Source: Bolinopsis microptera (Eukaryota > Ctenophora > Tentaculata > Lobata > Bolinopsidae). From it: a DNA stretch of 64,000 nucleotides. Below the pieces are notes generated by a model, which was not told where the DNA came from, made no database searches, and was given only the letters and a program-made list of their open reading frames with translations. Shown piece by piece: positions 1 through 64,000 of this stretch. Both the position numbers and the translations under genes were made by a program. The DNA lies in the NCBI RefSeq assembly GCF_026151205.1, contig NC_087074.1, forward strand, positions 20,329,240 through 20,393,239, read 5' to 3'. Numbering within the stretch: position 1 is the first letter of the stretch; each line of letters begins with the position of its first letter.

Positions 1-3000
1 AAAGTTTTCCTGCCATGGACTGCTAAACAAAATCTCAAAGGTGAGATCTTTTAAAAGTTTAAACCCTTTCTTTGTTTCATTTCCTGTAATTTTGATAACT
101 TCTTAAAGTCATAATTACATAATCACATAATTATGATCAACACGAGGCCATAACGAATGATTACATTTAGATCCCCAACTTTAAACGATCTTTGAAACAA
201 AATATCTATGAGAGCGGTAATAATTAAATGTCATAAATTGCAAAAATGGTAGCGTCCAGAAAATGTATTTAATACATTTTCTGAAAATTAGTTTTTAGTT
301 ACATTCACTTCAAACTAAAATATAACCTGGTGTTAACTTAAACCTTTCCTTATATTAGACTCTGGCTACGAACATCTGAACTCTAGAAACGGGTACTTCA
401 AAACTGACGAAGAAGACGTGTACTTCTTGGATTACGACAATGACATGGTAAATTGGGACATCAGCTCAGCAATTAGTACTCAAACGATGGCGGGAGTTAT
501 CCTTCAGAACGATTTCTATCACAATATGACTCCGTCAGGTGAGATTATAACTTTACTAGTGTAATTCTTGCTTACGGCTGGGACTTCACTATCGCAGTTG
601 AAATGCAAAAGTATAAACCCGCAATGAGTGACCCCTCCCCTAATAAGCTTATATATATGACAGTGAATATTACGCGGCTAACCTAATTATAATTAGGTTA
701 GCCAATCCCATAACTCTTACCGTTTTTTATTAAACCGCTCGGAAATTACACGCGCACAGACATACAGACACACACACAGGCAGACACACAGGCAGACACA
801 CATTCTCAGATTATTATTGAAATTTGTTAAAGCGCATGCTTGTCAGAATGAAGCAAAAAGTTTTCAATGATGTTTTGAAACACATAGGGTTTAAAATGTT
901 CCTTTTTATCATAGATTATGAAAAACATTAAATTTAATGATTAAAATACATTCTCTCTGATTTCAGAGACATGTCCCCAGTATAACTACTGCTCTACCAA
1001 CTCTGCCTTCTTTGACTGGGACTCAGATCTTTGCATGGGTGATGAGTTTGGGGAGAAGGTCCTGTTCCAGAGACACAACTACTACGACACGTCGCGAAGT
1101 AAAGTTGTAAGGCGGACTAGTTCAATGGTAGTTGAGTCTGTAGCTGCTCCTGGTACAACTCATTTCCACAGGTAAGTTCTAATAGTGTGCTCATTTCCAC
1201 ACTCTGATAATACACACTGCTTTTTATAATTTAGATGATATGTTTCTCAATAACAGCCTAATATCACACAGTGGCAGTTCATCGTGTATTTCATACAGAC
1301 CTTAATCGATAGTTTACAAACTTTTTACGGTGCTTTTATAACAATTTTACACGGTTTCAGGGGAAATATAGAGCTAACACCAGAAGGTTTGAGCACGTGC
1401 TTCCACAACATCCTAAACTTGCAACTTATTGGAATACGAGCTGTGAGTTGCAACATGTGTGGCGGACTCATTCCTCAGGAGACTGACATTGAGCAGACTA
1501 GGGTCTGTAACAGGTAGTCCCCTCTGTAACGGTATTTTGTAACCTGTAACAGGTACAGTAGTCCCCTCTGTAACGGTATTTCTTGTGTGTCTTTTGTAAC
1601 CAATTTTCCTATTTTGATATGACTCAAACTTATATTAGTTTTGACACATTCCTAAAATAAAAGGTATGATTCTCAGATTAAGTCAGCTCGCATTCCTGAT
1701 GCCCTACGTGATAATGACAAATGATGAGGAGCCCCCACTGATAACAGGTTATAATCTAGTAGTTGGTAGTGTTACTATGGTAATAGTTCCTTATATGGTG
1801 GTGTTACTATGGTAACACTACCTTATATGGTAGTGTTACTAAAGAGACATTACCTTTTAAGGTAGTGTTACTATGGTAACATTACCTTATATGGTAGTGT
1901 TACTTTGTTGACGTTATGGTTACCAAATAGTTCAGAATTATTATTTTGATTCGGAGTCCGGTATTTGGTATTTGGTTCGACCGAATATTCGGTGATTCGG
2001 TATAATATAATAATAGTTGCATTTAACTGGTGAATTCCTTATTTGTCTATTAAAACTGTTTACTATCCAGACGAGAAAGATGCTGGCAGATACGTCAAAA
2101 ACAATCTCAACGCAAGGAAACAGTTTAGATATTACTTAGAATCTGCTTACAAAGAAGCCCTAGAAAGCAACACCCCCTTCGTTTACACAGTAGGAACCGC
2201 TTACAATGATGACATCTACAACGATAACCAACAGGCGGTCATTATAGGTAGGTATCTGATAACCAGAGCAAAGAGCAATCCTTGTGATTTGCTTGTGTGT
2301 TTCATGTGACCAGAAAAATGCTTGTGATTTGCTTGTGTGTTTCATGTGACCAGAACAATGCTTGTGATTTGCTGGTGTGTGTGTGTGTAATGTAACCTTT
2401 CGACTTTTAAACGTCTAGGTACCTAGTTACCTATTTACCTGGTCACCCAGTTACCCAGTCACCTAGTTACCTAGTTACCTAGTCACCTAGTTACCTAGTT
2501 ACCTAGTTACCTAGATGCAGATTGTGTTAACTGCAGCAAGATACACACATGACGTAACAATAACATTAGATACGGTTTAGTACTAACTGCACTCTAACCT
2601 ACTCCACCAGGGGCGAGGTTGGTTTATGTGGTGGTATTAGAGGACGAGGTTTAGTACTAACTACACCTACTCCACCAGGGGCGAGGTTGGTTTATGTGGT
2701 GGTATTAGAGGACGAGGACGGAGGAGACCTGAATATCGCGTTCCCTCCTGGTTACTGGTCCTCTAATGGGGGCCCCCTGACTGGAGAGTACTTCGCTGGA
2801 GGTGCTCCTTTATAATAAAGAATTTCTTGGATTAGTAAAATAGAATAATTATTTTCGTGTATTTCATTTGGTTATTTCTGCACAGCTTTAAATAAAATGA
2901 TCGTTCTTCAGGTCAAGATCGAGTTCAAAGTTCAACAGATATGAGTAATCTCATCTACTTTCAAGCTCCCGGAATATTCGTCCTCGCAGATTCAGGTTCA

Positions 3001-3687
3001 AATTCAATCACAAAGTACCTTCCACTCAGTTAACGATAATAAGTTTATAAAAAAACTTCAAGATAAAGTAAAAGTATTTAGCTAATTAACCTAAATATGT
3101 ATTGCTCGATGCAGTTCATCGGAAATTTCAATGATTATTCTAAGTGTCACAAACACCTACTCTTCTTATCCTGGTTTCAGTTTATCTGGGCTTCACTTAC
3201 ATTAGGTTGTCTATGGTAACATTACCTTATATGGTAATGTGCATCACTTACATTTTCTAATTTCTAATTACATTTTCTAATTTCAGATAACCCTAACCAT
3301 GCTGTTGTTCGAGTGTATCTACCATTCGAAGGACCCTATGACCAAATTACACACACTTTCAACTACTACCATCCTGTAGCTGAGTACTCTAGGAAGTACT
3401 CTACACAGATAACTTTTGACCCTGAAGATGGAGCTAACTCTGCCAACATCAGGTTTTCTTACGATGGAGAGTCCCCCAGACAAGACATCAGTGTTTCAAG
3501 GATTGAAGTGTATCGTTGGTTTGTGAACAATGACAGTCCGCCAGACTGGGTCGCTTTCAACGCCAGGGGAAACAACAAGTTTAACGTGGTGTTCGATTAC
3601 ATTCAGAGGAAAACCATGCTGAAAATGGATGCTCAGTCATTGTTTGGGACCTTGAGTTGGACCCAAAGTTTTGACTTTGAGTCGTAG
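1..3687 (+). CDS. Unrecognised multi-exon protein, 3' part (5' end outside window)
   Basis: Nine exons were joined by hand: 1-40, 359-538, 967-1171, 1361-1513, 1677-1747, 2071-2247, 2679-2801, 2912-2995 and 3287-3687 (TAG stop). Every junction has GT/AG ends and codon phase carries through all eight introns, giving 477 residues without a stop. That is strong evidence for a real gene although I do not recognise the family. The protein is rich in Tyr, Asn and Asp, has a few cysteines (TCPQYNYC in exon 3, a CNMCG motif in exon 4) and shows no membrane segment in the visible part. The last exon encodes 133 residues of beta-like polar sequence. An extracellular role is possible but unproven. The start codon and any signal peptide lie upstream of base 1. 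A 68-bp partial duplication of exon 7 and a duplicated donor after exon 4 are described separately. Confidence 0.75.
741..802. repeat. CA/CAGA-rich microsatellite
   Basis: Imperfect ACACA and CAGACACACAGG runs in the intron between exons 2 and 3 of the left-edge gene. Confidence 0.7.
1499..1583. repeat. Short tandem duplication spanning a splice donor
   Basis: The last bases of exon 4 plus its donor (CTGTAACAGGTAGTCC, from 1505) recur about 39 bp downstream as CTGTAACAGGTACAGTAGTC. The intron therefore begins with two tandem donor-bearing copies. Confidence 0.7.
1768..1917. repeat. Tandem and inverted copies of a palindromic GGTAATGTTACC-type motif
   Basis: At least five copies of GGTAGTGTTACTATGGTAAC and variants occur in tandem. 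The core is self-complementary, so the run could fold back. The same motif recurs singly near 3205-3240, 44845-44900 and 45870-45906, always in introns, which suggests a dispersed short palindromic repeat family. Confidence 0.65.
2281..2385. repeat. 40-bp tandem repeat, about 2.5 copies
   Basis: The unit begins CTTGTGATTTGCTTGTGTGT. Copies start at 2281, 2321 and 2361 (last one truncated), in the intron after exon 6 of the left-edge gene. Confidence 0.8.
2418..2515. repeat. 8-bp microsatellite (AGTTACCT)n
   Basis: About twelve imperfect copies of CTAGTTAC/CTAGTCAC, intronic. Confidence 0.8.
2611..2746. repeat. 68-bp tandem duplication of an acceptor and exon start
   Basis: GGGCGAGGTTGGTTTATG occurs at 2611 and 2679, each preceded by CTCCACCAG. 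Using the first acceptor reads into TAG within the unit, so the second copy is the functional exon start. The first is a decoy made by tandem duplication. Confidence 0.8.
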
Positions 3688-4194
3688 ATATTTTCATTTA
3701 TGACGATTTTATAATGATAACCGTAGGTAATCTACGTTATCAATAGCACTACTAGTACTATACAGTTTTTTCGGCTTTAAAAATTACATGGAAAGAACCA
3801 ATATAATATATTAATGTAAGTCAAAGCCAAAAGGGGTTTTAAGAAAAAAATGAAAGAAACGCTTTTGCAATATCAAACATACTACGATAATGATTGCTAA
3901 AAAAGCAAAAGACTTCTATTCACCACTTGCTGTTTAAAACCGTAGCTAAACATCCTCCTCCACGGCTTTACCATCATCACTTGATACGTTATATATACAC
4001 GTTATTGGTTAATGGTTATATATTACACGTTATTGGTTAATGGTTATATATTATACGTTATTGTATACCATCCGTTTAGGTCTTAGGACAGCTGATATAC
4101 ATAGTCATACTTTTTGTAATAGCAGTTTTTATTTTTTTAAAACACCCTATATTCCCTTCCTATTTTAGCAAGGCTTACTACTACTATGTCGGAG
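3688..4194. other. Intergenic stretch with a 33-bp tandem repeat
   Basis: This lies downstream of the left-edge gene's TAG. The only structure seen is an array of about 2.5 copies of a unit containing ACGTTATTGGTTAATGG (3997-4062). Poly(A)-signal-like AATATAATATATTAATG lies near 3800. No ORF is convincing. Confidence 0.5.
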
Positions 4195-4985
4195 CTAAGT
4201 CCGATCTACGCCAGAAAACCCCCTCCATATATCCCTGTCCCGCATCAGGGTTCGCAGTTCCTCTTTAGAGTTTGTCCCAACTTCCTTCAGTAACATAGAC
4301 AAGTAGCTTTGTCTTGGTCGGCCTTGCTGTGCTCTACCGTGCGTAGGTTCCCATAAGACTAAATCACTGGCAAGTAGCTCAGGATGTCGGATGCAGTGTC
4401 CCGCCATTTTTAATCTCCTGCTTCGTAACTTGTTTGACAGCCTTGGGAGGCTACCATACAAAGTTATATTGCTGACCTTGTCCTTCCATGAGATACCCAG
4501 CACCATACGCAACATCTTTGTGTATGTCCCGTCCAAACTTTTCTCTTGAGCCTTTGTCAGTGTCCAGGTTTCTGATCCGTAGAGCAGTACTGATTCACAA
4601 GCCGCTATGAACAATCTAATCTTGAGGCTCTTTGAGAGTTTGGATTTCCAGATATCCTTCAGTCTATGTAGGGCACCCCACGCTTTTCCCTTTCTAACCC
4701 TTATCTCCCTATCTGTGCTCTCAATCCAGGAGCCTAAGTAGATGAAATCATCTACATTTTCTATGGCTTCCCCGGATCGACTTTGTAGGTCGCTAGATCG
4801 ATCCTCCATATTCAGTGTCATGACCTTGGTCTTGCCTTCGTTTATGTGTAGTCCCACGCTTGCTGCCGCCGATTCTACTCTGAGCAAGAACTCGTTAGCC
4901 TTGTCCATGTCCTCAGATATAAGTGCTAGGCTTAATGACATGCTAACCTGACCGCCGCCTCTGAGGCATTTCTATTACCCTAACA
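4195..4985 (-). mobile_element. 5'-truncated non-LTR retrotransposon (LINE), reverse transcriptase C-terminal half
   Basis: A 248-codon open frame (4195-4941) matches the end of LINE reverse transcriptases: a thumb-like segment (INEGKTKVM, FIYLGSWI), then the typical C-terminal blocks LLYGSETWTL, KMLRMVLGI, RLKMAGHCIRH and a GRPRQS motif. The palm YADD core is missing, since the frame begins just after where it should be (LALISED). Upstream in frame a TAG appears near 4985, so the copy is a dead 5' truncation, as is usual for LINEs. A TAG-rich run at the 3' side (4176-4190) may be the remnant of a simple-repeat tail. The clade is probably RTE-like or a related endonuclease-bearing LINE. Confidence 0.85.
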
Positions 4986-5285
4986 CGCTGGACCAAATAA
5001 TTACTAATAATGTTCCTAAAATGAATTTGTAACTCAATATGTTTAAAATCGTGGAGCGACTTAAATTTTTTTAAACTCAAAAGGCTAAAGATTGTGGGTC
5101 GTGCAGAAATTTGATTGAACCTCTGGTTTACCAGTTTAAAAACGTTAAGAATGTTACGTTATAAGAGGTTTTGACCATGTTAATTATCAAATATAAGTAA
5201 ACACTACTTTGCCATTTACATTGCGATTAGTGAAAAATTAAACAAATTACCTTAAAATATTCATCAGTTTCATCAACTTATCAAT

Positions 5286-8200
5286 TTATTCGCATTGTAA
5301 AAACACATCTTCTCCATGACTACAATCGTCAACCAATACGAACGAACATGAACTCCATTCATCACTGCTACAGGCAACATCGTCTAGGGTTATTTCGAGC
5401 CCCGCCTGAATGCCCCAGTTATTACCGGCTGACCAGCTCATTTGACCGATGTGTCCCAGTTCACGACAAATAGCATCAGCTGAGTTATCACTGAAACGAT
5501 CGTCACAAACTGTTCCTCCATTGCTGATCAGCAACCCTACAACTCCAGCACCGACGGTATCACCATTTGAATCTACCAGACTTAACACTGAAAGTTTAAT
5601 AGTGTGACTTTAAATGAAATTATAAAAATAATCCAAACAAAGTAATAATCAAAATCAACTTTGTTAAGTGACCAAAATAGCCTAAACTAAAAGAACTCCT
5701 TGGAAGCAGACAATGAAACTTATGTGTGAGAGGTACTTTAACCTGGACATTCGTTTATTGTGCAAGGTTGAGTCTGAGACGCTTCCCCAACACAATCTGC
5801 ACCACCATTAGCCGGAGCAGGGTTGGTGCAAGTCCTTGTTCTGGTTTGGGTACCTTCTCCACAATTAAGTGAACATTCAGACCATTCTCCGAAATCAGTG
5901 TAACCACCATCGGCTAGATTTGAAAGATATTATTATTATCTTGTTATACTTGAATCAAAAACTCATGAATGTCGAGTAAACAAATTTTTGGAATCCTGGC
6001 TTGTCTCAACGATTCCTGCAAATTTGAACCAGATCTCAAACTGAGACTTGAACAGGTATTCATGATCTTGAAACTAAGATAGACTCACCAAATCCTTCAC
6101 ATTGCAGGAACACATCTTCTTCATGACTGCAATCGTCAACAAATGAAAACGAACATGAACTCCATTCATCACTGCTACATGCAACATCGTCTAGGGTTAT
6201 TTCGAGCCCCGCTTGAATGCCCCATTTGTCACCGGCTGACCAGCTCATTTGACCGATGTGTCCCATTTCTTTACAAATAGCATCAGCTGAGTTATCACTG
6301 AAACTATCGTCACAAACTGTTCCTCCATTGCTGATCAGCAACCCTACAACTCCAGCACCGACGGGATCACCATTTGAATCTACCAGACTTAACACTGAAA
6401 GTTTAATAGTGTGACTTTAAATGAAATTATAAAAATAATCCAAACAAAGTAATAATCAAAATCAACTTTGTTAAGTGACCAAAATAGCCTAAACTAAAAG
6501 AACTCCTTGGAAGCAGACAATGAAACTTATGTGTGAGAGGTACTTTAACCTGGACATTCGTTTATTGTGCAAGGTTGAGTCTGAGACGCTTCCCCAACAC
6601 AATCTGCACCACCATTAGCCGGAGCAGGGTTGGTGCAAGTCCTTGTTCTGGTTTGGGTACCTTCTCCACAATTAAGTGAACATTCAGACCATTCTCCGAA
6701 ATCAGTGTAACCACCATCGGCTAGATTTGAAAGATATTATTATTATCTTGTTATACTTGAATCAAAAACTCATGAACGTCGAGTAAACAAATTTTTGGAA
6801 TCCTGGCTTGTCTCAACGATTCCTGCAAATTTGAACCAGATCTCAAACTGAGACTTGAACAGGTATTCATGATCTTGAAACTAAGATAGACTCACCAAAT
6901 CCTTCACATTGCAGGAACACATCTTCTTCATGACTGCAATCGTCAACAAATGAAAACGAACATGAACTCCATTCATCACTGCTACAGGCAACATCGTCTA
7001 GGGTTATTTCGAGCCCCGCTTGAATGCCCCATTTGTCACCGGCTGACCAGCTCATTTGACCGATGTGTCCCATTTCTTTACAAATAGCATCAGCTGAGTT
7101 ATCACTGAAACGATCGTCACAAACTGTTCCTCCATTGCTGATCAGCAACCCTACAACTCCAGCACCGACGGTATCACCATTTGAATCTACCAGACTTAAC
7201 ACTGAAAGTTTAATAGTGTGACTTTAAATGAAATTATAAAAATAATCCAAACAAAGTAATAATCAAAATCAACTTTGTTAAGTGACCAAAATAGCCTAAA
7301 CTAAAAGAACTCCTTGGAAGCAGACAATGAAACTTATGTGTGAGAGGTACTTTAACCTGGACATTCGTTTATTGTGCAAGATTGAGTCTGAGACGCTTCC
7401 CCAACACAATCTGCACCACCATTAGCCGGAGCAGGGTTGGTGCAAGTCCTTGTTCTGGTTTGGGTACCTTCTCCACAATTAAGTGAACATTCAGACCATT
7501 CTCCGAAATCAGTGTAACCACCATCGGCTAGATTTTAAAGATATTATTATTATCTTGTTATACTTGAATCAAAAACTCATGAACGTCGAGTAAACAAATT
7601 TTTGGAATCCTGGCTTGTCTCAACGATTCCTGCAAATTTGAACCAGATCTCAAACTGAGACTTGAACAGGTATTCATGATCTTGAAACTAAGATAGACTC
7701 ACCAAATCCTTCACATTGCAGGAACACATCTTCTTCATGACTGCAATCGTCAACAAATGAAAACGAACATGAACTCCATTCATCACTGCTACAGGCAACA
7801 TCGTCTAGGGTTATTTCGAGCCCCGCTTGAATGCCCCATTTGTCACCGGCTGACCAGCTCATTTGACCGATGTGTCCCATTTCTTTACAAATAGCATCAG
7901 CTGAGTTATCACTGAAACGATCGTCACAAACTGTTCCTCCATTGCTGATCAGCAACCCTACAACTCCAGCACCGACGGTATCACCATTTGAATCTACCAG
8001 ACTTAACACTGAAAGTTTAATAGTGTGACTTTAAATGAAATTATAAAAATAATTCTAACAAAGTAATAATCAAAATCAACTTTGTTAAGTGATTAAAATA
8101 GCCTAAACTAAAAGAACTCCTTGGAAGCAAACAATGAAACTTATGTGTGAGAAGTGCTTTCACCTGGACATTCGTTTAGTTTGCAAGGTTGAGTCTGAGA

Positions 8201-8510
8201 CGATTCCCCAACACAATCTGCACCACCATTAGCCGGAGCAGGGTTGGTGCAAGTCCTTGTTCTGGTTTGGGTACCTTCTCCACAATTAAGTGAACATTCA
8301 GACCATTCTCCGAAATCAGTGTAACCACCATCGGCTAGATTTGAAAGATATCATTATTATCTTGTTATACTTGAATCAAAAACTCATGAACGTCGAGTAA
8401 ACAAATTTTTGGAATCCTGGCTTGTCTCAACGATTCCTGCAAATTTGAACCAGATCTCAAACTGAGACTTGAACAGGTATTCATGATCTTGAAACTAAGA
8501 TAGACTCACC
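5286..8510 (-). repeat. 807-bp tandem array of SRCR + TSP1 exon pairs
   Basis: Four near-identical 807-bp units, introns included. SRCR exon starts lie at 5587, 6394, 7201 and 8008, and TSP1 exons at 5743-5913, 6550-6720, 7357-7527 and 8164-8334. Units differ by only scattered substitutions (for example GATCC/GGTATC at 6361 versus 7168). The promoter-proximal SRCR exon (8510-8815) shares the coding sequence but has different upstream intron sequence, so it marks the array boundary. Phase 1-1 exons let units be added without a frameshift. Confidence 0.95.
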
Positions 8511-11500
8511 AAATCCTTCACATTGCAGGAACACATCTTCTTCATGACTGCAATCGTCAACAAATGAAAACGAACATGAACTCCATTCATCACTGCTACA
8601 GGCAACATCGTCTAGGGTTATTTCGAGCCCCGCTTGAATGCCCCATTTGTCACCGGCTGACCAGCTCATTTGACCGATGTGTCCCATTTCTTTACAAATA
8701 GCATCAGCTGAGTTATCACTGAAACGATCGTCACAAACTGTTCCTCCATTGCTGATCAGCAACCCTACAACTCCAGCACCGACAGTATCACCATTTTCAT
8801 CTACCAAACTGAACCCTGTGAGCTGGATTAATTTAATGAAGAAAAAAACAGAAGTAACATTAGCAATCTGCAACAACCTTTTTAAAAGTTAAATAGCATC
8901 CTCAAATGTAATAATAACTTCTTTTACTTGATTTAATGTGATGATAATCAGTATAGTATAATTCTGATAATCAGTATTAGTATAGGTGTCCAATATGTTA
9001 CTCGCAATTACTCGAACTACCTTAAAATATGGCTTGTTACGTAAAAAGTAATCTCACCAAGGCAAGGTTCAGGGTTGCAACTCTTCGTTTCTTCATTTTC
9101 CCCCTCGCATTCTTTTCCTCCGTTTGCTGGACTGGGGTTTGTACAGGTCTTACTTCTGATTTGAGAACCTCCTCCACATTCAGCAGAACAGACCGACCAC
9201 TCTCCAAAGTCACTCCATCCACCGTCAACTGTTAATATATTATCCTTGTTTGTGAATTTAGAAGCCACTGTTATTTGCTGTAAGGCAAGGACAAAAGTAA
9301 ATTGTGGTTTTAAGGAAAGAATTTTGATTTAGTTTTACATAGATTGTTCTGGACCACAAATTTCATACATACATACATGCTACATGAAGAGGTCTCCTCC
9401 TAGTCGTTGGAGTGGCCTGCATCACACACATCTCTTCTACGGCGTAACATGTTCCTCCATTCCACTCGCTTTAGAGCCAACTGTTTTACTGCATCTCTGC
9501 TGATGTTATCGACACCTGTAAATTCAGCCGCATCCTCGAGTACACAGGCCATCCAGCCTTTGCGGGGTCGTCCTCTCAGTCTCTTTCCATAGTTTGGTTT
9601 CCAATCCAGTAAGAAATTGGGAAACCGCGTCTCTGGCATTCTGACAACATGTCCGTACCACCTTAGTCTAGCCGCACCGATGAAAGTTTCGATAGACTTA
9701 ATTCCAGCACGCCTGAGAACTTCTTCATTGGAGACATGGAAGAACCACTTTATCTTCAAGATTCTTCTCAGGGAGGTCAGATGGAAGACCTCAAACCGTT
9801 TCATCTGCTTCTTTGTTGTGTTCCACACTTCGGCTCCATATAACAGAATAGTAATAACAGCAGCCTTGTAGATACGGATCTTGGTGGGCGTTCTTATAGT
9901 TCGACTGTTCCATATCTTCCAAAGCTGATGGAACGCACCATTAGCACGCTGGATCCTGATGTCAAGATCTCGGTCAATGGTACCATCCCCACTGATGTTG
10001 GCACCAAGATAAACAAAGTTGCTGACCTGTTCAACAGGTTCTCCCTCCACTGTTAGCTTTATACTGTCTCTTTCGGTGTAAGGTCGCTGGGACGCACACT
10101 TGCTGATTGCCATGCATTGTGTCTTTTTAGCGTTGATCTTCAACCCAGCATAAGAGGTGTAATAAGCTATAAGATCAGTGGACTCTTGCAGCCCTTCTTC
10201 AGTATTGTCCATCACTGCCAGATCATCAGCGTAGTCACTGTCCATGATAACTTTTTCATCTGCACCCTTTAGTTCCTTTTGCAGTACAGCACCATGACTG
10301 ATTGCCTTGTGAACCTCGGCCAAAAAGATTCCAAAGTTCAGACAAAAATTAAATACAGGGGGGCCCTGGATATCACCCTGTCCAGTGCCCGAATTAACAG
10401 AGAACCAATCAGACATTTCACCATTAACCCTGACAGCACTCATGGTTCCGTTGAAGAATGCCTGAAAGATTCTAACATATTTCTCAGGAAGTCCATAGTG
10501 TCTCATGCTTGACCAAATAAACTCTCTTCTGATGGAATCAAACGCTGCCTTAAAATCAATGAAATTAACATAAAGTGGAATGTTAAACTCAATGCAGTTG
10601 TGAATAATGGTGCGGATGGAATAAATCTGATCAATACATGAGCGGTTCCGTCTGAACCCACACTGATTTTCCCTAAGAAGACACTCCATTCCAACATCCA
10701 GCCTCTTAAGAAGAACCATTTGAAGAACCTTAGAAGACGTTGCCCTAAGAGTTATACCCCTATTATTGCAGCAGTATGAGGTGTCTCCCTTCTTTCCGAT
10801 AACCACTATAACACCTTTAAGCCAATCCTCAGGGATCACCTCTTCCTCCCATACCTTTTTAAACAGTAGCTCTAGTTAGCCAACAAGAGCACTTCCACCA
10901 TACTTAAGTTGTTCATTAGTTATCTCATCGACCCCTGCACTTTTGCAGTTCTTCAGTTTCTTTAGAGCATAACTAATCTCATCTCTAGAAGGAGGTCCAT
11001 CAGAACAAGAAAGGTAGTCAAAACTCGATTGTGAGGGCACACCATCGAGGTCATCAAGATTGGCATCCGATAGTGGAGGATTTAAGAGCTCAGTAAAGTG
11101 CTCCTTCCACCTTTCCTTCTGACTGTCCGGGTCTGTAATAAAATGACCATCCTTATCCCTAACTGACATACCCACTTTCTTCTTCTTTTTCCCAGAAATC
11201 TTCTTTATCTTATCCCAAACTTCCCTTTGCTGGCCTTTCTTAGAAGCCTCCTCTAGATCAGTCGCTATTTTAGTAGCCCAGTTGTTGTCGTCAATTTTAC
11301 AACTTTTCTTAACTAATTTATTAAGTTTAGAGTAGGCTGATCTATTGACGTTTGAAGTGGGATCCCTCCGTTTGAACATTCCCCGTTGCTCTATCAAGTT
11401 CTTAGAGGTTTGCGAAAGGTGTTGTTCTTTAACCTTCCGGGGACGCTTTCCAAGCACTTCCATCGAGACATCAGTGACTGTCTGCTTGAAATTATCCCAC

Positions 11501-13628
11501 ATGTCCTCAAGGTTGACCTCATTAGCCAGACAATCAAAACGGTTCTGAAGAGCCACGTTGTACTCTTGAACCTTAGACGAGTTTCGCAAATGTTCGATAG
11601 CAGGCACATCGTGCCTTTTAGCAGTGATCTTAGCTACCGACTGCAGTTTGATTTGCAGCCGTCCACGAACAAGATAGTGATCTGAACCAATGTCAGCCCC
11701 ACGACATACCTTAACATCGAGTAGCGAGTGTTGGAATCGTCCACTAATACAAATATGATCAATTTGATTCACAGTTAACCCGTTAGGAGACCGCCATGTA
11801 CCCTTGTGGATGTCTCTATGCTGGAACAGAGTTCCACCAATAACAAGTTGATTGGCTGCACAGAAATCCATGAGCCTGGTCCCATTGTCGCTTGATGAAC
11901 TATGGAGAGATTCTCCACCAATAACTCCCTCGAATCCATATCTGTTTGAAGTAACTTTTCCATTGAAGTCACCCAGTAGCAGTTTCAGATCATGTCGGGG
12001 CAGTTCACCAAACGTGTCTGATAAAACGTTGTAAAGACGATCTTTCTCTCCGTCATCAGCACCGTCAGTCGGAGCGTAGGCTACAACAACAGATATGTTG
12101 AGGTGTTTGCCGTGTAACCTAGCTGTTAAGACCCGCTCTGATGTAGGTACATAAGAGATCAGGGAGTTCCTGACCTTTTTGGAAAGACATAGGCCAACCC
12201 CTTGCCTTTTGATACCATCTCCCCTACCAGAATGAATAAGTAGACTACCATTGTCCAAAAGTGTACTTCCAGATCCTGGCATATGAGTTTCAGTAATACC
12301 CAAAATATCAAGACTGTAGTGATCAATGTTCTGACTGAGTTGATAAAGCTGTGAAGATGAGCTGACTAAAGATAAAACATTCCAGGTTCCAAAGTACATT
12401 GAGTGTTTGCTGTAGTTGATAGGATTGGACTTGCTGAAATCAGTGTCAACATGAGCGATCTGTTGACTAATTACTCTGTTGTTATGACGAGCAACCACTC
12501 TTCTCATCAGGCCACTGGGGTCCCTGAGGCTTTGCCCAGTTGCCGTCATCCTGGTCTCACCCGACCTTGCAGAGGTAGAAGCACACCGTCCTTGATTTGT
12601 GTGTAATGTTTCAGTAGCAAACTTTTAGAGAGGAGAAGTTGCCAGCATCTCGCACCCGGTTTTTTATCGACCTTTGCCTGTCTAGATCCATAGTGTTTTG
12701 TTGCACGTCATCTGTTTATACTGGAGTCACCCAGGACAGATTACAATGCTTAATAGTAGCACCTCGAAAAGGATGTGATTCTTCATCACGCACTATGGTC
12801 ATTGAAATAGGAGAGGTTATTGGCTTCACTGCCTTCACGATCACTATTCCCTGAGATTATAAATAATCTCTTGCCACCACAAATTTCATAATACAGTAAA
12901 ACCCCGATTTACCGCGCCCCTATTTACCGCAAAACCCCGATTTACCGCTGACATATCCTTCCCCAAATAGGGCTGAACATGCACAATATAAACAAACAAA
13001 ACCCCGATTTACCGCGGATGTTTCCTTTCCCCGAACTCCGCGGTAAATCGGGGTTTTACTGTACCCGACGTGAAAACAAACACGTTCTTTTGATTTATTC
13101 ACTCAATATTAATTCGAAACGTCCTCATAATCAATATGCGCATCTAATAGTAATATGCTACCCAAATTACTGGAGCTACCTTAAAATATGGCTGGTTACA
13201 TAAAATGCACTCTGACCTGGGCAGGGTTCAGGGTTGCAACTCTTCGTCTCCTCATTTTCCCCCTCGCATTCTTTTCCTCCGTTTGCTGGACTGGGGTTTG
13301 TACAGGTCTTACTTCTGATTTGAGAACCTCCTCCACATTCAGCAGAACAGACCGACCATTCTCCAAAGTCACTCCATCCACCGTCAACTGCTAACTCATC
13401 AACTTTGCAAACGTAGTCACATTTCTTCAAATTCTTCTCCACCTTCACACACTTCTTCGTTTGCTTCTTCTTCATTTTGCCCTCTCCTGTAGCCAAACAG
13501 CCTTCCATTGTAGATTCGAAGCCGTTGGCAAGGCACTTATCAAACGTTTTAACATCTTTCGCTTTGCATTTTGCATCCACAACTGTCAAAATGAAAAAAG
13601 CAGCCGTGGCTAACACAAGAGTTTTCAT
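5286..13628 (-). CDS. Secreted TSP1/SRCR multidomain protein
   Basis: Eleven exons in coding order: 13628-13217, 9228-9058, 8815-8510, 8334-8164, 8008-7703, 7527-7357, 7201-6896, 6720-6550, 6394-6089, 5913-5743, 5587-5286 (TAA). All internal junctions are phase 1 with GT/AG ends, giving 930 residues. Exon 1 encodes a signal peptide (MKTLVLATAAFFILTVVDA), a Lys/Cys-rich N-terminal region of about 60 residues that I do not recognise, and a first thrombospondin type-1 repeat (WSDFGEWSVC, CGGGSQIRS). Then come one more TSP1 exon and five alternating SRCR exons (about 101 residues each, with GTVCDD and DDVAC motifs) and four TSP1 exons. TSP1 and SRCR domains mediate extracellular binding, in matrix or pathogen recognition. 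The GTG at the start of each SRCR reading frame is an exon edge, not a start codon. The last SRCR exon ends at a stop directly after its final Cys. A 4-kb intron after exon 1 carries a LINE and a MITE. Confidence 0.85.
9368..12875 (-). mobile_element. Full-length, nearly intact RTE-like LINE with 15-bp target-site duplication
   Basis: ACCACAAATTTCATA occurs exactly at 9353-9367 and 12876-12890, bracketing the element. The 3' end (low coordinates) carries a short (TATG)n tail, and the 5' end starts with a small hairpin (AGATTATTTATAATCT). There are about 325 bp of 5' UTR before the ORF. The element lies in the large intron of the SRCR/TSP1 gene, in the same orientation as the gene. Confidence 0.9.
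9400..12549 (-). pseudogene. LINE ORF: apurinic-type endonuclease + reverse transcriptase, one in-frame stop
   Basis: This is a single 1,050-codon frame interrupted once, by TAA at 10876-10878. The N-terminal half (to 10876) is an APE-type endonuclease, with TWNVLSL, GITETHMPG, VVAYAPTDG, LLLGDFNGKV, NQIDHICISG and GSDHYLVRG blocks. After the stop the frame continues without a shift into reverse transcriptase: NNRGITL, NFIDFKAAFDSI (motif A), GTGQGDIQGPP (motif B), DYADDLAVM (motif C, catalytic Asp pair), then the C-terminal GAEVWNTT, RWYGHVVRMP and GRPRKGW blocks. It has no RNase H. The domain order and C-terminal blocks resemble RTE-type LINEs. The element primes reverse transcription at nicked target DNA. 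As sequenced the nonsense codon separates the two enzymes. Confidence 0.9.
12894..13061. mobile_element. 168-bp pogo/mariner-like MITE with TA target duplication
   Basis: Terminal inverted repeats of 23 bp begin CAGTAAAACCCCGATTTACC and end in the exact reverse complement at 13039-13061. TA flanks both sides (12892-12893, 13062-13063). Two extra direct copies of AAAACCCCGATTTACCGC lie inside (near 12932 and 12999). It carries no ORF. The insertion sits one base beyond the LINE target duplication. Confidence 0.88.
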
Positions 13629-13689
13629 TTTATCAAAGGTTTTAAAAGTTCAGGAAATTATAATAACATGAATTGTGAGCTTCACTCTA

Positions 13690-14309
13690 CCGACTTACTC
13701 ATGGAGCCGTGTGCCTTTGCAAGTCACAAATTGCATTACTATTAGTTTGCCAAAAAAGAACTCTCGGTCAGTCTAGAAACATGGCCACACGAAATCAGTG
13801 TGCTCCTTCACCTTCGTCCCTCACAAAACCAACTTGGATCAATTTACGTCACATTTTTACAAACTAGAGGTGGTCAACACGTTGATCTAAATTACTTTCT
13901 AAAACGTGTTCAGTCGCAGCTACTACCCGAGTTAAAGATATAGTTGGCGCTCTTAGTCTTAGTACATACACTAATAGAGTCGCAGCTACTACCTGAGTTA
14001 AAGATATAGTTGGCGCTCTTAGTCTTAGTACATACACTAATAGAGTTTCCTCCGACACAGCATCTGATAGACAATAACTATTATGTGTTATGTGCGACTA
14101 TTATGTGTTATGTGCGACTATTATGTGTTATGTGCGACTATTATGTGTTATGTGCGACTATTATGTGTTATGTGCGACTATTATGTGTTATGTGCGACTA
14201 TTATGTGTTATGTGCGACTATTATGGGCGACTGATAACCACAACTGTAACATTGGGCTGACAATAACTTTAACGGCAATAAAGAGGCCGGTGGCGGTGCT
14301 GTCACCCAC
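13690..14309. other. Upstream region of the SRCR/TSP1 gene with two tandem repeats
   Basis: This is presumptive promoter and 5' flank of the minus-strand SRCR/TSP1 gene. It holds a 67-bp unit repeated twice (13913-14046, starting TCGCAGCTACTAC) and a 20-bp array (14077-14226). I saw no convincing TATA box or gene. Confidence 0.45.
14077..14226. repeat. 20-bp tandem repeat, about 7.5 copies
   Basis: The unit ACTATTATGTGTTATGTGCG is almost perfectly repeated. Because 20 is not a multiple of three, overlapping spurious ORFs result. Confidence 0.95.
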
Positions 14310-14582
14310 CCATGTGTCTACGCGTACTGCCTGATGCACTTTTTTTCGAATAGTTGGATGAGCTAGAAAACGAATAATCTAAGGCAATACTTAATAAAAT
14401 ATTACTAACTAATACTATACAATTGATAATTCATTGAGAAGCATTGCCCGTACCCGTAGTAGGCAGAGAATATTGGCTGCTCCTTAAAAGGATTCAAAGA
14501 AAAGCCCCACAGTGTATCCAAATTATTCTTGTCATACGTTGTATGACCCGCCGCGCACGAGTGCGCGGCTCCCCCTGTATCG

Positions 14583-14626
14583 TCAGGACGATAAAGTCAG
14601 GACGATAAAGTCAGGACGATAAAGTT
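14583..14626. repeat. 14-bp tandem repeat, three copies
   Basis: GTCAGGACGATAAA three times in a row, inside the left arm of the diverged inverted repeat. Confidence 0.8.
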
Positions 14627-14849
14627 TCCACCTAGTGAAACGACCGTGGGTGTCACAACGTGACACAAAGGTTATGAGGAGGTGTTCTAGCAAATGTGTG
14701 GGCGAAATTGTGATTATGTCGCTTTATGTCGCGCGAGGTTTATTTCTCAGAATTGTGGGTATGTCGCTATTATTCGGTTCCATAAATGACGAAAAGTTAC
14801 TTGCGTGCGCGTATTTTTATATAGTTTTATAGTGTTACAAATTGTAGAC

Positions 14850-15508
14850 CTAAGATGGCAAGTACGTACGGTACGTACCTTTAAATTAGCTGTACGGTAC
14901 GTACTTAATAAAGTAGGTTGAAAGGTACAAATCCAGTTGATAGCAATGGAAACAAAAACTAGACGGTACGTGCACAGATTAATCCAGAAGTAGAAGAATT
15001 GGAACCTTCGCGCGAAATTCTCAAAATTTTTTCTGCTTAAACAGTTGGCCCAAATAGTATTCATTCAGTGTTTTAAGTTCTTCGTCAATTTGTGAGACCA
15101 ATTTTAGAGATTACAAGTATATTATGGACAAGCGTAGATTAAGGTTGCGACCTGAGCTAGCTGAAATGTGAAAAGCTGGTGTTCGTATACTGCAACAAAA
15201 GGATGAAGCTTTGAGTTTAACGATAATTACAAGTAGTAGTAGTGTAGTACCGGTTAAGAGCGATCAGGTACACAAATTTTCCTCTTAAATCTTTTATTGT
15301 TTTAACCACTGTGTTTATTTTCGACTTCTATTTCAAAAATTATGATGATAATACTAATCAAAAATTGCAAGTAATTCACTGAAGTTGATTCTAAAAATTT
15401 GAAAAAAAATTGTACCTTACACTTACAGTGCCTGTACGGTACGTACCTTTAAAAGTAGCTGTACCGTACGTACTTAAAGCCCTGTACCGTACGTACTTGC
15501 CATCTAAG
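14850..15508. mobile_element. 659-bp non-autonomous hAT-like element, 8-bp target duplication
   Basis: TTGTAGAC occurs at 14842-14849 and again at 15509-15516. Between them are 25-bp terminal inverted repeats (TAAGATGGCAAGTACGTACG at the left, TTAGATGGC... at the right, one mismatch near the tip). Subterminal repeats of GTACGGTACGTAC occur at both ends (14863-14905, 15431-15495). An 8-bp duplication with short inverted ends fits the hAT superfamily. There is no coding capacity, so it would need a transposase in trans. Confidence 0.8.
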
Positions 15509-15516
15509 TTGTAGAC

Positions 15517-15602
15517 TTGCTGAGCCTCCCGTAGGACGGCGGCTAAGGCCGCTAGAGTGAACTAGCACATCCCGGTTCGAGCCTCGTCAGAGGTCTTTTT
15601 TT
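15517..15602 (+). other. tRNA-like sequence or SINE head (weak)
   Basis: The segment has a B-box-like GGTTCGAGCC (15574-15583), a small perfect stem GCTAG/CTAGC (15552-15567), a GGCGGCTAAGGCC stretch resembling an A box or D arm, and a run of T at 15595-15602 that could stop RNA polymerase III. The T-arm stem does not pair correctly and the anticodon loop would have six bases, so it is not a normal tRNA gene. It may be a tRNA pseudogene or SINE remnant. Confidence 0.3.
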
Positions 15603-17463
15603 GGCATTTATTGATTACTTTACTACAATTATCAGCAGAGAACCTTAGTAATACACTTTATCAAATAAATTATACTGTTCGGACTTCAGCTAGAGAAGAC
15701 TTCAGCTATGGAACATGTCAAATGGTAAACAGAGTTATCTGTTAATGTTTTTTTTGTTTATGGTTAGAATTTAGAATGGAATCAATGTGATGAGGATCCA
15801 GAGTTAATTACCTGCTAGGATTAATAAGTCAGTTCTACAGTTGAAGAGGTTATTTTTTCAAACTTTAAATGAAGAAATTAGCTCGGAACTTCATTCCTAG
15901 ATTCATCACTTTCAGTTAGTAACTACGGTGTACCATGACCAGTTCACAGTTAAAGCATGAGCGGATCAATTCAAAACATTCACATCCCACATTCTTAAAT
16001 CTACATCCTTCACCAAAACCAGTTTGACTACTTAACTTTTCATTACTAATTGCAATATGGGAGGCGAGAGCCTGTAGCCAGGAAGTAGGAACAGTACCTT
16101 AAGATTTCGACCGTAACCGGACCATTTTTACCGTTACCGGACCATATCGTCTTCATCTTGTGGCATGGTTCCCAAGCCTGATAGTAATACATATGCACTA
16201 TGGCAGTATCTAGTATATCCTGAGCGGTGGAGATCTATCATTGTATTGGTGAAACTTCTCTCAATAAAGCACTGTTCGTTACCTGTTTATTTCCAATCAA
16301 TATCATGTGTGAAAATTCCAGCCTATATCTATTTTTCAGGAACCATAAACAATAGTTAATATACAAACATGTGCTCCTTCATAAATAGTATCATTATCGT
16401 GATCAAACCCCTTATTTATGGGCCTGCCAGTCTCTTCTGAAGCACGAATGAACTTAATTTCTAGTTCTACTGTCCGAGAAAAGTTCAGAATTTTTTGAAT
16501 TTTGTAAATCGGTGGTCCGGAAGCGGAGTTATGGTTCAATGAAAATTGTTAGTTTAACGCTGTTTGTATTGTCATTATCAGAAGTGACGAAAACATATGT
16601 CACCCCACTGTACAATACAAGGCCTTCTCCGGGTAGTCTTCTCCTGACAGTATTATTTATGTAAACTCGCGCACGCACCTACCTTTTTGCAATATTTAGG
16701 TTCAAATTTGTGCGCATAACCATAGTTTTGAAAAGCGACATACCCACATTTTGAGAAGAAAACATCTACTGAAGGTTATTATGTCCGGCGGAATGACAGG
16801 CTGAGCGCCGTCCAGTAAATTTATATATCGCGATGCACTACTGGGCCGCGCCGTGCATCAAATAATTGATGTACCACATGACAAGATTACAATAACAAGT
16901 TAAATGACAAGTATGGCACGTAAAATTGTATAAAAACACGAATACAATTTTTAACCCATCCGTACGTATTACTTTGTTGTTTGTAATAATTCTATTTATA
17001 TTATAATATATGATCTCAACATTTCCTTTTTGTATCAATATTTACTCTAACCATAGCCCTCTCGCTTGTAGTACTAGTAGCACGCGAGTAGTGAGTAGGC
17101 TATCTACTTGTGAAACAAGCGCGTCACACAGTACGCGTAGACACATGGCTATGTGAATATCAATATCAAAATCATTAATTGTTAATACAAATGATCAAAC
17201 TTGACATCAAAATTCCATGATTGATAAATTCACAAAATTGAGACACATTATTAATTATTTACAGACTATAAAATTTAAAAAAACTCCACCCAACGATTAC
17301 CAATCATGTGGCTGTACATGCAATATTCTTGTAGTCGTTTATTGCCAGACAGTTGCAGTCCCAAAATGATAAAAGAACTTAATTTAAGAACTTTATGAAT
17401 TTAACTGGAATACAACAACGCGGTGAATGAGAATCTGAATGTCATTTACATTTTACAGTTTCT
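15603..17463. other. Gene-free transposon-derived stretch
   Basis: Apart from the right arm of the diverged inverted repeat (to 17148) and a paired ACCGTAACCGGACCAT/ACCGTTACCGGACCAT motif near 16110-16145, I see no coding or RNA feature. Confidence 0.4.
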
Positions 17464-20400
17464 TCAATATTTGAAGTTCTCGTCTTGTAGAGCTAATATC
17501 TGGTTGTTGAGAGTTCTTTTCTCGTTCTTCAGTTCAAATATGGACTCTTCCATCTGTTTAAGACGCCCAATTAGACACTGAAGTGAAATAGAATTCTTCG
17601 CCAACTGCAGCTTCAGAATATCACAGTTTTCACAGTTCTGTAAAATAGAGCAATTAATAATTATAAGAAAATAATTTGGAATAATACTTTACCCCCTCGT
17701 GACCTAATGTAATAAATACATTGTGTTTCCATGACATAGTTACCTCATATGGTAGTAATACATCAATTATATCGTTATTATGTTAAAACAACGGCATTAT
17801 ATCTAAATTTACAATGAGAATATTAACAAAGGAGCATATTCTCCGGTTAAATAAGCTTATTGCTTGTTAATCACTCTAACGAGCACCATGTGTAGTAAAG
17901 CCGGGTAGTGTATCGTGATAGAACATGCGGTAACGCTTCTCTAAATTACAAGTCTAAAATAATAGCAAACTATCCTTCCCCGGATGTAAATATAAGACTG
18001 TTCTAGAACAAACCCTTTTAGATTTAGTGCAGGACATCTCGTGGTCCACAACTTCGTGGGCAGCTAGGCAATACTCGGACGTGTACTCGTCTGATACGAT
18101 ACCCATTCTGATACGGAACTCCAGATCCTTAAGATTTCACAGCGTTATGGCTTATCATAAAGTCATAACAATCTCATGTCACCTCAAAAAACCACATTTT
18201 TTTGTGTTTTTAAAGGATGATTAATGCTGAAATACTAATGAACTCAGTCACTAGTTTTCTCTTCAGTAAAGAGTAAATATCTCGCTCTGGTTAAGGTGAC
18301 CTTGTTAACATACCGAGATAGTAGCTGACAGTTCCTCAATAGCTCTCCTGTCTAACTCGTGTGTTCTCACCAGGTCCTCGTTTAGCAGCTTTATATCAGA
18401 CAGCTGTAAAACAACTTTACAATAACAAGCATATCAACACCTACAAGTCAAGAATCAAAAAAAACTAAGACGTTGCTGCTGTACTTACATTTTATAATTC
18501 AAAATCAAATATCACAACAAGACCCTTTTGCACGTATATATTAGACTAAAATTGAACTTTAAATTTTTACATATTCTTCAAACAACCACGACGGTTAATA
18601 AGCGGATAATTAGCGGTTAATTGGCTAACGTTTTTGTTGGTGTGAGAGACTTTAGTTTTAAGAGTGTGATTCTCCTTTCTAAAGAAGGAGGTGGATCCTT
18701 TGAGCATAAAGTCGGTACTGCCTCCAATCCTCTTAACAAAACTGTTTAGACCATCCAGCTTCTTATGTATAATAGCATTAGTTTTCTTGCTCTCATTCAG
18801 TTCCAGTCTAACATCGCTTAGTTGCTGGGATAATGACAATGTTAATTCACCTGATAAACAGAGGGAGGGAGGGAGGGAGGGAGGGAGGGAGGGAGGGAGG
18901 GAGGGAGTGAGGGAGGGAGGGAGGGAGGGAGGGAGGGAGGGAGGGAGGGAGGGAGGGAGGGAGGGAGGGAGGGAGGGAGGGAGGGAGGGAGGGAGGGAGG
19001 GAGGGAGGGAGGGAGGGAGGGAGGGAGGGAGGGAGGGAGGGAGGGAGGGAGGGAGGGAGGGAGGGAGGGAGGGAGGGAGGGAGGGAGGGAGGGAGGGAGG
19101 GAGGGAGGGAGGGAGGGAGGGAGGGAGGGAGGGAGGGAGGGAGGGAGGGAGGGAGGGAGGGAGGGAGGGAGGGAGGGAGGGAGGGAGGGAGTAGTAGTAA
19201 TTACTCACCTCCTTCAAAATAGCATTTTCTTTAGTTGTCTCTGCTACTGACATTTTGAGTTGTCTCTCTGAACTACGAGCAGAGTTCCGAGCACCCTCTT
19301 CCTCTTCTTTCTTCTTTAACTAGACGTTGGAAGAAGTGAGTTAGTGTTCAGTTACTTCTACACTTATAACCAAGACACTGTTTACTTTCAGTCGTCATGG
19401 CATCTTGCTATTCAAGTCTAACTTTAACAAAGATCAGATTAAAGATGTGACATTAATTTCGAATAACGGAGTAAAAAAGGCCCACAATAAAACGTGTTGA
19501 CTGATTCAGGACGTAACTGAATATTAAAGTACTACGAGTCCTATATAAACACAATATTGAGAACAAGCTGACGACGAAATGACACTAAACATCTAGAGTG
19601 ACTCATTACGTTTATTGCGGGCCAATAAAAAGTAGACAAGAAGGAGCGATGTGACGACACACTGTCAATAAAACTATTAGTAGACAATTAATAGCCGATC
19701 GAGTGGCCGGCACAGCACAATTAAGCGAATATCAAGCAGATAGCAAGTGTGAGTTACTGAGTACACTGCAGATGATGGTTTATATTTCTCAGTAGTTGTA
19801 ATCAGCAAGCACACTCTCCCTCCAGCCACCGCTCCTTCATAAATCCAGCCACCATGACTATGAAATTTAACAGCTGCGTAGTATAAGCTGTAATGAATAT
19901 TACAGAGAGAGAGAGAGAGAGAGAATATTACTTATACTGCATGAAAGTTCAGGAACTGCGGTGAGGAAATCGATCGTAAAAACAATTGATCGCACAAAAA
20001 CAGCGCATATTGTTTAAAGTATGTTAAGACTGTAAAATGTTTAATCCACAACAATTCACAAATTCTTTGATGACATGTTCAATCCCAAGCCTGCACATGC
20101 GAAAGAAGATAACAGTGCATCACAATAGCCTATAGTACTGTCCTAGATAGGTCACGTGTTTAAAGCAAGCACAAGTTTTACAATTTCATACCATTCACAT
20201 GGTCTCCGGCTCTCCAAGTTAATAAATATTCAATATTCATACTATGGTCTCCAATTCAATGAATGTTCATACCATAGTCTCCAAGACGATCGATGCCATC
20301 TTCTTTTCCATGATGATCTGACCTGGGGATAAATGTTATTGTTTAGTTATATTATTATATTTAAGTTGTGTAACTCACTTAAAACAATCAAGATCTCATG

Positions 20401-22805
20401 TTAACTATCCACTGTCCGTTGTTCAACAGTTTTAAGTCGAGCATTTTCATTTCAGTACTCAAAATTATTTCGACCTTTACAAAACGGAAACAATTTATCT
20501 TAGAACTGTCTTTTCGGTGATTCTTTCAAGAAAATTTCTTATTTTTTCTGAATAGACTCATTGATGACAATGTTCCTAATAAAGGTAAAATTTCAGTACT
20601 AAAATTAATTAGAAATACGAAAATAATCTATCCCGCCTAGCATTAACCACTTATCATTGTTCTCAATGGGATTGAAAAGGCCAAACTTAGGTTCAGATAT
20701 TTGCAGGCCTCGAGGAAAATCATAAGAATAATATCAGATACCGTGAGCTCGCAATATTAAACTTTCACCACATTAACACATGATTACACAGAACTAGCTG
20801 CTAAAGCAATACAGCATGAGTTCAGAAGAAATAGTCCGTGTAAAACGTGAGTTAACAGGAAAATAAATTGGCTGCTCCCGACAAACGATCAAACAGACTC
20901 GGTCAAACAGAACCGGTCAAACAGAACCGGTCATGCTTGAGTCCGGCATTATTAATTGCTGCATGCTCCTCTAACTCTCTAAAAATACATTAAGTCAAAT
21001 TCTTAATTGCCATTCTATTACAATTCACATGAACTAGTTTGTGTTCCATTGTGATCCAGCTCCATGCACTCGATGTACTTGATTTACAGGTCGGCGGATT
21101 GGAGGAGTTGGACTTCACATGAGTCAATGTTTTTTAAGTGTGCACGTTAAGGTTGGATGCAGTGTTTTAATTACATTCTTAGTTAACGTTTGGACGGTAA
21201 TAATATCTTCACTCTTCAGTTCTACCCAACACGGATATTATCTCAGCTTTATTACAGAAGTAATAAGTACTGCAGGGAAGCTGCAGCCGAGTAAACTTCA
21301 TACATTTGCAGATTAACTGGCTAATAGTTGTATAACACGGTACAGAGCAACACCACTCAAGACCAGATGTCCGGGTTATACTACTCCGATCCAGTGACAA
21401 AAGGATTTTGCGATTATTTTGGCCAAAAATCGCGATACCGCGATTTTTACAGACTACAAATTAAACTATACATAAAATTTGTCGCAAATAATGGGAAAAA
21501 TCGCGATTCCATACATGCCGCGATTTCCTTTTGACAAAACAAAAGTTTTGTCCCTGGTCCGGTCAGGTAACATTTCCGGTTAACATTGCGGTAGAAGTGA
21601 GGAACTACACCTTGTAGGTAGTGGTACTGAACTGAGTGACACGTGACTGGTCTGTGGTTGTTATGGTAACGGTCAACACATAAAACTCACTGACGGAGTA
21701 ACGGTAAGATACATGCATGTTTCTTGAGGAAACGTCAAAATAAACATTACTTCTAACCCGTCTAACACATAGTTGAACCTTCAGTTGATGTTATTTAGAT
21801 GACATTGTGCAATAACTTACACTTTTCGCTAATGATTGCCTTTTCCTGGTTGCCAAAAAATAGTTTAAGATGCAAACATTTCTTGATTAATTTCGGTGTT
21901 ACAATTACAGTGCCCCGGAATTTGCTAGTTTTGTTGAAAGTTTAGAATTGGCCGGCCCTAAATTAGATTAGTTGTACACGCGGAAGAGCAGATAGGATAG
22001 CACTGGTCACGTGGTGTGCCCAGTAGTAAGCCACATTAGGTTTACTCCTGCAGTTCTGCACTGTTAAATTATCTCTGTTACTACAGCGTGTGAGAATGTG
22101 GCCCCTGCAGCAGAGAAAGATGTTTCAACTCGTCGCAATCCTGCTCGGGTGTTTGGTTTATTCTGGTTCCTCTGCTGCCGTCGCTAGTGCAACAGGTTTG
22201 TTTTAGTTTCTCTGCTAGTGTCGCTAGTGCAACAGGTTTGTTCTAGTTTCTTTGCTAGTGTCGCTAGTGCAACAGGTTTGTTCTAGTTTCTTTGCTAGTG
22301 TCGCTAGTGCAACAGCTTTGTTCTAGTTTCTCTGCTAGTGTCGCTAGTGAATCAGGTTTGTTCTAGTTTCTCTGTTAGTGTCGCTAGTGAATCAGGTTTG
22401 TTCTAATGGCTGATTTGGTTTCCGGTGGTCGAAGGTATCTAATAAAACATGTAATAATTTCAACAAACCTAAAAGACGTCTTTAAAGCGAAAATATAATC
22501 GAGTTGGCAGAGCCATCAAATTCAATGTAAATAGTAATACACGCAAACTGAACAGAAGTACATTTTAAGTAAGTCCTCTGCTCTGTATTTGGTGTTTTAC
22601 ATACACTTGACGTTAAAACATGCAGTGCATTTCAAAATTAGACTGCTTCTTAACGGGCAACATACAGACTAAACTCTAAAGGAATAAAAACAAAATCAGA
22701 AGAATGAGAACAAAATCAGAAGAATAAAAAATAATATCAGAAAATCTACTCACCAGATTGACCACGGTGCTGCTGAACTCGAAAACTTTCGTTCGCGTTA
22801 GCCAT
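17464..22805 (-). CDS. Small coiled-coil protein, six exons
   Basis: Exons in coding order: 22805-22754 (ATG, MANANESF), 20322-20273, 19319-19209, 18824-18630, 18403-18314 and 17637-17464 (TGA). Junction phases agree (1, then all 0), giving 223 residues. From about residue 35 onwards the protein is charged with heptad-like Leu/Ile spacing (LKKKEEEEGARNSARSS; IKLLNEDLVRTHELDRRAIE; IGRLKQMEESIFELKNEK), indicating a long coiled coil, so a structural or adaptor role is likely. I do not recognise the family. Most donors are strong (GTGAGT), but the one after 18630 (GTTAGC) is weak; read-through there ends at TAA 18567 and would give a shorter isoform. Intron 3 holds a 332-bp GGGA tract. Exon 1 lies inside intron 1 of the plus-strand ShKT/sushi gene and vice versa. 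Confidence 0.65.
18861..19192. repeat. (GGGA)n microsatellite, about 83 copies
   Basis: 332 bp of almost uninterrupted GAGG-GAGG on the plus strand, with one T substitution near 18907. Long GGG runs at 4-bp spacing can form G-quadruplexes or triplex DNA. It lies in an intron of the minus-strand coiled-coil gene, whose RNA carries the C-rich strand. Confidence 0.97.
19320..20272. other. Intron 2 of the coiled-coil gene
   Basis: No gene was seen. It contains a (GA)n run at 19904-19924 and, at 20200-20280, a partial tandem duplication around the exon 2 donor (ATAGTCTCCAA / ATGGTCTCCAAT spacing). Confidence 0.45.
20323..22095. other. Intron 1 of the coiled-coil gene; 5' flank of the ShKT/sushi gene
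   Basis: No convincing ORF. There is a triple GGTCAAACAGAACC-like repeat at 20890-20930 and a cluster of ATCGCGAT-type motifs at 21405-21530. The last few hundred bases should include the promoter of the plus-strand gene starting at 22096; no clear TATA box was found. Confidence 0.4.
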
Positions 22806-25800
22806 GTGCTACTTTATCTCAGAACTACACTCGTCCCTTATATCTATCCCACTAGTATCTAGATAACAGAGAAACTTGGTACTTGTGAGGCAAAGCCGAG
22901 ACGTTAAAAGGTCACGTGAATGTGGTAAAATTGAATTGATATCAAATGCATGTTACGAATTATCAGAGCGGAAACATGACATGACCACCACCGTACCACA
23001 ACCATTGATCAAATGCTTAGTTTCTGCATGAGGATCCTTTCAATAACTTTAAATATGTTCAGAATTAGAGATGATACTAAATAACGCGAATGAATCAATG
23101 AATGATAAATCATACTGGATGTGAAAAATAACATTATAATGATAAGACAGTATCACACAACCCCTCTAGAGACAAAGATAGACGTGGTTAATATCACACA
23201 ACCCCTCTAGAGATAAAGATAGACGTGGTTAATATCACACAACCCCTCTAGAGATAAAGATAGACGTGGTTAATATCACACAACCCTTCTAGAGATAAAG
23301 AGAAACGTGGTTAATATCACACAACCCCTCTAGAGATAAAGATAGACGTGGTTAATATCACACAACCCTTCTAGAGATAAAGAAAAACGTGGTTAATATC
23401 ACACAACCCCTCTAGAGATAAAAAGAAACGTGGTTAATATCCCACAACCCCTCTAGAGATAAAAAGAAACGTGGTTGATATCACACAACCCCTCTAGAGA
23501 TAAAGATAGACGTGGTTAATATCACACAACCCTTCTAGAGATAAAGAGAAACGTGGTTAATATCACACAACCCCTCTAGAGATAAAAAGAAACGTGGTTA
23601 ATATCCCACAACCCCTCTAGAGATAAAAAGAAACGTGGTTAATATCACACAACCCCTCTAGAGATAAAGATAGACGTGGTTAATATCACACAACCCTTCT
23701 AGAGATAAAGAGAAACGTGGTTAATATCACACAACCCCTCTAGAGATAAAAAGAAACGTGGTTAATATCCCACAACCCCTCTAGAGATAAAAAGAAACGT
23801 GGTTGATATCACACAACCTCTCTAGAAATAAAGATAGACGTGGTTAATATCACACAACCCCTCTAGAGATAAAGATAGACGTGGTTAATATCACACACCC
23901 CCTCTAGAGATGAAGATAGACGTGGTTAATATCACACAACCCCTCTAGAGATAAAGATAGACGTGGTTAATATCACACAACCCCTCTAGAGATAAAGATA
24001 GACGTGGTTAATATCACACAACCCATCTAGAGATAAAGATATACGTGGTTAATATCACACAACCCCTCTAGAGATAAAGATAGACGTGGTTAATATCACA
24101 CAACCCCTCTAGAGATAAAGATAGACGTGGTTAATATCACACAACCCCTCTAGAGATAAAGATAGACGTGGTTAATATCACACAACCCCTCTAGAAATAA
24201 AGATAGACGTGGTTAATATCACACGACCCCTCTAGAGATAAAGATAGACGTGGTTAATATCACACAACCCCTCTAGAGATAAAGATATACGTGGTTATAT
24301 CACACAAGTCACAACCCCTCTAGAGATAAAGATAGACGTGGTTAATATCACACGACCCCTCTAGAGATAAAGATAGACGTGGTTAATATCACACAACCCC
24401 TCTAGAGATAAAGATAGACATGGTTAATATCACACAACCCCTCTAGAGATAAAGATATACGTGGTTAATATCACACAACCCCTCTAGAGATAAAGATAGA
24501 CGTGGCTGAAGCGTGTACTGATAAGGAGGACGGCTGTGCAGGGTGGGCTAGTGATGACTACTGTCAAACTCAGCGTGATCTCATGTCCTACTACTGTCCG
24601 TCTACCTGTGGCTTCTGCAACACTGTACAAGAGGTTACTACTAAATACTAATACTTAATTGTTGGTTGCTTAGTAATTAGGTTACTAGGTAACCGTATTT
24701 TTACCAGGGATCATTATTATTATATACCATCATTATCTTGACAAGCTTTAATCTTCTCACATTGTTTGATGTACAAGTCATAGGCCCCTCCGAGAAAAGA
24801 TGAAGAATTGACAATATGTAATCTCAGGCGACAGATATAATGACAGAGATAGTGGAAAGTATGGTGGAAGCTACTGATCCCTCAACTAACAGGGGGTCAT
24901 ACGTGGACACCAGGTATTATAATATAGACTACTGACTACTGACTACTGACTACTGACTACTGACTACTGACTACTGACTACTGACTACTGACTACTGACT
25001 ACTGACTACTGACTACTGACTACTGACTACTGACTACTGACTACTGACTACTGACTACTGACTACTGACTACTGACTACATATTATTATGCTCTGTAATC
25101 ACTCACCAAACTCTACTACATATTATGCTCTGTAATCACTCACCAAACTCTACTACATATTATGCTCTGTAATCACTCACCAAACTCTACTACATATTAT
25201 GCTCTGTAATCACTCACCAAACTCTACTACATATTATGCTCTGTAATCACTCACCAAACTCAACACACTAAACACAGCCCACCTGAAACTGGTGTTATCA
25301 TAATATGCAATCAGTTAATACCTAGTATAGCTATTAGCTGCTCCCTGTAAGCCGGGATTTGCTAACAGTCGGAACTATATATATATATACTAGCGGTTAT
25401 TTAGGTTTTATTCTGAGTGGTCAGCAAAATAATCCATGCCTACACAAAAAGAGTGTTGTAGCCTTTACATTATGAGAATAATGTCTCTAAGAGTAAGAAC
25501 ATTGAAATTTGGAGAACGTTAAATTATTGTAGGCTGCTTCAAAAATCAGATCAAAATTATTAAATCGTTCGATGTGCCAAAAACCTTGAAATTGTCAAAT
25601 TTGAAAGCTTAATCTAAATATTTGCAGTGATGAAAAAAACTACGATTACAATTCTGATAACGATAACGGTAGCAACGACTACGAAGCTAACTACGAAGCT
25701 AACTACGAAGCTAACTACGACTCCGACTATGACTCAGGCTACGAGGTGAAGTCAGACACAGTAACTCCAGCAATAACTAACCAATGTGCAGGGGAGATAA

Positions 25801-28800
25801 GGAACGGGGAGTTGAAGGACATGACACCCAGCAGTTACGGTTCTGTGGAGTGCACGGAGGGCTTCACTAGAACTGGACCTTATTACATCTACTGTAACGA
25901 ACAAGGTTAGTGAGGGAGATTTCAGATTTGACAAGTTCCTTGAGGAGTAGGTAGATTTAGGCATAATCTAGTGGCTGGATTTAGGACATATAACCCTTTT
26001 CTCGTATAATAACAGGAGACCACTAACCAGAACAACCCGGGCAGGTATAATAACAGGAGACCACTAACCAGAACAACCCGGGCAGGTATAATAACAGGAG
26101 ACCACTAACCAGAACAACCCGGGCAGGTATAATAACAGGAGACCACTAACCAGAACAACCCGGTCAGGTATAATAACGGGAGACCACTAACCAGAACAAC
26201 CCGGTCAGGTATAATAACAGGAGACCACTAACCAGAACAACCCGGGCAGGTATAATAACAGGAGACCACTAACCAGAACAACCCGGGCAGGTATAATAAC
26301 AGGAGACCACTAACCAGAACAACCCGGGCAGGTATAATAACAGGAGACCACTAACCAGAACAACCCGGGCAGGTATAATAACAGGAGACCACTAACCAGA
26401 ACAACCCGGGCAGGTATAATAACAGGAGACCACTAACCAGAACAACCCGGTCAGGTATAATAACGGGAGACCACTAACCAGAACAACCCGGGCAGGTATA
26501 ATAACGGGAGACCACTAACCAGAACAACCCGGTCAGGTATAATAACAGGAGACCACTAACCAGAACAACCCGGTCAGGTATAATAACGGGAGACCACTAA
26601 CCAGAACAACCCGGTCAGGTATAATAACAGGAGACCACTAACCAGAACAACCCGGGCAGGTATAATAACAGGAGACCACTAACCAGAACAACCCGGGCAG
26701 GTATAATAACAGGAGACCACTAACCAGAACAACCCGGTCAGGTATAATAACATGAGACCACTAACCAGAACAACCCGGGCAGGTATAATAACGGGAGACC
26801 ACTAACCAGAACAACCCGGTCAGGTATAATAACAGGAGACCACTAACCAGAACAACCCGGGCAGGTATAATAACAGGAGACCACTAACCAGAACAACCCG
26901 GGCAGGTATAATAACAGGAGACCACTAACCAGAACAACCCGGTCAGGTATAATAACAGGAGACCACTAACCAGAACAACCCGGTCAGGTATAATAACAGG
27001 AGACCACTAACCAGAACAACCCGGTCAGGTATAATAACAGGAGACCACTAACCAGAACAACCCGGTCAGGTATAATAACAGGAGACCACTAACCAGAACA
27101 ACCCGGGCAGGTATAATAACAGGAGACCACTAACCAGAACAACCCGGGCAGGTATAATAACAGGAGACCACTAACCAGAACAACCCGGCAGGTATAATAA
27201 CAGGAGACCACTAACCAGAACAACCCGGTCAGGTATAATAACAGGAGACCACTAACCAGAACAACCCGGGCAGGTATAATAACAGGAGACCACTAACCAG
27301 AACAACCCGGGCAGGTATAATAACGGGAGACCACTAACCAGAACAACCCGGGCAGGTATAATAACAGGAGACCACTAACCAGAACAACCCGGGCAGGTAT
27401 AATAACAGGAGACCACTAACCAGAACAACCCGGGCAGGTATAATAACAGGAGACCACTAACCAGAACAACCCGGTCAGGTATAATAACGGGAGACCACTA
27501 ACCAGAACAACCCGGGCAGGTATAATAACAGGAGACCACTAACCAGAATAACCCGGGCAGGTATAATAACAGGAGACCACTAACCAGAACAACCCGGTCA
27601 GGTATAATAACAGGAGACCACTAACCAGAACAACCCGGACAGGTATAATAACAGGAGACCACTAACCAGAACAACCCGGTCAGGTATAATAACAGGAGAC
27701 CACTAACCAGAACAACCCGGGCAGGTATAATAACAGGAGACCACTAACCAGAACAACCCGGTCAGGTATAATAACAGGAGACCACTAACCAGAACAACCC
27801 GGTCAGGTATAATAACAGGAGACCACTAACCAGAACAACCCGGGCAGGTATAATAACAGGAGACCACTAACCAGAACAACCCGGTCAGGTATAATAACAG
27901 GAGACCACTAACCAGAACAACCCGGACAGGTATAATAACGGGAGACCACTAACCAGAACAACCCGGTCAGGTATAATAACAGGAGACCACTAACCAGAAC
28001 AACCCGGTCAGGTATAATAACAGGAGACCACTAACCAGAACAACCCGGGCAGGTATAATAACAGGAGACCACTAACCAGAACAACCCGGTCAGGTATAAT
28101 AACGGGAGACTAGACTATTAACCAGAACAACCCGGGCAGGTATAATAACAGGAGACCACTAACCAGAATAACCCGGTCAGGTATAATAACAGGAGACCAC
28201 TAACCAGAACAACCCGGTCAGGTATAATAACAGGAGACCACTAACCAGAACAACCCGGGCAGGTATAATAACAGGAGACCACTAACCAGAACAACCCGGG
28301 CAGGTATAATAACAGGAGACCACTAACCAGAACAACCCGGTCAGGTATAATAACAGGAGACCACTAACCAGAACAACCCGGGCAGGTATAATAACAGGAG
28401 ACCACTAACCAGAACAACCCGGGCAGGTATAATAACAGGAGACCACTAACCAGAATAACCCGGTCAGGTATAATAACAGGAGACCACTAACCAGAACAAC
28501 CCGGGCAGGTATAATAACAGGAGACCACTAACCAGAACAACCCGGTCAGGTATAATAACAGGAGACCACTAACCAGAACAACCCGGTCAGGTATAATAAC
28601 GGGAGACCACTAACCAGAACAACCCGGTCAGGTATAATAACAGGAGACCACTAACCAGAACAACCCGGGCAGGTATAATAACAGGAGACCACTAACCAGA
28701 ACAACCCGGGCAGGTATAATAACAGGAGACCACTAACCAGAATAACCCGGTCAGGTATAATAACAGGAGACCACTAACCAGAACAACCCGGTCAGGTATA

Positions 28801-31800
28801 ATAACAGGAGATCACTAACGAGAACAACCCGGGCAGGTATAATAACAGGAGACCACTAACCAGAACAACCCGGTCAGGTATAATAACAGGAGACCACTAA
28901 CCAGAACAACCCGGTCAGGTATAATAACAGGAGACCACTAACCAGAACAACCCGGGCAGGTATAATAACAGGAGACCACTAACCAGAACAACCCGGGCAG
29001 GTATAATAACAGGAGACCACTAACCAGAACAACCCGGGCAGGTATAATAACAGGAGACCACTAACCAGAACAACCCGGGCAGGTATAATAACGGGAGACC
29101 ACTAACCAGAACAACCCGGTCAGGTATAATAACGGGAGACCTGCCTACTTGTGAGAGGAAATGTAGCGATATAAAGATAGAGGGAGGAAACATAGAACCT
29201 CCCGAGAATGAGAAGCAAGGATGGTTATATGTTTCGGTGAGTTACTGACACTGTGAGATATACGTGATGGTTATGTAGCGATGCTAGTACAGCTAGTAGA
29301 TACGTGCTGAGCTGCGGTGATGACGGTGATTCTAATTTTCTGTGCTTTCTATTGCCGTTAAAAGCTGTGGTCACAGTGACCGGGTACTGATAACTAACGT
29401 CAATATTTTGTGTAGGAATTAGGTCTCATTATTCACATAATTAGACGGTTATGTGACCAAATCTCTAACACAACGTATTGATCAGCTCGGTAACGCTTTG
29501 ATCTTCTCCAGCTCAAATTAAATCGCTCAATTGTTGATAACCGTTTAACGTTAGCTATCTCCCACAATCCACACTGTGTTTTAACTGGACCGCCGTTCTT
29601 AACCACCAAATATTTCTCATTGATGTGGTGTTCGTATTTTGCTTATTTCAACTGCCATTCATTGTCAAGAGTAGAAGTTGGGTAACTTTTCGGTTAAGTA
29701 ACCTTAATCCACCACGAGTCACGACTGCAGTCAAATGGTTATACTTTCAGGAGTTTCCTAGGACAAAATATATAGTTTAACTTAACCACAACTGCAGATC
29801 ACTAATATATTTGACTAAATTATATAAAACTTGGTTGTGAAGAAGAGAATGTATTTCAGTGTTATAACCAGTGTAACAAAATGATGGAACAGTAAGAAAT
29901 GTAACAACTAGAGTAATTGAGTGATTAGAGTTTGGAAACTGAAGTAATTAAGTGATTAGAGTTTGGAAACTGAAGTAATTAAGTGATTAGAGTGTAACAA
30001 CTAGAGAAATGTTCAGTGATTAGAGTGTAACAACTAGAGAAATGTTAAGTGATTAGAGTGTAACAACTAGAGAAATGTTACGTGATTAGAGTGTAACAAC
30101 TAGAGAAATGTTAAGTGATTAGAGTGTAACAACTAGAGATATGTAAAGTGATTAGAGTGTAACAACTAGAGAAATGTTATGTGATTAGAGTGTAACAACT
30201 AGAGAAATGTTATGTGATTAGAGTGTAACAACTAGAGAAATGTTAAGTGATTAGAGTGTAACAACTAGAGATATGTTAAGTGATTAGAGTGTAACAACTA
30301 GAGAAATGTTATGTGATTAGAGTGTAACAACTAGAGATATGTTAAGTGATTAGAGTGTAACAACTAGAGAAATGTTATGTGATTAGAGTGTAACAACTAG
30401 AGAAATGTTAAGTGATTAGAGTGTAACAACTAGAGATATGTTAAGTGATTAGAGTGTAACAACTAGAGAAATGTTATGTGATTAGAGTGTAACAACTAGA
30501 GAAATGTTAAGTGATTAGAGTGTAACAACTAGAGAAATGTTAAGTGATTAGAGTGTAACAACTAGAGAAATGTTATGTGATTAGAGTGTAACAACTAGAG
30601 AAATGTTAAGTGATTAGAGTGTAACAACTAGAGATATGTAAAGTGATTAGAGTGTAACAACTAGAGAAATGTTATGTGATTAGAGTGTAACAACTAGAGA
30701 AATGTTAAGTGATTAGAGTGTAACACCCCTACTCCGCAGTGTAACGAAGGTAAAAGCCTGGAAGGTAACACCCCTACTCCGCAGTGTAACGAAGGTAAAA
30801 GCCTGGAAGGTAAAGCGTGTAACACCCCTACTCCGCAGTGTAAGGAAGGTAAAAGCCTGAGTGTAACACCCCTACTCCGCAGTGTAACGAAGGTAAAAGC
30901 CTGGAAGGTAAAGCGTGGAACTGGTGTGACAGAGGTGTGGTGGATGTGATTCCCAAATGTGTGGGAGGAGAAACTACCAGCGAGGAGCAGATCATCTCCC
31001 CAGACAACACTGCCTCTGAGGTAGACTACGATACAAACTACAAGGAGGATGAGGAGGAGTACACTGAGAAGAAGGAGGAGGAGGTAGGGGGAGCGTACGG
31101 AGGCTGTCCTCTGGAAGAGGTGGAGAATGGAATGTGGACTGACCCGTACCAGAGCAGTACTTACTGGATACTAGAGTGTAACACTGGGTAAGTACCAGAG
31201 CAGTACTTACTGGATACTAGAGTGTAACACTGGGTAAGTACCAGAGCAGCACTTACTGGATACTAGAGTGTAACACTGGGTAAGTACCAGAGCAGCACTT
31301 ACTGGATACTAGAATGTAACACTGGGTAAGTACCAGAGCAGGACTTACTGGATACTAGAGTGTAACACTGGGTAGGTACCAGAGCAGTACTTACTGGATA
31401 CTAGAGTGTAACACTGGGTAAGTACCAGAGCAGTACTTACTGGATACTAGAGTGTAACACTGGGTAAGTACCAGAGCAGTACTTACTGGATACTAGAGTG
31501 TAACACTGGGTAAGTACCAGAGCAGTACTTACTGGATACTAGAGTGTAACACTGGGTAGGTACCAGAGCAGTACTTACTGGATACTAGAGTGTAACACTG
31601 GGTAAGTACCAGAGCAGTACTTACTGGATACTAGAGTGTAACACTGGGTAGGTACCAGAGCAGCACTTACTGGATACTAGAGTGTAACACTGGGTAAGTA
31701 CCAGAGCAGTACTTACTGGATACTAGAGTGTAACACTGGGTAAGTACCAGAGCAGTACTTACTGGATACTAGAGTGTAACACTGGGTAAGTACCAGAGCA

Positions 31801-34800
31801 GCACTTACTGGATACTAGAGTGTAACACTGGGTAAGTACCAGAGCAGTACTTACTGGATACTAGAGTGTAACACTGGGTAGGTACCAGAGCAGTACTTAC
31901 TGGATACTAGAGTGTAACACTGGGTAAGTACCAGAGCAGTACTTACTGGATACTAGAGTGTAACACTGGGTAAGTACCAGAGCAGTACTTACTGGATACT
32001 AGAGTGTAACACTGGGTAAGTACCAGAGCAGTACTTACTGGATACTAGAGTGTAACACTGGGTAAGTACCAGAGCAGTACTTACTGGATACTAGAGTGTA
32101 ACACTGGGTAAGTACCAGAGCAGTACTTACTGGATACTAGAGTGTAACACTGGGTAAGTATCAGAGCAGTACTTACTGGATACTAGAGTGTAACACTGGG
32201 TAAGTACCAGAGCAGTACTTACTGGATACTAGAGTGTAAAACTGGGTAAGTACCAGAGCAGCACTTACTGGATACTAGAGTGTAACACTGGGTAAGTACC
32301 AGAGCAGCACTTACTGGATACTAGAGTGTAACACTGGGTAAGTACCAGAGCAGTACTTACTGGATACTAGAGTGTAACACTGGGTAAGTACCAGAGCAGT
32401 ACTTACTGGATACTAAAGTGTAACACTGGGTAAGTACCAGAGCAGTACTTACTGGATACTAGAGTGTAACACTGGGTAAGTACCAGAGCAGCACTTACTG
32501 GATACTAGAGTGTAACACTGGGTAGGTACCAGAGCAGTACTTACTGGATACTAGAGTGTAACACTGGGTAAGTACCAGAGCAGTACTTACTGGATACTAG
32601 AGTGTAACACTGGGTAAGTACCAGAGCAGCACTTACTGGATATTAGAGTGTAACACTGGGTAAGTACCAGAGCAGCACTTACTGGATACTAGAGTGTAAC
32701 ACTGGGTAAGTACCAGAGCAGCACTTACTGGATACTAGAGTGTAACACTGGGTAGGTACCAGAGCAGCACTTACTGGATACTAGAGTGTAACACTGGGTA
32801 GGTACCAGAGCAGGACTTACTGGATACTAGAGTGTAACACTGGGTAGGTACCAGAGCAGTACTTACTGGATACTAGAGTGTAACACTGGGTAGGTACCAG
32901 AGCAGTACTTACTGGATACTAGAGTGTAACACTGGGTAAGTATCAGAGCAGCACTTACTGGATACTAGAGTGTAACACTGGGTAAGTACCAGAGCAGCAC
33001 TTACTGGATACTAGAGTGTAACACTGGGTAAGTACCAGAGCAGTACTTACTGGATACTAGAGTGTAACACTGGGTAAGTACCAGAGCAGTACTTACTGGA
33101 TACTAGAGTGTAACACTGGGTAAGTACCAGAGCAGTACTTACTGGATACTAGAGTGTAACACTGGGTAAGTACCAGAGCAGTACTTACTGGATACTAGAG
33201 TGTAACACTGGGTAAGTACCAGAGCAGTACTTACTGGATACTAGAGTGTAACACTGGGTAAGTACCAGAGCAGTACTTACTGGATACTAGAGTGTAACAC
33301 TGGGTAAGTACCAGAGCAGTACTTACTGGATACTAGAGTGTAACACTGGGTAGTACCAGAGCAGTACTTACTGGATACTAGAGTGTAACACTGGGTATGT
33401 ACCAGAGCAGTACTTACTGGATACTAGAGTGTAACACTGGGTAAGTACCAGAGCAGTACTTACTGGATACTAGAGTGTAACACTGGGTAAGTACCAGAGC
33501 AGTACTTACTGGATACTAGAGTGTAACACTGGGTAAGTACCAGAGCAGTACTTACTGGATACTAGAGTGTAACACTGGGTAGTACCAGAGCAGTACTTAC
33601 TGGATACTAGAGTGTAAAACTGGGTAAGTACCAGAGCAGCACTTACTGGATACTAGAGTGTAACACTGGGTAAGGTACCAGAGCAGCACTTACTGGATAC
33701 TAGAGTGTAACACTGGGTAAGTACCAGAGCAGTACTTACTGGATACTAGAGTGTAACACTGGGTAAGTACCAGAGCAGTACTTACTGGATACTAAAGTGT
33801 AACACTGGGTAAGTACCAGAGCAGTACTTACTGGATACTAGAGTGTAACACTGGGTAAGTACCAGAGCAGCACTTACTGGATACTAGAGTGTAACACTGG
33901 GTAAGTACCAGAGCAGCACTTACTGGATATTAGAGTGTAACACTGGGTAAGTACCAGAGCAGCACTTACTGGATACTAGAGTGTAACACTGGGTAGGTAC
34001 CAGAGCAGTACTTACTGGATACTAGAGTGTAACACTGGGTAAGTACCAGAGCAGTACTTACTGGATACTAGAGTGTAACACTGGGTAAGTACCAGAGCAG
34101 CACTTACTGGATACTAGAGTGTAACACTGGGTAAGTACCAGAGCAGACTTACTGGATACTAGAGTGTAACACTGGGTAAGTACCAGAGCAGTACTTACTG
34201 GATACTAGAGTGTAACACTGGGTAGTACCAGAGCAGTACTTACTGGATACTAGAGTGTAACACTGGGTAAGTACCAGAGCAGTACTTACTGGATACTAGA
34301 GTGTAACACTGGGTAAGTACCAGAGCAGCACTTACTGGATACTAGAGTGTAACACTGGGTATGTACCAGAGCAGTACTTACTGGATACTAGAGTGTAACA
34401 CTGGGTAAGTACCAGAGCAGTACTTACTGGATACTAGAGTGTAACACTGGGTAAGTACCAGAGCAGTACTTACTGGATACTAGAGTGTAACACTGGGTAA
34501 GTACCAGAGCAGTACTTACTGGATACTAGAGTGTAACACTGGGTAAGTACCAGAGCAGTACTTACTGGATACTAGAGTGTAACACTGGGTAAGTACCAGA
34601 GCAGTACTTACTGGATACTAGAGTGTAACACTGGGTAAGTACCAGAGCAGTACTTACTGGATACTAGAGTGTAACACTGGGTAGGTACCAGAGCAGTACT
34701 TACTGGATACTAGAGTGTAACACTGGGTAGTACCAGAGCAGCAGTACTTACTGGATACTAGAGTGTAACACTGGGTAGTACCAGAGCAGTACTTACTGGA

Positions 34801-37800
34801 TACTAGAGTGTAACACTGGTAAGTACCAGAGCAGTACTTACTGGATACTAGAGTGTAACACTGGGTAAGTACCAGAGCAGTACTTACTGGATACTAGAGT
34901 GTAACACTGGGTAAGTACCAGAGCAGTACTTACTGGATACTAGAGTGTAACACTGGGTAAGTACCAGAGCAGTACTTACTGGATACTAGAGTGTAACACT
35001 GGGTAAGTACCAGAGCAGTACTTACTGGATACTAGAGTGTAACACTGGGTAAGTACCAGAGCAGTACTTACTGGATACTAGAGTGTAACACTGGGTAAGT
35101 ACCAGAGCAGTACTTACTGGATACTAGAGTGTAACACTGGGTAAGTACCAGAGCAGTACTTACTGGATACTAGAGTGTAACACTGGGTAAGTACCAGAGC
35201 AGCACTTACTGGATACTAGAGTGTAACACTGGGTAAGTACCAGAGCAGTACTTACTGGATACTAGAGTGTAACACTGGGTAAGTACCAGAGCAGTACTTA
35301 CTGGATACTAGAGTGTAACACTGGGTAAGTACCAGAGCAGTACTTACTGGATACTAGAGTGTAACACTGGGTAAGTACCAGAGCAGTACTTACTGGATAC
35401 TAGAGTGTAACACTGGGTAAGTACCAGAGCAGTACTTACTGGATACTAGAGTGTAACACTGGGTAAGTACCAGAGCAGTACTTACTGGATACTAGAGTGT
35501 AACACTGGGTAAGTACCAGAGCAGTACTTACTGGATACTAGAGTGTAACACTGGGTAAGTACCAGAGCAGTACTTACTGGATACTAGAGTGTAACACTGG
35601 GTAAGTACCAGAGCAGTACTTACTGGATACTAGAGTGTAACACTGGGTAAGTACCAGAGCAGTACTTACTGGATACTAGAGTGTAACACTGGGTAAGTAC
35701 CAGAGCAGTACTTACTGGATACTAGAGTGTAACACTGGGTAGGTACCAGAGCAGCACTTACTGGATACTAGAGTGTAACACTGGGTAGGTACCAGAGCAG
35801 CACTTACTGGATACTATAGTGTAACACTGGGTAGGTACCAGAGCAGTACTTACTGGATACTAGAGTGTAACACTGGGTAGGTACCAGAGCAGCACTTACT
35901 GGATACTAAAGTGTAACACTGGGTAGGTACCAGAGCAGCACTTACTGGATACTATAGTGTAACACTGGGTAAGTACCAGAGCAGTACTTACTGGATACTA
36001 GAGTGTAACACTGGGTAAGTACCAGAGCAGTACTTACTGGATACAAGAGTGTAACACTGGGTAAGTACCAGAGCAGTACGTACTGGATACTAGACTGTAA
36101 CACTGGGTAAGTACCAGAGCAGTACTTACTGGATACTAGAGTGTAACACTGGGTAAGTACCAGAGCAGTACTTACTGGATACAAGAGTGTAACACTGGGT
36201 AAGTACCAGAGCAGTACTTACTGGATACTAGAGTGTAACACTGGGTAAGTACCAGAGCAGCACTTACTGGATACTATAGTGTAACACTGGGTAAGTACCA
36301 GAGCAGTACTTACTGGATACTAGAGTGTAACACTGGGTAAGTACCAGAGCAGCACTTACTGGATACTAGACTGTAACACTGGGTAAGTACCAGAGCAGCA
36401 CTTACTGGATACTAGAGTGTAACACTGGGTAAGTACCAGAGCAGTACTTACTGGATACTAGAGTGTAACACTGGTAAGTACCAGAGCAGCACTTACTGGA
36501 TACTAGAGTGTAACACTGGGTAAGTACCAGAGCAGCACTTACTGGATACTAGAGTGTAACACTGGGTAGGTACCAGAGCAGTACTTACTGGATACTAGAG
36601 TGTAACACTGGGTAAGTACCAGAGCAGTACTTACTGGATACTAGAGTGTAACACTGGGTAAGTACCAGAGCAGTACTTACTGGATACTAGAGTGTTACAC
36701 TGGGTAAGTACCAGAGCAGTACTTACTGGATACTAGAGTGTAACACTGGGTAAGTACCAGAGCAGTACTTACTGGATACTAGAGTGTAACACTGGGTAAG
36801 TACCAGAGCAGTACTTACTGGATACTAGAGTGTAACACTGGGTAAGTACCAGAGCAGTACTTACTGGATACTAGAGTGTAACACTGGGTAAGTACCAGAG
36901 CAGTACTTACTGGATACTAGAGTGTAACACTGGGTAAGTACCAGAGCAGTACTTACTGGATACTAGAGTGTAACACTGGGTAAGTACCAGAGCAGTACTT
37001 ACTGGATACTAGAGTGTAACACTGGGTAAGTACCAGAGCAGTATTTACTGGATACTAGAGTGTAACACTGGGTAGGTACCAGAGCAGCACTTACTGGATA
37101 CTAGAGTGTAACACTGGGTAAGTACCAGAGCAGTACTTACTGGATACTAGAGTGTAACACTGGGTAAGTACCAGAGCAGTACTTACTGGATACAAGAGTG
37201 TAACACTGGGTAAGTACCAGAGCAGTACGTACTGGATACTAGACTGTAACACTGGGTAAGTACCAGAGCAGCACTTACTGGATACTAGAGTGTAACACTG
37301 GGTAAGTACCAGAGCAGTACTTACTGGATACAAGAGTGTAACACTGGGTAAGTACCAGAGCAGTACTTACTGGATACTAGAGTGTAACACTGGGTAAGTA
37401 CCAGAGCAGCACTTACTGGATACTATAGTGTAACACTGGGTAAGTACCAGAGCAGTACTTACTGGATACTAGAGTGTAACACTGGGTAAGTACCAGAGCA
37501 GCACTTACTGGATACTAGACTGTAACACTGGGTAAGTACCAGAGCAGCACTTACTGGATACTAGAGTGTAACACTGGGTAAGTACCAGAGCAGCACTTAC
37601 TGGATACTAGAGTGTAACACTGGGTAAGTACCAGAGCAGTACTTACTGGATACTAGAGTGTAACACTGGGTAAGTACCAGAGCAGTACTTACTGGATACT
37701 AGAGTGTTACACTGGGTAAGTACCAGAGCAGTACTTACTGGATACTAGAGTGTAACACTGGGTAAGTACCAGAGCAGTACTTACTGGATACTAGAGTGTA

Positions 37801-40800
37801 ACACTGGGTAAGTACCAGAGCAGTACTTACTGGATACTAGAGTGTAACACTGGGTAAGTACCAGAGCAGTACTTACTGGATACTAGAGTGTAACACTGGG
37901 TAAGTACCAGAGCAGTACTTACTGGATACTAGAGTGTAACACTGGGTAAGTACCAGAGCAGTACTTACTGGATACTAGAGTGTAACACTGGGTAAGTACC
38001 AGAGCAGTACTTACTGGATACTAGAGTGTAACACTGGGTAAGTACCAGAGCAGTATTTACTGGATACTAGAGTGTAACACTGGGTAGGTACCAGAGCAGC
38101 ACTTACTGGATACTAGAGTGTAACACTGGGTAGGTACCAGAGCAGTACTTACTGGATACTAGAGTGTAACACTGGGTAAGTACCAGAGCAGCACTTACTG
38201 GATACTAGAGTGTAACACTGGGTAAGTACCAGAGCAGTACTTACTGGATACTAGAGTGTAACACTGGGTAAGTACCAGAGCAGTACTTACTGGATACTAG
38301 AGTGTAACACTGGGTAAGTACCAGAGCAGTACTTACTGGATACTAGAGTGTAACACTGGGTAGGTACCAGAGCAGCACTTACTGGATACTATAGTGTAAC
38401 ACTGGGTAAGTACCAGAGCAGTACTTACTGGATACTAGAGTGTAACACTGGGTAAGTACCAGAGCAGGACTTACTGGATACTAAAGTGTAACACTGGGTA
38501 GGTACCAGAGCAGCACTTACTGGATACTATAGTGTAACACTGGGTAAGTACCAGAGCAGTACTTACTGGATACTAGAGTGTAACACTGGGTAAGTACCAG
38601 AGCAGTACTTACTGGATACAAGAGTGTAACACTGGGTAAGTACCAGAGCAGTACGTACTGGATACTAGACTGTAACACTGGGTAAGTACCAGAGCAGCAC
38701 TTACTGGATACTAGAGTGTAACACTGGGTAAGTACCAGAGCAGTACTTACTGGATACTAGAGTGTAACACTGGGTAGGTACCAGAGCAGTACTTACTGGA
38801 TACTAGAGTGTAACACTGGGTAAGTACCAGAGCAGTACTTACTGGATACTAGAGTGTAACACTGGGTAAGTACCAGAGCAGTACTTACTGGATACTAGAG
38901 TGTAACACTGGGTAAGTACCAGAGCAGTACTTACTGGATACTAGAGTGTAACACTGGGTAAGTACCAGAGCAGTACTTACTGGATACTAGAGTGTAACAC
39001 TGGGTAAGTACCAGAGCAGTACTTACTGGATACTAGAGTGTAACACTGGGTAAGTACCAGAGCAGTACTTACTGGATACTAGAGTGTAACACTGGGTAAG
39101 TACCAGAGCAGTACTTACTGGATACTAGAGTGTAACACTGGGTAAGTACCAGAGCAGTACTTACTGGATACTAGAGTGTAAAACTGGGTAAGTACCAGAG
39201 CAGTACTTACTGGATACTAGAGTGTAACACTGGGTAAGTATCAGAGCAGTACTTACTGGATACTAGAGTGTAACACTGGGTAAGTACCAGAGCAGTACTT
39301 ACTGGATACTAGAGTGTAACACTGGGTAAGTACCAGAGCAGTATTTACTGGATACTAGAGTGTAACACTGGGTAGGTACCAGAGCAGCACTTACTGGATA
39401 CTAGAGTGTAACACTGGGTAGGTACCAGAGCAGTACTTACTGGATACTAGAGTGTAACACTGGGTAGGTACCAGAGCAGTACTTACTGGATACTAGAGTG
39501 TAACACTGGGTAAGTACCAGAGCAGCACTTACTGGATACTAGAGTGTAACACTGGGTAAGTACCAGAGCAGCACTTACTGGATACTAGAGTGTAACACTG
39601 GGTAAGTACCAGAGCAGTACTTACTGGATACTAGAGTGTAACACTGGGTAAGTACCAGAGCAGTACTTACTGGATACTAGAGTGTAACACTGGGTAAGTA
39701 CCAGAGCAGTACTTACTGGATACTAGAGTGTAACACTGGGTAAGTACCAGAGCAGTACTTACTGGATACTAGAGTGTAACACTGGGTAAGTACCAGAGCA
39801 GTACTTACTGGATACTAGAGTGTAACACTGGGTAAGTACCAGAGCAGTACTTACTGGATACTAGAGTGTAACACTGGGTAAGTACCAGAGCAGTACTTAC
39901 TGGATACTAGAGTGTAACACTGGGTAAGTACCAGAGCAGTACTTACTGGATACTAGAGTGTAACACTGGGTAAGTACCAGAGCAGCACTTACTGGATACT
40001 AGAATGTAACACTGGGTAGGAGATATTAGTAATATGCTTTTAGTTATCATGTTATAAGGAATCAAGCAAGGATATAAAATAGGGGCTAGGGTAAAATAAA
40101 TTAAGCTAAGAAGATCCCAGACCTGCAGAAAATGACCACTAAAATATCACATGTCATATTCCTCTAAGGTATGTGAAGAACGGAGGGGACAGCTACGTTT
40201 ACTGTGATGACAAGAAAGAAGTGACGGGAGTAGCTCCTCAGTGTGAGGAAGACAAGTGTGCAAACGCAAAGGTGGAGAACGGAGTGGTGACTACTTCAGG
40301 GACCGGGGCTTGGATATGGGTCAAGGTTAGAACCTAACAGAAACAAATACCTTAACTGTCTAGCTGTAACTGATAATTATTGATTCGATAACTGTTAGAT
40401 GTATTATATTAAAAATAGTACTCTACCTACCAAACAGTGGTAAAGAATATTAAAAATATGTTATAAATGCGAAGATAAATTAAATAATCACCAAGCGTTC
40501 CAACCGTTAGGAGATGAAATACTGTGGTCAGTGCCTAGGCAACCCACCTCTAGTAACTAGGCAACCCACCTCTGGTAACTTTCCCAGAGTGTTAAACTAC
40601 TCCTCATAATAAGCTAACCTATTCGGGGGGTTTATAAGCTGCAATGAGTACCAGTAACTTAGTGAGCTAGCTAACTGAATTAGGAACAGTAAGATGGCGG
40701 GTATGATGACGTCACATAATAAGGAGCCTGAAAGGACAAGGGGCGGGGTGATATTACCATGACACGGAGTTATCCTCATAATTATTATATCCACCACGTG

Positions 40801-41204
40801 CTGATAGTTTTACTAGATCCTATAATATGTAAGCTGGTTATAACCGTAATGGTTGTTATTTTTGCAAATTGCCGAGCTGGCTTGATCAGAACCAGCCCAG
40901 TTGTTACAAAGCTATTTAAAAGTCAGGAAGGTCACAATGTTGGGACACGTGCCTGCTTCTAGAGTATTAGGGCAATATGGTCTTACTATTTGAAACGTAT
41001 TTAAGTAAACTAAATCAGCGAAGTTACTAAAAACGTTCATAGTTCTTACGATTATTCACAACTCATGATTCAGTTTTAAAACTAACAGTTTGATGTGTAC
41101 AGGTGGAGTGTAACCCAGGATACAGTTTGTCTGGTAGTGACGGGACCTACTGCAGTAGCACTGACGGTGCATTATCTGCTCCTCTCGGTACCTGCAACAT
41201 GTGA
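22096..41204 (+). CDS. Secreted ShKT and sushi (CCP) domain protein
   Basis: Eight exons: 22096-22195, 24488-24633, 24828-24913, 25628-25905, 29124-29236, 30883-31187, 40169-40325 and 41103-41204 (TGA). Phases (1, 0, 2, 1, 0, 2, 0) agree at every junction, giving 428 residues. Exon 1 is a signal peptide (MFQLVAILLGCLVYSG core). Exon 2 is a ShKT six-cysteine module (DYCQTQRDLMSYYCPSTCGF), a fold used in cysteine-rich secreted proteins and channel-blocking peptides. Exon 4 has an acidic Asn/Tyr tract with three in-frame NYEA repeats, then a sushi module. Exons 5-8 hold further sushi-type cysteines (VENGMWTD..., VENGVVTT..., VECNPGYSLSG). A role in adhesion, recognition or secretion is plausible; the toxin label is not justified by the fold alone. 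If the donor at 24634 is skipped, TAA soon follows, giving a short ShKT-only form. Most of the 19 kb is minisatellite intron. Confidence 0.8.
22171..22402 (+). repeat. 40-bp minisatellite seeded on the exon 1 donor
   Basis: Copies of the end of exon 1 plus donor (GTCGCTAGTGCAACAGGTTT) recur about six times. The first copy is exon sequence to 22195. At least three copies keep CAACAG/GTTTGT, and later ones mutate to GAATCAG or CAGCTTTG. Confidence 0.9.
23145..24505 (+). repeat. 41-bp minisatellite (about 33 copies) seeded on the exon 2 acceptor
   Basis: The unit contains ACAACCCCTCTAGAGATAAA then GATAGACGTGG. The final copy runs directly into exon 2 (CTCTAG/AGATAAAGATAGACGTGGCTG), so each unit repeats the pyrimidine-rich acceptor and the first codons. 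Variants (AAAAAGAAACG, TATACG) alternate in blocks. Confidence 0.95.
24927..25079 (+). repeat. (GACTACT)n, about 22 copies
   Basis: A perfect heptamer run just inside the intron after exon 3. Confidence 0.97.
25079..25260 (+). repeat. 37-bp tandem repeat, five copies
   Basis: The unit begins ACATATTATGCTCTGTAATC and follows the heptamer run directly. Confidence 0.93.
26004..29140 (+). repeat. 41-bp minisatellite (about 76 copies) seeded on the exon 5 acceptor
   Basis: The unit starts GTATAATAACAGGAGACCAC and ends AACCCGGGCAG or AACCCGGTCAG. The last copy leads straight into exon 5 (CCCGGTCAG/GTATAATAACGGGAGACCTG), so acceptor and exon start are repeated throughout. G/T at the GGGCAG/GGTCAG position and A/G in AACAGG/AACGGG vary between copies. 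Confidence 0.96.
29141..30724. other. Exon 5 and intron 5, including a 33-bp minisatellite
   Basis: After exon 5 (to 29236) about 690 bp show no structure. From about 29919 short GTGATTAGAG-containing repeats begin, becoming a regular 33-bp array (GTGATTAGAGTGTAACAACT, about 22 copies) to 30724. Confidence 0.85.
30725..30908 (+). repeat. Four tandem copies of the exon 6 acceptor region
   Basis: ACCCCTACTCCGCAGTGTAA followed by CGAAGGTAAAAGCCTGG occurs four times with variable spacing. The last copy is the true exon 6 start at 30883. Confidence 0.92.
31142..40019 (+). repeat. 8.9-kb, 46-bp minisatellite (about 190 copies) seeded on the exon 6 donor
   Basis: The unit starts GTAAGTACCAGAGCAGTACT and continues TACTGGATACTAGAGTGTAA then CACTGG. 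The first copy is the end of exon 6 plus its donor (CACTGG/GTAAGT at 31187/31188). Every unit therefore repeats exon sequence and a near-consensus donor; some are altered to GTAGGT, GTATGT or GGTAGTACC. In each unit GTAAGTAC and GTACTTAC can pair around a 7-nt loop. Confidence 0.97.
40326..41102. other. Intron 7 of the ShKT/sushi gene
   Basis: No gene was seen. A short duplication of AACCCACCTCT(A/G)GTAACT occurs near 40543-40580. Confidence 0.4.
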
Positions 41205-41279
41205 TATTATGTAGTGACGGGACCTACTGCAGTAGCACTGACGGTGCATTATCTGCTCCTCTCGGTACCTGCAACATGT
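41134..41279 (+). repeat. 77-bp tandem duplication of the coding 3' end
   Basis: GTAGTGACGGGACCTACTGC starts at 41134 in the last exon and again at 41211 in the 3' UTR; the copy extends through CCTGCAACATGT. Only the first copy is translated, because TGA at 41202-41204 precedes the second. Confidence 0.9.
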
Positions 41280-42703
41280 AATAATGTAACATATACTCTG
41301 GGACATGTAATAATGTAACATTCCTGGACATATAATAACAGGTTTCACATCGAACCTGTACAATTTAATAAAGATGATTGACTTTTGACAAAAGAAAGAG
41401 TTTCGTTAAAATCACCTAGTTTGTGTTGGTGCATTATTAAGAAAAGAAGTTTTCACCGGTTGAACAACCTTTTAGTTTTATGCGTTTTGGTAAGATACGG
41501 AAATATTGTTATTTTGGGATAGATTTTATATGTTTTTTAGAATTATCACATTAATGAATGGAAGTACATCATTAAAAGTAAGCCTGCTTTCTACCCGTTC
41601 TCTTATTATTAAATTTGGTTGACCTGCTGTCGTCACAACAGAACTCATTTGCAAAATAGAGAATCGATCAAATCCTTAAGATGAGTGTACTTCACAAATC
41701 AAAACAAATTTAATCAAAGATTCGATTAATCACAGAAAATTTGAAAACATTTGATCGAGTTTCCACTGTCTAATTGCAATGTCCAGTTGTCTGTAGTTTG
41801 ACACTCCCTGAATGTCATAGCCCTATTAAGGGGGCATACACCAAAACAGTGGTTTGTGCCGTCCAGACCAAATGACCTCATAGGCAGTTCAGTGACCTTC
41901 TAGCGCACCGTTTCCACACAAAAAAAATCATTTTGAGAATTCCCATTTTTGTAATCGACCATTTCCTGGTTAAGAGTGCAATTTTCGGAAAAAATAATTT
42001 TTTGGTTGAGACGCTATAAGTTAATCATTTCTTGCGGTATCGGGTTGCTCGCCGTTTATTCACATCTATTTCAATGTGTGTGTAAAATCTTGATATCGTA
42101 TCTAAAAAGGCTGGTGTGTTATGAATTTTTAAAGTCAAAAAGCTAAAATTGTCTGTAGTTTGTAACTCCCTGAATATCATAGCCCATATTAAAGAACCTA
42201 AAGAATTGAACAAAACCTGGAAATCAAGTAATAATTAGGTGAATAAATAATTAGGTAATAATTAAGTAAATAAATTGTATGCAGTTCAATCTAACCAACG
42301 GGTATTGTTAGGCGAAAACTTCTTCGATCCATGTATTATGTATAATGGAATGGAACAAATAATAATACGATTTCAGGTGCTGTAATAAATATTGAAACAT
42401 TATAAATCAAGTACAATCAGGTCACGGTGTTCAGATATTCTCAAAATTTAACACCATTAAAAAGGCAAAACTTCAACCTTTTCATTTAACTAGGCATATC
42501 ATTATCCATCTAGCATATTAAATCGAGGTCACACTATGCAGTTCAAATCAGTTCAAATCAGTCCTTCAAATTTCAATAGCTTTAGATCACGGAACACAGA
42601 CATATTGTGTAGAATTAAAGAACACCAAACAGTCACCCTCCGGTCCACTCTCAGGCACCGGTTCAGCTCCAGGCACTGGTAGTGGTAGTTTAGATCTGTG
42701 GTC
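41280..42703. other. Intergenic region between the convergent ShKT/sushi gene and GFM1
   Basis: AT-rich sequence without a convincing ORF. A 40-bp motif containing ACTCCCTGAAT(G/A)TCATAGCCC occurs twice in direct orientation (near 41800 and 42163), perhaps a remnant of a dispersed repeat. AATAAA-like signals for the ShKT/sushi gene are at 41367. Confidence 0.45.
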
Positions 42704-45700
42704 CTAGACCCCGACTCCAGAAGCCTGTTGGTTCTTATAAGCTTTAGAGTCCCTGTATTTGGAGATTAGCTGCTCTTGTAAGTGGTAATCTACTTCTTTG
42801 TTTTCTTTAAATTCCATCGTAAACGTTCCCATTCCAGATGTGTGTTTCCTGGGGTTACATTTGTATCACAATTTTGGAAAATTCAATTTTACTTACTACT
42901 TTAGGCTGTCAAATTTTAGGTTGTTTTTTTCAAACTACCCACCCCGATTTAAAAACTGTATCAAATTGTTTAATTGTAGGTCAATTTACCGGTCGATATA
43001 ATATAAACATAACTATGTACACATACCTGAGGTATGAGCTGTATCCGAACATGACTTGCAGTGGAGCAGACGCTGTCACATGACACAGACCCTCCTGAAT
43101 ATCCAGATCCTTCATCTTACCCCCTCTCTCGTTTATACTCTGTATTACATCCCCACTGTAGTCCTTAGGAGCTGAAACCTGGGACAGATAGACTATATCT
43201 CGTGTGTACACCAGATAGAGGAACCTATATTATCTGATATACAAGCAGGGAATGAAACAGTAACGCTCTAACTAGATCTGCGAGAATTTGATAAAAACGT
43301 CAAAACAAGGACAGTTGTAAACATGAGATGTGAGAATGCTATTTAAAATACAAAAACAAGTTGACTGCTACCTCGATATCCATCCAGGGTTCCAGAACAG
43401 TAGCCTTCTCCACAAAATGCTCCTTTATAGCATAATACCCAACTCTAGAGAAAGCCCAGTCAGACGAGTCCACGTTATGAGTCCTGCCTCCTCTCAGAGT
43501 AAACCTTATCCCTGATATCTTGTGACCAGTGAGTGCTCCCTCGAGACACGCTTCCCTCACTCCCTTCTCCACACTCTTTATAAAGTTACTGGTTATCATC
43601 CCCCCTGTCACACTGTTAACGAACTCTACCTCTGCGTTCGCGTCCTCTAAGGGCTCTATCTCTCCGTAACCCTCCCCGAACTGTCCTCGTCCTCCTGACT
43701 GTCTCTTGTAGGTAACAGCAAACTCTACTGGCTTTGTTAGTGTCTCTCTGAGAGGAAGGTTCTATCAGCATATGTAGTGTTTAACAGGGTATTTTAAATA
43801 AAACCGTACAACACATGAATAAATACTAAATAGGGGTAGATATCATTTTTACCTGTAATTGACGGTGGGTTCTAACCGGTAATTGACGGTGGGTTCTAAC
43901 CTGTAATTGACGGTGGGTTCTAACCTGTAATTGACGGTGGGTTCTAACCTGTAATTGACGGTGGGTTCTAACCTGTAATTGACGGTGGGTTCTAACCTGT
44001 AATTGACGATGGGTTCTAACCTGTAATTGACGGTGGGTTCTAACCTGTAATTGACGGTGGGTTCTAACCTGTAATTGACGGTGGGTTCTAACCTGTAATT
44101 GACGGTGGGTTCTAACCTGTAATTGACGGTGGGTTCTAACCTGTAATTGACGGTGGGTTCTAACCTGTAATTGACGGTGGGTTCTAACCTGTAATTGACG
44201 GTGGGTTCTAACCTGTAATTGACGGTGGGTTCTAACCTGTAATTGACGGTGGGTTATAACCTGTAATTGACGGTGGGTTCTCCGAGCTGAACTTCACAGT
44301 CATACTCCCTCCTTATCCTCTCAGCGTAGATATCTAACTGTAATTCTCCCATCCCACTGATAACAATCTCCTTGTTCTCGGGGTTAAACTTACTTCTGAA
44401 CGTGGGGTCTTCTTTCTGTAGGAGTGGCTTTGTTAGAAACTGTATACAAAACAATTGTCATAATGATTAATAATCATGATAGAGTAATTATTTAGTAATG
44501 ATTTAGTTATATTGGGGTAATTTCACAGCACTAAAATGTGAAATGAAACTCACGACAAAGCGAGCGAGTGCTTTTGAGAACTTGTCGTCATCTTTGTGGT
44601 GCAAATTCTTGATTGCCATGGAGATGACTGGTTCAGGTATAAACATGCTCTCCATGGAGACGATATCGTTCTTAGGAATCTTAGCGTCCACAAACGTGTC
44701 CCCACTAGCACATGCAGCACCTGGGAGAAATTAAATTGTTCTTATCTTTCCGAAACAAATATAACTAATCATGTTACAAAATGCAGCTTTTCGATACAGC
44801 AGGTTGTTTGATTCAGAGGCTTTCAAATAATTTGAGTCAAATCGCCATATTGCCATATAAGGTAGTATTGATATGGTTACATCACCATATAAGGTAGTAG
44901 TAGTACTAACCGACCATAGCTACAATATCCCCAGAGTAAGCAGCCATCACGTTCTCAGTCTCGTTACTGTGCATCAGAACTAATCTGGGTACCCTCTGTT
45001 TCTCACCTGCAACCCAGTTATAGGGGGTTTTAGTCTTATAACTACAGCAAAGTATCATTTCAGAATCCCTTTATATCCCACAAAAGCACTTATAGTTGCA
45101 CAGCACTAATTAACACTAGGTAGGCTCACTGCAATGTAATATTTAGTAAACTAAATTACCGGTTCTAGTATTGATCATCTGACCGCCCCGTTTAAAGCAG
45201 CCCTGGTACATTCTAATATAGGTGAGCTGACCGAACTGGTTCTCCTCAAGTTTAAACGCTAATCCTACAGCTGGGTTAGAGGTAGAGCGTTCAGACGACA
45301 TCAGCACCTGGACAATGGTTATAAAGTTCAGTAAGTTGGTTAAAGAACTTGAAAAAGTAGAGAATATTGCAATGTTTGCGTCCAGTTATAATCATACTTA
45401 ATCACTTAATTATTTTTAATTGTTTAATAATGGTAGTTACCTTCTCCTCTGTGAGAGCGTTGATGGCGTAGTTCTGAACCTCACTAGGGTTAGGAAGGTA
45501 CGTGTTCACACAGTCCAGTAGAGTCTGTACTCCCTGAAACACTAGACATTAGTAACCTTGGTAACCAAGACTTAGTAACCTTGGTAACCAATACTTAGTA
45601 ACCTTGTATCTACGGTGCATAATACGTTCATTATTATCATTGATTATGTTGCATAATTAAAAAGGTCAGCACAGTTCAAGGATTTATAAATAACTGACCT

Positions 45701-47675
45701 TGTTCTTAAGAGCAGACCCACAAATAACAGGAGTAAAACTCTGTGTTCTCACTGATCTCTTAATAGCCTCCTCTATAGCTAAGTTACTGATCTCCTCCTC
45801 CATTAGGTACCTGTGATAGGAGACAGTTAACACAGGGAGGCAGTGCACGTTAGATATTATTTAGCAGTGTTACCATAGTAACATTACCCTATATATATGG
45901 TGATGTTATAGATATCACATACGTTGAATAGGTTACTTAAGTAAGGTGGTTACAAGCTGGTTACTAGGTTATTACAAGCTGGTTACTAGCTTATAACTTG
46001 CTGGTTACTAGGTTACTTACATTTCCCCGATTTGCTCGTCTACATTACTAAGGCTCTCCACCAGCTCCCTCCTCTTGGTAATCAGTTCCCCCTCCAGAGA
46101 AGTAGGTAGGTCCTTGTAGACCACATTCTCCCCGTTCTCCCCTCAAAGTAAACACTTCTCTCTCCCAACACGTCTACTAGTCCTTCGAACGTCCTCTCAG
46201 CTCCTGGGAGGAGTCACGTGTTCAATCACGTGTGTAAGTTAGGACTGCTACACGTATATCACGTGATACGTTTTTTAAGGAATTGTTGAATCCACCAGTC
46301 AAATAAATAAGTAAATGATGTAATTACACAGTGCAGCGCAATGCATCCCCCCCCCCCCCCCTCACGGCACTAAACTTACCTATAGGGAAGTAAAGGAAAG
46401 CAGCGTTGAGTGCCATATTATCCCTCATCTGTTGTATAGTTCTATCAGCGTTAGCAGCGTACCGGTCCATCTTGTTAATAAAGCTGATAAAAGGAACGTT
46501 GTACCTCCTCATCTGGCGCCATACTGTGTAGGTCTGAGTTTGTACACCGCCTGAAGAGAGTGCGGTTATAAGGGATTTTAACATAGTTAGGAATATCTTC
46601 TCATCTTTACTGAAACTGCAAACTAAATTAGGATTTTTGCATTGATTCAAGTGGTTCTAATGAAAATAACTGAAAAAACAACAAATAAACTTGACACGAC
46701 AAGTGTTTTTACTATAATATAAGAAACTGACTTGAAGCACAGAGAACCAGAATAGCACCATCCAAAACCCTCAGAGCTCGCTCCACTTCAACTGTGAAGT
46801 CTATGTGTCCGGGGGTGTCTATCAGGTTCAACTGGTTACCTGTGAAAAAATGGGATTTCACAATTTATTCATACTCTTGATTTATTTCAAAATTTAAAGA
46901 GGAAAAATGTATTTAACAAGTTGGATCCTACAGAGCATCCCAGTTAATCAGAACTTAGCTCGTTTCACCACCAACCTTTCCAGAGCAGAGAAGTAGCAGC
47001 AGATTTAATGGTGATTCCTCGCTGCTTCTCCAGTTCCATACTGTCCATCTTAGCTCCTACACCGTCCTTACCTGACACAAACATGTGTGTTAAACCTAAC
47101 CGACTCTGTAAATTGGGAAAATATTGACGGTAGTTATTGTTAGTGAGAATATATACGACGGTCATTAATTGACCTAATAAATAGCAAATGATCGTGAACC
47201 AGAACAACAAGTTACCACAAACCTTTGACATCGTGAATAGCGTCTATTCTCCCGCCGTAGAAGAGAATTCGTTCGGACACCGTGGTCTTGCCGGAGTCAA
47301 TATGTGCTGACACTCCTGACAGATAGTTAATAAGGTGATCTAGTGACAAAAACAGTCATACTTTAAACAGATTTACCCGGATTTGATTAATTCATTTGGT
47401 TTCAAAATAGGTGGCTTAGAGCTGTGAGCTAAGCTTTTGAACTCCGGCGAAATCTCGGCCAACTCAATCATCTTTATATCGAATTTGAATAAAATGTTTC
47501 AAAAATCAAACAAACCGATATTCCTGATGTTCTCTACTTTGGTTTTGACAACATCGTCAGGGTTGAAGACTTGAGGAGCAGCTGATTGGGCAAGACATCT
47601 GTTTGGGCGTGTAGTGGACCGTGCTAATAAATAACAGGGGCGCTTGCCAGGGCGCTGCACTAAACTCCGCAACAT
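42704..47675 (-). CDS. GFM1: Mitochondrial elongation factor G (mEF-G1)
   Basis: Fifteen exons in coding order: 47675-47516, 47315-47223, 47071-46976, 46839-46732, 46550-46380, 46203-46021, 45810-45699, 45533-45441, 45307-45160, 45006-44911, 44720-44554, 44415-44261, 43747-43372, 43178-43027 and 42848-42704 (TAG). Exon 1 supplies a basic mitochondrial targeting region. GTPase motifs: P-loop AHIDSGKTT, switch region [23 protein letters not shown] and CGSA. C-terminal translocase domains follow ([28 protein letters not shown]). It drives ribosome translocation in mitochondrial protein synthesis. Phases agree everywhere except within exon 6, which is one base short (183 instead of 184) at a C-run on the plus strand near 46139-46142; allowing for it gives 751 residues, about the animal family length. 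A single-base sequencing error is likelier than a broken essential gene. Confidence 0.93.
43852..44275 (-). repeat. 24-bp minisatellite (about 17 copies) seeded on a GFM1 donor
   Basis: On the plus strand the unit reads CTGTAATTGACGGTGGGTTC then TAAC. In the transcript each unit is the end of exon 12 plus its donor (CAATTACAG/GTTAGA). The true exon end is 44261; the first intronic unit reads GTTATAA, giving an in-frame stop if the intron is retained. The remaining 24-nt units would stay open in the same frame. Confidence 0.95.
46347..46361. repeat. 15-base C homopolymer
   Basis: Intronic, just downstream of GFM1 exon 5 in the transcript direction; length errors are likely here. Confidence 0.9.
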
Positions 47676-48049
47676 TATAGGCTGGCTGCTGGGGAACCTG
47701 CCTTAGCCTTCTAAAATAGTAAGGTGTTACTTTAAACTTTTAAACAATGCTTACAAATGCAAACTATGGATTTGTCCACAGTCGTCAGTTAGTCACAGTA
47801 TTCAAGTTCGTGTACTTTAATCACAGAATATGAATATTAACTGTTCATTGTTCAATAAAAACACCTGGTTGTGAATTACGTAGAATAACAGAAAATAACG
47901 GAAGAATGTAAATGAATTCATTAAAAAGCCTCGTATATAGTACGTTCCACCCAACTATTGACTTATTAAATTAAAAGAATAATTTACTTGTAAGGTGCTG
48001 AGTTAATTAATATTAATACCAATATCACTGGACAACTGAATGTTGTTGT

Positions 48050-49396
48050 TTAAAACTCAACATCACCTAAACAAGTTACAAAGTTCCAAAAACTCTTTTT
48101 CTTTAGGTACAAAATCATTAACCTGCTCCCAAAGGAAATTATTAAACTGTTTCTCGTTAAAACTTTCTTCAGTACTGACAACAGAGGGAATGATAACGAA
48201 AGTAAGGTGGCTGAGATAACTAAAGACTGTTTCTCAGTAAACATACAGTTGAGACTACTTATATTGAGACACGAGACCAGCTTTATCATCACCGAGGAGA
48301 CCTCACCGTATCTGAAGTTAGTTTTACACAATATCCTCTCTATCGCGGGCTGAAGTTTGGAGATTACGATACTCTGTCTTTGTTGCACCTGGTTGATGCT
48401 GTCTATCTTGGGTAAATGTATTGCAGAAACCGGCTCTTTTGGTGCACTGTTCTCTTCTATCTTGATAGAGTCATCTTTAAGATCGGTTATATCTGGTAAT
48501 GGAGCTTTATTTTCAATCTGAGATATCCTCAGATCGTCATCCAACAAACCCTCCAAGTCATCGTCCTCCTCTAGGTCGTCTGGAGTGGTTACAGTGGACA
48601 AAGTACCTGACAAGTAATCAGAGGACTGACTAGTTCTCCACTGAGTCAGACAATGTCTTATAGTTCCAACAAAAGATAGTTCTGGAATACGATTAGTTGT
48701 CTCTGATTCGTCCTCAGAAACATCATCATTGTCGTTTAAATCCAGCCATGAAAACTGTCCCTGTACAGATTCCATGATATTTTCCATTGGTTTTATCTCA
48801 CGGGAAGAAGGTTGTGTCTCTGGTGCAGGATAGGCATGCTCTTTAATAGTTACTGGTGTTTTACTAGCCACCTCCTCGTGAAGATGCTTCTCGTCTATTT
48901 TCTGGTTTCTAGGCAGTTCCTCGTCATCTGATTCTTCAGCTTTTAGGGGAACTATTTTAATGTTAGAGTGAGCAGACTTTGGTATGAGCCACACGGGCTC
49001 AATAGAGAGCTGATCTCGTAGATTCCTAGAGTAGCTGTAACAAGTTGAACTACAGAACATGTTTCTTTCTTCAAGCTTGTAAACCTTGTTCAACTTTGCA
49101 TTTATCGCATAAGTTTGTTTTCTGATTACTTTGGGAAGGCTATTCTGGCAGAGGGGATATCCGCAGTTTTTTATTATTGACCGTTCCTCAACAATGTCAT
49201 TGTAAACACTCTGATTGATGAACCTCAGAGATTTGTTTAGTAACTGATAGGAGACGGGGTTGTCAATTAGTCGCTCTACTATCCGCAACGCTTTCTCTTC
49301 CCGAGCTACTCGCTCTAAGATCTTGTCCTTTACTTCCGGGTTTACTGTTCTCTTCTTTGGTTTCTTCCCACGGATAGGAGGGTTTGCTTCTGCCAT
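48050..49396 (-). CDS. RPAP2: RPAP2-like RNA polymerase II CTD phosphatase
   Basis: Single-exon reading frame of 448 residues from ATG at 49396 (MAEANPPIRGKKPKKRT). An earlier in-frame ATG at 49420 follows a TTTATATTTTAG that looks like an acceptor, so the MAEAN start is preferred. Residues about 55-125 form the RTR1 zinc domain, with C78-x4-C83 (CGYPLC) and C115-x3-C119 (FCSSTC) and the connecting YAINAKLNKVYKL. Rtr1/RPAP2 proteins bind RNA polymerase II and remove phosphate from Ser5 of the CTD; human RPAP2 also aids nuclear import of the polymerase. A basic patch at the N terminus and an acidic, Ser-rich middle (residues 150-330) fit the family. It is shorter than the human protein. It lies 375 bp upstream of GFM1 in the same orientation. 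Confidence 0.88.
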   Translation of the reverse strand: MAEANPPIRGKKPKKRTVNPEVKDKILERVAREEKALRIVERLIDNPVSYQLLNKSLRFINQSVYNDIVEERSIIKNCGYPLCQNSLPKVIRKQTYAINAKLNKVYKLEERNMFCSSTCYSYSRNLRDQLSIEPVWLIPKSAHSNIKIVPLKAEESDDEELPRNQKIDEKHLHEEVASKTPVTIKEHAYPAPETQPSSREIKPMENIMESVQGQFSWLDLNDNDDVSEDESETTNRIPELSFVGTIRHCLTQWRTSQSSDYLSGTLSTVTTPDDLEEDDDLEGLLDDDLRISQIENKAPLPDITDLKDDSIKIEENSAPKEPVSAIHLPKIDSINQVQQRQSIVISKLQPAIERILCKTNFRYGEVSSVMIKLVSCLNISSLNCMFTEKQSLVISATLLSLSFPLLSVLKKVLTRNSLIISFGSRLMILYLKKKSFWNFVTCLGDVEF

Positions 49397-49420
49397 ACCT
49401 AAAATATAAATAGTGGTCAA

Positions 49421-50245
49421 TATCAGCTGATAATATTCTTATTAAGTTAGATTGACGAGATCAACATTTTGAAATATTCAAGTGCATCATTATCACCCAT
49501 ATCAGACAATTTTCTTATACGATCAAGATTATGTCCTTGACCCTTCCAACCAACGGGTATTATATTGTATTAAGACACGATACGTCATGAGAGTTTGTAA
49601 TAGTAATTCATATCACATATAATGAGATAATCGTTCTATCAAGCTAAAATTTGTATTATATCCTAAATTTATATAAAACTAGAAAGCCCGTGGTCACAGG
49701 GAGGCAGCTAATAGTATTCTTTGGTAGTCAGTTTTATAGCATCAACAAATATCCATCACAACCGAAGATATAGCCAATTGAATTATAGCTCGCACTGAAC
49801 ACCACGTAATAACAAAACAAAAAACGATCAAAATGCCCCTCTCAAATCCTTGCACGTGCACGTGCAATTTTAACGCCGTTACCATGGTTACTATGCAACT
49901 TCCTATTTCTGATCTATTTGCACGTGGGCGGTCGTAGAAATAATTCTTTGAATTTTATAATATAAAATACTAAAAAAATCACAATCTGTCAAACTTTATC
50001 CAATAAAAATTATGAAGATCACATGAATCAAATAATAGAAATTAGAAGCCGAAAACGTTTTGTGGTGTTTTGTTACATAAATTGTCAATATTTGATAAAC
50101 TTTAAGGGAACGTTTTCGCAAACAGCAGAATAAATTAACCCCTGAGTAGTAACTAAAGACCTAATTCATTATGAATCAAATCTATTTGAACATTAACCCA
50201 ACTCTAAAGATATCCAACTGTTAAAAAGTTATCAACTGTTTTAAA
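49421..50245. other. Intergenic region upstream of RPAP2
   Basis: CACGTGCACGTGC (49853-49865) and GCACGTGGGCGG (49920-49931) are E-box-like clusters that could serve the RPAP2 promoter. AACTAGAAAGCCCGTGGTC at 49679 resembles the head of the insertion at 60100, hinting at a dispersed repeat. The stretch 50165-50245 is the 3' flank of the BTB gene and is homologous to both sides of the large palindromic element. Confidence 0.5.
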
Positions 50246-51910
50246 CTATAAAGTTATAAAAGCTACCAACTTAATAGAACTATACAAAGGATGTACACGA
50301 GTGCAACCAATTTGCCATCTTAACAAGTCACCTTCACCAGTAACCTCACTTACACCCAACTCATTCCATGTAAAAGTGGCTAAGCAGTAGCGCCTGTCGG
50401 GCTGTGTATCATTACCATGTTGTATTAAATCGAACGTAGGCAACAAATGAATTTTGTCTGCTTTCACAAACTCAGGATGAATATGAAGTCCCTGAGGATA
50501 ATCTTCCTGGTCAAAACTGATGTTTACTTTGAACTTGTGGGGTTTCCCTGATTTCATATCAGGGGTAAACTTAAGAATAAATCCACATTTTCCAGGAAGA
50601 TGACAATCAGTAGTGTCAGGGTGCTTGAAATTAAATGCATAAGATTGTGAGGTCTCAAACAAATCTTTAACTGTACAAGAATTCCAGCTTAATATCTTTT
50701 TGTCCGGCCCAACTACTCTTCCAACTCGTCTAACACTCTCTTCCTTAGATGTAAGATCATTGCTATGTTCTTTTATTGTAACAGCCTTTTGGGAGAATCC
50801 TGGTGACCACAATTCAATGAATTCAGGCGATATTCTACTCCATCCTCTCTTACGACGAACTATTTCCATTTCATGTACCATGTCACAGGTAAGCCATCCA
50901 CTGCAGATCCGAAGCCCTTCAATTAACATGTACAAATTAAGTACAAGAGGAGATTCTCTGGCGGTATTAAGATATTCCTGGGTACTCAGTCCTCGAAATC
51001 TCTCAAATGAGGAAAATATGTGGGGAATTTCTGTTGCACTTAAAAGATGTGCAGATGCAGGAAGGATGGTCTTATTTAATGGCAAAGAGGAATTTAAACT
51101 TATTGTTTTCTTAAACTCTTTCATAGACCGCCTGTACAATGTATTTACAAATAATGCATCAGAATCAGATGATTGTGTAGCACTATCCAAAACATCAAAC
51201 AGTTCTTCAAAAGAAGCCTCTTCATCAGAAATACACTTACAAAGATCAACATTTTGTAGGAGGTAACGAGAAGCTTCATCAAATATCATTCCCTCACCTT
51301 CCAGATTCTTCTTCATTATCTTTAACAAGATAACAGGATTACTGCTTGTAATCTGCAACATTAAATCTAGTTGACTAGTTTCTAGTTCAGAGTAATTCCT
51401 CATGTAAGGCTCAACAAATATCTCAGCTCTGTTCTCCAGACTACAAATCTTCTCTAGGACCAGGTCTAGAAACTTGTTACATTTCATGACCCTGCTACAA
51501 AACCTGCCCTCCTCAAACAAGAACAACAAAGTCTGGTAATCAGAGGAGGGACTCACCCCACCCACCAGGCTGGTAAAGTAGTCCCCACACCTCCCTGCTA
51601 ACCACTCTACTTTGAACACGTGACACAGCTTGTTAACATCTCTGAACAAGTCTTTCTCCAGCAGGATCTCCCCGCTGTACAGGGCCCCCAGGAACCTCTT
51701 CACTGCCTCCCCCGCAAAGTCCTCCATCTGTAGCTCTGTCTGGTGTAGTTCCAGGAACAGGTGAACAAACACTGAACTGTGGTAAGACAGGATCAGAGAG
51801 TTTGCTCTCTTTTCCTCTCCTCCTTGTAACTTTAGGACCACGTTACCGTGAAACTCACAGTGTAGGTTCTCTATTCCAAAATCTAACGGCACTGTCACCT
51901 TCGGAGCCAT
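50246..51910 (-). CDS. BTB/POZ-domain protein, copy 1
   Basis: Intronless frame of 554 residues starting at ATG 51910 (MAPKVTVPLDFG). Residues about 15-120 look like a BTB domain: NVVLKLQGGEEKRANSLILS, the hydrophobic YHSSVFVHLFLEL helix, then FLGALYSGEI. A BACK-like helical region may follow (residues 120-215). The C-terminal 140 residues (FNFKHPDTTDCHLPGKCGF; HKFKVNISFDQEDYPQGLH) are well conserved in the second copy at the right edge but belong to no domain I recognise. BTB proteins commonly dimerise and act as cullin-3 adaptors or transcription cofactors; which applies is unknown. The gene is one of a local duplicate pair. Confidence 0.8.
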   Translation of the reverse strand: MAPKVTVPLDFGIENLHCEFHGNVVLKLQGGEEKRANSLILSYHSSVFVHLFLELHQTELQMEDFAGEAVKRFLGALYSGEILLEKDLFRDVNKLCHVFKVEWLAGRCGDYFTSLVGGVSPSSDYQTLLFLFEEGRFCSRVMKCNKFLDLVLEKICSLENRAEIFVEPYMRNYSELETSQLDLMLQITSSNPVILLKIMKKNLEGEGMIFDEASRYLLQNVDLCKCISDEEASFEELFDVLDSATQSSDSDALFVNTLYRRSMKEFKKTISLNSSLPLNKTILPASAHLLSATEIPHIFSSFERFRGLSTQEYLNTARESPLVLNLYMLIEGLRICSGWLTCDMVHEMEIVRRKRGWSRISPEFIELWSPGFSQKAVTIKEHSNDLTSKEESVRRVGRVVGPDKKILSWNSCTVKDLFETSQSYAFNFKHPDTTDCHLPGKCGFILKFTPDMKSGKPHKFKVNISFDQEDYPQGLHIHPEFVKADKIHLLPTFDLIQHGNDTQPDRRYCLATFTWNELGVSEVTGEGDLLRWQIGCTRVHPLYSSIKLVAFITL

Positions 51911-52532
51911 GTTTCTGATAAGGTAACTGATTAGTAGAGGAATTGTAAAATAATTCCTGATATTATATAATGACTTTGATATATTTCTCTCACAAGTAGT
52001 TTATTTTAGTAGTTCAAAAAGATAATACGAGTTGTCATTTATGCGTTGTATATTGTATATAATATTACCAGTCAAGCCATGGTTGAAATAATGAAATTTA
52101 CCTCCGGAGCCATGTTTCTGATAAGGTATGTTATTAGTATTAGAGGAATTATACAGTTATTCTTTATATAATGAGCTTCTGAATGTCTGATTAGATGTTG
52201 GATTATGAAAACGTCGAGAATATTCAAGTTAATAGTTATCTTGAAAAGAAATTATTCACATACAATACAATGTTCAAACTTTTATTCCAAACATTCGTAT
52301 CAAGGTTAAAAAGTGCTACATGCGTGAAAGGTAAGGCTCAGTCATGATTTAACGGGCAAATCCAAACCGAGAGAAGTTAAATCGAATTAAGAAATCTAGA
52401 TTATAGTAATTGTAACATTGAGACTTGCTTTCTTCAACTATATACAAATCTTCATATCTAACTTACCATCAGCTGTCTAAATTTAAAGAATTCATTAGAA
52501 ATCACATCTATTTGGAGATTATTCCAACTCTA
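51911..52532. other. 5' flank of BTB copy 1 with a relic BTB start; 3' flank of copy 2
   Basis: At 52075-52150 the sequence around the copy 1 start is duplicated (CCGGAGCCATGTTTCTGATA versus the region at 51902), on the minus strand giving MAPE followed by GTAAAT. This looks like a leftover first-codon fragment from BTB tandem duplication. Bases 52490-52532 match the BTB copy 1 3' flank at 50165-50206, showing that this is the displaced 3' flank of copy 2, separated from it by the large insertion. Confidence 0.55.
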
Positions 52533-52758
52533 AGGCTCATGGTAGTCGGGTGCCGCGCGGACTTATCGCTCGGTCGATCGAGCGATAAGTAGCTCCTTAT
52601 CGCTCGTGCGCGTCGTCACTTCAAGCACAATTGCGCGTCGTATCGTACTCGATGCTTGCCAAAGAGCTTTAATACTTTGGTTTTGGCGTGTTACATCTGA
52701 AGTCCAGAAGATGAATCCGAGATTGTGGAACCAGATGATACGGTTTTTGAGGCATTTT

Positions 52759-53960
52759 GATACGGTCATTTCAGTCTTTTAAAGTAGTTTCAGAGTGCTG
52801 GAAATGGTTGTACGGTGTAGGGGGATGTGTTTACTAACTATTTTGACGTCAAAATTGTCGCCAGAGGCTCCCTGAGTCATGGAATGAACGGAATGAACAA
52901 AAATGAATTTTTTTTCTAAAACTCGTCGGATTGCCCCAAAACAGGTAGGAATCGTTTGGTATTGATCCTGATAGTGTTCCTACAAAGTTTGGTGGCCCTA
53001 GCACTCCCAGAACGCCCACTAGAGACTTAATTCCATTTCCGTATCAAAAAGCTGGTTCCTGAGTATCCGATATTGATACGGTCATTTCAGTCTGTTAAAG
53101 GGGCTGCAGAGTGCTGGAGATGATTGTACGGTGTAGGGGGATGTGTTTACTAACTATTTTGACGTCAAAATAGTCGCCCAAGACTCCCTGAGTCATGGAA
53201 TGAACGGAATGAACAAAAATGAAATTTTTTTCTAAAACTCGTCGGATTGCCCCAAAACAGGTCGGAATCGTTTGGTATTGACCCTTATAGTGTTCCTACA
53301 AAGTTTGGTGGCCCTAGCACTCCCAGAACGCCCACTAGAGACTTAATTCCATTTCCGTATCAAAAAGCTGGTTCCTGAGTATCCGATATTGATACGGTCA
53401 TTTCAGTCTGTTAAAGGGGCTGCAGAGTGCTGGAGATGATTGTACGGTGTAGGGGGATGTGTTTACTAACTATTTTGACGTCAAAATAGTCGCCCAAGAC
53501 TCCCTGAGTCATGGAATGAACGGAATGAACAAAAATGAAATTTTTTTCTAAAACTCGTCGGATTGCCCCAAAACAGGTCGGAATCGTTTGGTATTGACCC
53601 TTATAGTGTTCCTACAAAGTTTGGTGGCCCTAGCACTCCCAGAACGCCCACTAGAGACTTAATTCCATTTCCGTATCAAAAAGCTGGTTCCTGAGTATCC
53701 GATATTGATACGGTCATTTCAGTCTGTTAAAGGGGCTGCAGAGTGCTGGAGATGATTGTACGGTGTAGGGGGATGTGTTTACTAACTATTTTGACGTCAA
53801 AATAGTCGCCCAAGACTCCCTGAGTCATGGAATGAACGGAATGAACAAAAATGAATTTTTTTTTCTAAAACTCGTCGGATGGCCCCAAAACAGGTAGGAA
53901 TTGTTTGGTATTGACCCTAATAGTGTTCCCACAAAGTTTTGTGGCCCTAGCACTCCCAGA
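52759..53960. repeat. 316-bp subterminal modules, about 3.8 copies (left arm)
   Basis: GATACGGTCATTTCAGTCTG begins copies at 52759, 53075, 53391 and 53707, exactly 316 bp apart. Each contains TATTTTGACGTCAAAATA or a variant, a GGAATGAACGGAATGAAC direct repeat and TTTGGTGGCCCTAGCACTCC. The right arm outer block (62100-62690) has only about two copies. Confidence 0.92.
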
Positions 53961-54414
53961 ACACCCATTATACCCTTGGCTGGATTCAAGAATTTAGAAC
54001 CAGTTGAGCAGATAAAACGGATTTTGAGAAATTTTGTCTGCTTGTGTTGTTGCAGAGAGTTGAATTTGGTTCAACAGTATTCAAACAAGATGTGTTCCAA
54101 CTTAGTTTTGTAGCCCTACCAGTTTCAGAACGTCCACTAGAATCCGGTTCCATTTTCTTCCAAGAAGCTGTAGACAAGGTTGTTTGAAATTTAAATTTAA
54201 CCTCTCTGGTAATACAACTTTTTACTTGGATGGATTTCAATAATTAAAGAGAGCAGATTGTTACTTTGTTATTTTTGAGATTTGATTTTTTGATATCATA
54301 TGTATAAATGTATAAATCAGTTTCTACAAATTGTAACAGCAATTGGCAGTAATAAAGCGGTAGTAATAGTTTTGCACAACATCAATCATAATATCATTCA
54401 ATACTTCAATACCT

Positions 54415-56001
54415 TCAAAATAATTTAACTCGGTTATAATAATTTAAACGCAGATCTAAAAGAACTAAGCACAGTAGTAGGATGAACTTCCAGGCAAGGT
54501 TGGAGGAAGGTAGAGGTGAAGCTGTGGGTAAGGATAGTAGGCTGGGAAGGATCCATTTCTGATCCAGAGCTGATGATTTGGGTTGAACTGATGATTTAGG
54601 TGGTACAGATGATTTGGGTTGAGCTGATGATTTGGGTTGAGTTGATGATTTGGGTTGAACTGATGATTTGGGTTGAGCTGATGATTTTGGTTGAGCTGAA
54701 GATTTAGGTTGAGCTGATGATTTGGGTTGAACTGATGATTTGGGTTGAGCTGATGATTTGGGTAGAACTGATGACTTGGGTTGGGCTGATGATTTGGGTT
54801 GAACTGATGATTTAGGTGGTACAGATGATTTGGGTTGAGCTGATGATTTGGGTTGAGTTGATGATTTGGGTTGAACTGATGATTTGGGTTGAGCTGATGA
54901 TTTTGGTTGAGCTGAAGATTTGGGTTGAGCTGATGATTTGGGTTGAGCTGATGATTTGGGTTGAGCTGATGATTTGGGTTGAGCTGATGATTTGGGTTGA
55001 GCTGATGATTTGGGTTGAGCTGATGATTTAGGTGGTACAGATGAGTTGGGTGGTACAGATGAGTTGGGTGGTACAGATGAGTTGGGTGGTACAGATGAGT
55101 TGGGTGGTACAGATGAGTTGGGTGGTACAGATGAGTTGGGTGGTACAGATGAGTTGGGTGGTACAGATGATTTGGATGAGGGACGAGAGGAAGACAGTTC
55201 CTTAATACAATCTAGACTATGTTTGGAAATAGATGGATCAATCTTTACATAATCAGAAAACTTAGGCAAATCTATATCTGAACGTTTCAACTTCTTACTC
55301 TTAAACTTAGGTGCTTGCTCGAAATCCTCGTCTGAGTCGACAGAGGGTTTGACTGAATGTTTACGTGACTGATTATCTAACTTGGCACCTAGTTCCTTCT
55401 TATTCTGGAGTACCTGTTCGGCAGAACAAATCATAACAGAGTACGACTTGTCTGCCCGAACTTCCTCAACAGAATGAAACAACTGGTCAGAGTATCTAAC
55501 TAAAATCTTAGAACTTATGGAGGTGTGGAAACTTGCAACTATTCCATCTAATACTTTCTGGCTCTCCAAGAGATTAAACTTAAGAGACCTATCAGTTATT
55601 ATGCAGCTATATAAATTTAAGAGAGCCTCTACAGAGCCATCCTTATCTAGTGAGCAGTGGTCAGAACATTCATATACATCTAAAGTGTGCTTACAGGGGA
55701 AAAAGTGCTTAAAGAACTGTTGCAACTTATGAGATAAAGGAAACATGAGCTGAACTAAGGAACTACAAAACAATCTAACGTGGGGTATCTTAGGACCTGA
55801 CTTAAGATCAGAAATGAACACATAAGAACCACACTCTAACCGCAGTACTACAGAGGAGCACACGGTCAGGGGGTCAGAATAAGCATGTGATAAAGGAGGC
55901 AAAGCATCCTGCATATTATGATAATATACACCTAAAGATGAATCGAACTTGTGGGAGTCACGAATGAGCTCAACCACGGCATTTACCTGAGATGTATCCA
56001 T
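54415..56001 (-). CDS. Unknown 528-residue Ser/Pro/Gln/Lys-repeat protein of the palindromic element
   Basis: The frame opens at ATG 56001 (MDTSQVNAVVELIRDS), shortly after a TTTTTTACAG acceptor-like site, and about 310 bp downstream of a TATAAATA motif. Residues 1-275 are a non-repetitive, apparently globular region with several Cys and Phe-rich stretches (FFKHFFPCKH). Residues about 280-480 are a hexapeptide array: first SSVPPN repeats, then about 30 SSAQPK/SSVQPK repeats. The C terminus is hydrophobic (WKFILLLCLVLLDL), possibly a membrane tail if this frame is right to the end. No similarity to transposases, capsid proteins or polymerases was recognised. The intact frame against the broken copy in the other arm suggests constraint or recency. 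Confidence 0.6.
   Translation of the reverse strand: MDTSQVNAVVELIRDSHKFDSSLGVYYHNMQDALPPLSHAYSDPLTVCSSVVLRLECGSYVFISDLKSGPKIPHVRLFCSSLVQLMFPLSHKLQQFFKHFFPCKHTLDVYECSDHCSLDKDGSVEALLNLYSCIITDRSLKFNLLESQKVLDGIVASFHTSISSKILVRYSDQLFHSVEEVRADKSYSVMICSAEQVLQNKKELGAKLDNQSRKHSVKPSVDSDEDFEQAPKFKSKKLKRSDIDLPKFSDYVKIDPSISKHSLDCIKELSSSRPSSKSSVPPNSSVPPNSSVPPNSSVPPNSSVPPNSSVPPNSSVPPNSSVPPKSSAQPKSSAQPKSSAQPKSSAQPKSSAQPKSSAQPKSSAQPKSSAQPKSSVQPKSSTQPKSSAQPKSSVPPKSSVQPKSSAQPKSSVLPKSSAQPKSSVQPKSSAQPKSSAQPKSSAQPKSSVQPKSSTQPKSSAQPKSSVPPKSSVQPKSSALDQKWILPSLLSLPTASPLPSSNLAWKFILLLCLVLLDLRLNYYNRVKLF
54575..55172 (-). repeat. 18-bp coding minisatellite
   Basis: Plus-strand units GATGATTTGGGTTGAGCT and GATGAGTTGGGTGGTACA encode SSAQPK and SSVPPN on the minus strand. 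The right arm counterpart is 60918-61530, with fewer SSVPPN units (five instead of seven). Antisense frames through the array (repeated IWVELM) are artefacts. Confidence 0.95.
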
Positions 56002-56312
56002 AGGGAGTAGTCGTGTTGACTGAGTTAGCTGTAAAAAACAGCCAATAAGTAAAACTCAGATAGGGAGAAGTGTAGTCAAAGAACTGGTTGTAGGAAACAA
56101 CACAGTCCAGATAGGAGTAGGAAGGGAGGACTCAGAACTAGTTGTAGAAAACAACGTAGTTTAGAGTAAAGTAGGCAAAGAAGACAGGCACGTAGCGTAA
56201 ACTACAAAATAAAAATGTGTATTTGAAAGATAGAGCTTAAAGTTGAAATGTCAAAAGATTGTACTCAGTGTGTGAAATAGTAAACTGAAACCGGGTGAGC
56301 TATATTTCACGA

Positions 56313-56326
56313 GGGTATTTATACCC
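56313..56326 (-). promoter_or_regulatory. TATA box in a GGGTATAAATACCC palindrome (left arm)
   Basis: TATAAATA on the minus strand, about 310 bp upstream of the ATG at 56001. The box is inside a 14-bp near-palindrome. The spacing leaves room for a transcription start and a short 5' intron ending at the acceptor-like site before the ORF. Confidence 0.6.
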
Positions 56327-56578
56327 GCTTCATCGTGACAGGGATAACGAGCCAATTGTTTACAAACAAGCAGCAAGCATGTGAATCCTTCTTGATAAGG
56401 TTCAGATCACGTTTGATCGCATGCAGGGTTCTTGTCTCCGATAGATCAGATCATTGTCTTCTAAGAAGATCATATCCTCGTTCTTGCCCCCTCTGGCTCC
56501 AGTGGATCTCATCATTACTCGATAAGCATCGGATCAAATGATTGCCTCAAAAACCGTATCATCTGGTTCCACAATCTC

Positions 56579-57793
56579 GGATACTCAGGAACCAGCTTTT
56601 TGATACGGAAATGGAACCAAGTTTCTAGTGGGCGTTCTGGGAGTGCTAGGGCCACCAAATTTCATTTTTGTTCATTCCGTTCATTCCATGACTCAGGGAG
56701 CCTCTGGCGACAATTTTGACGTCAAAATAGTTAGTAAACACATCCCCCTACACCGTACAACCATTTCCAGCACTCTGAAACTACTTTAACAGACTGAAAT
56801 GACCGTATCAAAATGCCTCAAAAACCGTATCATCTGGTTCCACAATCTCGGATACTCAGGAACCAGCTTTTTGATACGGAAATGGAACCAAGTCTCTAGT
56901 GGGCGTTCTGGGAGTGCTAGGGCCACCAAACTTAGGCATCCAATCTTTGCAGTTGTTTCTTTCATGGTAGTTGCGAGCGTCTATACTTTCAGTCTTTAGC
57001 TTGCTCATTTTGTATTTACATCATTTGTACAAGACTAGATGGTAGCCATGTTCTGTGTCCTAAACCTAACTTTAGTGTGCATGTTATCTATTATGTTGGT
57101 CTCAGTTTAAACCTGAAAGCCATTGAATATGTTTGCCACTGCTTCTCAGCTGATCATAAATAATTTAAAATAGGGTTCAGTGTTCTGACCATTTGTGTAT
57201 GTAGATGAAGCAAGGTCAGGAACCCAGCACGGTGAAGGATTAGGCCGGTTATCTAGCAAAGATCTCTGTCACTATACTTTTGTTGCTCAGTATCATTAGT
57301 ATCATCATTGAAGATTGTGCATACACAACTTTATTAAAGTAAATGTTAGACAGTGTTATTTCGAATACATCCCAGCACAAATATTATCAGCTTCATCAAT
57401 CTTGATATCTTAACGATGACCCTGGTCAAACAATTTAAAACTTCTGTAATTTCATTTCTAGTATGCGTATAGGAAATCGATAAGACTTTAAAATGATATG
57501 TTCGGCGACCTTTCAGCTCAATCACGAGACTCAGTAGGAGTGATTGAACTGCAAGGGACAATTGAGGCTAACGAATTAGCAGTTTCAAGTTAAGTTTAAT
57601 ATAATAACGAATTAATTATAATAACCAATGAATTATACAGGTTGTACGTACACGCCACAGCATTAAAAACGTTCTGATCGAGCTGCACTTGCACTGATGA
57701 GCTGAACGTTTGCGGAGTTAAAATCGCAAGCTACCAACGCGATACTTCCGAATATAGTTGCGCGGCTTATTAGTAAAATTAAAAATTAGCTTT
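56579..57793. other. Inner module and central segment, left arm
   Basis: 56579-56935 is an inverted copy of the outer module, so the ORF unit is flanked by facing modules. 56936-57793 is the shared inner segment. A 71-codon frame at 57346-57561 (minus) is matched by one at 58151-58366 (plus), differing by few residues; whether it is translated is unknown. Confidence 0.6.
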
Positions 57794-57918
57794 CGAATGT
57801 TTATTGTTTATTTTGATTTTGTTGCATATTGTTTTAAATTAAATTATGTCTAATTTACAATTTATAAATAAAATGTATACTGAATACAACAATTTTTTTA
57901 AAATCTAATTATAGTCTG
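57794..57918. other. Centre of the palindrome
   Basis: About 125 bp of AT-rich unpaired sequence bounded by AAAATTAAAAATTAGCTT on the left and AAGCTAATTTTTAATTTT on the right. Confidence 0.7.
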
Positions 57919-59463
57919 AAGCTAATTTTTAATTTTACCTATAAGCCGCGCAATTGCCTTTTGAAAGTTTCGCGTTTGTAGCTCGCGATTGTAACTCCGC
58001 AAACGTTCAGCTCATCAGTGCAAGTGCAGCTCGATCAGAACGTTTTTAATGCTGTGGCGTGTACGTACAACCTGTATAATTCATTGGTTATTATAATTAA
58101 TTCGTTATTATATTAAACTTAACTTGAAACTGCTAATTCGTTAGCCTCAATTGTCCCTTGCAGTTCAATCACTCCTACTGAGTCTCGTGATTGAGCTAAA
58201 AGGTCGCCGAACATATCATTTTAAAGCCTTATCGATTTCCTATACGCATACTAGAAATAGAATTACAGAAGTTTTAAATTGTTTGACCAGGGTCATCGTT
58301 AAGATATCAAGATTGATGAAGCTGATAATATTTGTGCTGGGATGTATTCGAAATAACACTGTCTAACATTTACTTCAATAAAGTTGTGTATGCACAATCT
58401 TCAATGATGATACTAATGATACTGAGCAACAAAAGTATAGTGACAGAGATCTTTGCTAGATAACCGGCCTAATCCTTCACCGTGCTGGGTTCCTGACCTT
58501 GCTTCATCTACATACACAAATGGTCAGAACACTGAACCCTATTTTAAATTATTTATGATCAGCTGAGAAGCAGTGGCAAACATATTCAATGGCTTTCAGG
58601 TTTAAACTGAGACCAACATAATAGATAACATGCACACTAAAGTTAGGTTTAGGACACAGAACATGGCTACCATCTAGTCTTGTACAAATGATGTAAATAC
58701 AAAATGAGCAAGCTAAAGACTGAAAGTATAGACGCTCGCAACTACCATGAAAGAAACAACTGCAAAGATTGGATGCCTAAGTTTGGTGGCCCTAGCACTC
58801 CCAGAACGCCCACTAGAGACTTGGTTCCATTTCCGTATCAAAAAGCTGGTTCCTGAGTATCCGAGATTGTGGAACCAGATGATACGGTTTTTGAGGCATT
58901 TTGATACGGTCATTTCAGTCTGTTAAAGTAGTTCCAGAGTGCTGGAAATGGTTGTACGGTGTAGGGGGATGTGTTTACTAACTATTTTGACGTCAAAATT
59001 GTCGCCAGAGGCTCCCTGAGTCATGGAATGAACGGAATGAACAAAAATGAATTTTTTTCTAAAACTCGTCGGATTGCCCCAAAACAGATCGGAATCGTTT
59101 GGTATTGACCCTTATAGTGTTCCTGCAGAGTTTGGTGGCCCTAGCACTCCCAGAACGCCCACTAGAGACTTGGTTCCATTTCCGTATCAAAAAGCTGGTT
59201 CCTGAGTATCCGAGATTGTGGAACCAGATGATACGGTTTTTGAGGCAATCATTTGATCCGATGCTTATCGAGTAATGATGAGATCCGCTGGAGCCAGAGG
59301 GGGCAAGAACGAGGATATGATCTTCTTAGAAGACAATGATCTGATCTATCGGAGACAAGAACCCTGCATGCGATCAAACGTGATCTGAACCTTATCAAGA
59401 AGGATTCACATGCTTGCTGCTTGTTTGTAAACAATTGGCTCGTTATCCCTGTCACGATGAAGC

Positions 59464-59477
59464 GGGTATAAATACCC
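59464..59477 (+). promoter_or_regulatory. TATA box in a GGGTATAAATACCC palindrome (right arm)
   Basis: Mirror copy of the left-arm TATA motif, about 315 bp upstream of the right-arm ATG at 59790. Confidence 0.6.
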
Positions 59478-59789
59478 TCGTGAAATATAGCTCACCCGGT
59501 TTCAGTTTACTATTTCACACACTTGAGTACAATCTTTTGACATTTCAACTTTAAGCTCTATCTTTCAAATACACATTTTTATTTTGTAGTTTACGCTACG
59601 TGCCTGTCTTCTTTGCCTACTTTACTCTAAACTACGTTGTTTTCTACAACTAGTTCTGAGTCCTCCCTTCCTACTCCTATCTGGACTGTGTTGTTTCCTA
59701 CAACCAGTTCTTTGACTACACTTCTCCCTATCTGAGTTTTACTTATTGGCTGTTTTTTACAGCTAACTCAGTCAACACGACTACTCCCT

Positions 59790-61678
59790 ATGGATACATC
59801 TCAGGTAAATGCCGTGGTTGAGCTCATTCGTGACTCCCACAAGTTCGATTCATCTTTAGGTGTATATTATCATAATATGCAGGATGCTTTGCCTCCTTTA
59901 TCACATGCTTATTCTGACCCCCTGACCGTGTGCTCCTCTGTAGTACTGCGGTTAGAGTGTGGTTCTTATGTGTTCATTTCTGATCTTAAGTCAGGTCCTA
60001 AGATTTTGTAGTTCCTTAGTTCAGCTCATGTTTCCTTTATCTCATAAGTTGCAACAGTTCTTTAAGCACTTTTTCCCCTGTAAGCACACTTTAGATGTAC
60101 TAGCAGGAACCCGTGAAATATAGCCCTAAACGGTGTCAAGACTCAAGATACTGAAATAATTATTACCTATTTAATTGGCGTTTTTGACACCACTTGGGGG
60201 TCCAAATTTTCGGCTCTAAAATCATTATTCCTCGGCCAATTTTTTATTTTTTCATGCTGATTTGGAGGATATTAAAGCATTTGACCCAGCCAAAAAAGTT
60301 TCAGTTGTATATCTTTTACGGTTTTTGCAGAAAGTTGCGTTAAAGTTGATGCTGTGGTGTCAGTAAAATGGCACAGATATATATATATATATATCGTCTC
60401 GCTTTATATATAGTAAGATATGAATGTTCTGACCACTGCTCACTAGATAAGGATGGCTCTGTAGAGGCTCTCTTAAATTTATATAGCTGCATAATAACTG
60501 ATAGGTCTCTTAAGTTTAATCTCTTGGAGAGCCAGAAAGTATTAGATGGAATAGTTGCAAGTTTCCACACCTCCATAAGTTCTAAGATTTTAGTTAGATA
60601 CTCTGACCAGTTGTTTCATTCTGTTGAGAAAGTTCGGGCAGACAAGTCGTACTCTGTTATGATTTGTTCTGCCGAACAGGTACTCCAGAATAAGAAGGAA
60701 CTAGGTGCCAAGTTAGATAATCAGTCACGTAAACATTCAGTCAAACCCTCTGTCGACTCAGACGAGGATTTCGAGCAAGCACCTAAGTTTAAGAGTAAGA
60801 AGTTGAAACGTTCAGATATAGATTTGCCTAAGTTTTCTGATTATGTAAAGATTGATCCATCTATTTCCAAACATAGTCTAGATTGTATTAAGGAACTGTC
60901 TTCCTCTCGTCCCTCATCCAAATCATCTGTACCACCCAACTCATCTGTACCACCCAACTCATCTGTACCACCCAACTCATCTGTACCACCCAACTCATCT
61001 GTACCACCCAACTCATCTGTACCACCTAAATCATCAGCTCAACCCAAATCATCAGCTTAACCCAAATCATCAGCTCAACCCAAATCATCAGCTCAACCCA
61101 AATCATCAGCTCAACCCAAATCATCAGCTCAACCCAAATCATCAGCTCAACCCAAATCATCAGCTCAACCCAAATCATCAGCTCAACCCAAATCTTCAGC
61201 TCAACCCAAATCATCAGCTCAACCCAAATCATCAGTTCAACCCAAATCATCAACTCAACCCAAATCATCAGCTCAACCCAAATCATCTGTACCACCTAAA
61301 TCATCAGTTCAACCCAAATCATCAGCCCAACCCAAGTCATCAGTTCTACCCAAATCATCAGCTCAACCCAAATCATCAGTTCAACCCAAATCATCAGCTC
61401 AACCAAAATCATCAGCTCAACCCAAATCATCAGTTCAACCCAAATCATCAACTCAACCCAAATCATCAGCTCAACCCAAATCATCTGTACCACCTAAATC
61501 ATCAGTTCAACCCAAATCATCAGCTCTGGATCAGAAATGGATCCTTCCCAGCCTACTATCCTTACCCACAGCTTCACCTCTACCTTCCTCCAACCTTGCC
61601 TGGAAGTTCATCCTACTACTGTGCTTAGTTCTTTTAGATCTGCGTTTAAATTATTATAACCGAGTTAAATTATTTTGA
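59790..61678 (+). pseudogene. Right-arm copy of the repeat-protein ORF, broken
   Basis: It starts with the same residues as the left copy (MDTSQVNAVV) but has three lesions. About 16 bp are missing near 60006, which shifts the frame to an immediate TAG. A 319-bp insertion sits at 60100-60418. A nonsense change (GCTTAA, 61058-61060) lies in the repeat region. The rest of the coding sequence, including the hydrophobic C terminus and TGA at 61676-61678, is nearly identical to the left copy. Confidence 0.85.
60100..60418. mobile_element. 319-bp insertion in the right-arm ORF
   Basis: This is absent from the left arm, where GATGTATATGAATG is continuous. It begins CTAGCAGGAACCCGTGAAAT, contains an (AT)n run at 60378-60394 and ends near TATAGTAAGA. 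The CTAG...CCCGTG head resembles 49681-49695. It has no ORF. The class is uncertain: SINE-like or a short retroelement fragment. Confidence 0.6.
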
Positions 61679-62099
61679 AGGTATTGAAGTATTGAATGAT
61701 ATTATGATTGATGTTGTGCAAAACTATTACTACCGCTTTATTACTGCCAATTGCTGTTACAATTTGTAGAAACTGATTTATACATTTATACATATGATAT
61801 CAAAAAATCAAATCTCAAAAATAACAAAGTAACAATCTGCTCTCTTTAATTATTGAAATCCATCCAAGTAAAAAGTTGTATTACCAGAGAGGTTAAATTT
61901 AAATTTCAAACAACCTTGTCTACAGCTTCTTGGAAGAAAATGGAACCGGATTCTAGTGGACGTTCTGAAACTGGTAGGGCTACAAAACTAAGTTGGAACA
62001 CATCTTGTTTGAATACTGTTGAACCAAATTCAACTCTCTGCAACAACACAAGCAGACAAAATTTCTCAAAATCCGTTTTATCTGCTCAACTGGTTCTAA

Positions 62100-62690
62100 A
62101 TTCTTGAATCCAGCCAAGGGTATAATGGGTGTTCTGGGAGTGCTAGGGCCACAAAACTTTGTGGGAACACTATTAGGGTCAATACCAAACGATTCCTACC
62201 TGTTTTGGGGCCATCCGACGAGTTTCAGAAAAAAATTTCATTTTTGTTCATTCCGTTCATTCCATGACTCAGGGAGTCTTGGGCGACTATTTTGACGTCA
62301 AAATAGTTAGTAAACACATCCCCCTACACCGTAAAATCATCTCCAGCACTCTGCAGCCCCTTTAACAGACTGAAATGACCGTATCAATATCGGATACTCA
62401 GGAACCAGCTTTTTGATACGGAAATGGAATTAAGTCTCTAGTGGGCCACCAAACTTTGTAGGAACACTATAAGGGTCAATACCAAACGATTCCTACCTGT
62501 TTTGGGGCAATCCGACGAGTTTTAGAAAAAAATTCATTTTTGTTCATTCCGTTCATTCCATGACTCAGGGAGCCTCTGGCGACAATTTTGACGTCAAAAT
62601 AGTTAGTAAACACATCCCCCTACACCGTACAACCATTTCCAGCACTCTGAAACTACTTTAAAAGACTGAAATGACCGTATCAAAATGCCT
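62100..62690. repeat. Outer subterminal modules, right arm (about two copies)
   Basis: Inverted counterparts of the left-arm 316-bp modules, with TGACGTCA at 62293 and 62589. One copy has an internal deletion (GTGGGCCACCAAAC at 62440 joins sequences that are separated elsewhere). Confidence 0.88.
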
Positions 62691-62947
62691 CAAAAACCGT
62701 ATCATCTGGTTCCACAATCTCGGATTCATCTTCTGGACTTCAGATGTAACACGCCAAAACCAAAGTATTAAAGCTCTTTGGCAAGCATCGAGTACGATAC
62801 GACGCGCAATTGTGCTTGAAGTGACGACGCGCACGGGCGATAAGGAGCTACTTATCGCTCGATCGACCGAGCGATAAGTCCGCGCGGCACCCGACTACCA
62901 TGAGCCTTAAGATATCCAACTGTTAAAAAGTTATCAACTGTTGTAAA

Positions 62948-64000
62948 CTATAAAGTTATAAATGCTACCAACTTGAAACTAATCAGAGGATACATACGTG
63001 TCCGACCAATTTGCCACCTTAACGAGCCACCTTCACCAGTAACCTCACTTACACCAAACTCATTCCATGTAAAAGTGGCTAAGTAGTAGCGCATGTCAGG
63101 CTTTAAATCTTTACTATGATTGAACATGGGCACCAAATGAATTTTGTCTGCTTTCACAACCTCAGAATGAATATGAAGTCCGTCAGGATATTCTTCCTGA
63201 TTTAAACAAAGGTTTACTTTGAACTTGTGGGGTTTCCCTGACTTCATATCAGGGGTAAACTTTAAAACAAATCCACATTTTCCAGGAAGATGACAATCAG
63301 TAGTGTTAGGGTGCTTAAAATTAAATGCATAAGATTGTGAGGTCTCAAATAGATCTTTGACTGTACAAGAATTCCAACTTAACATCTTTTTGTCCGGCCC
63401 AACTACTTTTCCAACTCGTCTAACACTCTCTTCCTTAGATGTAAGATCATTTCCATGTTCTTTTATTGTATCGGCGTCCACTTTGGCTTCTGGAGAACAC
63501 GATTCAAGGAATTCAGGTGATATTCTGCTCCATCCTCTCTTACGACGAATAATCTCCATTTCATTCACCATGTCAGGGGTAAGCCATTCATCGCAAACAT
63601 GAACCCCTTCAATAAGCATGTACAAATTTAATACAAGAGGAGATTCTTTAGCAACATTAAGATATTCCTGGGTTCTCAGTCCACGAAATATTTCAAATGA
63701 GCAAAATATGTTGGGAATTTCTGTTGTTATTTGGGGAAGTACAGATGCAGGAAAGATGGTATTATTAGATGGCAAAGAGGAATTTAAAGTCATCGTTTTC
63801 TTAAACTCTTTCATAGACCGCCTGTACAATGTATTTACAAATGACGCATCAGAATCAGATGACTGCGTGGCATTATCTAAAACATCAAACAGCTCCTCAA
63901 AAGAAGCTTCATCTTCAGAAATACATTTACAAAGATCAACATTCTGTAGAAGGTAACGAGAAGCTTCATCAAACATCTTCCCCTCACTCTCCAGATTCTT
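62948..64000 (-). CDS. BTB/POZ-domain protein, copy 2 (C-terminal part; N terminus outside window)
   Basis: The frame is open from the window edge (KNLESEGK precedes MFDEASRY) to the stop at 62948, about 350 residues. It aligns along its whole length with residues from about 200 to the end of the first BTB protein, including RRKRGWSRISPEF, LPGKCGF, HKFKVN and GEGGSLRWQIGRTR. Differences are mostly scattered substitutions plus small indels, so it appears to be a functional paralogue. The BTB domain should lie beyond base 64000. Its 3' flank, just past the stop, is where the 10.4-kb element inserted, 41 bp away. Confidence 0.8.
   Translation of the reverse strand, partial: KNLESEGKMFDEASRYLLQNVDLCKCISEDEASFEELFDVLDNATQSSDSDASFVNTLYRRSMKEFKKTMTLNSSLPSNNTIFPASVLPQITTEIPNIFCSFEIFRGLRTQEYLNVAKESPLVLNLYMLIEGVHVCDEWLTPDMVNEMEIIRRKRGWSRISPEFLESCSPEAKVDADTIKEHGNDLTSKEESVRRVGKVVGPDKKMLSWNSCTVKDLFETSQSYAFNFKHPNTTDCHLPGKCGFVLKFTPDMKSGKPHKFKVNLCLNQEEYPDGLHIHSEVVKADKIHLVPMFNHSKDLKPDMRYYLATFTWNEFGVSEVTGEGGSLRWQIGRTRMYPLISFKLVAFITL

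Follow-up and report, generated by a model that had tools for sequence, protein, structure and literature searches.

Minisatellites that overlie exon borders are known as 'mirages', a name given for lancelets only in the literature found by our search. In the sections of the lancelet reports cited here (PMC3087553, PMC3902484), the tandem units combine a splice site with bases from both the intron and the coding sequence, at donors as well as acceptors, and normal splicing is described as undisturbed; the amphioxus gene BflGb6 carries 6 and 3 repeat units in two haplotypes, and Adh3 also bears a mirage. Tandem exonic copies carrying splice signals are described, in the cited part of PMC4974935, for fission yeast (24-bp multiples) and potato RdRp. 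The stretch of DNA analysed here (the window) comprises 64,000 nucleotides of the comb jelly Bolinopsis microptera (contig NC_087074.1, forward-strand positions 20,329,240 to 20,393,239), and holds a gene in which 5 of 14 splice junctions lie within arrays, with units near 40-46 bp and up to 193 copies.

The ShK/Sushi Gene and Its Arrays

Positions 22096-41204 of the window form a coherent 8-exon gene for a secreted ShK/Sushi product, whose exons join in frame with all phases consistent. The exon joins are backed by the protein of a relative (P0001), which is 50% identical to the product over 98%. It places the exon 5 acceptor at 29124, 15 bases deeper into the array than the first model (29139), and with the corrected exon 5 the product has 428 aa (423 aa in the first model). 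The exons are:

22096..22195, + strand: exon 1, N-terminal, signal-peptide-like by eye; in-frame model, donor AACAG/GTTTGT
24488..24633, + strand: exon 2, ShK domain; gene model
24828..24913, + strand: exon 3; a 7-bp array begins 13 bp past its donor (TRF)
25628..25905, + strand: exon 4; internal 12-bp coding repeat at 25676-25729
29124..29236, + strand: exon 5; acceptor placed by P0001
30883..31187, + strand: exon 6; in-frame model
40169..40325, + strand: exon 7; in-frame model
41103..41204, + strand: exon 8, with stop codon; in-frame model

Arrays in this gene were called by TRF, and a junction was counted as spanned if at least 6 bp lay in the array on both sides. The initial annotation had described five arrays that contain the splice site plus adjacent coding bases, and a tandem duplication of the last exon; TRF and the in-frame model recovered all of them, as follows:

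22155..22405, + strand: 40-bp x 6.3 array over the exon 1 donor, including 41 coding bases; TRF, single genome match
23151..24505, + strand: 41-bp x 33 array over the exon 2 acceptor, including 18 coding bases; TRF
26004..29141, + strand: 41-bp x 76 array over the exon 5 acceptor, including 18 coding bases; TRF, genome matches at its own locus only
30718..30921, + strand: compound array (TRF units 44/45/54/98) over the exon 6 acceptor, including 39 coding bases; TRF, single genome match
31146..40018, + strand: 46-bp x 193 array over the exon 6 donor, including 42 coding bases; TRF, genome matches at its own locus only
41134..41283, + strand: 77-bp x 1.9 tandem copy of the last exon's 3' part, across the stop codon; TRF

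Genome searches with four of the five array regions (exon 1 donor, exon 5 acceptor, exon 6 acceptor and exon 6 donor) found no other locus with these units and, among the scored matches, no second haplotype; one first-look candidate was scored for each region, and the match counts are lower bounds. For the same four regions, capture of a dispersed satellite or transposon by the exons was rejected, as each matched only its own locus in the one candidate scored. The copies are not all identical, with 13 distinct sequences among the 76 complete units at exon 5, 26 among 193 at the exon 6 donor and 16 among 33 at exon 2. P0001 has each of the junction segments at exons 5 and 6 only once, an indirect hint that extra copies would stay out of the mature mRNA; its gene may simply have no arrays. 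Random placement of the gene's own 11 arrays in its copy-collapsed sequence gave 0.89-1.07 junction hits (P for at least five, 0.00025-0.001), a P that flatters since the gene was picked for its striking look. The gene is an outlier even at its own array density.

GFM1 and the Left-Edge Gene

Junction repeats had also been claimed for GFM1, at the exon 12 donor, and for a gene at the left edge of the window. The former lies in an array and is the one spanned junction of 28 in GFM1 by hand count. In the latter, whose exon model is putative, two junctions are duplicated, a donor imperfectly and an acceptor exactly:

43851..44281, - strand: GFM1, 24-bp x 18 array over the exon 12 donor; TRF
45950..46015, - strand: GFM1, 22-bp x 3 array beginning 5 bp past the exon 6 donor; junction inspection
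1505..1581, + strand: left-edge gene, imperfect donor duplication, splice-site block at lag 39 and downstream block at lag 44
2597..2717, + strand: left-edge gene, acceptor duplication with putative coding bases, lag 68

The donor copies, unreported by TRF, are CTGTAACAGGTA at 1505 and 1544 and a 24-nt block from GT onward at 1514 and 1558; the acceptor copies (53 nt) begin at 2597 and 2665. Exon 6 of GFM1 carries a frame change, which hints at leftover assembly errors.

Arrays at Junctions of Conserved Genes

Sampled 10-kb stretches were too poor in multi-exon genes for a junction count, and conserved exons were therefore fetched by protein queries. The resulting sample held 192 junctions of kinase, Rab, kinesin, phosphatase and E2 exons found by protein homology. 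Splice sites were chosen manually, guided by open frame, homology and site score; array calls were visible during the choice for L024-L043, L084-L093 and L094-L113 but not for L044-L083 (the L048 duplication was noticed meanwhile). Left out before the count were L024 and L094 (unclear site) and L030, L047, L056 and L077 (near-identical paralogues). A rule of at least 1.5 copies was fixed after the first tally (6 spanning of 173 without the rule) and excludes two wide-lag partial donor repeats (L073, lag 200; L106, lag 73). The 13-bp array of L087, which starts 3 bp before the donor and carries a donor-like GTGAGGT in most units, fails the 6-bp rule and was counted as near-donor only. Arrays spanned 6 of the 192 junctions (binomial 95% interval 1.2-6.7%), four of them donors:

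L048, kinase: 49 bp x 4
L040, kinase: 39-bp unit
L073, Rab-type: 40-bp unit
L074, Rab-type: 47-bp unit
L084, kinesin-type: 20-bp unit
L099, kinesin-type: 48 bp x 8

Uniform seeding expects 1.35-2.42 spanned junctions, and the observed six are a 2.5- to 4.4-fold excess (P 0.003-0.04). Splice-like decoys within introns fell in arrays in 10 of 682 cases (1.5%) versus 3.1% for the real junctions (Fisher P 0.12), and raw intron points did so in 2,263 of 45,557 (5.0%, first 55 loci). The bias to junctions proposed in the initial annotation, checked here as overlap against background in the 192-junction sample, is partly supported: in independent genes the junctions exceed uniform seeding, but the excess is not clear against the decoys and the junction rate lies below raw intron coverage. 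Minisatellites cover 29,166 of 200,000 bases (14.6%) in 20 sampled ten-kb stretches, and with copies collapsed the sampled introns hold about 0.3-0.6 arrays per kb (20-34 arrays in about 58 kb). Sequences of this kind are so common in the genome that array-junction overlap is partly expected.

Origin of the Junction Arrays

We think it probable that the arrays stem from general minisatellite birth of the 'mirage' type, tolerated at junctions since the extra copies become intron. We infer that local tandem duplication, by slippage or unequal exchange, is frequent genome-wide, and where a duplicated segment included an exon edge by chance, the splice site would be copied along with the coding bases next to it. 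The spliceosome would keep the exon-proximal site, the first copy for a donor and the last for an acceptor, as exon definition would favour, and every additional copy would be intron, neutral or of low cost, leaving the array free to reach hundreds of copies. Duplications within coding exons would mostly be purged, and junction arrays would be the visible remnant of exon-touching events. Several units have a conserved motif as their coding part (RDLKLDN in the kinase L048, YWILEC in exon 6 of the ShK/Sushi gene), which argues that the exon edge is older than the array at those sites.

The alternative that survives best, though we hold it unlikely, is that tandem duplication truly concentrates at 5' splice sites, for instance because transcription causes DNA damage there or because RNA-DNA hybrids form where introns begin. 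Around the 105 donors of the sample, 9 arrays (detector score 13) or 8 (score 15) start within 20 bp, a limit set after a first look at the data, versus 2.4-3.0 expected (P 0.0002-0.001); most spanning arrays of the sample sit at donors, and GFM1 has one array just past a donor and another across a second. Stricter calls, however, leave 4 starts versus 1.8-2.0 expected (P 0.07-0.09), decoy donors in introns are hit in 6 of 245 cases versus 4 of 105 for real donors (P 0.35), and acceptors in the same sample show no excess of array starts within 20 bp. Among the arrays close to donors, several are weak, AT-rich or of simple sequence.

Unit size was also compared. Units of 38-50 bp, a size class chosen post hoc, are found in 11 of 14 known junction arrays, whereas 24-34 other intron arrays have them at a length-weighted share of 0.27-0.33 (P 0.0001-0.0006); the homology-picked set shows them in 5 of 6 junction arrays (P 0.006-0.018); with spanning arrays kept in the control, P is 0.02 and 0.09. 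Mean unit length does not differ between junction arrays and other intron arrays (P 0.2-0.4). We doubt that in this lineage splice junctions, and 5' splice sites above all, act as true hotspots that yield arrays with a typical unit of some 40-50 bp; if they did, a mechanism coupled to transcription or splicing would be suggested. The signs that splice sites attract arrays are weak. With spanning arrays in excess as given above and near-donor starts about 3-fold over expectation, a model entirely free of bias may oversimplify, and a mild 5' splice-site hotspot beside general minisatellite birth is possible.

It is very improbable that tandem duplication of exon segments with an AGGT gave rise to the introns (the Rogers model) and left the arrays behind. 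The amphioxus authors, in the part of PMC3087553 cited, proposed such a birth for mirages, and AG/GT stands at the junction in units of the exon 1 donor, the exon 5 acceptor, GFM1, L073 and L074. However, none of the seven introns of the ShK/Sushi gene has both ends in copies of the same unit, and for this gene the model was rejected: the 41-bp array of the exon 5 acceptor begins about 100 bp past the exon 4 donor, and the 46-bp array of the exon 6 donor stops about 150 bp before exon 7.

Slightly less credible still is that the arrays persist for the benefit that redundant splice sites bring in buffering or regulating splicing. An unbroken GT or AG is present in 4 of 5 complete units at exon 1, 33 of 33 at exon 2, 76 of 76 at exon 5 and 193 of 193 at the exon 6 donor, but the selection for such sites suggested in the initial annotation found no backing in the copies, whose splice positions are not consistently better conserved than the others (0.967 versus 0.965 at exon 1, 0.980 versus 0.958 at exon 2, 0.946 versus 0.992 at exon 5, 0.969 versus 0.989 at the exon 6 donor). 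Similar conservation at all positions is what homogenised arrays would show, and use of an inner copy would shift the reading frame (units 40, 41, 41 and 46 bp). An assembly artefact is the least plausible source, since the units differ among themselves and short forms of junction arrays recur in other loci, even if the GFM1 frame change hints at residual errors.

Comparison with Known Systems

These data extend the mirage phenomenon from lancelets to a comb jelly, in which the arrays are far larger and their frequency can be roughly estimated. Arrays in which 76 acceptors or 193 donors are nearly identical offer a natural test of spliceosome choice between equivalent sites, and are a ready source of change in splice sites and intron length. 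If the donor-side excess holds genome-wide, the birth of minisatellites would be linked to splice sites.

By their structure, the junction arrays look like the known amphioxus mirages, since the Bolinopsis units likewise span a real exon-intron boundary, in the ShK/Sushi gene and in the homology-picked sample. Unlike the amphioxus cases, they occur in a ctenophore, reach 193 copies where the cited sections quote 6 and 3 units for the BflGb6 haplotypes, involve five junctions of one gene and come with a frequency estimate. The ShK/Sushi arrays resemble the fission yeast and potato systems, as far as these are described in the cited part of PMC4974935, in being tandem copies of exonic sequence with splice signals; they differ in that the copies were added to one end of introns already present, with donor and acceptor never in one array.

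The ShK/Sushi Gene and Its Junction Arrays

The genome searched comprised 264,652,675 bases in 232 contigs, with 97.5% of the bases in C1-C13 (15.2-26.2 Mb); the window lies on contig C3 and ends 0.89 Mb short of the contig end. The ShK/Sushi gene, which is predicted to encode a secreted protein (window 22096-41204, plus strand), has 8 exons with in-frame joins, and every phase is consistent. Its product harbors a ShK domain (Pfam, E 6.6e-10) and Sushi-like segments, with a single weak Pfam match under the cut-off. The sole relative found among 4,243 candidates, P0001 (464 amino acids, precomputed ShK and Sushi domains), is 50% identical over 98%. P0001 has CNEAGLITGELPTC where the first gene model had CNEQDLPTC; an acceptor 15 bases upstream of the first-model site gives CNEQGIITGDLPTC, and this match places the exon 5 acceptor (29124) deeper within its 41-bp array. 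The junction segments at exon 5, the exon 6 acceptor and the exon 6 donor are each present as a single copy in P0001. Since exons 1 and 2 meet where conservation is poor, an intronic repeat may have been recruited into the exon at their join.

As the initial annotation had claimed, the arrays of this gene hold authentic junctions: with at least 6 bp required on each side, 5 of 14 junctions are within arrays, against 0.89-1.07 expected when the gene's 11 arrays are collapsed to one unit and randomly placed (P for at least 5, 0.00025-0.001). GT/AG was intact in 4/5 complete units at the exon 1 donor, 33/33 at the exon 2 acceptor, 76/76 at the exon 5 acceptor and 193/193 at the exon 6 donor. The suggestion that selection maintains redundant splice sites was not upheld: in these four arrays the splice positions are not consistently better conserved than the rest of the unit, so homogenisation is enough to explain the intact GT/AG. 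A genome search with four of the five array regions (exon 6 donor, exon 5 acceptor, exon 1 donor and exon 6 acceptor; one candidate scored per region) gave matches at the own locus only, the counts being lower bounds. Units at 26004-29141, 22155-22405 and, in GFM1, 43851-44281 carry AG|GT exactly on the junction. An inner acceptor, if used, would thus recreate a donor, and as an idea only, such arrays could be self-correcting via recursive splicing.

Other Genes of the Window

The ShK/Sushi gene, GFM1 and the left-edge gene were annotated junction by junction. The array reported at the GFM1 exon 12 donor (24 bp x 18) was confirmed and is the only one to span any of the 28 junctions of that gene (hand count; 15 exons found); a 22-bp array begins 5 bp past another GFM1 donor and a 23-bp array stops 15 bp short of an acceptor. 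The left-edge gene, also said to be affected, has one donor imperfectly duplicated and one acceptor duplicated. In-frame coding repeats are present in exon 4 of the ShK/Sushi gene and at 54567-55175. Other features were observed:

46085-46213, minus strand: GFM1 exon 6, with a frame change inside a conserved stretch (17 residues, then KDLPTS in a different frame), which is an assembly slip, a polymorphism or a damaged allele
5286-8888, minus strand: five related exons, SRCR-like by eye, spaced ~807 bp, a tandem exon duplication
9400-12624 and 4195-4971, minus strand: reading frames resembling, by eye, non-LTR retrotransposon reverse transcriptase and endonuclease
18861-19191: long, near-perfect GAGG tetranucleotide array (99% matches)
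50246-52000: BTB-domain reading frame (Pfam); related frames occur from 63333 to the right edge, and the adjoining 10 kb (L005) contain another five
54415-56719 and 59059-61678: inverted repeat with the same reading frames in its two arms; each arm has an 18-bp coding minisatellite of PKSSAQ type, in frame

Junctions Spanned in a Homology-Picked Sample

Arrays detected by TRF (period at least 10) cover 29,166 of 200,000 bases in a set of 20 stretches of ten kb each, of which 18 had preset positions and 2 flank the window (the window subtracted by hand; masked bases in one stretch); for Hormiphora californensis 13% by TRF is given in PMC8527503. Genome searches gave 109 matches with a kinase exon, 100 with Rab1, 50 with a kinesin motor, 27 with a PP1-type phosphatase and 27 with an E2, and 90 short stretches were fetched (20+20+20+10+20), with preference for matches in short open frames and closely placed exons; E2 exons came from four stretches only. 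Six stretches were left out, L024 and L094 for an unclear site and L030, L047, L056 and L077 as near-identical paralogues, leaving 84 loci with 87 acceptors and 105 donors (192 junctions). The near-identical Rab1-like loci C51:27560-35028 and C7:16851191-16858390 differ in intron lengths and are perhaps two haplotypes. The gapless lag detector, at scores 13-18, found no arrays in Markov-shuffled sequence totalling 27,972 bp.

The broader claim, a bias of arrays to junctions, stood in part. Six of the 192 junctions are spanned (donors L040, L074, L084 and L099; acceptors L048 and L073), against an expectation under uniform seeding of 1.35-2.42 that varies with the threshold and the unit set (P 0.0027-0.037); in an earlier form of the estimate, 5 were counted in the first 123 junctions, where seeds of one unit predicted 0.80 and seeds of two units 2.29. 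On the other side, 2,263 of 45,557 raw intron points in the first 55 loci are within arrays (5.0%), so junctions are not over-covered unless copies are collapsed. Splice-like decoy GT/AG sites in collapsed introns were spanned in 10/682 cases at score 15 and the lowest cuts (Fisher P 0.12 against the real 6/192), in 5/371 and 3/198 at higher site-score cuts, and in 9/686 at detector score 18 (P 0.086).

No clear array was found within coding exons of the sample: of four classed as exonic at score 15, two (L039) begin past the stop of the open frame, one (L071) is upstream of the first exon and one (L061) runs across the point where the open frame ends.

Donor-Side Starts and Unit Size

Non-spanning arrays with a start no more than 20 bp from a donor, a limit picked after looking at the data, numbered 9 at score 13 (2.7-3.0 expected, P 0.0002-0.001), 8 at score 15 (2.4-2.7, P 0.0005-0.0008) and 4 at score 18 (1.8-2.0, P 0.07-0.09). 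Near acceptors the same scores gave 3, 2 and 1 arrays against 2.3-2.4, 1.9-2.0 and 1.5-1.6. In a donor-only second set of 19 donors, L099 is spanned and arrays begin 15 bp (L101) and 24 bp (L104) past the donor. Arrays at L032, L060, L062, L072, L084, L091 and L101 begin 6-16 bp past the 5' splice site; such starts exceed expectation in the pooled test, and some of the arrays are simple or AT-rich.

Units of 38-50 bp, a class chosen post hoc, occur in 11 of 14 junction arrays (8 from the window, 6 from the sample; the ambiguous exon 6 acceptor unit taken as 45), whereas their weighted share is 0.27-0.33 among 24-34 other intron arrays (P 0.0001-0.0006; 0.006-0.018 for the sample's 6 alone) and 0.08 among 147 arrays of the ten-kb stretches. 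Mean unit length did not differ between junction and other intron arrays (P 0.2-0.4).

Comparison with Known Systems

A junction-seeking mechanism is not established by these data; a modest donor-side bias is the part of the junction claim that merits testing. As far as the open-access literature on ctenophore minisatellites, mirages and junction tandem repeats could be consulted, no report of junction-spanning arrays in any ctenophore, or of a genome-wide test, was found. The arrays themselves are real and striking, and of an already known kind. Boundary-spanning tandem repeats, called mirages, are described in amphioxus Adh3 and globins (PMC3087553), and for troponin C and PGBD5 as well (PMC3902484), and the Rogers model and the fission-yeast multiples are treated in PMC4974935.
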